Below are positions 1-64,000 of a DNA stretch of 64,000 nucleotides, one piece after another. A model generated the notes under the pieces. That model ran no database searches. It was not told where the DNA came from and saw only the letters and a program-made list of their open reading frames with translations. Both the position numbers and the translations under genes were made by a program. Position 1 is the first letter of the stretch, and the number at the start of each line of letters is the position of its first letter. Source of the DNA: Lasiosphaeria ovina (Eukaryota; Ascomycota; Sordariomycetes; Sordariales; Lasiosphaeriaceae); the NCBI GenBank assembly GCA_033439765.1, contig JAULSN010000001.1, positions 6,820,001 to 6,884,000 on the forward strand. Direction: 5' to 3'.

Positions 1-540
1 AGCCAGTCAGAAGAACTGCTCCGTATATAAGTCCTCAACGCCTGCCGAGGGATCCCGGAATGTACACTCTGTCTGTATAACCCGGCTATAACCTACGAAG
101 GCGTACGTAGCCAGCTACGGTCAGCAGTCAATATTTCAGCCGAAGCTCAGAGACAATAGTCCAATACCTTAGGCCCTGGAGACCCCCAGCAGTACTGGAC
201 TGACCGGACCTTCAAAGGCAACGGCCGAGAGGTACGCTTCGGACGTAAGGGCCGTAGCTTCCCGGCAAAAGGACCCCCGTTAGGCATGAAGTGCTACGTA
301 TGTGGCAAGCTTGGCTGTTGGTCAACAATCCACACACCAGAAGAAAGACGCCTGGCCTTCAACCGTTTTAAGAAGAGCAAGTACGCCGGCCAACAACCGT
401 CAACCACGTACGCCCAGTTTCTAGCCTGGTACGAAGGGACCCAGAGCTTCGATAACCCCGAGGGTAACGATACCTCGACCCTATAGGACCCTGAAGAAAG
501 CGACCAGTCGGAAGACGAAGGTAACGGCTTCTAAAGCACC
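1..540 (+). pseudogene. copia gag C-terminus with zinc knuckle (broken)
   Basis: The translation in frame 1 carries a gag-like stretch and then a compact knuckle at about 289-330 with the spacing C-x2-C-x4-C-x4-H (CYVCGKLGCWSTIH). This is a variant of the usual C-x2-C-x4-H-x4-C nucleocapsid knuckle, with Cys and His swapped in the last two positions. Stops at 28-30, 157-159, 484-486 and 532-534 break the frame, and the upstream part of gag lies outside the window. Confidence 0.75.
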
Positions 541-573
541 TTTTTCCAAGGCTCCACGCCAGCCGACGGCCAC

Positions 574-954
574 GTGATCGCTACCCTACTTGCCGATAAC
601 TCTGTACGGCACGGCCTAACGAAGGAGGACCCCTTTGTGGAGGCTGGAGGGCAGGAAGATCAAGAACCCGCTTTAGTCTTCACCATCGATGGCCGTTACT
701 CAGCTACGGAGTTCCACGGTATTATGCCCGATACCGGGGCGGCAGGCCTCTCAACAGCCGGGCACCAGCAGTTCCGTGCCCTCCAGAGAGAGCTACCGTC
801 CCTTCGGCTAGGACCGTCAATAGCGGAAACCACGATCAAGTTCGGCCAAGGCGACGCAATTACTCCCCTCGGTACTACCACCGTACCTACCCCTTTCGGC
901 CCGATCGACTTCCACGTAGTCCCCGCGGACATACCGTTCTTACTATGCATTTAG
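574..954 (+). pseudogene. copia aspartic protease segment
   Basis: This segment contains the active-site triad in the form DTGA (about 730-741) followed by a hydrophobic beta-rich stretch, as in retroelement proteases. It ends at TAG 952-954. The next codons in the same frame lead directly into the GAG-pre-integrase region, so this stop is inside the polyprotein rather than a natural end. The likely parental codon is CAG. Confidence 0.75.
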
Positions 955-957
955 GAT

Positions 958-3195
958 ATGGACCGCTTAGGCCTAAAGTTCGATAACCTACGGAACCAGC
1001 TACAGCAGGGCAACCTCACCGTCCCCGTCATACGGAAATGGGGACACCCCTGGCTTCAGCTAACGAAGGAAAAGACCCTCGCATACAACTACCTTACCGA
1101 CATAGAACTACGCCGACTCCACCGCCGATTCGGCCACCCGTCGGTCGCCCGCCTGCATAAGGTCTTAAAGACAGCCGGGCACCCTGTAGAACTCGGAGCC
1201 CTCGAGTTCCTTAACCGGGTATGCCACCAGTGCCAGATGAACGCGGGCCGCCCGGCCCGGTTCAAGTTCACCCTCCACGACGACTGCGAGTTCAATTACG
1301 AGGTCGTTATCGATATATTGTACCTCGACGGCCGCCCTATCCTTCACGTCGTCGATACGGCTACAGCCTTCTCAGCGGCTCAGTTCCTGAAGGATATATC
1401 GTCAAAACTCGTTTGGGAAGCCCTTTGCCTCTGCTGGATTAATGTATACCAAGGGCCGCCCGACTGGCTGGTCACTGACGCCGGCACTTCGTTCCGATCG
1501 ACCGAGTTCCGGCAGTCGGCTAAGGAGATGGGGATCTCGATCAAAGAGATACCCGTAGAAGCCCACAATAGTATCGGCAAGGTTGAACGATACCACGCAG
1601 CCCTACGCCGGGCATATACCATCCTAAGGACTGAAGACCCCGAAGCAAGCCCGGAAGCAGCCCTCCAGATGGCCATCAAGGTAGTCAACGATACGGCCGG
1701 GCCTAACGGCCTTATCCCCACCCTCCTAGTCTTCGGCGCATACCCCCGGTTAACCGAAGACTCAGCGCCCTCGCCATCGATTAAGCAGCGAGCCCTAGCA
1801 GTCAAGAAAGCTACCGATGCCGTTAGACGACTCCAGGCCGTACGGCAGGTCAACGGCGCCCTGGCAACACGTAACGGCCCGGTAACCGAACGGACCATTC
1901 AACTACCAGTCAACTCCCTAGTCCGTGTGTGGCGCGAGAAAGCCGGCTGGCAGGGACCGTTCAAATTGATCGCAGTTGACGGAGAGAACTATACCCTAGA
2001 GATGACCACCGGCCCACGTACCTTCCGCTCAACCGTTGTGAAGCCCTACCACGAAGACCCAGCGGCCACAACGGCCACAACGGCCACAACGGCTAGAACG
2101 GCTATAACGACCACACCAGCTACGTCAACCATCACGGCATCAGAACCTGAAGTAGCCCCCGCGAGTGAAGCGGAGGATGTGATCGTGGTCAGCGAGGCGA
2201 GCTCACAGCGACCTCGCGGCCGACCTCCCGGCCGACCTCGCGGCCGGCCCCGCGGCCGACCAGCCCACACCTTCCTTCAGGAAGCCGAAGCACCTGAGGC
2301 CTTCTTAACAAACAAGGAGCAGGCCGACGCTACGTTATCGATACGACTTCGTACCGAAGGCAAGATTACTACACCGGGCGTACCGTTCGAAAGGTCTACT
2401 CAACAAGAGATTGATAGTCTAATCGCCCGGGGAGTATTCGAGTTCATTCATGGCCATAACCAGGGCCACCAACGCATCTTCAAGTCCCGTATCGTCAACG
2501 AAGTCAAAGGCAAGAATACCGCCACGCCCTACGAGAAGTCACGGCTCGTCATCCAAGGCTACGCAGACGATGGTAAAGAGTCTATTTTGACCCAGTCGCC
2601 GACGATCCAGCGGGCTAGTCAACGCCTTATTCTAGCCCTCGCTCCCTCGCTCATACAACGCGGTATGGTTACCTGGCTACGGGATATCACACAGGCCTAC
2701 GTTCAGTCAGAAACTACCCTCAACCGCGAAATCCTAGCCTACCTACCCAAGCAAATCCGGGACCAGTACCCTGAAGGTACCGTGATGCGTGTGATCAAGC
2801 CGTTGTACGGCCTGGCTGAGGCAGGAACCCACTGGTGGGCTACCTATCATAAGCATCACTTAGAGAAGCTCCAGATGATGACATCTACGTACGACCCCTG
2901 CTTGCTAATTTCCAACCCGGAAAACCCGGAATTTGCCTGCATCGGAATGCAGACCGATGATACGATCGGCCTATCAACCGAGGCCTTTTCCCACGCTGAG
3001 GAAAGACAGCTACAAGAGGCCGCATTCAGTGCAAAGCCTAAGCAGGTCCTGACTTCAAAGGAACCACTAGCATTCAACGGAGGGATCGCCACACTCACTA
3101 ACGATACGATCACCCTACGGCAGAAAGGCCAGGCCAGTAGGCTACGACCCGCTGACTACAACGTAGTTGACGCCAAACAGCAGTACGTCGAATAG
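958..3195 (+). pseudogene. copia integrase and reverse transcriptase
   Basis: This is the longest open part of the pol frame (745 codons). It shows the pre-integrase H-x3-H...C-x2-C zinc region (HRRFGH then CHQCQ, about 1120-1240). The integrase core follows with D in VVIDILYLDG, D in VTDAGTSF and E in GKVERYH. After a Thr-rich and an Arg/Pro/Gly-rich linker (about 2060-2270) comes the reverse transcriptase, with VIKPLYGL and the catalytic pair in MQTDDT (about 2950). The integrase and RT catalytic residues are present. TAG 3193-3195 separates it from RNase H. Confidence 0.88.
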
Positions 3196-3912
3196 CGGGC
3201 CCGCGGTGCGTATATCGCCTCCATCTGTTAGCCTGAGGCCTGCTTCGACCTGTCAAGCGCAGCATAACACCAGGAGCCTACACCAGAGGACTTCAAGGCC
3301 CTCAACCGACGTATAGAGTGGCAGATCAGCAACCAAGACCGAGGGCTGACGTTTATCCCCCTGGACCTGACTAATACGAAGCTCTTCGTCTTCGTCGACG
3401 GCTCCTTCGCCAATAACCGGGACCTCACATCACAACTCGGATTCGTGATCATCCTGGCCAACGAGGATACGATAGAGTCCCAGTTCACCATTCACGGTAA
3501 TATCATTCACTTCTCCAGCACAAAGAGCAAGCGAGTCACACGTAGCGTACTCGCTTCCGAGGTCTACGGTATGGTGGCCGGCGTAGACATGGCCTACGCC
3601 CTGGCTTCTACGATCCAGATGGTCACCAAGCACCTCAACCTACCTACCGTACCTACGGTTGTCTGTACAGACTCGTACTCGCTATACGAGTGCCTCGTCA
3701 AGCTAGGGACAACAAAGGAAAAGAGGCTGATGATCGATATCATGGCCTTACGGCAGTCATACGAGCGACGTGAGCTACACGAAGTCAGGTGGATCCACGG
3801 CGACGACAACCCAGCCGACGCCCTAACAAAGGCCATACCGAACCGGGCCCTTGAACGGTTCATCGGCGGCAACAGCCTTACGGTCCGCATGGAAGGATGG
3901 GTCTCTCGGTAA
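3196..3912 (+). pseudogene. copia RNase H and C-terminus
   Basis: Frame 1 continues after TAG 3193 with two more Gln-type stops (3229 and 3265) and is then open to 3912. The RNase H core starts with a D in the FVDGS motif and continues through SEVYG, VCTDSYSLYE and DDNPADALTK, the standard copia RNase H series. The same protein, more decayed, can be read on the minus strand at 23228-23800, which shows that both copies belong to one family. Confidence 0.82.
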
Positions 3913-4013
3913 GAGAGGCCGGGTGGAAGAAGTGTATTCGTCCCTTTTCGAAGTGTATATGTATATATATCTGCAGCGCGTTTTTTCCAGCCTCAAAAGA
4001 GAGGTTTTTCCAG

Positions 4014-4228
4014 TGTTGGAATAACGCGCATATAAGTCAAGGGGCTCTGCGGCTCAGCCGCACTGTGGCTGTGGTGGCGCCACGGCTCTGCGGCTCAGCC
4101 GCACTGTGGCTGTGGTGGCGCCACGGCTCTGCGACTTAGCCACACCGTGGCTATGGTGGCGCAGGCCCAGATATCTGGAGCGGCCCGCTCAGGGGAACAG
4201 ATAGATAGAACACACAACGAATCCATCA
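4014..4228 (+). repeat. copia 3' LTR (right end uncertain)
   Basis: It begins TGTTGGAATAAC directly after a ...CCAG tail downstream of pol. The related element at 22.9-24.5 kb has TGTAGGAATAAC after the same CCAG context, which fixes the left end. The right end is placed at ...CCATCA because the relative ends ...CACATCA and LTRs normally end in CA. That end falls on the stop codon of the neighbouring ankyrin gene. Confidence 0.6.
4043..4163 (+). repeat. 41-bp tandem repeat, three copies, inside the LTR
   Basis: Units start at 4043, 4084 and 4125. The first two are identical, and the third carries several transitions. Each unit holds a GC-rich palindromic core (CGGCTCAGCCG) followed by a GTGGCTGTGGTGGCGCCAC segment. 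Confidence 0.85.
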
Positions 4229-7141
4229 CTTGAACCACCAGCTTACGGCGCGCAGCGCACCTGTTGATTCCAGTACCGGTACCCTGGTGATTCCAACACC
4301 CTCATAGTCGGCAGCGTCTTCACCGTCCCAGCGTGACTTTCTTGTCCAAGGCGACGAGTTCATCTCATCGCGGCAGACCTCGATATTTTCCTCGACCGAC
4401 TCCACTGCAGCTTCCCACATAGCCTGCTTGATCTGCAACCGTACGGTTCTGAACGTCTCTGCTTCCCGATTCCGGTTCCACGATTCTTTCCGCTGAATCA
4501 GCGGAGCAAGATCTTTCAAAGCCATCTCTCCCTCCTTCAGCCGCAGCGATTCCAGGACGGCCGCGAGGATTTCAAGGTCGTGCTGCAGGTTTTGATCTCT
4601 CACCTTCCGAAAGAAGGCGGCAAATCGGCGCGCAACCTCCTTCGTCGGCCGGTTGAGGATCTCGAGCTCGAGCTCGCTGCGTGTCATGACAAACCTCAGC
4701 ACGTCCCACGGCGTACCGCGTTTCTCAGTGGCGTGTTCCACATCGATCATGCTCAGGTCCATGCTGTCCAAGAACTCGAGCAATACAACGTTGGCGAACG
4801 CCGCCGCGATGTGCAGGACGTTGCCATACACGGACGACACGGCGTCGATCCGCGCTCCGGCAGCCATCAGGAACCGCATTTTCTCCGGCTGTCTGTCCTT
4901 GGCTGCTTGCAGAAGAACTGTCAGCCCACCGAAATCCTGCGCCTCGAGATCCGCGCCGGCGTCGATAAGCACGGCAAACGCCGCCGCAAAGCGCGCCATG
5001 TCATCTTGCCTCCTCGCCAGCGTCATCAGCGGCGTCTTGCCCACCACCAGCTTGTAGTGGACCCTGGACGGCTTGCGGAACAGCAGCATGCGCAGCACAT
5101 CAGCCTGGCCGGGCGAGTCAGTCCCAACGGCGCTCTGCACGGCGTCGAAACTGGCACTGTCCACGGCATCGATGGCGGACCCGGCGTCGACCAGCAGCCG
5201 CGTGCAGCCGACGTGGCCGTTGCGCGCAGCAAAATGCAGTGCCGTCTCGCCCTGGTGGTTGCGGCGGTCGACGTCGGCGCCGTGCGCGATCAGAACACGC
5301 ACCGCTTCCTCGTGCCCGTGGTCCGCCGCGAGCTGCAGCGGCAGCACGCCGTACTGGTCCAGGCTGTCGATGGCCGACGGGTCCGCCCGCACCGCCTCCC
5401 CCACGTCGCCGTCCCCCAGCACCGCGTGGTGCACCCCCGTCCGCACGTACTCGTCCGGGTCCTGGTCGAACGCGATGTACCGCACCAGCGCCTGCGCGTT
5501 CTCGTCCAGGTCCCCAGTCGAAGCCGTCTCCGTCTCCTGCAGGCATTCGTGTGCGCCGGCAAGTGAGTCCCTGTGGTCGGTTTCTGGGTAAGTGACCATG
5601 GTTCACGGGACGGGGGTGGATTGGAGTTGCTGACCTTGCGGCGCCGTGCTGTCTCAGCAGCGGCTCCCACATGTCGGTCAGAAAGCGGACCATCTCAAAG
5701 CGCCTAGCGTTGAGCGCTTGCTTGTTTGCAGAGTCTTGTTAGCACCTGCTTCCACCACAAGAAACACAACCACGAATCCCTGGACAGAAGTGCTCACCGT
5801 CATCAACGACGTGCCCGTCTCGAGATGGTCCGTCGGGAGAAACACCCTGCCAGCCTCCAGGACATTCCGAAACCCCGGCACATCTCCCGTCATGATGAGC
5901 GGCCACACGGGGTCGGTGAAGGCGAGCACGCGCGGCAGCGCCACGTGCAGCGAGGCGCCGAGGCCCGTCATGCTCCGCACCGACGCGTGGAACTCGACGT
6001 ACCGCGGCCACAGCCACGCCGGAAAATAGTACCGGAAGCTGAGCGCCAACGACCCCTTGCGCTGCCGCCGGCACCCGGCCCCGCTGGGCCCCGAGTCACA
6101 CGCCACTGGCCGTAGCACGGGGATGCTGTTGTAGTTGACGAACAGCGAGCCCAGGAATAGCGCCAGCCAGGGGGACGTGCGTGTGGACTTCTCGGTCCGG
6201 TGACACTGGCATCTGCAGCCGCGTGCGCAGTGGCCTTGCAGGGCGGTCTCGACGTAGAACATCTCAGTTTCTGTGGTTTGCTTTGTGTGACGGGGTTTGG
6301 GGTGCGTGCGTGACATGATATGTGGGTGTTTCTCTGTCGATGTGGATGGATACTCTGTTGCGGACTCGAACACGCTATCACTGCGTTTTTTGTTAGCCAG
6401 CGTTTCCCTCGAGGAGACGGAGTTGTGGGATTGCGGTATGCCCATACACGACGAAGTCTTCGTCAGAGAACTCGGGGGTCGGTGCTCCAAGATTTGCCGA
6501 CTTGTACGATGGGAGTGAAATATCGCGGATTTCCAACAACAGTTTCGTCTGGCTCCTAGAAAACTAATCAGCTGCTCACTTTTGCATCAGAAACAGATGG
6601 TTGACATACTGGTGGCAGCGCAGCGACACGGCTGCCATGGCCAGCTGGAGATTGAGACGGACTGTGCGGGTCCTCTCGTAGATCTGAGCGATCTTGCCCC
6701 GATTGCGCACCCACTTGAGCCGGCTCGGCTTGGGCTTGTTCGTCTTGTCAAGCCCCAACCACGAGCTGCTGCACAGCTGCTGCAGGTCAACCAGGACGGA
6801 CTTAAGCTCGGCTTCTGTTCCGCGAAGGAGCGCCGAGTTGGCCGCAGAAGCGAGCACCGCGGCTAGATCTCCGCCCTTTTCGTCCTGCGCAGTAAAGGAC
6901 TGGACTAGGGACAGGATCTCGGTGTGTGTTGCCTGGAGTGTCTCGAGCTATGTGGCAGATTGGCAGTTAGTATTAGGGCCCTGTGAGACGGGAGATTTGC
7001 GGACAGACTCGCCTCGTTGATGAGCGAGATGACTTCGCCCCTTGCCATGGGAAGCGTCCTCAGAGTCACCACCATGCTGTGCACGCCGGCAATTGCCTGT
7101 CCAATGGCGATGAAGCCCGCGATTGCCCCGACGACCTCCAT
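4226..7141 (-). CDS. STAND-like ankyrin-repeat protein, five exons, 876 aa
   Basis: Exons on the minus strand: 7141-7013, 6947-6580, 6500-5798, 5720-5635 and 5570-4226. All phases close (2,631 nt). The start is the ATG of MEVVGAIAGFIAIGQ, which opens a fungal N-terminal STAND helical domain (residues about 1-160). A Ser-rich linker, a Cys/His cluster (HCARGCRCQCH) and a conserved hydrophobic region follow to about residue 400. Ankyrin repeats occupy about 500-720 and a charged helical tail ends the protein. No NACHT or NB-ARC domain is visible, so it is not a complete NLR. A role in self/non-self or stress signalling is only a family-level guess. Intron 1 (7012-6948) is a GC-AG intron with an ACTAAC branch site. 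Intron 4 uses a weak donor (GTCAGC). The stop codon coincides with the proposed end of the copia LTR. Confidence 0.75.
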
Positions 7142-8287
7142 CGTAGATACTTGACAGGCAACGTAACCAAAGAGTGGATGGCACAAACCCCACAATCAGT
7201 GCCAGGACTGGGGCAAGTGTTGCGATGTGAGCCTCAAGAACAGATGACAAGGAGGGCGGATGTTGGCGGAGATCAAACAACCCCCCCCCCCCCCCCCCCC
7301 CGCTTCTCGACAATGGCGTCTGGGGCGGCAATATTGAGAGATTGTTTTACGTCGTACAAACCCAAATGTCGTTCTCGGCTAAAGTCAACATCACCCCAAA
7401 GGCGGCCAGCTGCACATCTTGGATATTTGAAGCGCCAATGTGGTGGTGGGGGCCAAAACATGTTCGCGTAACCTTTACTAGCACATTTGCATCTCAGCCA
7501 GGTCATCTTACGAGGGGGAGTCAAGAGACGGGAATAGTATTCGTGTCCGTATAAGGGGACCCCTAGTCGCGTGGAGTTGTTGCTCATTTTCTCATTAACT
7601 CTTGACACAGACCGAAAACTGTCCTAACTCCGCCTGTGTCTTCTTTCTTTGCTGGTTTAGTCCCCAAAAGTGGTAATCGCTGAAAGAGTCTGGCCTGTCG
7701 AGCACAGATTAGGTCCGAGTGCCTGGGCCGCTGGCCGCATCTCAGAGCCTCCCATTGAACACATGTCAAATTCTTCAAGATGCCTAGCGCCAGCGCTAAT
7801 TATCTTCAACTACTTCTAATCTAAATAGCAACGCTAATTCGATCTAGAACAGCGAGTAAAGACGGACCATGTCTTCCTGTCCAGTTTAGACATCACACTT
7901 GGAGTTCAACCCTCCCGGGGATCGAGTCCCTTAGTCTTCCTCAGTCATTATGAGACGGGGTAACAACACACACTAGTCAGGGTCTATGACGGGGGTGGCC
8001 GCCCTGCGGCCTATGCGTTTGGCGATAAAACTCTGCTCCGGGGCCCTCTTCTTTTCTAGAAAACAACTATCTTTACACCTATTCTCTTCGAGCCTACGGC
8101 TCGGTCCCCCTGATCCTGCTTTTGTTGTTGTTTTTGTTGTGTTGTGGTGCCTTTTCATCGCTTCAATGATCCATCATTTCCTCTTCATGTCATCCTCCCA
8201 TCCTCTCATTCATGTTTCTTCGTCGCGAAATAAAAAAAAGGGGGAGAGAAGATGACAGCTGATCCTAGCATCAAGATTTCCAGTTTT
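7142..8287. other. intergenic region with homopolymer tract
   Basis: I see no convincing gene. A run of 21 cytosines lies at 7281-7301. The 8000-8260 part is pyrimidine rich, as fungal promoters often are, but it does not lead into a clear ORF on the plus strand. Confidence 0.6.
7281..7301 (+). repeat. poly-C tract of 21 bases
   Basis: An uninterrupted run of C, preceded by AAACAA and followed by GCTTC. Its exact length may be affected by sequencing. Confidence 0.95.
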
Positions 8288-8956
8288 TTATCCGTTATGG
8301 CGGGTAGAAGCACCTGAGCCGCTAGCCCACCCACCGGCAACGGGGGCCGTCTTGCTAGACAGGAGCCCGGATGGTGGATTGACTGGGACTAGCACAGTCA
8401 CTGGCATTCCCGGGGCTGCTTGATAATGTGGTGGAAGTCCCGTGGCGACGTCATATGTGTTATTAGCTGTTTCAAGCAGGAATCTGGCCCTATTCATGGT
8501 TATTTCAGTGCACGATTTGGGATTGTCCGCAATCTTGACTAGCTCTGAGGCCGTTATCTGGTATTGGGGCTCGATGGCTACTAGAGCCTGTGGCGCCACA
8601 AGCAGGTCATGCTCTTTCTCCCACTGTCCTCCCTGCTCTTTCTCTCTGTCCTCCACTTATCGAGGTTGTTGTGGAAGACATGCCAGTCCGACCACCCAAG
8701 CTGCTCGCAGCTCAGGTACCTGGTCGTCCGGACGGCATTCATCGGCGTCTGAAGTATGTACTGGTAAATGAGTGTGTTGGCCGCTTCCCCCAAGGCCTTG
8801 GGCCAGGTATCGGACCAAATACATCTCGGTTCGAGAAGCTATGTAGGGCATGTCGGGACTTCCTGTCTGCAGTGTCCTTGCGGTGTAAAGAAATAAATGA
8901 ACCGCGTTGATGAGAAACAGAACTGTGGATAGCACAATGGGCGGACGAGTAGCCAT
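8288..8956 (-). pseudogene. frameshifted hypothetical membrane protein
   Basis: Three overlapping minus-strand frames join into one plausible protein. It starts with ATG 8956 (MATRPPIVL...) and a hydrophobic segment, continues through an RTEMYLVRYLAQGLG stretch, and then resumes one base out of frame (GEAANTLIYQYILQ...) at a run of five G near 8793. A second shift occurs near 8655, before EKEQGGQWEKEHD. The N-terminal 20 residues look like a membrane segment or signal anchor. There is no room for introns at the shifts, so this is a decayed gene or two sequencing errors. I do not recognise the family. Confidence 0.5.
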
Positions 8957-11900
8957 GGGCCATTCGCGCCCCGTGGGCCACCTTGGTGGTATAAGACCAA
9001 AGCCCGGCCGGCCGCTGGGTGCAAGTCCCACTTTCAGAAAGTCCGGTGTTTTGGGAAAGAACGACGGTAGGGCGCTTTCGTTTCAAATTCGACCAGCAAA
9101 CGCATGACATCAGGCACGATGCCCGGAGTGGCATAGTCGGCCGAGGCATCAACTCTGGGCATGACAATATGGTAACACCGGCCGGTTCGGGGCAGAAGCC
9201 CGCCTGTCTAGCCAAACAAGGGTGTGCAAGGAAAAGGGCTCGACGACCTGAGCTGGAAGTGAACTCAATCTCATCTTCCAAACTCAGTGGGCGTTGTGAA
9301 CTACAGTACACCAGGGTCCACGGCACAAGCGTATTATTACAAGCGCACGCACACCGACCATTGACTACTTCAACATCTCAAGCCTCTATCACGACTCATG
9401 AGGGTAGGTAGTTGTGTTGCTGTTCCCAATATGCCTACCTACCGGTTTGCCGTCATGCCAGCAGACAAAACGGATTGCTGTTGCCTGGCACTCTGGGAAA
9501 CAGCAGCAATAATCATGGTCACAATCACTTCCACCACACCCGACCACTGACGTCAGAAGTGGTGACCTCCAGGCCGTCCTGTCCATGACATTCGTCCCTC
9601 GCCTGTGTCGCAGTGACCGCCCGTGGGAGGATTTGGAGTTCCGATTGACCTTGGTTGCGAGGTATTGCAAGCTTCATACGCTTGGCTTCCTTCGCCTTTG
9701 AGTATAGCGATGGTATAGAGATCGATCGCTTGAGGGAGTTGGTTGTTACGGAGGTGCGTGTGTATATACATATACATACTACATATATTTATGATGTATA
9801 TAGAAAAAAAAGAAAAAGAAAGGGTACCCTGAGGAGAACCCCCAAGGTCGCGCGTAGTGTAACAGTCAACGTTTCCCCTTACAGGTCGGATTCTCACCGA
9901 CATTCGGTCACAGTTGGTAGGCCTTACAGAACAGCCGTTGGGTTCGAACCAACTCCCCAGTCCCAGTTATGGGGATGGGTGCGTATTCAACCCCAGATGT
10001 ATCCCCAAGGGCTAAGGTAGAACCGTTAATTCGGCCATCGATCGGGACTACCCTGACTGACCTGTGCTAGCCATAAATGGGGTGTATTTTCAGTAGCGTA
10101 AATTTTTTCTGATACTCTTGTGAATCGAACACTGGCTGTCTCGAGTGCAGTACCGTTGCGCTCCCCGGCTTCCATTACACCACTGTCTAGGTAAACGTCT
10201 TCTGTTACATACCTGGCTTCAAAGAGTTGACTAAGTAGGAGGGGTCGGCGGGTGGCAAACCCCCCGATGCCTTAGGCGTCCACAAATTTGGCTCAACTCG
10301 CACCGCGTGACGCCGCACGTGTGTGTTCGGTGGCCCAAGCCATTGGCGTAGGAACAAACAGCTACATAAACCCGCCTTGTTCGGTACCAGCAAGGGAACT
10401 TTTGCTGGTAAGTAATTACACTAATTATACGCGCCCCACCCCTATGCTAATTAGGTAGGTGTTCTTTCGGTATTTTGGAAGCAAAGGCTAAATTAGCAGC
10501 ACATGTCCCTAAGTGTGGAATTACCGATCAATCAGGCTCATGCGGCTGCAGGGCTGTGATTGGTCGACAGGGAAAACAAATGGGGAACCATCATAGGGCG
10601 GGGCACACACGCCGTTCACATGACCCCGCACGCACGGGCCACACGTGCCCAAACACGTGACCACGAAGCATCGCCAAACGCGCCCGAATTCTGTCCCCGT
10701 AGTTCGTGTCCTTTTACATAGACATGAAGAGCAGAATACAACCACAACCAACCCTACCTTTCGTTCAGTAGTTACTAGTGACTATTTACCGAATGACCTC
10801 GTCTTTCCAACACTAGGGGTGTGGAAGCCGGGGATAATTAGCAAAGACTTTATGAATGGAGTGGCGCGCTCTAATATCTCTATTCTAGTGTTTAGAAAAC
10901 GGCTGTATGGTGGCTATTAATTAGTTAATAACTCTGGATTTGTGATGCGGGAGGGAATAGGAATCTCGTTGAGCGCTAATGACAGTGAGACTAGTTCTAG
11001 GCCAGCCGATTAGCTATCTATAGTTGGAATCCGCGCCGCAAGCAGGTCTAGTCCCACAGTGTGTTGTATACGTTGGTTGTCCATTGAGATAGATGATCCT
11101 GTTGAATCGGCGCCTCGGCGGTAATTACCACTGCCACTGCAACAAACAAACCAGGGCTGGGATGTACATATATATGCCCCATTCCCGTCTCCAGCTGTCC
11201 AGCCAACAAAGTTGATTCAAGCTTGCCCACGGGAACGAGCACCGGCTTGGCCATAAATACCCCCCAAGCCTCCCGACTCTCTGGCAGCAATACACAGTAG
11301 TTAGATGCGGATCCGAGTGGCCCACACGCGTTGCCCGCAAAACAGGACCACTTACTTCACCCAGTTCCATCATTTGCCTCGCCCTGGCCCACGCACAGCA
11401 CTTGACTGCCAGCGCTGGCCTGCTGGCTGTTACCACGCATTGCTCTCTGCCCCAGGCCCTGCCTCCCCGATCTCGTCCAACGTCACGTCGCGCCCCCCAC
11501 CCCCCACCCTCCACCCGCCGTACCAATTATAAAGCGCGTTATGGGCGACGACGGGAAAGAGTTATCTTATTAGCAACATACTAAGACTCTTTGTCTTGTG
11601 ACTCAATCGAAATATTGGATTTCCCCAAAGAAAGGAGTGCAGCCAAACTGAGTCGATGTCTTCGTAGGTACCTTGCCCAGTTGCCAATCCCGGTCAGAAC
11701 TCCCGGTCAAGCGTCACGTACAACGGCACGTGGAAAGTGAGCAAGAGAGTTCTCGTACGGAGTATCAGGAAGAAGAAACGAAGGTGGCCATAGCTTAATT
11801 AGATACACCCCAGCCCCTGAACGTTTTGAACCCTACAATTGTATTATGCATTCGGGGTCTTCATGAACTAGGCCACAGGTGGCTAGTATGGTATGCAGCC

Positions 11901-12159
11901 CGACGGCTTCTTCCGACATCAAGCACGGCACATAACGCGATGCCAAGAGTAGGTAGGTACCTAAGAAACTGGCCGCCCTCGGGACCGTAGTTCCCGAGGT
12001 TGGCTTCTTTGGCCGCAAAACTCCGGCCGGCCGCTGAGCCCTCTGCGAGGCTTACCTTTAACCCCCCCCAAGTGGAGGCAAGCAGCCTTTGCTCTTCACA
12101 GAGCCGCCTGCGGCCTGGTTTACGTACATTCAAAGGCCATTTTTCACACCCGTATTACG
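8957..12159. other. long intergenic stretch without a supported gene
   Basis: Short ORFs occur on both strands, but none shows a recognisable domain, a signal peptide or joinable exons. Local features are an A-rich run at about 9800-9830, a palindrome (GTTGG GTTCGAA CCAAC) at about 9938 and the tRNA-like segment listed separately. Confidence 0.5.
10118..10198 (-). other. tRNA-like or Pol III-type relic
   Basis: Read on the minus strand, the segment has an A-box-like AGTGGTGTAATGG and, about 50 bases later, a B-box-like GTGTTCGATTCAC. A CTCGAGA loop lies between them and would correspond to anticodon CGA. However, the anticodon stem, T stem and acceptor arm do not pair properly and no T-run terminator follows. 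It could be a dead tRNA gene, a SINE head or chance. Confidence 0.25.
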
Positions 12160-12830
12160 TTGGACTCGATCGGCTTACATCCCCTCACCGAGGTCCCCCT
12201 TCTTGCCGGGGCCGGGCCGAGGGACGTGGCGGGATTTGAATACCATCGCGATACGAAATATTTGATGCCCAAGACGTACGCCACCGAGAAGGTCAGGCGC
12301 CTGGCACCGCCAGGCTCCAAGATGCCCGAAACAGCCCACTTCACCGCCGGAAATGACGTAGATGCCTTGGCCATCTGCATGTACGAGCTTCACAGCGGAA
12401 AGAAGCTCGAGCGCATCTCCGACGAGGACAACACTACTGCCGTTCAGCTGTGGCAATTTCCTCTAGAGCAGGCCCTAAAGAGCTTGACGTTTTGGCAGAC
12501 GGCACAGGGCGGGGTGGGGCCGGATTTGGTTCAAATGGGTTTGGCTAGTTTGTTGCTAAATGTTTTAACGGCTTCCGGAGAGATGAAAGCCGAACAGCTG
12601 GAAGCCAAGGCGCGAGAAATCAGGGAGCTCAAGTATGCTCCGAGGCCACTGAAGCCGGTTAACATTCTCCACCAGATCAAGAGCTGGTCAGACAAGCAAA
12701 AGGCTGTGAGAGCTGGGCTTGGAACTATAGTTAGGTGGATGAGGGAAATGTATCTTTCCTGGAGCATGAGAATACTTGAACGCTGTCCAAGTCTACATTC
12801 GCTCCCGCACACGTTACCAACCACCCGAAT
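12160..12830 (+). CDS. hypothetical protein, possibly partial or multi-exon
   Basis: An open frame beginning MDSIGLHPLTEVPLL reads through a composition typical of a real protein: charged, with helices around EQLEAKAREIRELK and a Leu-rich segment near GLASLLLNVLTASG. I do not recognise a family. Quality falls after about 12790. The remaining open frame to 13224 runs antisense to the LysM gene and is His/Pro-rich low-complexity sequence, so the true end or a splice site is probably near 12730-12830. No signal peptide or membrane segment is visible. Confidence 0.45.
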
Positions 12831-12966
12831 GCTCTTTCAAAGGCCGAGGATCCTCTCCCGTTTTGAGGGCCAAGGCCGCCTTCGTCTCCATGCACCCCCC
12901 CGGACCCATGTTATCCACATCCACCCATCCCATCCACCCACCGCCTACCTCGAATCCACCCTCGCA

Positions 12967-14127
12967 TCAAAACACACCAACGCACGCGTACGTGTTGGCC
13001 CACAGACTCGCACAATCGGCGCGCGCCCCGGGGTTCCACCCAATGAACTGCCCCACTGGAATGGAATAGCGCGCGGCGATGGCCGCGCACGTGTCGCCCG
13101 GCCGCACGTAGTAGAACGCCCTGCAGCGAGACGTCATCCCTGGCTGGATCGGCGACGGGGTGGCGATGCCTGTGTTTGGTGTTGTCGATGTCGGTGGGGG
13201 GACGAGCGTGAGTGTGCTTGTTAGGGTCAGTGTGAGTGTGTTGGTCAGTGTCAGCGTGCTGGTGCTGGTGCTGGTGCTGGTCAGAGTTGTTGTGGTTGGT
13301 GGGGGTGCCGGAGGGGTAAGTGTGGTGGTGCTGATGCGCGTGGTTGTGAGTGTTGTTGTCGAGACGAGTGTTGTGGTTGAGATTAGCGTAGCTGTTGCTG
13401 TGAGTGTGGATGTGGATATTAATGTAGATGTGGATGTGGCACTAGAGATGGACACGATGACGGACGTGACGGTCGAGGTTGCTGTTGTTGCCACTGTCAC
13501 GGTGGTTCTCCGTATGGCAGGCAACGGAGTCGGAACCGGTAGGGTCTTGGTGGAAACTGCTGTGACTCTGACTGTCACGGGCTCCGGTGTCTCTGTGAAG
13601 AGGGCTGTGATGGTTATAGCCGATGGCGTCGTCCGTGTCGAAACTGCCGTGACAGTCGTGGTGACGGCTGCCGGGACCACGGTAGTGGTGACTGGTGCAA
13701 GAGTCACGGTTGATGGCACTCTGCTTGACGAATTCGAGTGCGTCTTGTCGATCGCTGCCACGCAGAACGACTTATTCGCTGGGAGCAAGCCACACGCGGT
13801 GGAATTCAGGGACGGATTCTGGCCGACCACTAGTTAGCTAATGCCAGGCTTCAAAGCCGTGATCGATTTCCTGCCTCGACGTACCCAGATCAAAAGATCC
13901 TGGACGGAGACTCCCAGATTTGCTTCGATATCGCGGCACGTCCAGGTCCCGTTGCTGTCAAACCACCAGACGCAGTACCGGGATGCGTTAGGGTCGAAGG
14001 GGAACTGGGGAATCGAGTTTGCTACATTCCTAGGCTTGAACTGCTTTGGTCTTGGGGAGGGGCTTGTACTGGCTACGGTGCCAATGAGGAACGTGGCTAG
14101 CAGGTAAAGAAACTTGAGAGATGCCAT
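12967..14127 (-). CDS. secreted two-LysM protein with Thr-rich linker, 364 aa
   Basis: Exon 1 is 14127-13885 and exon 2 is 13818-12967. The intron (13884-13819) has donor GTACGT and a GCTAAC branch site. The start MASLKFLYLLATFLIG is a signal peptide. The first LysM spans about residues 50-110 (YCVWW...DLLIW-NPSLN...C...FC) and is rebuilt exactly by the splice. The second is at the C-terminus (YYVRPGDTCAAIAARYS...WNPG...C...YACVGVF). Between them are about 150 residues dominated by Thr, Val and Ser in TTT-type repeats, probably O-mannosylated. LysM modules bind chitin or N-acetylglucosamine oligomers. In fungi such proteins protect hyphae from chitinases or dampen host chitin sensing. No enzyme domain is attached, so it is effector-like. 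Confidence 0.85.
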
Positions 14128-14599
14128 CTTGGTCACATTCAACAGCCCACCAGACCTTCGAGTCCTGCCTGGAATCTCACCCGAACCCGAGCATCACCGC
14201 CAATATATATATCCCAGCCTCCCAGGTTCACCGCTGCGAGCACCGGGTTTGCGTGCTTGCGCCCTCCCTGGTTGCGTGTTCTTCCCCACATTGGCGTGCA
14301 TTCGGGGTCTTTGGACGTCGGCCTGCTGACTGGCGCCGAGTCCGGGTTAAATGTAGGGCTGCATGCCAGGAGGCCCAACGTGGCTGAACGAGCGGGGCTA
14401 TAGGCGGGAAGAGTTGAGCTGCATGCATGCTGCCCCTCACGTTAGAGTTCTAGATTGTTGCTCTCAGCAAGAGAGGGGCGGTGCGCGGAGTTAAGATCTG
14501 CCGTGATAGGCCGGTCAGATTGGGTAATATCGGGACGCCGGGACGAGCTGTCGACAAGGAGCTGCTATCCAATTCTTCAACTCGTGCATCGTGTTAATT

Positions 14600-15182
14600 T
14601 GTTTTGGGTTGTACAATTCGATGTGTCTGCATTTAGAGGCCAGTGATTTCGGCGTTCTCCTCATCGGAGCCGCCAAAGCCGTTGAAGTCGCCCATTCTTG
14701 GAAACGGCTGAGTACCGAAGCGCCAGAAACCGCGTAGAGATCGTCCATCCGGTCATCCTCCCCCACCAGGCTCGCCATTCTAGTAGGCTGTTTACCTCTC
14801 CTGTCGCTCTTCGTACCCTAGATACTTGTCCCAAAATAGATAGGCTAAGAAGTCCATGCCGAGCATCCTCACCCACCAAGCTCACCATTTGTCTCGACTG
14901 GGCACCTCCTGTCGCTCTTCGTACTCCAGATACTTGTCCCAAAATGGATGGGCCAGAAAGTCCATGCCGACGAGAATCGGCGACGACCAGCCCCCGGGTG
15001 CGGTTGGGCGAGACCGGTCGGAGCCGCCAAAACCATTGAAGTCTCCCATGCTGGGAAGCAGCTAACATCGGCTCAAAAACGCCGTCGAGTTGGAAGTCGA
15101 AATCGACTTCGACATCGGCTGCGTCGATGGTCGCGTCATAGTCCTCTTGAGCGAGGAATCCCTCTTCCACGCCAGGATTGAA
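14600..15182 (-). pseudogene. repeat-bearing gene relic of unknown function
   Basis: Minus-strand frames encode an acidic segment (QEDYDATIDAADVEVDFDF) and then imperfect duplications. The motif MGDFNGFGGSD is readable near 15045 and again near 14695, and FWDKYLEYEERQ / FWDKYLGYEERQ lie about 110 bp apart (near 14930 and 14815). Frames change between units. This looks like a decayed gene with internal tandem repeats. I do not recognise it. Confidence 0.4.
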
Positions 15183-15888
15183 CCTGCTATCTCGGGGATG
15201 TTAGCGGGAGCGTCGTTGGGACGTTAGATGGAGCTTTGCTGAGGATTTGTTTTGCCTGGCAGACCCCGTCGTACCTAGTTGGAATTTTCAGGCTTGTTAT
15301 GGAAGATTGGCCACTGCAGAGGCACTGTAGAGATTGAAACAAGGGAAAAATTGTGATCAGGCATACCTTGTCCTTTTTTCTGGCCCGTCCCGATGTCATC
15401 AATGCTCTGACCATGTTGGGCGAGGTCAACTCCTTCGTCGCCGATGAGGCAATGAAAGATGTCAGTGTTGGGTATGTAGCGTACCTGAACATTGAGATGG
15501 GTGGCGCGAGAAAATCCGAGATGTCGAAAGCCAAACGGCCCGTTCAAGAGGGGTAATTGGGCGAAGAATTTTCGAATTTGAATGTGGGAAGAACATGGAA
15601 AGAGAGGCTCCACAACGGGCCCCCAAACGCTCTTCCTCCTCATTGGCCACTACAGAATACCGTAGCTGAGATAGGAGTGATATCTTTCTGTCGGTTCTTG
15701 GCGGGCTGCCAGCTGCCAGCCCTTTCAAGTCCAGAAAACTCTACCTTAGGTACTTCATCTACCAAATTACCTAGCTCCTTCCTGGTAGTCCAAAACTCTC
15801 ACAAGTAAAACTCCTGTCAATCCAGCCACCACACAAGCACCTCCTCTCCACATCTCAACAGCAAGTCACGAAACAAGAAGCTAGCACA
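15183..15888. other. no supported gene
   Basis: Overlapping short ORFs on both strands, none with recognisable domains or credible joinable exons. The last 100 bases are CT/CA-rich with CACAAGCACC and AACAGCAAGTC elements, resembling a fungal 5' leader for the ORF at 15889. Confidence 0.5.
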
Positions 15889-16560
15889 ATGCCTCAGCAA
15901 GTTTCGTCGTTTACGCCTACTCTTGTTGCCCCAACATCTAATTTCCCGTCCGTACCCCTGCTAACCGTGAATTGCTCGCCCACAGTCGATTTGGCCATGC
16001 GGATAGTAGGTATCAAGAAATTACTTCCACGCCGCCGACGAGGCTACGCGCTTTGGTATACCGTTGCTGATCGCTATAGATAACCCTGGCGGGAGATACC
16101 TGCCTGGTCCGAGCCACCAGATCCGTATCAAGCTCCCTCGGAACGGCATCACGAGCTCTATTGAAAAGCCCTCGGATCTGATGTTGGCTACGTCCCCCTA
16201 TATCAACCCTAACGGTTTTCCCGTGTTGTCGGTTAGTATTGCCGCGGGCGCTAGGGTGACGGTGACGGGGTTTGGTACGCCCTTCCGTAACACTAGGATC
16301 CCGAGGTCGACGGATGGGTCAACGACAACAACGCCCCCATTGTGGGCGACACGACGCTCCTGGACATCCTGACGTCTAAGGAGTTTGTGTTGGTGGTCCA
16401 CTAGGCCCCTAACACTTTAAAGCGCGAGTGGGATATGCTGCCGGCCCCGTTCAGGTACCCATATGGGACAGAGCACGACTTCGACCGCGAGAAGCTCGCT
16501 CGCTTGCGGGCGCTCTATACGCAGCATAAAGGCCCGCATTGTTCTAGGGTTCCTTTGTTA
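15889..16560 (+). pseudogene. disrupted hypothetical gene
   Basis: A start at 15889 (MPQQVSSFTPTLVAPTS) leads into a frame that must shift to read on. The coherent parts are a beta-rich segment (GRYLPGPSHQIRIKLP ... FPVLSVSIAAGARVTVTG, about 16090-16290) and, in another frame, NDNNAPIVGDTTLLDILTSKEFVLVVH. An in-frame TAG then precedes APNTLKREWDMLPAPFRYPYG (about 16320-16470). One frameshift plus one TAG suggests pseudogenisation. The family is unknown to me. Confidence 0.45.
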
Positions 16561-17644
16561 TAACGGCCGGGCCTGCGTGTATTACTGGCGCCTTCTTGGT
16601 GACAGGAACGTCAAGACAGCGAAAATGACTGAAGTTTCTCCTCCATTTAAAGCGAAGCCGGTGTTGTGATATCATAAAATCCTGGGAGCAAGGGCATTGG
16701 GTCACTTCCCAGAGATGCCAGCCATGTCTTCGCCCTTCGTCTATGAATGCACGATGGTCAAGCCCCTGGCCTAGAGGGGATAGAGTTCACAAACTGCTAA
16801 CGCGATCTCTCTGTGACTGGTCTTGATGATGCTTCTGATGTTGTTTTACCCTAAAGTTGCCCTTACCAGTCCCCAGTCACTCACACCACCCCTCGCCACC
16901 GTACTCAGACTCTGATCAGGCGCTACTCAGGATATGATCAGGGAAGCCGCCAAATTTAGCTTAGAGGAGTTGGCACCAAATGGCAATTTTTCGCGAGGGA
17001 ACAGATTTGGGCCACCTGTGTCCCAAAACTGGATTACCCAGCCCCCCCCCCCTTTGCTTTTCTTTCCTTCCCTCCAGAGTGCCATAAAACCCAGTTTCTG
17101 TCCCAAGTTCATTCTCTATTTCCATTTTCTCATTTACCAGAGTGGGTAAACCTTACTATCTCAACTCTTGAGTTAAGGTATTCCCTAAGCGGATTGCTTC
17201 GTCTCTGCCCATTCGGCTACTAAATGGGGCCCTCCCATTTCAACCCATTAGTAGCTGATCCCGAAAATTGGTAAGAAAAGGATGGTATAGGAGAGAAGGA
17301 GATATGCTGAGGAGAATAGTTTTAATAACAATAATACGGATATTATCAATAATTCCATCCTACGAGATGTTTTAAATTATACTAAGGAAAAATACAACGT
17401 ATAATAAATCTGTAGTTTATTAAGTTACCTTCCTAGCATTCCAGTCCCCTAGTACGGATGACCCTCTCAAAAGTCCTTACTCACCGCCTTTACCAAGATC
17501 TAGCCGCTTCAGGGCTTACCCACTGCAATCCCCTACAGTTATAGCGCTTCCCACTCATCCACTTTTACACATAACTTACCACCCCACCTTCCATGACTTA
17601 ACATCGCCAATTTCAACATCGAGGTTCAATTATATGTATCTACT
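16561..17644. other. intergenic, entering the AT-rich island
   Basis: No gene seen. A pyrimidine run with 11 C lies near 17041. Base composition changes from about 50% GC to strongly AT-rich around 17280, marking the left border of the repeat island. Confidence 0.6.
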
Positions 17645-19042
17645 AGACTTCTTTCTCTTCAATCCAGATATCCTCCTCTCCTAATTCAGCCTCTGAATCC
17701 TCCGTCTAGACTGGACTGTCTGAAATATCATCTTCTAAATCCTCTCCCACTTCTAGAACCTCCATAAGTGTGTGAATCTCACGGCTTTTCATATAGTTCG
17801 GCCGCCCCTTCTTATATTCGTTAACCCCCTCGTAACGAATAACCTCACTTATGTGGTGTGGAATTCGTTTAATCAACCCCTGGATCTTCTGTAGCAGCGC
17901 TCTCTCCAAGCCCTTCTCCATGCTTTTTCCACCTCCTTCCGGCTTTACGGTACACCTTTCTTTATGGTCTACCTCTTTAGATAGAACTAAGCAGGCTTAA
18001 TCATATTGAGATCTGGCGAGTTTAGAACCTAAAGAAGGCGTAATATATTTATAATAGAATATACCATAGCTTACGTATGGTGGGCATATGCCGGCGCGCG
18101 ATCCTCTTACACTTACGTCTTAGGGCCATATAACTTCGTAAATGGAATTAACTTAGGTAATATAACGAGCTTTTGGTAGCGATACTAATCGATACCCTTC
18201 CCCTTACCGCGTGTTAGCTTCCCTGTTACTTTCGTCCATTTCCATCGTTGAACTGGTCCTGGATTAACACGGTTAACTCTTAAACGCGACATTAGGTTAA
18301 TAAGTTCCCATTCAGCCCTCATAATTGGCTCTAACTTGGCATTTATCTTCTTAAGATCTTCATCGATTAACTTCCTTTCTATAATAGTTTCCGCCTTTCA
18401 GATATAATATGGCCCTTTCCGGTCATATGAAAAACAACCCTAGAATATAAATTCCGAATATCCCTTCCACCTCTCGCGAATATAAGTCCGTAAATACCGC
18501 TCCTCTAACCTCCTTCAGATCCGATAACCTCCACGCCAATGGCCTAATATGATAAAAGTCTCATCAGACAAGATTATATATTTCCAATCCTCCAAAGTCC
18601 AGTCCTTATGGTCTAAACACCATTATAAGCGCTCTTTCCTCATCCTTAACGTAAGCCCTGGCTTCCGTGTAGGCTTTGTTTTCCGTATGCCGGCTTTCCG
18701 AAGAATACGCCAGACCGTTATAGGAGAAATTCAGTTATTTAAATCTAGAGCGATCTGAGTATATGATAATTCACGCCCATAACGGTCTTTACGCACCTTG
18801 GAGAGGACCTCTTCTTTAAAGCTCTCTTGTTTACTGGGCCTGCCAGATTTAGGAGCATTGGTAATATATGAATCTTAAAGCCGAGGGTTTTATGGATCGT
18901 ATTTAAGTGCGATGGCGCGATCGAGTATCGTGTTGAGCGCCCTTGCCTTGACGCCGGTTAGGTTCTCAATTTCTTTATTTAACTAACCGATCGCTTTCAG
19001 AGTTAAGGCTTGGGTACGAGTTATAGTATTAAAATGTGACAT
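17645..19042 (-). mobile_element. Tc1/mariner-type transposon relic (transposase pseudogene)
   Basis: The minus strand from ATG 19042 (MSHFNTITRTQALTLKA) reads an N-terminal helix-turn-helix, a GRPSK segment, a second DNA-binding region ending in TVWRILRKAGMR, the first catalytic Asp context (ILSDET), a SPDLNxIK-like region near 17990, and a C-terminal IQGLIKRIPHHISEVIRYEG. This is the order of Tc1-like transposases. Many TAG, TAA and TGA codons interrupt it. Several, such as the TAG near 17706, are one C-to-T step from Gln. I could not fix the terminal inverted repeats. Confidence 0.75.
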
Positions 19043-20649
19043 GGTTACTATGTAATAGCTAGAAGAATGAAGCTGTATATAGAGAGGGAAATCTAGAATA
19101 GATAACAATGAAGGTAACGTTTAAATATACTATCTTCGGACCTGTTAGGCTATGCTTACTGCTAACTATACTTTTAAGGCATGAAGCTATAGTAATAGCC
19201 GTGTTATGATCGGACACAATACACACCACGCATTATCTTCCTATTTGGGACACGCACATGCTAGAATACCAGCGGGGCCTGTACGTGGCTCAAATACGCT
19301 GATTACGTGTAACGTGGCCCCTGTGTGCCAATACTATAGGTGGCTTTATAGGGGCTGTAAGTGGCTTACTAGGGATCCATATAAATTAACCTCGCTTCAG
19401 CTGGATATACGAGGCATATAGTGGCAAGCGCTGAACACCCCCTGGGACCTCTCCTGAGTGGATTCTGCCGGCAGAATAAGCTCCAAAGCGGTGAGCAAGG
19501 ACTTTTAAGAGGGTCATCCGTACTAATAATCTATGTTGGATCTTCAAGGGGTCACGTGATGGCATACGGTCTGTGCATCGGAACTGGTTCTGTGGATTGG
19601 ATTCGGGCCGAGGAATCGGTACGAATCCTGCACATGAAAAGCTTATGGTTCGCATAATCCACTGATGTGGATATATGCACACGATAAAAGCTTATGGCTG
19701 ATATTGACTCTGAGCTTGATAACCGATATCTCCATCCGTGACTGAATTTTATCTTGAACTTAGATAGCAGAGAGCCGGATCCTTATGTATAAGAAGAGAC
19801 CTCTCCTCCCTGCATCAGGATTCGGATTCATCATCCTTCAATGCAACCACCGTTCAAGATCCTACCTCTCTCACCACTCCGATCAGTTGTTGACCAATCC
19901 CCTGCTTCTTGTCCTGCTCACATGACCAGGACCACCTAGAACCAACAATCTATAAGATACAAAACGATTTGCCCCAAGACCACTTCATACAATTTGAAAA
20001 CTTTGAAATATTTCGCACCAGGTGGTTGAACACCAGGAGGGGCTCCCTCACGCAAGATGCGGTGTGCGATATTACGCAGTTGCCAGTTAGTTGGGGCCCT
20101 ACCACAACGTTCTTCGTAAAGAACCTACTTCTTGAGAAAGTCCTCTTGGGTCGGAGATAGTAACTGTGTGTATGCCTCGGAGGGTCTGTTCAGGGATATT
20201 TCACTCGGAGCCGGCTAACTTGATTGGCTGGCCCTTAGATATCGAATCCAGGGCCTGTTGCAATCGCTATTCTCGCATGCTTTTGGCCTCTATTTTGATG
20301 TGGTTTGGAGGGAAAAAAAAGTAGGTTGAGGGGTGGTTGTGGGTGTTTAAATAGGTAGGGTAGGCCTCGGCCCTAGGTAACTTTAAATCACAAAGATGAG
20401 GCACCCCGAAGATCCGTTGCAGGAGTCCATTTAAAAGCAAACATTGTTTGAGTGCCTTACAAGAAGATGACTTCTGCGGAAATGACACAAGAAACTGAAA
20501 AGATGACCAGTCATAGTACGTAATTAAAAGCCAACATCGATCATTGCCATCAGTGCTCGTTTTACTTTCGTTAACCAACTAATCGAGCTGACTTCTGCAG
20601 ACACCACACTACTTCTTCCATCATATCGTCAAAGAGTGAGCAGGAAGGG
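19043..20649. other. AT-rich then mixed sequence without a supported gene
   Basis: No credible coding segment. The ORF at 19909-20160 has no recognisable domain. AT-richness fades near 19200, so a small non-RIP segment (19.2-21.7 kb) separates the Tc1 relic from the gypsy/copia island. Confidence 0.5.
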
Positions 20650-20910
20650 GACGCCTAATTCCTCGGATTGCTCTTCGGACCGCTCTTGGACATCCCGGAA
20701 AGCTCGCTCGTCACACTTGCAGCCCAGGTCAGAACCGACGTCTTGCGGACCACGTCTGTATCAGCCCACCTCGCTCACCATGTAACAGGGTCGTATAATC
20801 CTTTGCACATCCTAGAATTCAATAATGGTTTTCAGTTCGCCATTCAAGTCCCGGCAACAGTCTGGAGAACTGGTATCACTGCGACAGCCGCGGCCGCCAT
20901 GGAATCTTAG
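20650..20910 (+). pseudogene. aminoglycoside-phosphotransferase-like (APH) N-terminal fragment
   Basis: The 80-residue frame holds a GSYNPLHILEFNNGFQFAIQ-type strand pair followed by VPATVWRTGITATAAAAMES. This resembles the N-lobe of fungal APH-family proteins, where the G-x-N...V/I-R-V-P strand binds nucleotide. A stop follows at once and the catalytic C-lobe is absent. The family assignment is from memory of the pattern and moderately sure. No function is expected. Confidence 0.4.
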
Positions 20911-21071
20911 GTTGCTACAATATGTCTCGTCGCATTCATGACTTTCAGCGCCGCGCTTTAGTAAAGAAGCTCAATGTATTGATTATGCATGGGACTTGTT
21001 GTCCAAGTACTCAACAAGTCTTGGATGCCGTATGCTAACGTACGAAGTACAAGCAAACAAAAATTCTCTAT

Positions 21072-21711
21072 CTAATAGAGAAAGTCCTCCGCATACTCCT
21101 CATACTCTCGCATGAACTCCACAGCATCAAACTTGTTGTTGATTCTCTTCTCATCCATAATCACCTCAGCAGCGGCAATATACCCGTCCCTGAAAGACTC
21201 AAAAACATCCCGGCTTCTCTGGAAGTGCGGGATGAAAAGCTGGTTGTCGCCCATGACCATTGCCCCTTTGAATGCTTGGTAGACATCGTCCTTCTCATCC
21301 TCCAAGTCCACCGCGTCACACTGGCCGAAGTCAAGGAGATAAAGCCCAACAGCTCGGTGCTGAAAGTCAAGTGCCCCTCCCTGGCTCTCATCTTTCAGAG
21401 CTGATGTCCCCAGGACAAACTCCACATCATCTCCATTCACACCTGCTCCCCAGTGCATGATGGCAAAGGCTTCACCCATGGCAGTCGCAAGTCCTTTCAC
21501 ATCCAACTCCAGCTTAAGCATTGCATCCAGGTAGAGAGGGATGTTCCTGAGAGAAAATCCTCGACTGGAAGAGATCGGCCCAGTCTTCTGCCGAGATATG
21601 TTCGCGCGAGGCTCTAAGCCCCGAACAAGCTATAAACCGGAAGTTCAAAGCATCCTTTGTGATTCTGACTTCCATAATGAGCTTGGACTCTTCGCTATAG
21701 ATGAACTTCAT
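21072..21711 (-). pseudogene. DUF3669-type protein, C-terminal fragment with frameshift
   Basis: The frame ending at 21072 reads AMGEAFAIMHWGAGVNGDD, DVEFVLG, YLLDFGQCD and DNQLFIPHF. This is the conserved C-terminal block of the fungal DUF3669 (zinc-finger-associated) family. The upstream part (21711-21530, ...SEDWADLFQSRIFS) matches the same family but is one base out of frame at about 21540. The 5' part is missing where AT-rich repeat sequence begins near 21715. Confidence 0.6.
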
Positions 21712-21890
21712 ATAATTAGCAAATGGAGGGAGTTCAGAAAGGACTTTATATACCTATATATATTAAGGGCATTACTACTAAGGAGAATTCCGTTCTTTGG
21801 CTGCATAGCAACGCTGGACAAGGATAACGAGGTATATATTCTTAAGCATAGGCGACGGCGACGGCCTCGAGCGAGACATCTGACGCCACC

Positions 21891-22304
21891 ATGACCATAG
21901 CGGGATCCGACGGCGAGGGCCCTGAGGTCCTAGTTGTGCGATATTTTATTGAGGAATTCGACGACACTATGGCGAAATCCGACGCCACCATAGCGGCACC
22001 GGTGGCCACTACGGCCCTAGCCAAGCGGCTAACGCTAAAGCGCGGCCGTTCCGAGGACAGCGCGGCCGACTCGGAGTCGGCCGCGCCCCTAGTGAAGCGC
22101 TGGCGCGCGACGGTAGTGCGCGACGACCACTCGGACGGTAGTATGGCAGATTCCGAGTCGGCCTGGGTCCCGGCCGAGCGCCGCAAGAAGAAATCGAGAG
22201 CGGCCATAACGCAGGCGCACGCGCGCGACCGACTCGGAGTCGGCCGCGCCCCTAGTGAAGCGCTGGCGCGCGACGGTGGTACGCGACGACCACTCGGAGG
22301 GTAG
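21891..22304 (+). CDS. GC-rich ORF of unknown nature spanning a tandem repeat
   Basis: The predicted 137-aa protein is low complexity (DSESAAP, KRWRATVVRDD, ERRKKKSRAA). Its coding frame changes at each 163-bp repeat unit, so the downstream part is unlikely to be native. Beyond the repeat a coherent but RIP-decayed frame continues at about 22400-22560 (FNYPKRIKWTKPNITTREKTNENFLGF). The upstream and downstream parts may be one broken gene, perhaps from a mobile element. No function can be assigned. Confidence 0.3.
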   Translation: MTIAGSDGEGPEVLVVRYFIEEFDDTMAKSDATIAAPVATTALAKRLTLKRGRSEDSAADSESAAPLVKRWRATVVRDDHSDGSMADSESAWVPAERRKKKSRAAITQAHARDRLGVGRAPSEALARDGGTRRPLGG

Positions 22305-22465
22305 TATGGCAGATTCTGAGTCGGCCTAGGTCCCGGCCGAGCGCCGTAAGAAGAAATCGAGAGCGGCCATAACGCAGGCGTATACGCGCGACCGACTCGG
22401 AGTCGGCCGCGCCCCCGGTGAAGCGTACGCGCGCGACGGTGGAGTGCGAGTACTCGGAAGGCTTA
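22067..22465 (+). repeat. 163-bp tandem repeat, about 2.4 copies
   Basis: Units start at 22067, 22230 and 22393 with CGACTCGGAGTCGGCC, so the period is exactly 163. Units 1 and 2 differ at a handful of sites, and the third is partial. The block is GC-rich inside AT-rich surroundings and carries CpG-rich motifs (GCGCGCGAC). Confidence 0.9.
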
Positions 22466-22916
22466 TTTAACTACCCTAAGCGGATAAAATGGACTAAACC
22501 TAATATTACTACCCGGGAGAAAACAAATGAAAATTTCCTCGGCTTCCTTAACGCCTTATACTTCTAGGAGTATATAGTTTAATATATTCAAAAGCTTATA
22601 GATAACCCCGAGCTTGAATATAAGCGCCTAGTCGATCTATAACTATATTATAATAGTTATAAGTATTTACTTAGTCGACTTTCTCTATATCCCGGTAGTT
22701 ATCTTCTTAGACGGAATCGACGAGGTCGATACCTATTAGTTTTTATATATATATTTTTAACTCTTTAAATAATTATATATAAATAATTATAAGAGATAAA
22801 ATTATATAATAAATATATTTAAGGTTCTTATATAAATATATAACTATAAATATTATTAGAATGATAAGGTCATTCATAATAGTCACTATAGTAACCGTTA
22901 CGAAAGGTAGGGGTAG

Positions 22917-23154
22917 TGATGTGGTTATATTCTACTCTCTCGTCTCTTCTCTAAGATTATAGGGTGCTTGGTGGTTTTGGGGGAGTGGGCTGTCCATAGG
23001 GTGGATGGCCCGTGCATACTAAGGTCACGTGCTAGGGCAGCTGACCCGTGTGTCCGGGCCAGGCCTACTATTCTTCCTGACTGACTAATTAGGGCTATGC
23101 GGCCCGCCGAGCCGCCTTAGCCTCCGTAACTCTGATTGATCGGTTATTCCTACA
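22917..23154 (-). repeat. copia 3' LTR (second copia copy)
   Basis: On the minus strand it begins TGTAGGAATAACCG, after ...CCAG and downstream of the RNase H frame, and ends ...CACATCA. The first 12 bases match the LTR at 4014 with one difference, so both are LTRs of related copia elements. Confidence 0.6.
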
Positions 23155-24523
23155 CTGGCAGTCTTTTCTTCCTCCCTAAGTGTTGATCCTACTCGCTATG
23201 GTCCTTCTTATTCCGCTTTACGGAAGCCTAAATCCTGACCGTTAACGTATTGTTATTAATAAGGGCCTGTAGGGCCATATTGGGTGATGACTTCGTTATC
23301 GTATCGGCCGGGTTGTTATTTCCGTTAATCCATCGGACTTCGAAGATCTCCTGCTTCTCGTATGACTGCCTCATGCTCATAATATCGATCATAAGCCGCT
23401 TTTCCTTCGTTATGCCTAGTTTGACTAAGTATTCGTAGAGCGAGAAAGAGTCGGTATATACGATTATCGGGATATTCGGGATGCCTAGCTTGGCCAGGAT
23501 TATATTAATCGTTACGTTAAAACAAATACCTATATTAACGCCGTTGGCCATAGCGTAGATCTCTAAGGCTAGGATACTTCGTATAATCCGCTTATATTTG
23601 GTAGATGACTAATAGATTAAGTTCCCTATTATAATGAAGCTTCCTTTATCTATCTCTTCGTTCGCTAGGAAGATTACGTATCCGATTTGTGAGCTTAGGT
23701 CCTTATTATTAGCGAATAATACGTCTACGTAGACAAATAGCCTAGCCGTAGGTAGTTTGGGGGGGATATAGTCAATACCTCGGTCAACGTACTCCATCTG
23801 CTATTTAATACGCTTATTCATCCTAGCGATATCTTCTTTTGTTGGCTCTTTATGCTATGCTATAGCCGATAGGTCGAACGCGGCTTTAGGCTAATAGGTC
23901 GAAGCGATATAGGCACCGCGTACCCGCTATTCGACGTATTCCTAAGCGTTGGTCGCGATCATAAGCTTCTCGCCCTGCTTCTTCTGCTTTAGGGCCAGTA
24001 TACCGTCCTCTCGGAAGGTCAAGATATATCCGTTGAACGCGAGCGGGTTAGCCGGGGTCAATTTATATTTCGGTTTAGCTATGAACTTAGCTTCCTTAAT
24101 CATCTTCTCCTCTAGGGCTTTAAACCCTATATTAGTAAGGCCGATTGTATCGTTAGTCTATATACCGACGATTATAAAGTGCTCTAAGTCGTCCGACGTA
24201 ATTAATAGGTATAGATCGTAGGTCGATATAGTCATGTTTAGCCGTTCGCGGTAGTGCTTGAAATAGGTCGCCTACTAGTACGTGCCTGCTTTAGCGATGC
24301 CGTATAGCGGTTTGACGACTTCTATTATCGTTCCTTTTAGGTAGATATAGCGGATTTGCTCGGGTAGGTAGGCTAGGATCTTTCGTTATAGCTCCGTTAT
24401 AGACTATATATATACTTGTATAATATCTCGAATCTATAGTATTATTCCTTATTATATAAGAGAGGGTACTAGGGTAACTAGGATTCGTTAGCTCGCTCGT
24501 TAGATCGTAGGGCTCTATGTTAG
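23155..24523 (-). pseudogene. RIP-decayed copia pol: RT and RNase H fragment
   Basis: The minus strand reads from an RT segment (SPTI*RAS, about 24510) through AYLPEQIR, VVKPLYGIAKAG, a TNDTIGL equivalent of the TDDT site, and RNase H (VYTDSFSLYEYLVKLG, NNNPADTITK). All are homologous to the element at 1-3912. Many Asp codons have become Asn and Gln codons have become stops, as expected from C-to-T and G-to-A changes. The 5' part is cut exactly where the gypsy LTR begins at 24524. Confidence 0.8.
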
Positions 24524-24777
24524 TGTCACGGCAGGTACGAAGGACATTAGGTAGCCCTAATCGATCGCACGCTACATGACTCGAGCTGACTAAGTAACCC
24601 CGCTATTGGTGGCCCGTACCAAGTCCTGCCACGTGACCTACAAAACCTAGCCCACTTCTCCGCGTACCGCGTAGCCTTTTAGAGCTTTCTTTTCTTTTTC
24701 TTTCCTTAGCTTTAGATTCTACGAATATAGCGATAATTAGTATAGCCCTATCTTATTAAATCAACTATATAATAATA
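24524..24777 (+). repeat. gypsy LTR A (5' LTR of outer element)
   Basis: 254 bp, starts TGTCACGGCAGGTACGAAGG and ends ...AATAATA before ATCTAAAGC. It aligns end to end with LTRs B, C and D and has an internal TTTCTTTTCTTTTTCTTTCC pyrimidine run. Confidence 0.9.
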
Positions 24778-27748
24778 ATCTAAAGCTTATAACCTATTAC
24801 CTAGGAAGGCCTTAAAGAATATCCTACTGAAGATTTGTTTATTTTCGTTAAAATATACTACCGTCGTAAAGAAGGGTACGTACTAGTTATACGAGACCAG
24901 AACCTAGCGACCGTAAGGAAGGAATCGTACTAAGCGGTATAAACCTACGGGGAAGTCCCTATATAACCGAGGGAATATCTACTATCGGTTCGGATCATTC
25001 TATAGAGGAGAACCTCTAACGGGCCCTCGAGGAGGTCGCCTACCGATAGGATGACTTTATTAAAGCCTAGCCGTATAAGATCTCTAATACTATTCTCTCC
25101 CGGTTAATCCGCGAATACGAGACTTTGGCTCGTATTATAAGAACTATATCGGTAAGAGCTCCTACGATAACGATTCGTAACCCCGTTCCGGGAATAAGTA
25201 AGGCCGAAATTAATCGAGAAGTCTATAATTAGGCTATCCTCCTAGAGATCGCTAAAGTATAGTTTAATCTAACTCTCGAGGACCTTAAGGGTAATTTCTA
25301 ATAGAAGATTACCGATATAGCCGCTATATTCGTTAAGCGCGGAAAGAAGGGACCCGCTATACTATTCCGAACGCTCCTCCCGGAGAATAAGGACCTAACC
25401 TTTAAGGGGCTAATAGATATAAAGGATTTCGAGCGTAAGGCGTCGTATAACCTAACGAGCTCTAGCGCGAAATGAAATTACGAATAATTATAATATATAC
25501 GCTCTATAAGTAGGTAGTATAGCTATACGATATCGCTTATAACTAGTTAACCGTAATCCGAAATATCCGTTCGTAGGCCGACCGCCTCCTAATAGATAGA
25601 CTAGCCTTAGACGCCCTCGCCTCTACGGAAGACGACCTATTAGAGAATATATAAGTAGCCCTTAAGGATCGGGACCGTACTATATAGAGAATATAGGAAT
25701 ATATTAATAGCCTAAACCGTACTATCGTTACTAATATACTCTCTTAATATAGCTCGTAGTACTTAACCCCGGCCTCTAATAATTCATAACCCCGCCGAAG
25801 TACGAAGATAGTAGACCCTCCTCTTTTTTATAATAATAATATTAAAGATATAATTACTTTTAATACCTAGATTTATTAAGTAGAGAATAAGCTATAGGTT
25901 AACGCCGATTATTATAAGATAAACCGCGCGTATTAGACCTATATTGAACTCCGCTTAATAGGTAATACCTCCCTATAGCTAGAACCGTATTTAGAGGACG
26001 CCTATCTTAACTAAATTAAGACCGTAGAAGATTTACTAGCCTAGCTTAAGAATAAGTACTATAATATAAATCGCGAAGAGGAGGCTCTAGAGGAGTTTAA
26101 TAATCTTTATATATTACCTAGAGATAATTATTACGAGTTCCGGAATAAGTTTATTTATCTAGTAAGCTAGTACCGCTACCCCTAATCCGAATAGAAGAAG
26201 GAATTTAAGCGCCGCCTTACTCCCACTATATAGGATAAATTAATATATAAATATATCGATAATACTATCGACTTCGAGAAGTACGCTAAGATCGGAGCCG
26301 AGTTTACGCTAAATATAAAGCTCGCTTAAAAGGTACGATAGGCTAATAAAGCTAAGGTAGAGAAGCCTATTATTAGTAATATTAATAGTAACTCTAGAGG
26401 TAATTAGGGCGCCCTTCGATATAACCCCCGAGGTAGTAGCGGAACTAATAGCTAACCTACGCCCCCCGCTCCTACGAATCCTAACCGGAACCCTCCTCGT
26501 ACTTTAGCCGAGGAGCTTAAGAAGCTATACCTAGAGAAGCGATATTTTACTTATTAGGAATAGGGCTATATCACTCGGGATTACCCCTAGAAGAATATCG
26601 CCCCTATCGCTAGTAAGGATCGAGTTTAGGAAATCGTAAATCGCTATATATAGTACGACTCCCGCTATAGATCTAGAACCGAGATATAACTTATAAGCCC
26701 CGCTATTAAGGGAATAGACGTAGATTTGAAAAACTAGTAACCCTAAGGTAAGTAGACTCCCTCCTAAGGACTAAGTCGGTATATATAATAGGGGTTATAA
26801 GTAAGAAAGAATTAAGATTTCTCTCTAAATATCTAAAAGGGTAAGCCTTTATTATTAATTATACTCTAATAAATAATAGACTTTCGTTAATTATAAATAA
26901 TATACTTATTAATTTTAGAATAAATAAATACCTATTTATTAACCGAATATTTATATAATAATTATATAAAGTAATATAAGTTAAATTAACGATCGACCCT
27001 TATATATAAGAAATAAGAGGGTTTAATAATAAGTCCCGTTAAAAAATCGATATACTCTTAAACGCCGACTTTATTATATAGAACTATATAATTAAAGAAG
27101 AACGCTTTATTAAAATCGATTATATTTATAAAGTTATAATCGGCTAGAAGTAGTTAAATTATTATAATATCTTAATTAATATAAAACGCTACTACCTTCT
27201 ATTCCCGGAAAGCTAGGAACTCGATCCGAATTAGTAGAATACTATTCCTATAGACTAGTCTTTAGTAGCCTCCGTCCTTAATATAGACTATTAATAAGAC
27301 GCCTATCGACGGAACGAGCTCCTAGAGAAAGAGGATAAGCGTCGTCGAGACGGCCGGCTCGTATAAGCTCGTATAGACGAGCTCGAACGCTAGAACTAGA
27401 ATAACTTTATAGTTTATAATCCTAAGGAAGAACTTACCCCGATAAGAGTTACTCCGAGTTTTAGACCTACCCTCCTCTAGAAGTTAGTACGATAGGTTAA
27501 TAGTAATCGTACTAAGCGAGAATATAACTATATAAAGAGAGAACTTAATTTATTATAGAAGGAGTAGCTAGAGAAGCTAGAACCTAAAGAATAGAAGAAG
27601 AAGCCCTTATACCCTAAACGGGATATACGAGGTCCTTATCGTATATAACGCGATAGGATTAGCTAGTACCGAGAGCGCCCTACCGAGATGGCTATACTAA
27701 GTAAGACGGCCTTCTAACTCTCGTATAAAGGGGAATAAGTCGAGGTTA

Positions 27749-28496
27749 TGTTGAACTACGTTCCTATATAGGCCTGAACTCAGCACCTATACAGGGTGCG
27801 CAGGGCAGCAGGCGCAGCGGAAGCAAGGCGTGTAGCGTATATCGGGAACCAAGTGCAGGGTAGGTCGATCAAGTGCAGGGTAGACTGTAGGGAGCTGTGC
27901 CCTACGGTCCGATATAACAGTGCTTCTGCAAGGCACTGAGGGAAGCAGGCTGACTGACTACAGGTCTGTAGAACTCTGCTATAGGCCTGCCACTCAGACT
28001 GTGAGGACTCTGCTCAGCAGTCTACCTCGTAGGCTGTAGGGGACTCTGCCCTACAGTTAGGGTCTTCGGGACCAACTGTGGGTGCTGAAGAAGACAGAGA
28101 GGAGTTGTATTATAGAAGAAGTATAGTATAAAGAGTGGTGAGTGCAGTGCTTACTTGTTGCTTTCTTTTATACTCACAATAAGAGGCTTGCTTGCTTAAG
28201 GAAATCTATCTAAGAGAAAGGACAGGTCTATATAGACCTAAGGTGGGCTCTCTAGAAGGTTCTAGAGGCCCATAGGCTTCGTAGACAGCTCTGTATTCTA
28301 TAGTCTTCTAGTGGGCTTGTCTTACGTGTGCCAAGACGTATAGGGGTTTCGAGAGGGTGCTGTGGGGCAAAGTAAACAATCTAGGTATAGCGCCCTCAGC
28401 ACCACACAACAGCCACAACACTCACAACTCCAACACAGCTACTGCAGTGCCCTGCACTTCAGGACCTACAACCCTAGTAACTAGCCATACTTTAAC
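27749..28496 (+). mobile_element. foreign LTR-like insert with TG...CA ends
   Basis: The insert starts TGTTGAACTACG and ends CTTTAACA, as an LTR would. It interrupts gypsy sequence on both sides: GTCGAGGTTA on the left and ATATTAAAAGAACTC on the right, each recognisable in the inner copy. It is much less AT-rich than its host and still contains many CA dinucleotides, so it escaped RIP or arrived later. No target duplication is possible to see because about 1.9 kb of host element is missing at the junction. Confidence 0.55.
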
Positions 28497-29070
28497 AAAT
28501 ATTAAAAGAACTCTACTAGTAGGCGGGTCTAAGTACCGATATAGATAGATTCGTCGCTAACTATAAATATAAGTCCGCTAAAGTCCTATAAAATAAGACT
28601 CCTAGTCTATTATACCCGATTCCACTACCCTAGAGAATCTAGAGCGGATTAGTCGTTAACTTCAAGTCTCTACTAAAGGATAAATACGGGTACGATAACC
28701 TCTTTATAGTTATCGATCGCTTAAGTAAAGCCTCTTAATATATACCGTATTATTCTACTATTACGGTAGTCGAGGTCGCCCGTATATACTATAAAGGACT
28801 ATATTATATATTCGGGTTACCCTCTAAAGTTATTAACGATCGAGGTCCTTAGTTTATCTCTGAATTTATAGACAAGTTAGTAAAGCTCCTAGGGATCCGT
28901 TAGAAATTATTATCCTCCGGGTATAAATAAACCGTAGGATAGGTGGAAAACCTCTACTAATAGATCGATTAACGATTACGAATATTTATCTCTTACTATT
29001 AGGATAATTAGTCGAAATTTATACCGGTTATAAACGCGGTCTAGAATTCAACTCCTTAAGATAGTATAGA

Positions 29071-29325
29071 TATCACCGTATAGTCGATTTAATAAGATAG
29101 GGCTGTACCAATCATCGCTGTATTCGTAGAATTTAAAGCTAAGGAAAGAAAAAGAAAAGAAAGTTCTAAAAGGCTACGCGGTATGCGGAGAAGTGGGCTA
29201 GGTTTTGTAGGTCACGTAGCAGGACTTAGCACGGGCTACTAATAGCGGGGTTACTTAGTTAGCTCGAGTCGTATAGCGTACGACCGATTAGGGCTACCCA
29301 AATATCCTTCGCACCTACTATAATA
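29071..29325 (-). repeat. gypsy LTR B (3' LTR of inner element)
   Basis: 255 bp, homologous to LTR C. On the minus strand it begins TATTATAGTAGG, a RIP-changed TGTTACGG..., and ends GGTGATA. A polypurine tract (GGGGGTAG) and the palindrome AAGCTTCGCCTCGAAGCTT lie just inside the element. Confidence 0.9.
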
Positions 29326-32300
29326 CTACCCCCGGGTTAGAAAAAAGCTTCGCCTCGAAGCTTGACCCCCCCTAGCTTATCGATATCGGGTTATCCTACG
29401 TAGCGGATGACCTTTTACTATAAGTTTATTATCGTCTTAGTATAGTTCTTCGAACCTATCCTCCTTAGCTACTTATAGCCACTTATCGAGCCGTACGGGC
29501 GGTCCGGCTTTATCGGGGTAGGTATCGTAATATTCCTTTAGGAGAACTAGGGAGTTCTTAAAGTCTTCGGCGTAATACTAGGTGGCGTCGGGAGCCTACC
29601 TACGCTATTGAACTTAGTATTGGAGTTTTCTATAGTATAACCGCGATATTAATACCTATTTTACGATCTATTCTTACTTATTATTAATCGTCTCTCCTTC
29701 CGGGTTTAAGTCCTCCTAACTAGGTAGTAGGTTATTTAGGTATAAACGTAGGCGGTCCGCGTAGAATACGTCGGTCCTTCGCTATCCCTTAGGTATTTCT
29801 AGTTTATAGTCGTACCTATTAGGGCCGGACCTCTCTAGAACCTTAAAGTATTATTATATTAGTAGGAAGTCTAGTTTTAAACTAGGCCGATCGGTCGACT
29901 ATATCTTTTTAATAATATAGACTTAGTTACTAACGTCGAAGTCGGGTATTCGGCGGTACTTATTAGCTTCCTAGGTTTGGCGCTCTTATACCTTTATAAT
30001 GGTATCCTTTACGGTATTAATATATCCCTCTAGGGTTTTAGCTATTTCCTAGGCCTCTTATCGGGTTATCTTCTCCGATTACTAGAGGTCGGGGTTAGAG
30101 AGGTCCGTTCTTCTTATCTAATTATAATATATTAGTATAGGGAAACCAAAAAGGACCTCGTACGGCTAGAGTTCTATACTATCTTAAGGAGTTGAATTCT
30201 AGACCGCGTTTATAGCCGGTATAAATTTCGACTAATTATCTTAATAATAAGAGATAAATATTCATAATCGTTAGTCGATCTACTAGTAGAGGTTTTCTAC
30301 CTATCCTACGGTTTATTTATACCCGGAGGATAATAATTTCTAACGGATCCCTAGGAGCTTTACTAACTCGTCTATAAATTCAGAGATAAACTAAGGACCT
30401 CGATCGCTAATAACTTTAGAGGGTAACCCGAATATACGATATAGTCCCTTATAGTATATACGGGCGACCTCGATTACTATAATAGTAGAATAATATAGCG
30501 TATACTAAGAGGCTTTATTTAAACGATCGATAATTATAAAGAGGTTATCGTACCCGTATTTGTCCTTTAGTAGAGACTTGAAGTTAACGACTAATCCGCT
30601 CTAGATTCTTTAAGGTAGCGGAATCGGGTATAATAGACTAGGAGTCTTATCTCGTAGGACTTTAGCGGACTTATATTTATAGTTAGCGACGAATCTATCT
30701 ATATCGGTATTTAGACCCGCCTATTAGTAGAGTTCCTTTAATATTTTCTATATCTTATTCCTTTTAGGGTAGGCTAAGGGAAGTCGGGAGTATATTTTAT
30801 CGATAATTCGAGTATATAGTTACGCTACGTCTAGTACGACGAGCCTTTCGTTCCTAAGGAGGAGGCCGTTACGAGTTATCGATAGTTAGTTACCTTCTTA
30901 ATTTTTAAGTACCTTTATACGATAGACCGATAGGGAATCGTCGGATCCATTAGCTTCGAGTAGCTCGTTAAGGAGTTTATACCCCGAAGACGATAGTACT
31001 TTTAAGATTAGAGCTATTAACGGCGTTACTTCTACTATCGATAAGTACTCCGTCGTTTTTACTAGTACGCCGTCATAATCCTACTAAAATATCTAGACGG
31101 TACGATAGGCGTCTTATTATTCCTTTTAAGTCTTTAGCTCGTAAGAGCGTCGGGTTAGGGCGTCTACCGTAGCGTTTAGCGCTCCCGGATAATAGAGTAT
31201 TCGGAAGTAGAAACTAGTAAGTTCTTCTACCTAATTAGCCTACCTTATATTAAGCCGCTATTTAGTTATAAAGTACTTGAGTATATCGTTATCCGAGAAG
31301 ATAATAAATAGCTCTTCGTATTATAAGCCTATTAGCTCGTTCTACTAATATTAGAGAGATCGGATAATCGTTAGTAACTCCTTATTATAGATAAAGTAGT
31401 TGAGTTTAGCCCCCTTTATTATTTTAGAATAAAAGGCTACCGGGTATTACTCGTCTCCGTATTTCTAGCTTAAGACTCCGGTAACTACCCCTCCTAAGGA
31501 GTCGGTCTTAATACGGGTTTCCCGACCGTATTCGAAGTACTTTAGGACTAGTACTAATATTAGACGGGCTTTTAACTCTTCGAAGGCTAGTTAATAATCG
31601 TCATTCTATCTAAATACTTCCCCTTTCTTCGTTAGAGCTACTAGTAGCTTCGTAACCTAACTATAGTTACGAACGAATTAACGGTAGAAGTTATAGAATC
31701 TAAGGAAGGATTATACTCCCCTTAGATCGTTCGGCTCCGGCTAGTCTTATATAATATCCGTTTTAGAGGGATCGACCGATACCTTATCGACTCCGATAAT
31801 AAAGCCTAAGTACTTAGTTTCCTTTATATAGAATTCGTACTTATTAATATCGGCCTATAGGCCGGCCTCCTATAATCGTTATAGGATAAGTCGTACGTAA
31901 CGGACGTACTCTTCCTCGGAGTTTAAATAAACTAAGATATTATTAAGGTAAGCGCTATAAAAGTCGTCGAGGTAGCTTATTAAAGAGTTATTAATAAAAC
32001 GTTAAAATATTACTAGATTATTAGTAAGGCTAAAGGGTATAATCTTATAGCTAAAGGTCCCGTAACGGGTACGAAACGTTATTAGTTACTCGTCGTCTAG
32101 ATATATATAGATTCTATAGAATACTTAGCGGATATTAATCTTTATAAAGATATAGGCTTTACTAATACGACTAAGCGTCTCGTCGATTAGAGGTAAAGGT
32201 ATTCGGTCTTTTTCCGTTAAGGCGTTTAGCTTATAATAGTCTACGTAGAAGTGTAGGCTACCGTTACCCTTTCTAACGAAGAGGATAGGGGCGGCCTATA

Positions 32301-35300
32301 ATATATTACTTATTTAGATAAAATCTTTTCTAAGGGTATTAGTAATATATTCCCGGTATACCTCTAGTTCCTTAAGAGATATCTTATATAATAAGCTATA
32401 TCCTAAGTCCTCTAGCTTCTTCTTAAGTAATAACCTAATTCGGTAGTCGACTAAGTCGTATTAAGGTACGAGGATATCTAATTAGACTTTACTAAAGACG
32501 TCTAGGAAGTCGTAGTATAGGGATAGTAACTCGGTAATAAGTTTTTCGCGTAGTATATTATCGTCTTCTTCTAAATTAGTAGTTTTAAGCTTATTAATTT
32601 ACTTATCGAGCTCGTTAAGGGTTATAACCTCGACTTATTCCCCTTTATACGAGAGTCGGAAGGCCGTTTTACTTAATATAGCTATCTCGGTAGGGCGCTC
32701 TCGGTACTAGCTAATCCTATCGCGTTATATACGATAAGGACCTCGCGCGTCCCGTTTAGGGTATAAGGGCTTCTTCTTCTATTCTTCGGGTTCTAGCTTC
32801 CCTAGCTACTCCTTCTATAATAGATTAAGTTCTTTCTCTATACGGTTATATTCTCGCTTAGTATAATTACTATTAACTTATTATACTAACCTCTAGAGGA
32901 GGGTAGATCTAAAACTCGGAGTAGTTCTCGTCGGGGTAAGTTCTTCCTTAGGATTATAAATTATAAAGTTATTCTAGTTCTAGCGTTCGAGCTCGTCTAT
33001 ACGAGCTTATATAAGTCGGCCGTCTCGGCGACGCTTATCCTCTTTCTCTAGGAGCTCGTTCCGTCGATAGGCGTCTAGTTAATAGTTTATATTAGGGATG
33101 GAGGCTACTAAAGACTAGTCTATAGGAATAGTATTCTACTAACTCGGATCGAGTTCCTAACTCTCCGGGAATAGAAGGCGGCGGCGCTTCGTATCGGTTA
33201 AGATATTATAATAATCTAACTACTTCCGACCGATTATAACTTTATAAATATAATCGATTTCGATAAAGCGTTCTTCTTTAATCGTACGGTTCTATATAAT
33301 AAAGTCGGCGCTTAAGAGTATATCGATTTTTTAGCGGGATTTATTATCGAACCCTCCTACTTCTCGTATATAAGGGTCGATCGTCGATTTAGCTTATATT
33401 ACTTTACGTAATTACTATACGAATATTCGATTAATAAAGAGGTATCCGTTTATTCTAGAGTCGATAAGTATATTATTTATAATTAAAGAAAGTCTATTAT
33501 TTACTAGAGTATAACTAATAGTAAAGGCTTACCCTCTTAGATATTTAGAGAGTAATCCTAGTTCTTTCTTACTTATAGCCCCTATTATATATACTAACTC
33601 GGTCCTTAGGAGGGAGTCTATTTACCCTAGGGTTACTAGTTTTTTAGATCTATATCTATTCCCTTAACGGCGGGGCTTATAGGCTATATCTCGGTTCTAG
33701 ATCCGTAGCGGGAGTCGTACTATATATAACGATCTACGATTTCCTAAACTCGATCCTTACTAGCGATAAGGGCGATATTCTTCTAGGGGTAGTCCCGAGT
33801 AGTATAGCCCTATTCCCGGTAAGTAAAGTATCGCTTCTCTAGGTATAGCTTCTTAAGCTCCTCGGCTAAGGCGCGAGGGGGGTTCCGGTTAGGATTCGCG
33901 GGAACGGGGGGCGTAGGTTGGCTATCGGTTCCGCTACTACCTCGGGGGTTATATCGAGGTACGCCCTAACTACCTCTAGAGCTATTATTAACGCCGCTAG
34001 TAGTAGGCTTCTCTACCTTAGCTTTATTAGCCTATCGTACCTTCTAGGCGAGCTTTATATTTAGCGCGAACTCGGCTCCGATTTTAGCGTACTTCTTAAA
34101 GTCGACGATATCGTCGATATATTTACGCGTTAACTTATCCTATATAGTAGGAGTAAGGCGGCGCTTAAACTCCTTCTTCTACTCGGATTGAGGGCGGCGG
34201 TACTAGCCTACTAGACGAATAAACTTATTCTAGAACTCGTAATAATCATCTCTAAGTAATATATAAAGATTATTAAACTCTTCTAGAGCCTCCTCTTCGC
34301 GATTTATATTACGATACTTATTCTTAAGCTAGGCTAGTCAATCTTCTACGGTCTTAATTTAGTTAGGATAGGCGTCTTTTAAATATGGTTCTAGCTATAA
34401 GGAGGTATTACCTATTAAGCGGAGTTTAATATAAGTCTAACGCGCGCGGTCTATCTCGTAGTAATCGGCGTTAACCTATAGCTTATTCTCTATTTAACGA
34501 ATCTAGGTATTAAAAGTAATTATATCCTTAGTACTATCGTTATAGAAAAGAGGAGGGTCTACTATCTTCGTACTTCGGCGGGGCTACGAATTACTAAAGG
34601 CCGGGGTTAAGTACTACGAGCTATATTAAGAGAGTATATCGGTAACGATAGTACGGTTCAGGCTATCGATATATTCTTATATTCTCTATATAGTACGGTC
34701 CCGATCCTTAAGGGCTACCTATATATTTTCTAGTAGGTCGTCTTCTATAGAGGCGGGGGCGTTTACCGCTAGTCTATCTATTAGGAGGCGGTCGGCCTAT
34801 AAGCGGATATTTCGGATTATAGTTAACTAGTAATAAGCGATATCGTATAGCTATACTACCTACCTATAGAGCGTATATATTATAATTATTCGTAATTTCA
34901 TTTCGCGTTAGAGCTCGTCGGGGTTATACGACGCCTCGTGCTCGAAATCCTTTATATCTATTAGCCCTTTAAAGGTTAGGTCCTTATTCTCTAAGAGGAG
35001 CGTTCGGAATAGTATAGCGGGTCCCTTCTTTCCGCGTTTGACGAAGGTAGCGGCTATATCGGTAATCTTCTACTAGAAATCACCCTTAAGGTCCTCGAGA
35101 GTTAGATCAAACTATACTTTAGCGATCTCCGGGAGGATAGCCTAGTTATAGACTTCTCGATTAATTTCGGCCTTACTTATTCCCGGAATAGGGTTACGAA
35201 TCGTTATCGTAGGAGCTCTTACTAATATGGTTCTTATAGTACGAGCCAAAGTCTCGTATTCGCGGACTAACCGGGAGAGAATAATATTAGAGATCTTATA

Positions 35301-35596
35301 CGGCTAGGCTTTAATAAAGTTATCCTATCGGTAGGCGACCTCCTCGAGGGCCCGCTAGAGGTTCTCCTTTATAGAATGATCCGAACCGATGGTAGACATT
35401 TCCTCGGTTAGATAGGGACTTCCCCGTAGGTTTATACCGCTTAGTACGATTCCTTCCGTACGGTCGCTAGGTTCTAGTCTCGTACAACTAGTACGTACCC
35501 TTCTTTACGACGGTAGTAGATTTTAACGAAAATAAATAAATCTTTAGTAGGATATTCTTTAAGGCCTTCCTAAGTAATAGGTTATAAGCTTTAGAT

Positions 35597-35851
35597 TATT
35601 ACCGTATAGTCGATTTAATAAGATAAGGCTATATTAATCATCGCTATATTCGTAGAATCTAAAGCTAAGGAAAGAAAAAGAAAAGAAAGTTCCAAAAGGC
35701 TACGCGGTACGCGGAGAAGTGGGCTAGGTTTTATAGGTTACGTAGCAGGACTTGGCACGGGCCACCAATAGCGGGGTTGCTTAGTCAGCTCGAGTCGTGC
35801 AGCGTACGACCGATTAGGGCTACCCAAATGTCCTTCACACCTGCCGTAATA
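35597..35851 (-). repeat. gypsy LTR C (5' LTR of inner element)
   Basis: 255 bp. On the minus strand it starts TATTACGGCAGGTGTGAAGG and ends GGTAATA before ATCTAAAGCTTATAACC, the same first internal bases that follow LTR A. Confidence 0.9.
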
Positions 35852-36703
35852 ACAGAACTCCAGCCGTACGAGGTCCTTTTTAGTTTCCCTATACTAATAT
35901 ACTATAATTAGATAAGAAGAACGGACCTCTCCGACCCCGACCTCTAGTAATCGGAGAAGATAACCTAATAAGAGGCCTAGGAAATGGCCAAAACCCTAGA
36001 GGGATATATTAATACCGTAAAGGATACTATTATAAAGGTATAAGAGCGCTAAACCTAGGAAGCTAATAAGTACCGCCGAATACCCGACTTCGATATTAGT
36101 AACCAAATCTATATAATTAAAAAGATATAGTCGACCGATCGGCCTAGCTCAAAATTAGACTTCCTACTAATATAATAATACTTTAAGGTTCTAGAGAGGT
36201 CCGGCCCTAACGGGTACGACTATAAACTAGAAATACCTAAGGGATAGCGAGGGACCGACGTATTCTACACGGACCGCCTACGTTTATACCTAAATAACCT
36301 ACTACCTAGTTAGGAGGACTCAAACCCGGAAGGAGAGACGATTAATAATAAGTAAGAATAGATCGTAGAATAGGTATTAATATCGCGGTCGTACTATAGA
36401 AAACTCTAGTACTAAGTTCAATAACGCGGGTAGGCTCCCGACGCCACCTAGTATTACGCCGAAGACTTTAAGAACTCCCCAATTCTCCTAAAAGAATATT
36501 ACGATACCTACCCCGATAAAGCCGGACCGCCCGTACGGCTCGATAAGTAGTTACAAATAGCTAAGGGGGATAGGTTCGAAGAACTATACCAAGACGATAA
36601 TAAATCTATAGTAAAAGGTCATCCGCTACGTAGGATAACCCGACGTCGATAAGCTAGGGGGGGTCAAGCTTCGAGGCGAAGCTTTTTTCTAACCCGGGGG
36701 TAG

Positions 36704-36958
36704 TGTTACGGTAGGTACGAAGGACATTTAAGTGGCCCTAATCGGTCGTACGCTATACGACTCGAGCTGACTAAGTAACCCCGCTATTAGTAGCCCGTGC
36801 CAAGTCCTGCTACGTGACCCACAAAACCTAGCCCACTTCTCCGCGCACCGCGCAGCCTTTTAGAACTTTCTTTTCTTTTTCTTTCCTTAGCTTTAGATTC
36901 TACGAATACAGCGATGATTGGTATAGCCCTGTCTCATTAAATCGACTGTGCGGTGATA
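36704..36958 (+). repeat. gypsy LTR D (3' LTR of outer element)
   Basis: 255 bp, starts TGTTACGGTAGGTACGAAGG and ends GGTGATA. It is preceded by the same AAGCTTCGAGGCGAAGCTT palindrome and GGGGGTAG tract as LTR B and is the least RIP-changed of the four LTRs. Confidence 0.9.
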
Positions 36959-37102
36959 ATTCTACTCCACTTTTTCTACTCTTTATTATTATCCATTCTA
37001 CCGTCCTTCACCGCTAATAAATCTCTCTTACGGAAGCTCCAAACCTAACCTTCCGTAAAACCTTTCTATAGCTACTATTCATTTAACGCTTTAATACCTA
37101 AT

Positions 37103-37480
37103 TGTTACGAATCCCTGAAGAAATGCACGAGGGCGGGGCAGTCACTGTTTGGGGCGGACCAATCAGGAGTGTCCCAGGGTCCCGAGCCCTGGAAGCTCGG
37201 GATAACGGGACCCTGCGCGTGGTCCCGAGGCCCCGGTGTACGGCCCCTCACAACCAAGGGACATCATTAATTAGCTCCCTTAGTTAGATATATATAATGA
37301 CCGTAGCCACGGTCTTAGATAGGGCTTGCTTAGTTCCTCAAGCAAGCAATACACATTCTCTACACTCATACACTTTGAGTGGCAAACCCAGTTTGACTGT
37401 ATTACCCGTGTAATAGGAGCTTGCCCTTTGTTCATTCTTCATACCTACTCCTCAGACCCCCAGTGCCTGTACACGATACA
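37103..37480 (+). repeat. solo LTR candidate of another family
   Basis: 378 bp beginning TGTTACGAATCCC and ending ACGATACA. It contains a TATATATAATG TATA-like site and a GC-rich first half that is not RIP-decayed. The flanks show no clear target duplication. Confidence 0.45.
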
Positions 37481-37539
37481 ACCTTGACCCACATAGTCGA
37501 GCGGTTTGTAATACTAATTAATACTCTATTAATATAACC

Positions 37540-38510
37540 TTATTAATAATACCGGTAACGGTAATACTAAGCTACTTAATCTAATCGAGATATTTTATAA
37601 GACTGAAGGGACTAAGGTATACGTATCTAGTTAACCGGGAAAGCCTTTTAAAGTACGCCTCCTTAGTAAGCCGACGCTTAAACTAGAGGATATTACGCGA
37701 ATAGAGATTAAGGCCTATATTAGGTCGTAACTCACGTAGTACTTTACCGATTTTATACCGGGCTAGCTAAACGATTAGGCGATGGTTTCTCGGTTAGCCT
37801 CTTATATCGTTAATAAAGCTAGAGGCGTATTTCTATACGTAGAGTTAGTTATAAAAGGTCTAGAAAACGGATTACGTAGTAGCGACTCTATTTCCTAGCT
37901 TATAAAGAAGTTAGACCTTCTCGAGCCCGGCGACGTTAACGCCCTCTATATCGTTATACAAAAACGACTTACTAGCGATGAAGAAATATACCTTAAGGAC
38001 GCCGCTATTATTCTTAATATAGTCCTCGTATATCTCGATCTATAATATATAGCTCGTACCGCGGAGGGGCCGGTACTAATAGTCCTGCCGCTAGATCTCC
38101 ATTTACTTACGGTAGCGCTAAATAAAGGACTCGCCGTAGCTATAATAAAAGGTAACCGGAAAGTAGAAGACGTCTTTATTATAAGGCGCGAGTTATTACG
38201 GCGTATAGAAATCGCGTAGATATATAGCGGGCTTTTAGAGGTATATAATAACGATAAGAATAGCGTCGCCTTAATCCGTAACTCCGTATACGAGTTCCTC
38301 CGGAACACCCTAGAAGGCCAGGCCATTCTCGTACCGGACGAATCATCGGTAGCGGACTACATCTTCTACCTTATATACGGCGAGTTGGCGCTAACTAGGG
38401 CTAAGCTACGGCTTATGGATGAATATGCCCGTCGTCCTAATACGGCAAGTAGTAACGGTAATACGAGCCTCGGGCTATACGTCGACTGTGAAGGCAGGCA
38501 TATATAGGAG
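37540..38510 (+). pseudogene. RIP-decayed NACHT-type (NLR) gene fragment
   Basis: The plus strand reads a protein typical of the region after the NACHT P-loop in fungal NLRs: IKAYIRS, SRLASYIVNKARGVFLYVEL, VIKGLENGL, LDLLEPGDVNALYIVIQKRL, then a winged-helix-like region to EGRHI near 38505. Trp codons have become TAG or TGA and Gln codons TAG. The P-loop and the C-terminal repeats are not visible. It is one of two NLR-like relations in the window, with the STAND gene at 4.2-7.1 kb. Confidence 0.6.
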
Positions 38511-38519
38511 ACAATGCTA

Positions 38520-38731
38520 CAAGTAAAGAATGACTAGATTCGTAGATAACTAAGCTAAAGAAAGAAAAAGGAAAAAGAAGAAGTCTGCGGGCTCTGTAGG
38601 CTTCTGGTTTTGTGGTGGTGTGCGGGGTCGTGGTGCTAGTCCCGATCGGGAATAGCGGGGCCTGCACACCAGGGCTAGCAGCTAGGGCATGGTCGCGGCA
38701 CTACGGACCTCAGTTCGGCCGTGCCGTGACA
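38520..38731 (-). repeat. diverged gypsy-type LTR remnant
   Basis: On the minus strand it begins TGTCACGGCACGGCC after a G-rich tract and ends in an AAGAAAAAGGAAAAAGAAG/GTAGATAACTAAGC section. The layout matches LTRs A-D (pyrimidine run, GGGGCTG/AGCGGGG block, ATTCGTAGA) but the sequence is diverged, suggesting a sister family. The left end is uncertain. Confidence 0.45.
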
Positions 38732-40070
38732 TCGACAATATCCCCCCGCTCCGCGACTCTACCCCCTCGTTAATAAGGGGAAAACAAACCTCAAGCCGGC
38801 TCATTTTCCGGTATCGCGTTAAATTAGTTATCTACGTAGTGCAAGGAGCAGGCTGAGACTCTTATGCCGCCTGAAGTAAAGCGGTTTAATGTGATCTCAG
38901 AGATGTAGATAGATAAGAGACTATAGGTCTCAATTACGAGGCTATATAAGCCCCGAGGTAAAAAGGAGCTTCCTTTTACTAACTGGGATGGCCTCGTTAC
39001 ACAGGTTCCGGCGCTTAAGGACTGGGATCACGAGGATGAAGAAGAGGAACAACTTATAACGTTTTTACTCGCCTCTATTAACAAGCTTTATGCACTCTGG
39101 GCCGACTAAAAGAAGAAAGCGGACTTACGTACAGCCTCAATAGCTTCAGATATTAGTATTTCCCCTAACGCCTCACGCAAGCGGGTAGGAGAGCCCTTTT
39201 GTTCGTGGTACTTAAACCACGTAGGGATCCTACAGGTCTAAGGGTGGTAGATCTACCGTTGGGGGGTGTAATGTTAGTTCTATTCTGTCTACGGAACTAA
39301 GCTGGGCTCTAGGGCGACCGGGGTTTTGTGTGTGCGGGCGGGAGGTCTGCGCGCGGCACGTGCCTTCCTACACGTGCGCGGTCACGCGACCCCGGCCGCC
39401 TGGCTGTGTCGCCGGGGATGCTGACAAGGTGGATCTCGAATGAGGGCGGGAGCGCCGCGCCGTGCCCGCCCGCGGGGAGTGTGGTAGGGTACGAGCTCGC
39501 GCCGGTCGGCGATGAGGATGGTGTGGAGTGGGATGCGACGACGGCCAAGGCGAGGGGGCTGTTCTTGCAGTACTACTAGAGAGAGAGCGTCGAGGACGTG
39601 GCGGGATGGGTTCCTTGGGGGGTGTGTTGGTCTGTTGGCCTTTGGGTAATTAGGGGGAGTGGATGCATTGCTTTGTTTTTTTTGCATTGGGTTTGCTTTT
39701 GGGTACATAGGGTTTTACTTTGGTTTGTATTGCGTCGGACCATGTGTTCATAAACTTCGCCAGCTCGATCAATAATAGTGCATCAACCGTTGCTTATAGT
39801 TGCTCATTGAGCTATTGTTCGTTGAGCTGCTTGTTGAGAAGTCGAAAACAACTGGTTTCACGTCGATCTCTGACAGGCAGTCTGGACACAGGAAAATGAA
39901 CTGATGTATCTTTGATGTTGAGCAGAAACAACCTAGTCCGAGCCTTGATTAATATCCAGATTCTCGTACCATTGAGTACTGAAATTCCTTGATCGACCCC
40001 GACATGTCAGAGACATCAAACCGCAGGACTAACACCCTTTACCCTGAAATTTGTTCCTTGCAATCCAATT
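38732..40070. other. repeat island border and intergenic sequence
   Basis: At 38820-39200 a plus-strand frame with stops reads KELPFTNWDGLVTQVPALKDWD..., probably from another element. At 39300-39600 the composition jumps to GC-rich; the ORFs there on both strands look random. From 39600 the sequence is ordinary. Confidence 0.45.
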
Positions 40071-42619
40071 TCACACAGGCACCGCAGCAGATAGACTCAG
40101 TGTCACCGGGGACCCAGAGAGTGTGACCCAATAAATAGCTGGCTCCGAGCCAACGATATCCTCCGTACTTAAGCCCGACGAAGTAGCGGTGCCGGGAACA
40201 GTGACCGGCACGAGGGTACCACATGAGTTCCCTGTCGCTGTGACTGTGACGCTGACAATCGCGGTGCCGTCGTCCGAGTAGTTGTAGACGAGGTTAGGAG
40301 CGCACGCACTGCAAAAAAAGTCAGCCTCGCACCAGGTAAAAGGTTGAGGGACGGTCAGTGAAACACAAAACTTACTCGAGAGTCATGCGGTTCAAAAACA
40401 GCTCGGCAATGTCGTCGAGCTTCAGGGAGGTAATCGGCCAGTCGGTTCTTTTCAATACACGAAGGTCAGTAAAATCCGCACACGCCAGGTCTTAGAGAGT
40501 AACTATTACATACAGCCTGACCATCTCCTGGGTAATCGTCTCCACCCAGATTTGGAGCAGGGAGAGGCTCCCGGACTGGGAGCCCACGGTAAAGTCATCT
40601 ACGTCGCCGGAGCGCAGATTGGCTTGGTGGAACATGAAACTGTTTGCTAATGTCAGCACAGCAACATTTGACATTAGAAAAAGGGATGGTAACTTGCGGG
40701 TCCGGGTGTAGTCCCAGCAGGTACCGGGTATTCACGGCACGTGCATCGTCTAGCAGCGTCGTGAAAGTGCCGCTGCCGCCAGACGTGTTGATCCACTCCT
40801 GCAGCGTGCAGCTTTGGGAGTAACAGTTGTAATAGATCGTGGTCGCTTAGGATTGTCAGTGGGCGTAGAAGCAGGGCAAGGAGATGGAAAGCATACCCCA
40901 ACGCGGAATAATATTGATCCCGACGCCACCATTTGCTTCAACGGTGGTGGGAAGTGGCCAAAAGGGACTCGACTGTAGTTCGGTTGTCAGCTGATATAAA
41001 GATCATACAGCCTCGGAATGGAACTTGCCGGATTCCTTAACACGGGTCGTGTGTTGTCGCCGATGGCATTCACGATGCCGTTGTCGAGCCATGCTCTGAT
41101 GGCGTCGCCGTTGTGCAGCCCGGTGATGGATGGTGGGATCAACCCGGTTGGGGAAAACCTGGCGCTGGTCCACAGGCCGATCTGTTTAAGCCACTGGACG
41201 TTGTATGAGGCCTCGAGATTTGCGTCACGGTAGGTCGCGTTGTTGAGCTCTTCGTGGGTGAACGTGTGAGAGACGGCTGAGAAAACGTCGAGGTTATTGT
41301 TGAACCAAGTGGCAATTTCGTCAAGCTTTGAGCATGCTAGAGACCACGAGAATCCTGACACGGTAAATTCAGCTGGCCACAGATCCGTCCCAGTGCCGAT
41401 TGGTTTTTGGAATTCCAAAGGCGTGTCAGGCGGGTAATTGTACTCGACGGCATAGTCCGGGGTGCACACGCCCACGCTGGAGTCAAGATTGGTGGCGGCT
41501 TCGATTGCACCGTTGCCGTTGTGACCTATCTCGATGATATAGTTGGACCCAGACGGCAGCCGTGAATTGATATCAGCTTGCCAAGCTTGGTGTGTGTCTA
41601 AATCGCTGGTCCTGATGCGGAAAGTAGTGTTTGGTGGCGAATAGATTTCCGTGTCCAGATGCATGTCGTCGACTTGAGTATTTAGGTAGACTTTGCGTTT
41701 TCCCGCGACTGGAGACCCCTGAATTAGGACGTGTTATCACGAAGGCATGGAGCACTTACAGAGGCCCCTGGTCATCCAGTGAATGTAGGCGTGCTGCAGG
41801 AAGTTGCTCGTCTGGGACCAGTCTGTAGACCACCCCAAAAACCATACCATTTGCTGCCGACCCTGGAAGTTGTTGATGATGGCCGCCGTTGTCGTGGCTG
41901 TGACCGCCCCCGAAGAGTCAGGTGCAAACTCGGCAAACGCTTGAGCCACGGTGTCGTTTGTGATGGTGGCAGGATAATGCCAAATCCCTTGTGTGCTCAC
42001 GCCTGCGCCACTAAGGATGGATGTTTAGGCGCAAGAAGGGTTTGGCAAGTGGTGAGCATCATCTTACGTCTTGATATTGGCTGTGGGGAAGGCCGAGGCA
42101 TCCGTAATGCTGATAAGCTGCTCTACCCCTACATTGCAGCAGCCATCGCTCCCAGCTGCAGTAGTGACGCCTGTGCCGAGGTCAGCACCGAGGCCAATCA
42201 CCGACAAAGATCGGACGTCGTGTGGAAGTATTACCAAGATCAGTGGCTGGAAACGAGTCCAATCGAACCATGCGTATGCCGAAGCTGGTCTGGTAGGTAT
42301 AGAGATCCTCCCATTGAGCTGCGGTGATGGCGCTAGCCCAACTAGTCGAGTACGAGTAGGCAACCTCGCTCAAAACAATGATGCCACCGTAGTTTCCTTG
42401 CGTGGCTGAGGAACTCAACGCGGGGAGAGTTACGCCGGACTGTGGCACGAGGACGACCTGGAAGGGAATCCCGTAGCCATCCAGACCAGAAGTGGCGGAG
42501 CTTGCAGACGAGGCATCGCGGGCGAAGATGAGGATGGTGCTTGTCACTGAAGTGGCAGCATGTGTAAGACGTGCGAGCAGTGTCAACGAGACGGCAACCG
42601 CAATGCCGAGAAAGAACAT
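40071..42619 (-). CDS. agd3: galactosaminogalactan deacetylase (CE18), nine exons, 697 aa
   Basis: The enzyme removes acetyl groups from GalNAc in secreted galactosaminogalactan, making the polymer cationic and adhesive. Exons: 42619-42235, 42170-42068, 42010-41760, 41708-41009, 40967-40897, 40845-40698, 40639-40514, 40447-40376, 40308-40071. All phases close. ATG 42619 opens a signal peptide (MFFLGIAVAVSLTLLARLTHA). Family blocks follow: ASSGLDGYG-type, TQGNYGGIIVLSE, GRQQMVWFLGWSTDW, YLQHAYIHWMTRG. The deacetylase core has D260/D261 in TQVDDMHL and metal-binding H394-x3-H398 in SHTFTHE. The C-terminus has a beta-type domain. Intron 6 (40697-40640) is GC-AG. Intron 4 would be only 41 nt, and an alternative donor at a GTGTTA just upstream cannot be excluded. 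It is divergent from ega3. Confidence 0.9.
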
Positions 42620-44016
42620 TGTGCCAGATCCAGTTCGGGAGGATGTAGGAACAGAACAGAAGCAGTGAGGTAACGGGGAAGGTCATGCCTTTCACCAGTG
42701 CACGACCAGACGGCAGCACTTGTCTTGTCCGGGGACCAGCTGTAGAAAATATACGAGAGAAGATTAGTTGGCTCTTCATGTGCCACTGCAGGCGACGGGA
42801 GGTATAGCAGCAAGGCCGCGCAAGTTGCTGCTCGTGTCCGCAAAGGCCCTAATTAGACGCAGGAACCACAGGAACCCAAGCGAGCTTGGGATAGTTGATA
42901 CCCAACGACGACCTTTGGCGATTGTAGATCTTGATCACACCCGCCGGGATGAAACGAAAAGCGACACATATTGTCGGAAGATGGGCGAACACTGCTAGGT
43001 GTCCGACAAAGAAAATAGAATGGCATGACAATCACGAGTTGAGTACGGGCAAAGGCTCAAATTTCAGACCCGGCGCGTTTGTTGGACAATTTGGAGGGCC
43101 CCAATTCTTGGTCAGTTAATAGACGTGATTCTGTGAAACCTACGGCTGGGTGAAAATCATGGATTTAGTTCGCGACCATTCGAGGCGAGGACCGATGAGA
43201 CGCGAATTGGCCATTGATCGCTGCGGGTGCGTGCATTGGCCTGCGTCGCGACTAGCACGGCACCCCCTTTATGCAGCTTCCTGAGGTTGCTGTCCAATAT
43301 CGCAACTTGGAATACGGGCGACAAGCGCTTCCATCAGCCCCCCAAGCCCGATGAAATTTGTGGGGAATGTTTCCAGATTTCGTCCATTCCTACGGCTGGA
43401 CGTAGAATGTTGCTGAAAGGAGTGAAGTGCTGCGTCGTTCTATTCCAGAAAGGGAAGGACAGAGGGACTAAGAAACTTGGGTCACGCCATGCTTAACTAC
43501 TTATGACTGTGCCACCAACAAGCCCCCGATAATTAGATAAAATTGTCTACTGAGTAACACTGCAATTAATTGCTAAACTGTTGGTGCTAAGCGAGCCCGC
43601 AGGATTCGTTGCACAGCCGAAGTAGCGAAAAAAGGAAGAAAAAAAAAGCAATCGACGTGGGACCACAGAGGCGGCCTCCAATAATCCAGCCACGGAACAC
43701 AAGCATAACCTCCCGAGTCGCTCTCATTACTCTTCGAATCATAGTCAGGCTGCATCCCTCTGATAAACTCGGAAAGACGCAATACGCACCAGGCCATCAC
43801 CTCTTCGACCGCGCTTGGAGCAACTTCCGCCCCTAGTCGCATCCACCAACCCGACTGCACCAACCTCCCCGTCTTCGCTTCGCGTGCCAACAGCTCTCGA
43901 TCGCACCATAGATCCGATTCTTGGACCTTCCCCGCGAAGATCGCTACTTTACTTTCCACCCACTTGCCTCTTCCCTTGCCCTGTGCCTGCTTGCGCGTCC
44001 TTGTCTTGTTGTGGTC
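42620..44016. promoter_or_regulatory. shared divergent promoter region of agd3 and ega3
   Basis: 1.4 kb separates the two start codons. The ega3 side is CT-rich in its last 100 bases, typical of fungal leaders. The 161-codon minus-strand ORF here has no recognisable features and I treat it as chance. Confidence 0.5.
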
Positions 44017-45087
44017 ATGGACGGCAAAGTTTATGGCAAGAATGAGGTCACGCCGCACGCGGTCGGCGATAACGAAGACCCAGAGCCACTGACCCAGAAG
44101 GAAACAAGATCAACATGGCTGTCGCGGCGTTCCCGGCTTGTACTCTCCACCCTGTTGCTGGCTTTGGTGATACTGGGACTGGCACTTGGCCTTGGCTTGG
44201 GTCTCGGTCTCAGACACCACGGAGGGACGCCGGCCCCGTCTGCCACGCCTTCTCCAGAACCAGGCCCAATATGGCAACCCAGAGTCAACATGTCCTGGCA
44301 GATCATCCTCGACTACCCGCTCCGCATTGACGACGAGAATCCCACAATCGAGCCCGACGTCGACGTCTATGACATCGACATGTTTCTCAGCCAGAACAAC
44401 ACCGTCATAGCCAACCTTCACAAGCTCGGCAAAAAAGTCATATGCTACTTCAGCGCTGGCTCATACGAACCATGGCGACCCGATGCATACAAGTTTCTAG
44501 ACTCGGATCTCGGAAACACGTTAGCTGGCTGGGCGAATGAGCGGTGGCTGAACATCAGCAGCCCGTCGGTCCGGGCTATCATGGCCTCGAGGATCGAAAT
44601 GGCCAGCAAGATTGGCTGCGATGCCATCGATCCGGACAACGTGGACGGCTACCAGAATGACAGCGGTCTGGATCTGACAGCTACAAGCTCCATCCAGTTC
44701 CTTAACTTCCTCGCCGGTCTAGCCCGCGAACACAATCTCGCAATCGGGCTCAAGAACTCCCTGGACATTATCAAGGACGTACTGCACCTCGTTCAGTTCT
44801 CGGTCAACGAAGAGTGCGCGAACTACCACGAATGCTTTGCTTTCTCGGACTTCATCCAGGACAACAAGCCCGTCTTCCACGTCGAGTATCCCGCCGGAGC
44901 CCCGGGAGCAATATCTACAAAGGAACAGCAGGATTCGTGCGAAGCATCTGGGGCGGCTGGCTTCAGCACGGTCCTGAAAACACTCGAGCTCACAAGCTGG
45001 GTCGAGTATTGTAATGGCCAGACAGCAAACACTTCAGTGATCACCACAACAGTGGATGACCATCCTATTCTACCAAATATTTTCTGA
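44017..45087 (+). CDS. ega3: endo-alpha-1,4-galactosaminidase (GH114), type II membrane protein, 356 aa
   Basis: Ega3 cleaves alpha-1,4-linked galactosamine in deacetylated galactosaminogalactan. A single exon. The ATG at 44017 (MDGKVYGKNEV) is chosen over the upstream in-frame ATG at 43921 because it gives a short cytosolic tail, then one Leu/Gly-rich membrane segment (about 41-66), then a Pro-rich stem and the catalytic domain, the type II layout. GH114 TIM-barrel motifs: WQIILDYPL near 94, DVDVYDID near 116-121, KKVICYFSAGSYEPWRPD (139-156), the acidic CDAIDPDNVDGY (about 201-212) and an FHVEYP motif. The catalytic acids should be among these Asp/Glu. Its stop lies 78 bp before the sph3 start. 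Confidence 0.9.
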   Translation: MDGKVYGKNEVTPHAVGDNEDPEPLTQKETRSTWLSRRSRLVLSTLLLALVILGLALGLGLGLGLRHHGGTPAPSATPSPEPGPIWQPRVNMSWQIILDYPLRIDDENPTIEPDVDVYDIDMFLSQNNTVIANLHKLGKKVICYFSAGSYEPWRPDAYKFLDSDLGNTLAGWANERWLNISSPSVRAIMASRIEMASKIGCDAIDPDNVDGYQNDSGLDLTATSSIQFLNFLAGLAREHNLAIGLKNSLDIIKDVLHLVQFSVNEECANYHECFAFSDFIQDNKPVFHVEYPAGAPGAISTKEQQDSCEASGAAGFSTVLKTLELTSWVEYCNGQTANTSVITTTVDDHPILPNIF

Positions 45088-45165
45088 AGCGCAACCACAC
45101 ATTGCCCAAAACTTCGAGTCGTATCCACGGAACACAGCCAGGACAGTCCGCATCTTTTCCTCAGC

Positions 45166-45948
45166 ATGGAGTCTTCTTCAGTCTCCGCGGCGGAAAGTCA
45201 GCGCTTCATCTTGCTGCCGCTCTACATCTATCCTGACACAGCCGCCTGGGAACCTCTCTTTTCCGCTGTCCAGAGACATCCAAATATTCAGTTTGCCGTG
45301 ATTGCGAATCCAGCAAACGGTCCAGGAAACCGCCGTGCAACGGACGCCAATTACAACGCTTCCCTGCTCCGGCTCTCCTCCCTGGCAAACGTCACAATTC
45401 TCGGATATGTCTACTGCAGCTACGGGGAGCGCCCCTTGGAGGAGTTGAAGCTTGACATCAAGACGTACCGCGGATGGTGCGGGGAGCAAAACATACGGGT
45501 AGACGGGATCTTCTTCGACGAGGCACCATCGGGTGCGGAGCTGGTGGAGCACATGGCAGAGGCAGCGGAGAACGCACGGGAGACACTCGGGGATGTGGCG
45601 AGAGGAGGTGCACCAACAGTCATCTACAACCCGGGAGTGTTTGTTGACCAGGCGTACTACTGCTCTGCCGATTACATTGCCGTTTTCGAGAACAGAGTGG
45701 CCGAGTGGGACTCAGCCTATGTGTGCAGCAACTTAAAAGCTCTTCCGGACGATCTTCGCGCCCGGTCGATTGCGATCGGCCACAGCGCGGAGGATAGGAG
45801 CATGCAGATGCGCTTCGTTGAGCAGGTGGTTGGCGAGGCCGGGTTTGCCGGTCATTTCGCCACTACTGTCGGCGGGTATACGCAGTGGTGCCCGAACTGG
45901 GCGGCATATGTTCGCAGGGCGGGTTGCTGGGCCAAGGCGGAGGACTGA
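45166..45948 (+). CDS. sph3: spherulin-4 family glycoside hydrolase (GH135), 260 aa
   Basis: Sph3 hydrolyses GalNAc-rich galactosaminogalactan and is needed for normal GAG production in Aspergillus fumigatus. A single exon reads LLPLYIYPD, the conserved VIANPANGPG (45-54), YVYCSYGERP (81-90), the acidic DGIFFDEAP (113-121) with the likely catalytic acids, and VIYNPGV. The C-terminus is GGYTQWCPNWAAYVRRAGCW-like. The protein starts MESSSVSAAESQRF with no signal peptide or membrane anchor, unlike what is expected of an enzyme acting on an exported polymer. An N-terminal exon may be missing, or it may be joined to the ega3 transcript. Confidence 0.88.
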   Translation: MESSSVSAAESQRFILLPLYIYPDTAAWEPLFSAVQRHPNIQFAVIANPANGPGNRRATDANYNASLLRLSSLANVTILGYVYCSYGERPLEELKLDIKTYRGWCGEQNIRVDGIFFDEAPSGAELVEHMAEAAENARETLGDVARGGAPTVIYNPGVFVDQAYYCSADYIAVFENRVAEWDSAYVCSNLKALPDDLRARSIAIGHSAEDRSMQMRFVEQVVGEAGFAGHFATTVGGYTQWCPNWAAYVRRAGCWAKAED

Positions 45949-46780
45949 TAGGATGGGATCTAGAATGACGCGAGGGGTCTAAAATGATACGAAAGAAACC
46001 AGAGAGAAAAAATCGTGTTCGGCTGCATCACCGGCCGCATACTGTCGTGCCATCTCGGGCGTGGGCTGTGAAAGTGTGCGGGGACGTAGGTGCATTTCGT
46101 ATCGGCATGCCACCTCGTTCTTCGGCCCGTCATTTACCCCTGAAAACTGTCGTGTCTCATGGGACAGGAGCACCGCATCGCGGATTTCACGGGAAGCACA
46201 ATCCTACCGGAAGACCAGTGGCCATTTCGTCGAGCTTTCTATGCAGTCTCTTGCACTTCTCGGGCATCGCCACTGCTGTTTGACCTGGCGGAAATACCTG
46301 GCGAACGCCGAAGGATTGGCAACAACTCGCGAGGTTGGCCCATACCTGCTGACGCGGCCGTTCGTATTCAAAGTGCACCACGCCTTGCTATACGGTCGGC
46401 TTCCAGTTTCCTTCCGTCCCCTGGTGCACGACAGTGAGGCACGTGAGTCCCTCGGAGGGAAATTGACGTTGGTTTTTCTTCTGCTAACACCAAGTCAACC
46501 TTGGGCGTCACTGCTGTCATACTGGACAGTCCCCTGGGAACCATCACGAGAGCAGGAAGTCACCAAGTGTAATCCAAAAATAATCAAACTCAGAGGCTGG
46601 TGTGTTCAATTGTGCTCGAGCAATAACATCTAGACATACTTACCACGAATTCTTAATGTTGAAAACTTGATGTTAGCGTTCATCTTTGATGCCGGGTCGC
46701 CTTTGACATTCCGGCCGTTCCAACTTCGCAATCCCGCCCCTACAATTATTCATCATACCATTGCAACATCCAATGCCAGC
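45949..46780. other. intergenic, no supported gene
   Basis: Three overlapping ORFs on the plus strand (up to 190 codons) and shadows on the minus strand show random composition and no domain. The final 60 bases before 46781 (CCTACAATTATTCATCATACCATTGC...) look like a leader for the small secreted protein. Confidence 0.55.
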
Positions 46781-47194
46781 ATGAAGCTATCGATACTCCT
46801 CTTTTGCACCCTCTCCGTGGCCTCCACACTCCCAGCCGTCGACGTCATCGCTTCCGTCACCCTGGAGCCTCGCGGCACGCGACACAAATTCCACCATTCG
46901 CGCGACACCCGACCCGACTTCCGTCGACAATGTCTCTGCCCTACGGATAACTGCCCGACGTTTCTTAGCAACAAGGCTGTAAGTTCCCTCACAAGGGACT
47001 ACCACGTGGCTGTCATGTCCCGTGTCTAAGACATTATGGTATTTCTAGCTGTGCGAGTGCAGAGGTGCCGCGCTCCAAGCCTGCTTCCTGCTCTCGCAGC
47101 GCGGTTGTCCTGTACCATCGGCCAAGGTGAGCCGGCATCCAATAGCTATGGCTATGACTTAAATTAAGATTGATGGATTGTGTAGATATGTTGA
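46781..47194 (+). CDS. small secreted cysteine-rich protein, three exons, 94 aa
   Basis: Exons 46781-46978, 47049-47126 and 47186-47194. Donors are GTAAGT and GTGAGC, acceptors are TAG, and all phases are 0. The start MKLSILLFCTLSVASTLPA is a good signal peptide. The rest has a basic region (RGTRHKFHHSRDTRPDFRR) and then eight cysteines: CLCPTDNC followed, across the splice, by LCECRGAALQACFLL, GC and a C-terminal IC. The last exon encodes only Ile-Cys-stop. A small, secreted, even-Cys protein is effector-like or a surface protein. I recognise no family. It sits between sph3 and uge3, so it may be co-regulated with the cluster. Confidence 0.65.
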
Positions 47195-47585
47195 GGGTGA
47201 TGGGGCTTTTTTAGGGTCAAGGCTAGTTCTCGGCAGCCCAAAAGCAAAAATTATGTGAAAGTCTGTTGTTGTCAATACCAAATTATCCTTCAACGATTAC
47301 CTATTACCATTACCAGCATACCGACCTAGTCTATGAGGAATATTACAAAGAGCTTTTCCAAAACAAATGTCAAATAATTGCCTTGGCTTGTTGCGGGACT
47401 GGCGGTTCTGCCGAATGTGCTGGGCCTCGGCGTGAATTTTGACGGTTCCGGCCCACTTGCTGCCCAGCTCCCACCTTCCTCCCCTCCGCACCCGAGAAAA
47501 CGCTGCAGTCCAGTCGGATCCACTCACTCGTGGAAAAATCAGCCCATCACGCGGGCAAGCCAGTGAGTGCTGTGTCGTTTCCCTG
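47195..47585. other. intergenic between convergent genes
   Basis: Contains the 3' ends of the small secreted protein gene and of uge3. No gene is seen, and an AT-rich stretch at 47230-47360 could hold polyadenylation signals. Confidence 0.6.
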
Positions 47586-49048
47586 CTAAACCTGCAGCGC
47601 GAATTCCGACGCCCCATCTCGCGCCATCCTTCTTTTCACAAAGTTCCACAGATCTGCAGCGCACTGTGCCACAGACTCACGCGGCGACCATCCCAACTCA
47701 TTCTGCGCCCGCTCGGTCGACGCCACGCAGACGCCGACATCGCCCGGCCGTCGTCCGCTCCATGTCAGCGGGATGCTGCGGCCTGCGGCGGCCTCGAGGC
47801 TCCGGACCGCCTCCAGCACGCTCGTGCCGCTGCCGCTGCCGAGGTTGAAGGCGCGGAAGCCGTCGCCGCAGGCCGCGTTCCACGCCATGGCGGCCATGTG
47901 GCCGCGCGCGACGTCGAGCACGTGGATGAAGTCGCGGATGGCGGTGCCGTCGGGCGTCGCCCAGTCGGTGCCGAACACGTCGAGGCTCTTGCGCACCCCC
48001 GCGAGCACCTGCGTCAGCACCGGGTACAGGTTGGTCGCCTCGCCGCGCGGGTTCTCGCCCAGCAGGCCCGACGGGTCGCACCCGACCGGGTTGAAGTAGC
48101 GCAGCGCCACGATGCGCCAGGCCGCGTTGGCCGCGGCCACGTCTGCAAGGATGGCCTCGGAAAAGTACTTGGTCCGCGCGTACGGGCACGACAAGCCCAC
48201 CGCGGACGGCTGCAGCACGCTCGAAGTCCCGGCTGAGTCGACGTGCTCCTCCGCGTGGTGCACCACGTCTTCCTCCTGCAGCGGCCGGCCAGAGTTGGAC
48301 TTGGTGCCGTATACCGTTGCCGAGCTGCTGAAGATGAAGTTGTGGATGCCATACTTGTCGAGCTGCTGCAGCAGCGACACGAGCCCGCACACGTTGTTTT
48401 GGTAGTACTGGAGCGGGTGCTTGAGGGAATCGACGACCGACTTGTATGCGGCAAAGTGGATCACGCTCTCGATGCGCGATCGGTACGTCATGTTCTGCTG
48501 ACCGCCCGCGTCGATCGTCATGACGAGGTCCGTGTAGCTCTCGAGCAGGAAGCGCATCGACCGGCTGCGGTAGTCGAGGCGGTGGAAGTGGATCAGAGGG
48601 ACCGGGATCCCCTCCGCCTTGCAATGGTTTGCGGCGAGAAGCTTGATATTGTCCAGGACGCTCTCGTAGCTGTTACTCAGGTTGTCGACGATGATCACTG
48701 GAAACGGTCAGCGCCATGATACCCTTCCGGGACCTGATACTTGAACAAGCAAAACCTGCCATTTTGGCCACCCCTCAGCAACTCAAGGACGGTATGAGAA
48801 CCGATATATCCAAGTCCGCCAATCACCAGCACGAAAGTTGGAGAGCCGTTGGACACGTGCTGTGGGGACAACGCCTCTCGCCCATTGCTCCCCGGACTTT
48901 CAACATGTCCAACCCTGGACTCGAATGGTGATGGCAACCTCTCGATCTCGAACCCGTCGTCTGATATCTCGGGTGTGGTCGGCGGGGAAGACGGAGACCA
49001 GGAAGCGGGAGACGACGAGGACGGTAAAGAATCCTCGTAATTGTCCAT
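47586..49048 (-). CDS. uge3: UDP-glucose/UDP-GlcNAc 4-epimerase, two exons, 466 aa
   Basis: The enzyme interconverts UDP-glucose with UDP-galactose and UDP-GlcNAc with UDP-GalNAc, supplying both GAG sugars in the cytosol. Exons are 49048-48760 and 48697-47586. The intron (48759-48698) has a GCAGGT donor and a GCTGAC branch site; no GT donor closes the frame, and the join RGGQN-VIIVDNLSNSYES restores the epimerase sequence. Residues 1-70 are a Ser/Pro-rich extension. The NAD-binding GGLGYIGSHT is at 77-86, the SSSATVYG motif at about 219-226, and the catalytic Tyr269-x3-Lys273 is in YARTK. A short insertion near MTIDAGGQQNM is unusual. The C-terminal RPGDVGVCVAS matches family expectation. Confidence 0.92.
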
Positions 49049-51401
49049 TGTCGAGTTTTTGACTTCAAGTGTTGCTGAGTTGTCTGAAGGTTGGTCCTTG
49101 GTTGGCAGATCTGGCGATTTGCAGGGTGATCGAAGGGGACTATCTCCCGCACTTATTCAAATTCGACGGCCTACGTATCAGAGGCAGAGGAGTGAGCCGC
49201 ATGCATCACTCCCCCATCACGTCAACCAACAACAAATTTTTCTTGAGCCACTATTGCGCCGCATCAGAGCTTCCTAATCGGACCTGCTCGATACCGGCGG
49301 TCTGAAGGTCGGGGAACGTGGGCCAGCATGGCTCTGCCTCCATGGGAATATCTCCAGCACCAATTCAGCCAGCGGCCTGTCCGGATCCGAACAATGGCTC
49401 GCCTTTCCTTGTATCAGCTCTTTGACATCATTCTAGGCTTTCTCCAGAAAACACTAGATATCTCAGGCTGGCGGTCTATTCTAATTACCCCGGGCTTCAA
49501 CGAGAACCAGCCACACCTCCCGCACCTTGAGTCTTGTGTGAGCTCGTAGGCGGTGCTACCAAGCGTGATGGGGCTCGAGTGCTTTATTTACGCTCCGAAT
49601 GTCGTGCCAGGGCCGACCGCGCTTCCATCGACGCACATGGGCACCGGAAACCTTGAACTGGCTGTTGGTGTGGTGTTGTTGGCTCCTGGTACCGAGCTCA
49701 AATCGCGAGCCAGTGCCTTCTCGACCATCGCGGCAACGGATCAATGTGCGCTTGTTGACTAACTAATGCCGGCACCTTCTATATTTGTGGCGTGTTGCAT
49801 GTCCGGGATGGCGTCGTGCATGCAGGCTTTAGATCATGCCGCCAAGCCAAGTGACGACATTTATTCTGCTCCAATGGCGTATTTATGGGCGCCGTTACCG
49901 GGGTAGTCCTAGTCCAGGAACAGGACGTCGCTTGGCGGCTATCCAGAAGACTGGTCCGAATGGAGTTTCCACGGGGCCGGGACGGGATGCGGGGAAACGA
50001 AAAGCGAGACGTGGTTTGGATGTGTACAAATGTTAAGTGAAGCCCGCTGACCCGTATTTAGATCTGTGGTGTCCTCCGACGAGATTCAACACGAGCGGCG
50101 GATCCCTCTCTATTCCCCCGCCGTGCAATGCGTGGCTACCGAGAACCAGATGTTGAATGGTCTTCGACAGGTGTAGCGGATCCCGTGATAGTCACGCAAT
50201 TCTTACCAAGGGACACGAATAACGTGCCCAGGGGCGCGAAAGACCGGCATCTGGAGTGATTGCCAAGTTGCCGGTCGGAAAGTTCTGCAGTGGAATGCCG
50301 ACTGAAAGGGGTCGTGTCTTACAACGCAAGCAATATCCTGTTCACGACCAGACTTCGGACTTTAGTATCGAGAGCAAACTTAGCGCGCCTCAATTTTCGT
50401 GGTCTGCAACATCACTCGGCTATTCGGCTCGATTCGTTTCTCGTCTTCTACACCGTTGTTTACCTCCGCCACCCCTGTCGGCTATCGTGCGACAGAAGAG
50501 CAGATGCCGAACGGGACCCGTATTAAATCCTGTAGTACCGAGACACGCACTGCCGACCATACAGCGCCAACCAACCCTCACCCACCGAGTACCTGCTGAC
50601 CAGTTACCCTGTTTATAGAACGGCCTGTGCCGCTTGACCTGCGCCACGCTGTTACACGGGAGTCTCCGTTCACCAGTCCGGCGACACTGCTTTGCCCCAA
50701 ATCCTAGGTTAATAAAATGGCGAAAAGACCGGCCGACGGCCCCTGGTCTCCTGCGCCTTTCGTATCGACAGATATAGAGTGGATAGGCTGTGTGCCCATC
50801 TTGACCAGAAGACGAGGCCCCCTCTGCCACTTCTTGCGTTCCTCCTGGGGGGGGTGACGATTGCCACTCTCGGTTCTGTGCTCTCCGCGCCTCCCACACG
50901 CGCACGCACTCGGCCTCGCACGCGTTAACATGTGTTTTCTCCTCCGCTGTGGCATTGCGCATCTCGTAACTTTGAGACCTTCTCTGAACACCGCGGGTTC
51001 GTATTCTGTGAGGCCTGTAAGGCACTGTACCTGGCTCAATGCCTGTTATTTGCCGTTGTATTTGCTGGACTTGCTGGTGTATCTGCTCAACTTGTTTTCT
51101 CGTTCTTGCAGCTGCGGCCCAGCAAAAGCTATTGCGCCGATCGTTTTGGAACTGCCATGAAAATTTTGTTCACTATGGACCTGGCCACTTGATCTGGCCA
51201 TTTCTTGTGATATCAGTTGGGCTCCCTATCTTTGCCAGTTCGTCATCTACGGCAGTCTAATGCGTAATTCCTAATCTTCTTAATGTTTATCTCCTGTTCG
51301 ACTGTTACCCTTCCTTTACACCCAGCGAATCACATCCGCCATCGGGATCCGGAGTCACCACCATCCTACACCGTCAAACTGCAGGCAATCGCTGTCCGAC
51401 C
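49049..51401. promoter_or_regulatory. long divergent promoter region of uge3 and gtb3
   Basis: 2.35 kb between the two start codons with no credible gene. The ORFs at 50420-51039 on the minus strand are Arg/Gly-rich and look random. Because it is long and separates the precursor enzyme from the synthase, it is the natural place to look for shared regulator sites. Confidence 0.5.
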
Positions 51402-54400
51402 ATGGCTTCGTTCTTTCAGCCACCAACATCGGGCGATCCCGTGATCGCTGCGTGTGGGGGGGCAGATACGACTGCATCCTGGCGCCAGATCTACTGCAAC
51501 AGAGCGATATCACCTGAACAGAGGCTCAACACGCCACTGCAGTACTTTACGCTGATATTGGCGGTCACGTGCATCTCCCTGCCACTCGTTGTTTCACTAA
51601 CCTTGAGAGCATATTGTATGCTGGAAAAGAAGCGGAAGTCAAAGGCAAAAGGGTAAGAGATTTCAAGATAGCCAAGGTTGGCTTGTGTATATCTCACTGA
51701 CAGTAAACATGAAGGACAAGAGAACGCTTTCAGTCTTTGAGAAAGAAAGACTTACTATCATCGTCATCAGCCAGGGATAACGGGCTCACGATAACCGCTC
51801 AGTCGTTTCATTTTATTGACGGAAAATCCATAACCCAAAACGTCAAGGAGGACGCCGCTCCGGACAAGACTCTTTATATCATCCCACTTCCATCTTTTGT
51901 GGATGACCCAACCCAGTATCCTCCCATTCTCGCCGCGTCCGGCACCACGCATCAACAACTTGCTGGACTACTTGATGCCGGCCAGGTTTCGCAGACTTCA
52001 CTGCCCGTGTGGGCGAACTTTGTCTTCAATCTGGTCCACAAGGACAGAGCTCTCACCACCATCGTCTTACAGGTCTCGGAAACCAACGGCAACGATGAAT
52101 CAACATTACTCATTGCATCCCTCCTCTGTGAGTTTCGCCGGTCTGAAGTCCCGGTACTCCTCAAGCTGTCACACGACGACATTGCTCTAACCAGGGCCAT
52201 CGACTTTGGGCTCGTCGCCGGCGTCATCGTCGAGAATGCGTGCATCCTGCGCACCGGCGAGAGGCGAGACTATTTCCGCGCCCAGGGGCTGCGCGACATC
52301 ATGGCGAGGGCCGCCGAGGAGCGCGCGCACCGCCCAGCTTTCTTCATGGGCTTCCACGATGTCTGGAGCAGTCAGCCGTCTGCGGCAGCGGTGTGCAGAG
52401 CCGAGAAGCTCGCGCGGCACTTTGACGCTGTGTTTGAGCATGGCCCGGACTCGAGCGTGGAGACGCAGTACGCGGATAGGTTGCCTCGGTCTTTGAGTGG
52501 GTTTGAGTTTCTAAGGAAGCCGGAGATCTCAGAGGTAGGTTGAATCTTGCCTAGTGCAGGGAAAGAGAGATAGGGGTACTGACATGCTTTCTAGTTGCAA
52601 AAGTCTTGGCTGGAACAGAATGGCAAGGTGGGTCAGGGGCTTGGCACTCCCGGCGGAGAAGGACAAGTGGCGTGTCTCGATCTTGGGGTGTTGGCCAAAG
52701 TCGTTCCTGACATTAGCTTTCTCTTGAAACCCGTCCCGCTCCCCGAGAAATCGGAGTTGCCGGGACCTGAATCGCACTCGATGCGACCTTGGACGGGTTA
52801 CGTGGACTCTGCTCTCTCTCGTGGCAACTTCTGGCAGTTCAACGCGGACGGCGAGATGATCTCACCAATGGGATGTGTTCCGTTGCTGAACGGCACAACC
52901 AAAGCGCAATATGAAGCTATCACAGCCACACAAACCCGTCTCCGCGACTTGAACATGCTCCAGCGATTCGACGACGCCGAAGTCAGCAAACTAGTTGAGC
53001 AGCTGAAGGCGTTCCATGAGAGATCCGAGTTTTCGCATCTCGTCGGCAGCCTCGTCGACGGTCTTGTGCAGCAGACGGTTGTCGTCTCCAAGGGCCTGGG
53101 GACTGGCTTCACCTTGCCAGACAACAGGACGGAGGTCTGGGGCGTGTCGAGTGTCTCGTCTAGCGATGAAGGCGCAGTGGTCGACCTTTTGATCTCGCGG
53201 CGATGTCCAACCGACATTGGCACAGTGCTGCACACGTGGCTGGCGCACCACGGCGTTTCGTGCGTGCAACGGTATGAGGAGGAGGCGCGGCTCGAGGAGA
53301 CATCAACGGGCACAGCAGATGTGTCGCTCCCTCAAAGCATGAGAGCCGCCATTGACCGCGCCACGCCAAGCGAGATACTGCGGATGGTGCAGCAACTGCA
53401 GCTGGCGGGGGCAGAACACCCATTCAAAAATGCTATCGAGACACACTGCCGAGAGGTCCTGATCGACGAAACATCCGCTACACAATGGAACGACGCACAC
53501 TGCCGCCAGCTCCTCGCCGGCACCGTCAGCATGTGTGATCTCCTGCAGTGGCGTCTATCAGAGCTGGCACATATGGGATGCCAGCAGCTCCCATCTCTGG
53601 ACAACCTCGCGCTCCTCCACAGTACCATCGAGCGGCTCGTCAACAGCTCTCTGTTCTCCGGCGACAGCAGCACGCCCAACATCATTTCCAACGCACTCCT
53701 CCAAGCCTACGACCCATCCCGCCCCCACAGACACCCGTCCGCCGACGCCAGCGCGGACCTGCTCGCGCTGCTCTTCTTCAGCGCGCTGCGCCGCGCCGCC
53801 CTCGATGACGTCTACTATGAGGCTACGGACCACTGCCCCGTGTTCGCGCAGCCCGACCAGGCAGCCGTGTTCGCCGAGCTGTGGGTCCTCGGCTCGCAGT
53901 GCGAGCTATTCTTTGGCATGTCGCCGCGCGCCCTCGGCCAGGTCCTCTACGACCGGCACCGCGCTTTTCTGAGGGAGAATCCGCCTCCGGCTGCGGAGCG
54001 AGAGGGAAGCGGCGGCGCTGGGCTGATGGGCATGTATTCCAAGCCGGAGCCACAGGGGAGTACAACCGCGGGAGCAGGGGATGGGGAGCAGACTGATTTA
54101 AAAATAGGCAAGTCTACGGCACTGCAGCGGCTCTGGACGAAGGCGCAGGAAATGGGCGCCTTCTCCATCTTCTGCGTCCCCGCCGTCGTTGACGTCGTGC
54201 TGCTGACGTTCCTCGGCCGCGGCCTATTCATGACGGCCTTCATGGGCGGCGAGCACCTTGCCGCAGCGTGCCAGGCGCTGTTGGTTGCGCTGCTGCTCTC
54301 GGCGGGCGTGACCGGGTGGGTCGGCAGCGTCGGGAACTACTATCTCTGCAACGTATGGACCTACTCGCGTTTTCTCGGGGAGGGACAATTTGGCTGACCG

Positions 54401-57400
54401 GTTCTGATTAGTACGCGTATAACAGCATGGTGTACTTCCACGTCCAGAGGCTTTCCGGTGGCTTTGTCCTGAGTCTGCTGGTCGCTGCCGTGGGTGCCGT
54501 TGTGGTCGGCGTAAAGGTGTCTGTGGGCCCGGCTTTCACCTTCTTCGCCTACCTTGTTCTCATATCGACGTATCTTTATCTTTTAGGCAAGTCGTGAAGC
54601 AACAGTTATGGAAGTATTGCTAACGGCCCCCGCAGGAATCATGGCGACAATGCACCAGCGGGGCAGCCCCTTGACCTCTGGCCGGACGGTCCTCTGGCGG
54701 ACAATGCCGGTTTTGTGTCTCTCCCCGGCCGTCTCCGCGTACATCAACGGGCACGATCTGGCCATCTACCTGTCGGTGGGATACGGGTTCCTCGTGCTAC
54801 TTATCGTCCAGTACCGCAGCCTGTGCCACGAGTGGATCAACTGGACGGACAACATCCCCGTCTTCACCGAGGACGACCTAGTGACGTGGTACTCGGCGCG
54901 GCTCGAGCGGACCCAGCGGCATCTCAGCGACAGCAGCAGCGCGGAGACGCTTCCTACCGCGTCCAAAGAGTCTCGGGCCGTGGTCAAGAAGCTGGCAGTT
55001 GACGCGTTTCGCGACAGCGTCGAGTCGTACCGCCGCAGCCTCCGCAGCCGGTTAGGAGGTGGGATTCTCGCGCCGGACCCGCTGGTCCGGCGCGTAGAAA
55101 AGGGGCTCCCGTACATCCACTGGCTGCTTCTCAAAGAGGCGCATGGAAAAGAAGAGGACGTGAGCGCGCCGTTCTCGGTGTCGTGGTTCGCGCAAGTCAG
55201 CCAGGCCCTCAAGAAGCAGCAGCAGATGACGCAGGGGCTGAAGGAGCACAGCGTGTTTATGCTGTTTCGCTACGGCCGATTCGATGCAAGTAACTACCGA
55301 CTTGATTTCTCACTATACCGCGCGGGTATCTTCTGACGCCGTCTCCCTAAGTAGATCGGCCAAAACGTCGCCCTGTTCCTCGTCTGCCTCATGGACCGCT
55401 GGGTCAGCATGGCCATGGCGGCCAGCAGCGCACCGTCGCCCTCTGTGTTCGGCAGCTTCACGTCGCGCTACGCCGTCTGCTTGGCCATCCTGTATTTCTG
55501 CGCAGGGGCCATGGCCCTCGACGCCGTCCTGCAGACGTACTGGCCCGCCAGCTACGCTCTCTCGGATGAGAAGCTGGCGAGCTGCGAGGACGCTGACGCT
55601 GTGGCGCGGAAGTGGGAGAGGTATGGATGTATCCCCAGGCCAGTCTTGCGAGGGCCATTGTTGATTCGAGGTTTTAGGTCGCGCCGGCGTAAATACGCCA
55701 TGGCGTTTCTCCAGCTCGGCCGTCGACTCATGTTTGTCGGGGGATGCTGCACGCTAGTCGTTTGGCTTCTGGTCGACGACCCTCGCATGGTACAGCTGTA
55801 CTACGCGTATATCGCAGGATATTCGGCGGTTGTTGTCTTCCAGGTGAGTACTCTCGCCAGGAATTGCACGTGTTGTTGCGCAAATTATTGAACTCACGCG
55901 CAACAGTTTAATCGCTGCTTCACACTGGATGTCCGACGCCATGTCACGTCCATCATGGTCTCTGCCGCAATAGGCTTTACTGCGGGTTGCGTTCTACACC
56001 GAGTATTGGACGATAGCCTGCTCTTCTTCGCCGACGTCATAGCGCTGAACATTGCCACGATATTGGCCGCATTGTTGACCTGTGTTTGGGTGTTACGGAA
56101 ATCAGAGTCGATCAGCCCAAACGACGCCGATCCCACCTCGGACAAGACAAAAGTCTGGGCGCAGCGCCGCTTGACGGAGTCCAGGGGCTTCATGGCAGCT
56201 TCCAGAAAATCTCAATGGCAGACGGTTCCGGGCGTGTTGGTCTCGTTTCAAGACTCCAGTCCTGTCGCGAGCAAAACCACAGAGCTTCTCAAATCGGCCA
56301 AGGATCAGCCTACGGACAACGAAGAAACTGTTCCGTGGGCTGGAGGTGTTCTAAAAACTGCCGCGGAGCTGTGGACAGAGAGCAGAATTCAGGTCACGGT
56401 ATGCTCTCGCTCGTCGTTCTCCGACGCAGACTTGGAGGATTTTGTCTCCTTCAGCAAATATGACGGCGGCACTTTACACATCAACGTCGGCCTTTTTGGA
56501 GAGGACGAATTAGCCGCAGCCTCATGGCATACGACAGCTGCCGAGATGTGAGTTGAAACCCTGCTTCCAACACCCTGGATATGCGCTAATTCCAGGATTT
56601 GCTTCTTAGGGTTGCTGAGATCATCTTATTTCATACTTCGCGGGCAGTGCTCGGCTTGAGCGAGGCACAAGCAACGCAAGCCATGTCCTTCCCGTATGCG
56701 GGAGACAGTCTTCCTAGAAGCGTTCAACTCGAAATTGCCACGGCAGACATGTCTGGCTTGACAACATTACAGAAACATACAAATGACAGTATCTTGCAGC
56801 ATCTGTGCTTCGGGATCAACGTTGAGCTGAAGTGGGATCACCTGTCGTCCGCCACCCGGGAAGTCATCCTCGGGCGTGTCTTGGATGCGCCGGTCGCGGC
56901 AGCGACAAAGATGCTTAGCTGGGCAAAATCTGCAAAGGTCAATGTCCAAGCTAGCGACTTCAATGTTCATCTGTGTCGAAGAATTCACGCAGAGGCCGGA
57001 GAGAGGCTGAAACTTTCGAATGCAGACAAGGTGGGTGTTCCACAACAGGTTAGAATGCCTGAAGAATCACGTCACGGTCTTGCAGCACCATCCACGAAAT
57101 GCACGAAAGTATTTCGGCGGCTCGGGGGCCTGCTACTCCGCTTCCCTGTCAACTTCGTAGAGTGGGTTGGAATCATATCTGGGGCCGGCTCAAACATCGA
57201 GAGGGAGCTGTGGTACCTGCTCAGCGATCACCCCAACATGCGAGGCGCCGTCATGTGCCTGCCGATGCTCGCGTGGAAGGCGTGCTGGCGAGTCAAGAAC
57301 GCGTGGATCTACGCCACGCTGATATACCACCACAAAGCACTGGTCCACATCTCTCGGCTCGCCACAAGAGGCACCTCGCGAACTCTCTACAAAGATAGCA

Positions 57401-60400
57401 TCGTCGCCGAGATGCACCGCAAGACGCTTACCGGTTTTGCCTCTCGGAACGACCAAAACACGCTGATGCTGGACATATTCGAAGGCCGTCTTGCGCGCCC
57501 AGCTGCGGACCAAACTCCGCTCGCCACAGCCGTCTACGATGGCCATTTCCGGCTTGTCCAGCGCACCGACGGGGGGACGAAGAGCAGGTCTATCGCCACG
57601 TATGTGTATGATACTAACAACTCCAAGCCGAGATATCCCATCACGAAGCATATTGCGGACGGCAGCGTCAACAAAAATTGCCATTATGACAAGAGAGGCC
57701 GTGTCTCGCGCGGGACGTTGGCAGTGGAGGGGACAGAGTATTCGTTCCGCTACTTTTACAAATCCACACCCAAAGGCAGTCACGAAGTCCTCAGGGCCCG
57801 GTTTAGCCTCGCGCAATCCCCGGCATCCGGCAGTCTAACAGTCTGCTGGGGCACGCCGCTACGCGAAGACGTAGCGGAGGAGTGCAACTGGGTCCCTTCC
57901 GACCGCGTGTGCCGGGTGGTGAGAGAAGTTGGAGAGAAGACGTACACGACGACCAGCAACTACCAGCACCGGCGAGACCCGGTGATGGCGACAGTATTGT
58001 ATGAGGGAGGAATAGCTACCGCCATGCCAGAACCACCGTGTCTATTTGAACACGAAAAGCTACTACAGCAGCGGCCGACGGATGTGTCCTTTGAGAACGA
58101 CGACCTTCTAATCTATCACAGCCTGAGCTACGTGAAGCGGATGGCCACACCGTCAACGCAGAAGCAGACATGGGCCTTTTGCTTAAACCCCGCATCATGG
58201 CAGTATTGGCGTAGAAAGGTCGTCTACCGCCGCGTGCCGACGTGGTGGCTGAGAACCGAGCTCTGGAACCACTGGCGCAAGAGCGGCAGCCTCGACGCCG
58301 TGACGGCGTGCTGGATGGACGAGCTGATCCTGCGCCAGGAGCCACTCCTCCGCAAATACTGGGCGGCCCGTGGACTTGGGCAGCTGTCCACAGCCAAAGC
58401 AGCACTCGACATGCAAGTGGAGCAGATCGTGGCAGCCATCGAGATCGAGACAGACGTGTCCGAGGTGTGCCTGCTGCCGGTCAAGTGCTCGGACCTCTAC
58501 ACGATGGGCCTGGGGAGGGACGCGAACCAGCTGACGACGCGGCCCGGCGACTGCTTCAGCGACACGGGCGACCGCATCTCGGTCATCTTCAACGACATTG
58601 GCTGCTGGCCCGACACTCCGGGCGGCGTGTCCAACTGCCGGCGCGACCTGGTCAACGGCCACAGCACCATCCGCAACCACGTGCTGGCCGAGTCGGCCAA
58701 CGAGCACGGCATCCCGCGCTTCCAGGTCGAGAAGAACGTGCAGTCGCTCAAGCTGCTGCCGCTGTGGGGGCTCGACGGCCGCACGCCCAGCCACGGCATC
58801 ATTGACAACCTCGTCGAGAGCGAAGTCGACGCCAAAATCGCCAACACCCACGCCCGCCGCGACATCGTCGGCACCTTTGTGCCGCTGCTCCGGCAGTTCG
58901 TTAAGGGCGCCCGGTCGCGGCACATCTCGCGCGAGGACATGGTGGCATACAGCAACGCGCTGCTCGCCATGTTTGCGTATTTCGAGCACAAGGACTACAA
59001 CGCGACGTGGAACTCGCGCGAGGTCGCGGCGGCGTGGGCTGGGGCATGGCTGGCCGAGCACGACGACAAGGACTCGGACATGCGCAACCCGGCGGGGTAT
59101 CTCGATCTGGAGCGGCCGTCGACGGCGGACCTGCACAGCGCGCTGGCCATCTACACGTCGTACTTCTTCATCTTCTCGGTGCAGACGCCGGCCGACTGCC
59201 CGCGCGTGTTCCAGAGCACGCACCACGGCATCAGCAGCCTGTTCGGCATGCTGCTCAAGTACCGCCGCGGCGCCTCGTTCGGCATCTGGGACCACGCCAT
59301 CCTGTGGCGCGAGTGCTGCCTCAACATCAGCCCCGCCCAGTCCACCCTGCCGCTGCCCGTGCAGTCCATGCTGCTCGCCGGCATCGGCCTGGCCATGCGC
59401 CTTGCCTACTTCCACGCCGACGTAGTGCTGCCGTGCACGCCCGTCTTCAATCCGTGCGTGCCCTCTCACTCTTCTACTTTCTCCATAACAGAAACATGCT
59501 GACTTTCTAACGCTCACAGAATCTGGGAAGCCGAGCTCGGCACCGACAGCGGCCGGCTCGCCCACCGCAAGGCCTTCAGCCGCAAGATCGACGCCATCGT
59601 CAACGGCGTCAGCAACATGGACGCGTTCCAGCCCGCCACCGACGCCGACACCCTAACCGAAACAACGCCCACCGTAGTCATGTTGTCCAACGTGCAGTTC
59701 ATCAAGGACATCCGCACGGCCATTCTCGCCGCCGACATCATCGTCAACACGCTCGAGCTCACCACCTACCGGCTCCTCATCTACGGCGCGCGCGACCGCG
59801 AACCGGCCTATGACGCTGCCATGGCCCGCCTAATCGCGTCGTGCAGCCTCACGCAGAACGTCGAGCTGGCCGGCTACGGCGACGCGCGGGCCGCGCTGCG
59901 CGGCGCGTCGCTCTTCGTCAACTCGTCCCTCTCCGAAGGCCTGCCGCTGGCCATCGCCGAAGCCGCGCTCGCGGGCGTACCGATCGTCGCCACAGCCGTC
60001 GGCGCCACGGCGCTGGTGCTGACGGACCCGGACGACGGCGCCACGCGCTACGGCGACATCGTGCCGCCCAACGACGCGGCCGCGCTCGCGCGCGCGCAGA
60101 TCGCCCTGCTCGCCATGGCCGGGCCGCGCTGGGCGCGCTTCGCTGACTCGGACGCCCACCTGCCCGACGTGCTGACTGCGCGCGACGCCGCTTGGCTGCA
60201 GGCGCGCATGCGCGATGCGGCACCCGCCCGCAGGCGTCTCGGGCTCCGCGGCCGCGAGGTCGTGCTGCGCGGGTTTCATGGCAAGAGGTACCTCCGCGAG
60301 CACGAGCAGATGTACTGGGTCCAGTGGCACCTCGCGAGGATGAGGGGTGTGGATGGGTTGGCCGATGTTGCGGGACTGGGTGATGGGGTTTGTTGGCGGG

Positions 60401-60567
60401 ACTTGGAGACGGAGGGCCAAGGGGGAGAGGGTAGGGTGGTTGGCGATGGCTTGGGCTGGCGGGCGTTTCAGGGTAAGGAGCGGGGACGGCAGCCGAGGAG
60501 GAGGAGGTTGAGGAAGGCCGGGAAGGGGAGGGACGAGAGTGAGGGGAAGGTGACCACACCATTATAG
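51402..60567 (+). CDS. gtb3: galactosaminogalactan synthase: giant multi-pass GT4 glycosyltransferase, 2,891 aa
   Basis: The proposed polymerase and exporter of GAG, using UDP-Gal and UDP-GalNAc at the plasma membrane. Exons: 51402-51652, 51715-52534, 52595-54352, 54412-54586, 54636-55285, 55355-55843, 55907-56547, 56610-59453, 59520-60567 (8,676 nt, all phases close). Residues 47-67 form a first membrane helix. About 90-870 are a soluble region with TIM-barrel-like blocks (LYIIPLPSFVDDP, FFMGFHDVW). About 875-1450 hold roughly ten more hydrophobic segments. The C-terminal half is PelF-like: the GGVS loop at about 2266 (CWPDTPGGVSNCRRDLV) and the GT4 E-x7-E pair E2682/E2690 (SEGLPLAIAEA). The tail is Arg/Lys-rich. 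Introns 4 (54587-54635) and 5 (55286-55354) are GC-AG with GCAAGT donors. An optional 51-nt intron near 57031-57081 would also keep frame. Confidence 0.9.
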
Positions 60568-60701
60568 ACAGCGTGGAGAGATGAGATGTGACCTGTGCCA
60601 TTCATAGCCTTCGGGGTCCATGTAGAGTGACTACGACACTGAGAGCCGAAGGTCTATATATCCGTGGCTTCCCTTCTCCAACTTGATGAATATACGGCCT
60701 A

Positions 60702-61978
60702 TTATCCCCTCATTCGCAAAGCGAGGCTCACCAAAACGCCCAGCTGCGTCTTCCCGTCCTCCCGTGCTACTTTCAAATCCTCCATGTCCCTAAGGATGTG
60801 CTCGATATAGTCCCCCGCGGCTGAGAGGTGGAGTATATGGCCGATGGCAGAGTGAAGAGTGAGAAGCCGTTCCGACGGAGGGTCGATCGATGGGTGTGTA
60901 AACAATGTTCTCGTAATAGGGAACTGGTTTGCTATCCAAGGGAGAAAGGTACAGATACGATAGGTGTGCGGGGCAGCGTTTGCTACAGGTTCGAAGAAGA
61001 TATTGAAGTTCCCAAATCGACGATGCATATTGAGGGTCAAGGTAAGAGCGTTCCGTGGCCGGTGAATATCGACACCTTCGATCAAGTGCATCACACCATT
61101 ATCGAACATATTGAGGATAGCAATTGCAGATCTTCTCGGCTCGTCCTTGTATAAGTTAGCTTATATTAGAAAAAGGATGGAAAAAGGGCATCAAACCAAT
61201 TCGCTATTCTCCGACTTTGTCAAAGCATGGGGGAGGATATGCGCTACCTCGAGATCTTCAAATCGGTCGTCACTATCGAACAAGTTTCCATCGTCATCTC
61301 TTGGGGGCTGTTGTTGCTTCCACCGAGCTCCGATCTCCGCATCATCGAAGGTACGCGTGATAATACAGCGATGACGGTCGCGGATAAGGCAGTTGCGCCG
61401 TAGGACCGATAAGCGCTCAGGCGTTCCCATAAAGTCCTGCACACGCTGCTGCTCCTCCTGCGTTTGGGCTTGCAGGACCGCGGCATGGTAAACGGGGGAT
61501 GGTTGAGGTGTCTTGTTCGTAGCAGCTCGTACTGTCAGAATTGTTAGTAAGAGGTGAGGTTAGTAGGCTAGGAGATGGACGTACGAGGGAGGAAGAAGTT
61601 GGTTATAAGGTAGTCGGCAAAACCAAATAGCAGCGAGCCAAAATCAGCTACTACCCTGTCGTCGCTGAGGTCGATGCCGTCGTTGTCGTCGAGCATCCCA
61701 AGGGCAAGAGATTGGAAAAAAGCCTTAAGAAACTTATCCTGTGACTCCTGCGAGCGCGCATATTCGAATGTGAGGCGAATGAGGGCCGGGCGATTGTACT
61801 TGTCGCAGCCGCTGTATCTGGGAGCTGGCTGCTCAGCGGCTTCGAAGTAGTTGACAATACGACGGAACCTGCCAACGGCCTGGGTACGCTCCTGCGCATT
61901 TGCGAACAAAGGTTGTGCGGCGGAAAAGTCAATCACGCCCTCTAGGGAGGATTGATAGTGGTGCGACGGAGCCGCCAT
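60702..61978 (-). CDS. HNH-nuclease-domain protein, three exons, 390 aa
   Basis: Exons 61978-61585, 61531-61197 and 61145-60702, all phases closed (1,173 nt). The start is MAAPSHHYQSS. Residues 1-130 are helical with no known domain. The middle carries a fungal HNH signature: RRNCLIRDRHRCIITRTFD (Cys pair), then after an acidic insert LEVAHILPHAL, where the His residues would bind the metal, followed by GVMHLIEGVDIHRPRNALTL. Such fungal proteins are common and mostly uncharacterised. DNA cleavage is inferred from the motif only. Intron 2 has a weak GTTTGA donor with a GCTAAC branch. It converges on gtb3, with stops 134 bp apart. Confidence 0.78.
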
Positions 61979-62840
61979 AATGGTGGTATGTGTATGTATG
62001 GGCCAAGAACAAGGACCGTAGGATGGCTGAGAATGTCATTGCGCCCAGAACTCCGCACAGACCAACTTGGCACGTGACAAGATGGAGAAGCTCGTGTGGC
62101 CATGGCCGCGGGGCTGGAGCGGGGTTGTGCAAGGTAATCGATAAGACTATCGATAAGGGAAGAGTGCTGCGAGGGCCAAGGGGGGTGGTTGGCGATGGCT
62201 TGGGTTATGGACCCTGGTGTACCTTCCGCCAACGAACAGAGAGTGCAGGGAATTGAGAAGTGGATCACCCAAACATTGGGATCACTGACCACTGAGCAGA
62301 AGGTGCACTGCAATTTATAGCTCGATAGAGGGGTCCAGTTGGAAAAACGGGAAGTGTTATGGGGGTGCGACCATATAGCTGCTATTGCCAAGTAGGAGTG
62401 CCAGGCAACAACAGTTACCTGTTGTTGCCTGCTGGCATAACGGCACGCCGTTGCGGGCCATACAAAATATTAACGGCCTCGCCCCATCAGCATCCCACCC
62501 TCTCGTGCGTGGCCGTGATGAACTCTGCCAGTGTGTCCGTGCCCCGTGGCGTTGATGGCATTCTTGCAAGCGATGACCGGGAGTGTAGCGTGGGGTTTAA
62601 CACACCACGCTACGACTCGCCGCCGTCGAGCTCGCGGGATTCGTTTCTGGTGTCCTGCAACTGCCACCTGGTTAAGAAACGACAACGGCTCCCCTACGCA
62701 TTTCTCCCTTTTGTCCCTCGGAGTTTGAGGCTAGAGGTCCCCAAAGCCCCCGATGGGCTCCGCGCCAGGACCCTCTTCCTTTTCTCGAAGATATCAACAT
62801 TCTACCCTGTCTTCCCGAGTCTTCGGCTCGCCTGGATACC
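61979..62840. other. intergenic with two adjacent hairpins
   Basis: No gene seen. A 22-bp segment at 62183-62204 repeats 60434-60455 from the 3' part of gtb3. Two inverted repeats lie at 62404-62429 and about 62440-62453. Confidence 0.5.
62404..62453 (+). repeat. two inverted repeats (hairpins)
   Basis: GGCAACAACAG (62404-62414) and CTGTTGTTGCC (62419-62429) form a perfect 11-bp stem with a 4-base loop. A few bases later AACGGC and GCCGTT pair around AC. Function unknown. Confidence 0.8.
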
Positions 62841-63209
62841 CTCGTCCTGGCCGTACGCACCGGGAATCTGAGAGCTTTGTTCCTCGTCCAGATGGTTAAA
62901 CAGGAAATTGCCGCTAATGGATTTCTTCAGGCGCTCCAGCTGTTCTTGCGACTTGGGGTACAACGGAGGTGACCAGTTATCGTAGGTATCGGCAACAGGC
63001 TTGAGAGACTCTGCCGAAACCGAAGTTCGACGAGCAAAGTTATACTGAGCCGGGTAGCTGTCGGGGTTTGGCGGATTTCTCAAAGCCGAAACGGGCGAAT
63101 CCGCCGATGCATCAGCACCAAAGGGTCCCCTAAAACCACCGCCTCCGGTGAGTCCAAAGCTCGGAGTTTTTGGGGAAGTAACCGTGTCGTTCTTCGCGCC
63201 CGCTTTCAT
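62802..63209 (-). pseudogene. PKA regulatory subunit fragment
   Basis: The minus frame reads GLTGGGGFRGPFGADASADSP, then the PKA inhibitor (pseudosubstrate) site ARRTSVSAES, then WSPPLYPKSQEQLERLKKSI and NFLFNHLDEEQSSQ. This is the hinge and the start of the first cyclic-nucleotide-binding domain of fungal PKA regulatory subunits. After EQSSQ the sequence loses homology and stops, and no dimerisation domain is found upstream. It is a partial duplicate or relic rather than the functional gene. Confidence 0.6.
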
Positions 63210-64000
63210 TGGTCGCGACTATCAAGCATCAGCGACACCTGATATTCCGGCACCTCACTCTGTTCAGCCCCGCGCTGAGCCGTCTTTTGTTGTGTGGGTC
63301 TTGCCGTTTGATTTGGTTGTGGAAGGCGGAGCTCCTGCCTCTTCCCTGTACTCAGCTATCTCTTCCTGGAGATTTGGACACGTCATGTTTGATTCTCGCC
63401 CGGAACCGGATGGACTCGATTGACGTACGAGGACCCCGTCGGCGTTTGATTCCTCTGGATGGTATCCGAGTTTTATAAAGAAACCCTCCCGTCATCCGTA
63501 TCGCTTGTTGGTTTCCTGCATCATGGTGACAGTGGCCTCGACGATTCGAAAGGCTGCCCCGCGCCGAGGCCCGCGGGAGTACCCGGTGTGGGCTCTCTTC
63601 CCTTTCCTAGCCATGTCGGAGGCTCGCTGGGGCGGTCTCGCTGCCGGATGATCTCCTGCCAAACCGCTTCGTTAGCATCGGCATAGATAAAACAAGGCCA
63701 GGTCTCTGTGACGACGGACCTGGACGGGACATAGAGGAGATGGAGAGGATGGCACGTTTTGGTACGTGCTGTGCACTACCCTCCATGTTTGGCGTGGTGC
63801 GTGGTGTTCCCAGTGGCAGCTAGTGAGACTTCGGATGCCGAGGCCGAGGTTGGCCAGGTGGTCACTAGAAAGCCAGGAGTCTAGCGAGCCGTGCACAGAG
63901 GCAAAGAAGGGGGAAACATTTTTTTGGAGTACAGGTGAGAGATGGCGATCGTCTCTTGCTCCCGGGGATGTTGAAAATTTATTCGGGTCCGTGGTACTGG
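63210..64000. other. no supported gene to window end
   Basis: Short ORFs on both strands have random composition. Nothing recognisable. Confidence 0.5.

Follow-up and report, generated by a model that had tools for sequence, protein, structure and literature searches.

The window, the whole stretch of 64,000 nucleotides analysed here, carries at positions 40071-60567 what is, judging by its sequence, almost certainly an intact galactosaminogalactan (GAG) cluster of the Sordariales type. All five GAG genes (agd3, ega3, sph3, uge3 and gtb3) lie there, each with the expected domains and key residues. The cluster type is known and the annotation is sound; its one unexplained feature is an Sph3 that has no leader. 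Overall, the locus is best explained, with good probability, as an intact GAG cluster whose leaderless Sph3 is translated separately. By analogy with characterised clusters, it may soundly be inferred that the fungus makes a partly deacetylated GalNAc/galactose polymer, which would add a Lasiosphaeria-type fungus to those in which this adhesive-polymer pathway is known.

All gene models are predictions from the DNA sequence; once spliced, each reads through from its ATG to its stop codon. Splice and leader scores follow simple rules of our own making. The genome searched comprises 51.7 Mb in 32 contigs. Among named relatives, Lasiosphaeria miniovina (Sordariales) comes closest, with proteins that are 96% identical to the Ega3 frame over 65% of the query and 90% identical to the Sph3 frame over 91% of the query.

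Enzyme genes and their order

The agd3 gene (40071..42619, minus strand; nine exons, 692 aa) encodes a predicted CE18/CBM87 GAG deacetylase with a hydrophobic, signal-peptide-like N-terminus. Its open frames matched the Pfam profiles Agd3_C (4e-24), Agd3_CE (6e-99) and CBM87_Agd3 (1e-45), and the gene model covers positions 1-214 of 214 in CBM87, 1-365 of 366 in CE and 1-67 of 67 in the C-terminal domain. These three domains of a CE18 Agd3 are accompanied by the motifs DD (at residue 260) and H394-x3-H398, and the best solved relative in a PDB search was 6nwz (3.1e-79). The GH114 endo-galactosaminidase gene ega3 (44017..45087, plus strand; single exon, 356 aa) ends in a TGA at 45085-45087. Its product has the barrel (Glyco_hydro_114, 8.9e-82) and acidic motifs (DAIDPDN and VNEEC) of Ega3 and, by hydropathy only, an N-terminal anchor: a hydrophobic, transmembrane-like segment starts at residue 41, with a best 19-residue value of 2.75. 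The solved relatives were 6ojb (1.9e-85) and 6oj1 (8e-85), both of which we take to be A. fumigatus Ega3. Between ega3 and uge3 lies sph3 (45166..45948, plus strand; single exon, 260 aa), encoding a GH135 (spherulin 4) hydrolase.

The uge3 gene (47586..49048, minus strand; two exons, 466 aa) encodes a GalE-type UDP-sugar 4-epimerase. Its intron is of the GC-AG type (48759-48698); such introns were considered as a cluster-specific feature and rejected, the excess being genome-wide. Open frames matched Pfam Epimerase at 1.4e-27, the spliced model covers positions 1-240 of 240, and the score against TIGR01179 was 305.6 bits (cut-off, 262.3). The GalE fold carries both GxxGxxG (GGLGYIG) and YxxxK (Y269-x3-K273). 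The predicted GAG synthase gene, gtb3 (51402..60567, plus strand; nine exons, 2891 aa), encodes a protein with a multi-pass membrane part according to hydropathy, which gave one N-terminal segment, ten clustered at residues 879-1443 and two isolated weaker segments. Open frames matched DUF3492 (4e-5) and Glyco_trans_1_4 (4.7e-20). The C-terminus is a PelF-like GT4 domain that scored below the PelF equivalog cut-off (NF038011; E 5e-23, 81.9 bits against 100) and found two weak matches only in PDB (7.9e-5 and 0.0057). E2682-x7-E2690 is present, and E-x7-E also occurs at five other Gtb3 sites. The PelF-like domain, together with the logic of synthase, hydrolase and deacetylase, recalls the bacterial Pel system (PelF synthase, PelA hydrolase/deacetylase), although PelA is one hydrolase/deacetylase protein (PMC12054363) and the window has separate genes.

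A single locus therefore holds the synthase, epimerase, deacetylase and hydrolase/spherulin genes of a GAG cluster. Pfam, NCBIfam and PDB comparisons placed all five products in GAG families, with domain and structure E-values so small that chance is excluded. These searches matched the CE18, GH114, GH135 and GT4/PelF-like domains and bore out the original prediction that five genes occupy this locus with key residues visible in all of them, the motifs being found again in the spliced models. That prediction also called the genes intact, which holds for all five open frames but has to be qualified for Sph3, where neither leader nor anchor is visible. Across the whole genome, Agd3_CE and DUF3492 profiles were matched at this locus only, whereas GH114 was matched at two places besides the cluster and GH135 at one, the latter with an apparent signal peptide.

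The genes in the window run agd3, ega3, sph3, a small gene, uge3 and gtb3. In A. fumigatus, the same five enzyme families share the same motifs, but gtb3 lies at the opposite end (gtb3, agd3, ega3, sph3, uge3; PMC6753227), and Afu3g07860 is the GAG transmembrane glycosyltransferase, Afu3g07890 ega3 and Afu3g07910 uge3 (PMC10647056). Both sources agree with the original statement that gtb3 adjoins agd3 in A. fumigatus and uge3 here. That this order is an unusual rearrangement peculiar to the present fungus is, however, very improbable: it is rearranged only relative to Aspergillus. In N. crassa, PMC11356417 names NCU05132 (synthase), 05133 (epimerase), 05134 (small gene with signal peptide), 05135 (GH135), 05136 (GH114) and 05137 (deacetylase), and when the consecutive locus numbers are read through, the five enzymes follow each other as they do in the window. 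If NCU numbers follow the chromosome, the order is common to two members of Sordariales and already published. The Metarhizium cluster is described as mesosyntenic with that of A. fumigatus, with differing order and orientation (PMC8224951), and Lee et al. (2016) found the genes together at a single locus in 28 species, most of which show synteny (PMC4817252).

Sph3 and its GH135 relatives

Sph3 is a spherulin 4 barrel with its catalytic acids in place. It matched Pfam Spherulin4 at 1.5e-62, contains the motifs FFDE and FEN, and has 5d6t (4.8e-37) and 5c5g (5.7e-37) as solved relatives in the PDB search. All 17 aligned rows share D118, E119 and E175. AlphaFold predicted a complete barrel (mean pLDDT 88.0), the sole segment below 50 being residues 1-9, and the first PDB matches of the predicted model were the A. 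clavatus Sph3 structures 5d6t and 5c5g (TM 0.80).

No signal peptide or transmembrane segment was visible in Sph3, whose best 19-residue hydropathy (1.16) lies inside the domain. Likewise, the three forward frames of 44700-45180 contained no hydrophobic stretch (best 17-residue value, 0.85). By hydropathy, the N-terminal membrane anchor of Aspergillus-type Sph3 is absent, and Sph3 is very likely leaderless in this genome. By contrast, A. fumigatus Sph3 is predicted to be membrane-anchored (PMC8647848) and is called membrane-bound (PMC12054363). The missing leader had been overlooked in the original prediction. Our literature search, within the accessible parts of the sources, found no account of a leaderless Sph3 or of an Ega3-Sph3 fusion.

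We sorted 142 Sph3 homologues (P0121-P0262), drawn partly from the 120 listed of 135, by a simple hydropathy rule. These at least 142 GH135 rows comprised 55 leaderless, 75 signal-peptide, nine anchored and three undecided proteins; one of the nine anchored rows, P0157, is an Ega3-Sph3 fusion whose anchor comes from the Ega3 part. In a first GH135 tree, built from the 143 rows that retain 150 or more domain residues, the window Sph3 fell in a starred set of 35 rows, the smallest large starred set that contains it. Leaderless proteins account for 28 of these rows and annotated fusions for five. The remaining two, P0140 (scored as signal peptide) and P0138 (undecided), have no early hydrophobic segment, their best values being 1.73, starting at about residue 87, and 0.67, respectively. 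The set takes in rows from Cytospora, Verticillium dahliae and Metarhizium album (P0163), and spans Sordariomycetidae and Hypocreomycetidae.

A second tree comprised 73 rows, leaving out 13 named rows, P0140 and some long branches among them, and retaining only nine signal-peptide rows out of 75. In it, A. clavatus Sph3 fell in a GH135 clade other than that of the window Sph3: a separate starred set of 13 that also includes five anchored rows, one of them from Grosmannia, and seven leaderless rows, which we take to be mostly from Dothideomycetes. Grosmannia itself belongs to Sordariomycetidae. For groups named after seeing the trees, joining the 34 Sordariomycete rows with Grosmannia P0197 was rejected (p-AU 0.0011), as was a clade made up of a 25-row Sordariales/Diaporthales set and just A. 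clavatus Sph3 (p-AU 0.00028), whereas one clade of 34 + 13 rows was not rejected (p-AU 0.112). Leaderless GH135 rows occur in both lineages, and some of them may be short gene models. Sequon and cysteine counts were tried as a test of compartment. Observed versus expected sequons were 94 versus 80.0 in leaderless, 180 versus 179.9 in signal-peptide and 31 versus 17.2 in anchored rows, with 1.36, 1.20 and 0.16 cysteines per 100 residues, respectively; with labels given by the simple hydropathy rule, these counts brought no decision.

The ega3-sph3 junction and the site of Sph3 action

The spacer between ega3 and sph3 (45088..45165, plus strand) is 78 nt long and has no stop in the reading frame that the two genes share, so that a single TGA and 26 open codons separate Ega3 from the sph3 ATG, which has A at -3 and G at +4. 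At least five relatives are annotated as a single Ega3-Sph3 protein: P0014, P0017, P0035 and P0036, among 120 listed of 1537 proteins from the Ega3 search, and P0157, among 120 listed of 135. The shared frame, the one TGA and the five fused relatives count against a separate leaderless Sph3, and a fusion would place Sph3 outside, as for Aspergillus Sph3. They could mean that Ega3 and Sph3 are at least partly one anchored GH114-GH135 enzyme, made by stop readthrough or splicing, in which the Ega3 anchor carries both domains outside; this topology would suit an Sph3 that has no anchor of its own.

We nevertheless regard such a joint enzyme as quite unlikely. A stop-free in-frame spacer of 26 codons would arise by chance about once in ten cases by a hand estimate. 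Splice fusion at this locus was rejected: the best of 59 GT/GC..AG pairs that could bridge the ega3 stop scored 5.5, whereas the 17 modelled introns scored between 7 and 11, and the top score for an exon-skipping intron that takes the Ega3 anchor directly to Sph3 was 3.5. Fifty control pairs within ega3 all scored below 7. The conserved Ega3 end is missing from three of the five fusions (P0035, P0036 and P0157), as a predictor-forced intron would cause, although P0014 and P0017 keep it, and the fused rows require at least four changes on both trees. Because no convincing bridging intron was found here, the fusions reported in relatives seem to stem from the way two genes in tight tandem were annotated. 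In L. miniovina, the Ega3 model also ends differently from that in the window (NTSVIITTAV), but it has no anchor and may be unreliable. Moreover, M. robertsii ∆MrEga retains GAG, which is relevant only if the same ega3-sph3 tandem is assumed there. Given the strong start context, the lack of a good bridging intron, the scattered fusions, the lost Ega3 ends and the Metarhizium mutants, separate ega3 and sph3 genes are favoured. At least nine of the 17 Sph3 rows P0121-P0137 are putatively linked to an Ega3 row among the 120 listed, paired by the length of the longest contig only (P0121, P0122, P0124, P0127, P0128, P0129, P0132, P0133 and P0137; two of the contigs measure 10,944 and 9,307 bases). 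GH114 loci in contig searches were only bacterial and archaeal among the best 80 of 127, with none viral.

Mutants of relatives bear on what Sph3 does. The A. fumigatus sph3 mutant produces no GAG (PMC8647848), and M. robertsii ∆MrSph loses GAG and was complemented (PMC8224951). In N. crassa, the medium of the synthase mutant contained 0.1/0.1 mole percent galactosamine/GalNAc, compared with 2.6/2.3 in the wild type, and synthase and deacetylase mutants do not adhere to glass, whereas ∆NCU05135, lacking GH135, still does. The role of GH135 may thus differ or be small in Sordariales, and its small role in N. crassa may be connected with the missing leader. Carried further, the adherent N. crassa mutant, together with a leaderless window Sph3 in a clade apart from A. 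clavatus Sph3, could indicate that GH135 no longer serves GAG synthesis in Sordariales and is a relic, or has another intracellular role, kept by linkage. We consider this unlikely, since the sph3 frame is intact, the catalytic triplet is kept in every aligned row, the predicted barrel is complete with A. clavatus Sph3 as its first two PDB matches, and loss of MrSph abolishes GAG in M. robertsii, a congener of M. album, whose P0163 falls in the same 35-row clade as the window Sph3.

Under the preferred reading of an intact cluster with a separately translated Sph3, and by analogy with characterised clusters, Uge3 would make UDP-galactose and UDP-GalNAc, and Gtb3 would polymerise and export the chain. 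Secreted Agd3 would then deacetylate part of the GalNAc, rendering the polymer cationic and adhesive, and membrane-anchored Ega3 would trim deacetylated stretches. For Sph3, translation would begin at a separate ATG 78 nt after ega3, on an mRNA that either starts at a promoter within ega3 or is shared. Having no leader, this GH135 would bypass the ER and, unless it leaves the cell by an unconventional route, act inside on the GalNAc chain, its substrate being polymer that is nascent or stalled on the cytosolic side of Gtb3; we put a cytosolic site of action at roughly even chances. More tentatively, many Sordariomycetes GAG clusters may possess, in tight tandem with an anchored Ega3, a GH135 that has no leader and belongs to another lineage than Aspergillus Sph3. 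This enzyme would either act on nascent polymer within the cell or reach the surface only when joined to Ega3. If so, the accepted view that Sph3 is anchored and acts outside the cell would fail across much of a fungal class. PMC8647848 calls it unanswered why making the polymer requires an enzyme that cleaves it; a leaderless Sph3 makes both this need and the membrane side of the enzyme testable.

A candidate sixth gene

Between sph3 and uge3, we found a small candidate gene that the original prediction had overlooked (46781..47194, plus strand). A three-exon model gives a candidate small secreted protein of 94 aa, with an apparent signal peptide followed by eight cysteines; an alternative two-exon reading gives 103 aa. 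The product had no Pfam match at E 1 and was matched in this genome at its own place only. A literature search found no paper dedicated to small secreted proteins of GAG clusters, although NCU05134 is mentioned in PMC11356417. Compared by position only, the small gene is the counterpart of N. crassa NCU05134, both lying between the GH135 and epimerase genes, and a small secreted cysteine-rich gene is probably part of the cluster.

GC-AG introns

Taken together, the predicted exon models of agd3, uge3 and gtb3 have GC donors in 5 of 17 introns: two in agd3 (41028-40973 and 40697-40640, minus strand), one in uge3 (48759-48698, minus strand) and two in gtb3 (54587-54635 and 55286-55354, plus strand).

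We then counted intron motifs across the whole genome, using the reversed pattern as the control. The pattern GCAAGT..CTGAC..CAG occurred 160 times, versus 84 for its control; the corresponding counts were 365 versus 98 for the GTAAGT version and 85 versus 118 for the GAAAGT version. Judging from these motif counts, GC-AG introns look common in Lasiosphaeria ovina.

Second GH135 gene

The second GH135 gene of the genome, L010 (G000:C23:3079000-3079698), which lies outside the window, has an apparent signal peptide and is placed on a long branch of the GH135 tree, together with signal-peptide paralogues.

Surroundings of the cluster

An AT-rich block (22001-40000) ends immediately ahead of agd3. 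It bears a signature of repeat-induced point mutation (TA/AT 1.32-1.86 and substrate index 0.02-0.77, per 2 kb) and contains long inverted repeats with arms of up to 2295 nt at 90%. By the same indices, no such signature was found in the GAG cluster.

Frames resembling a retrotransposon were observed at 955-3912; the first of them (955-3192) matches reverse transcriptase (RVT_2) and, weakly, integrase. On the minus strand are an ankyrin-repeat frame (4226-5599), a LysM-domain frame with a Thr-rich stretch (12967-13830) and, past gtb3, further frames (60702-62035), including one with a weak HNH_2 match (60702-61160).
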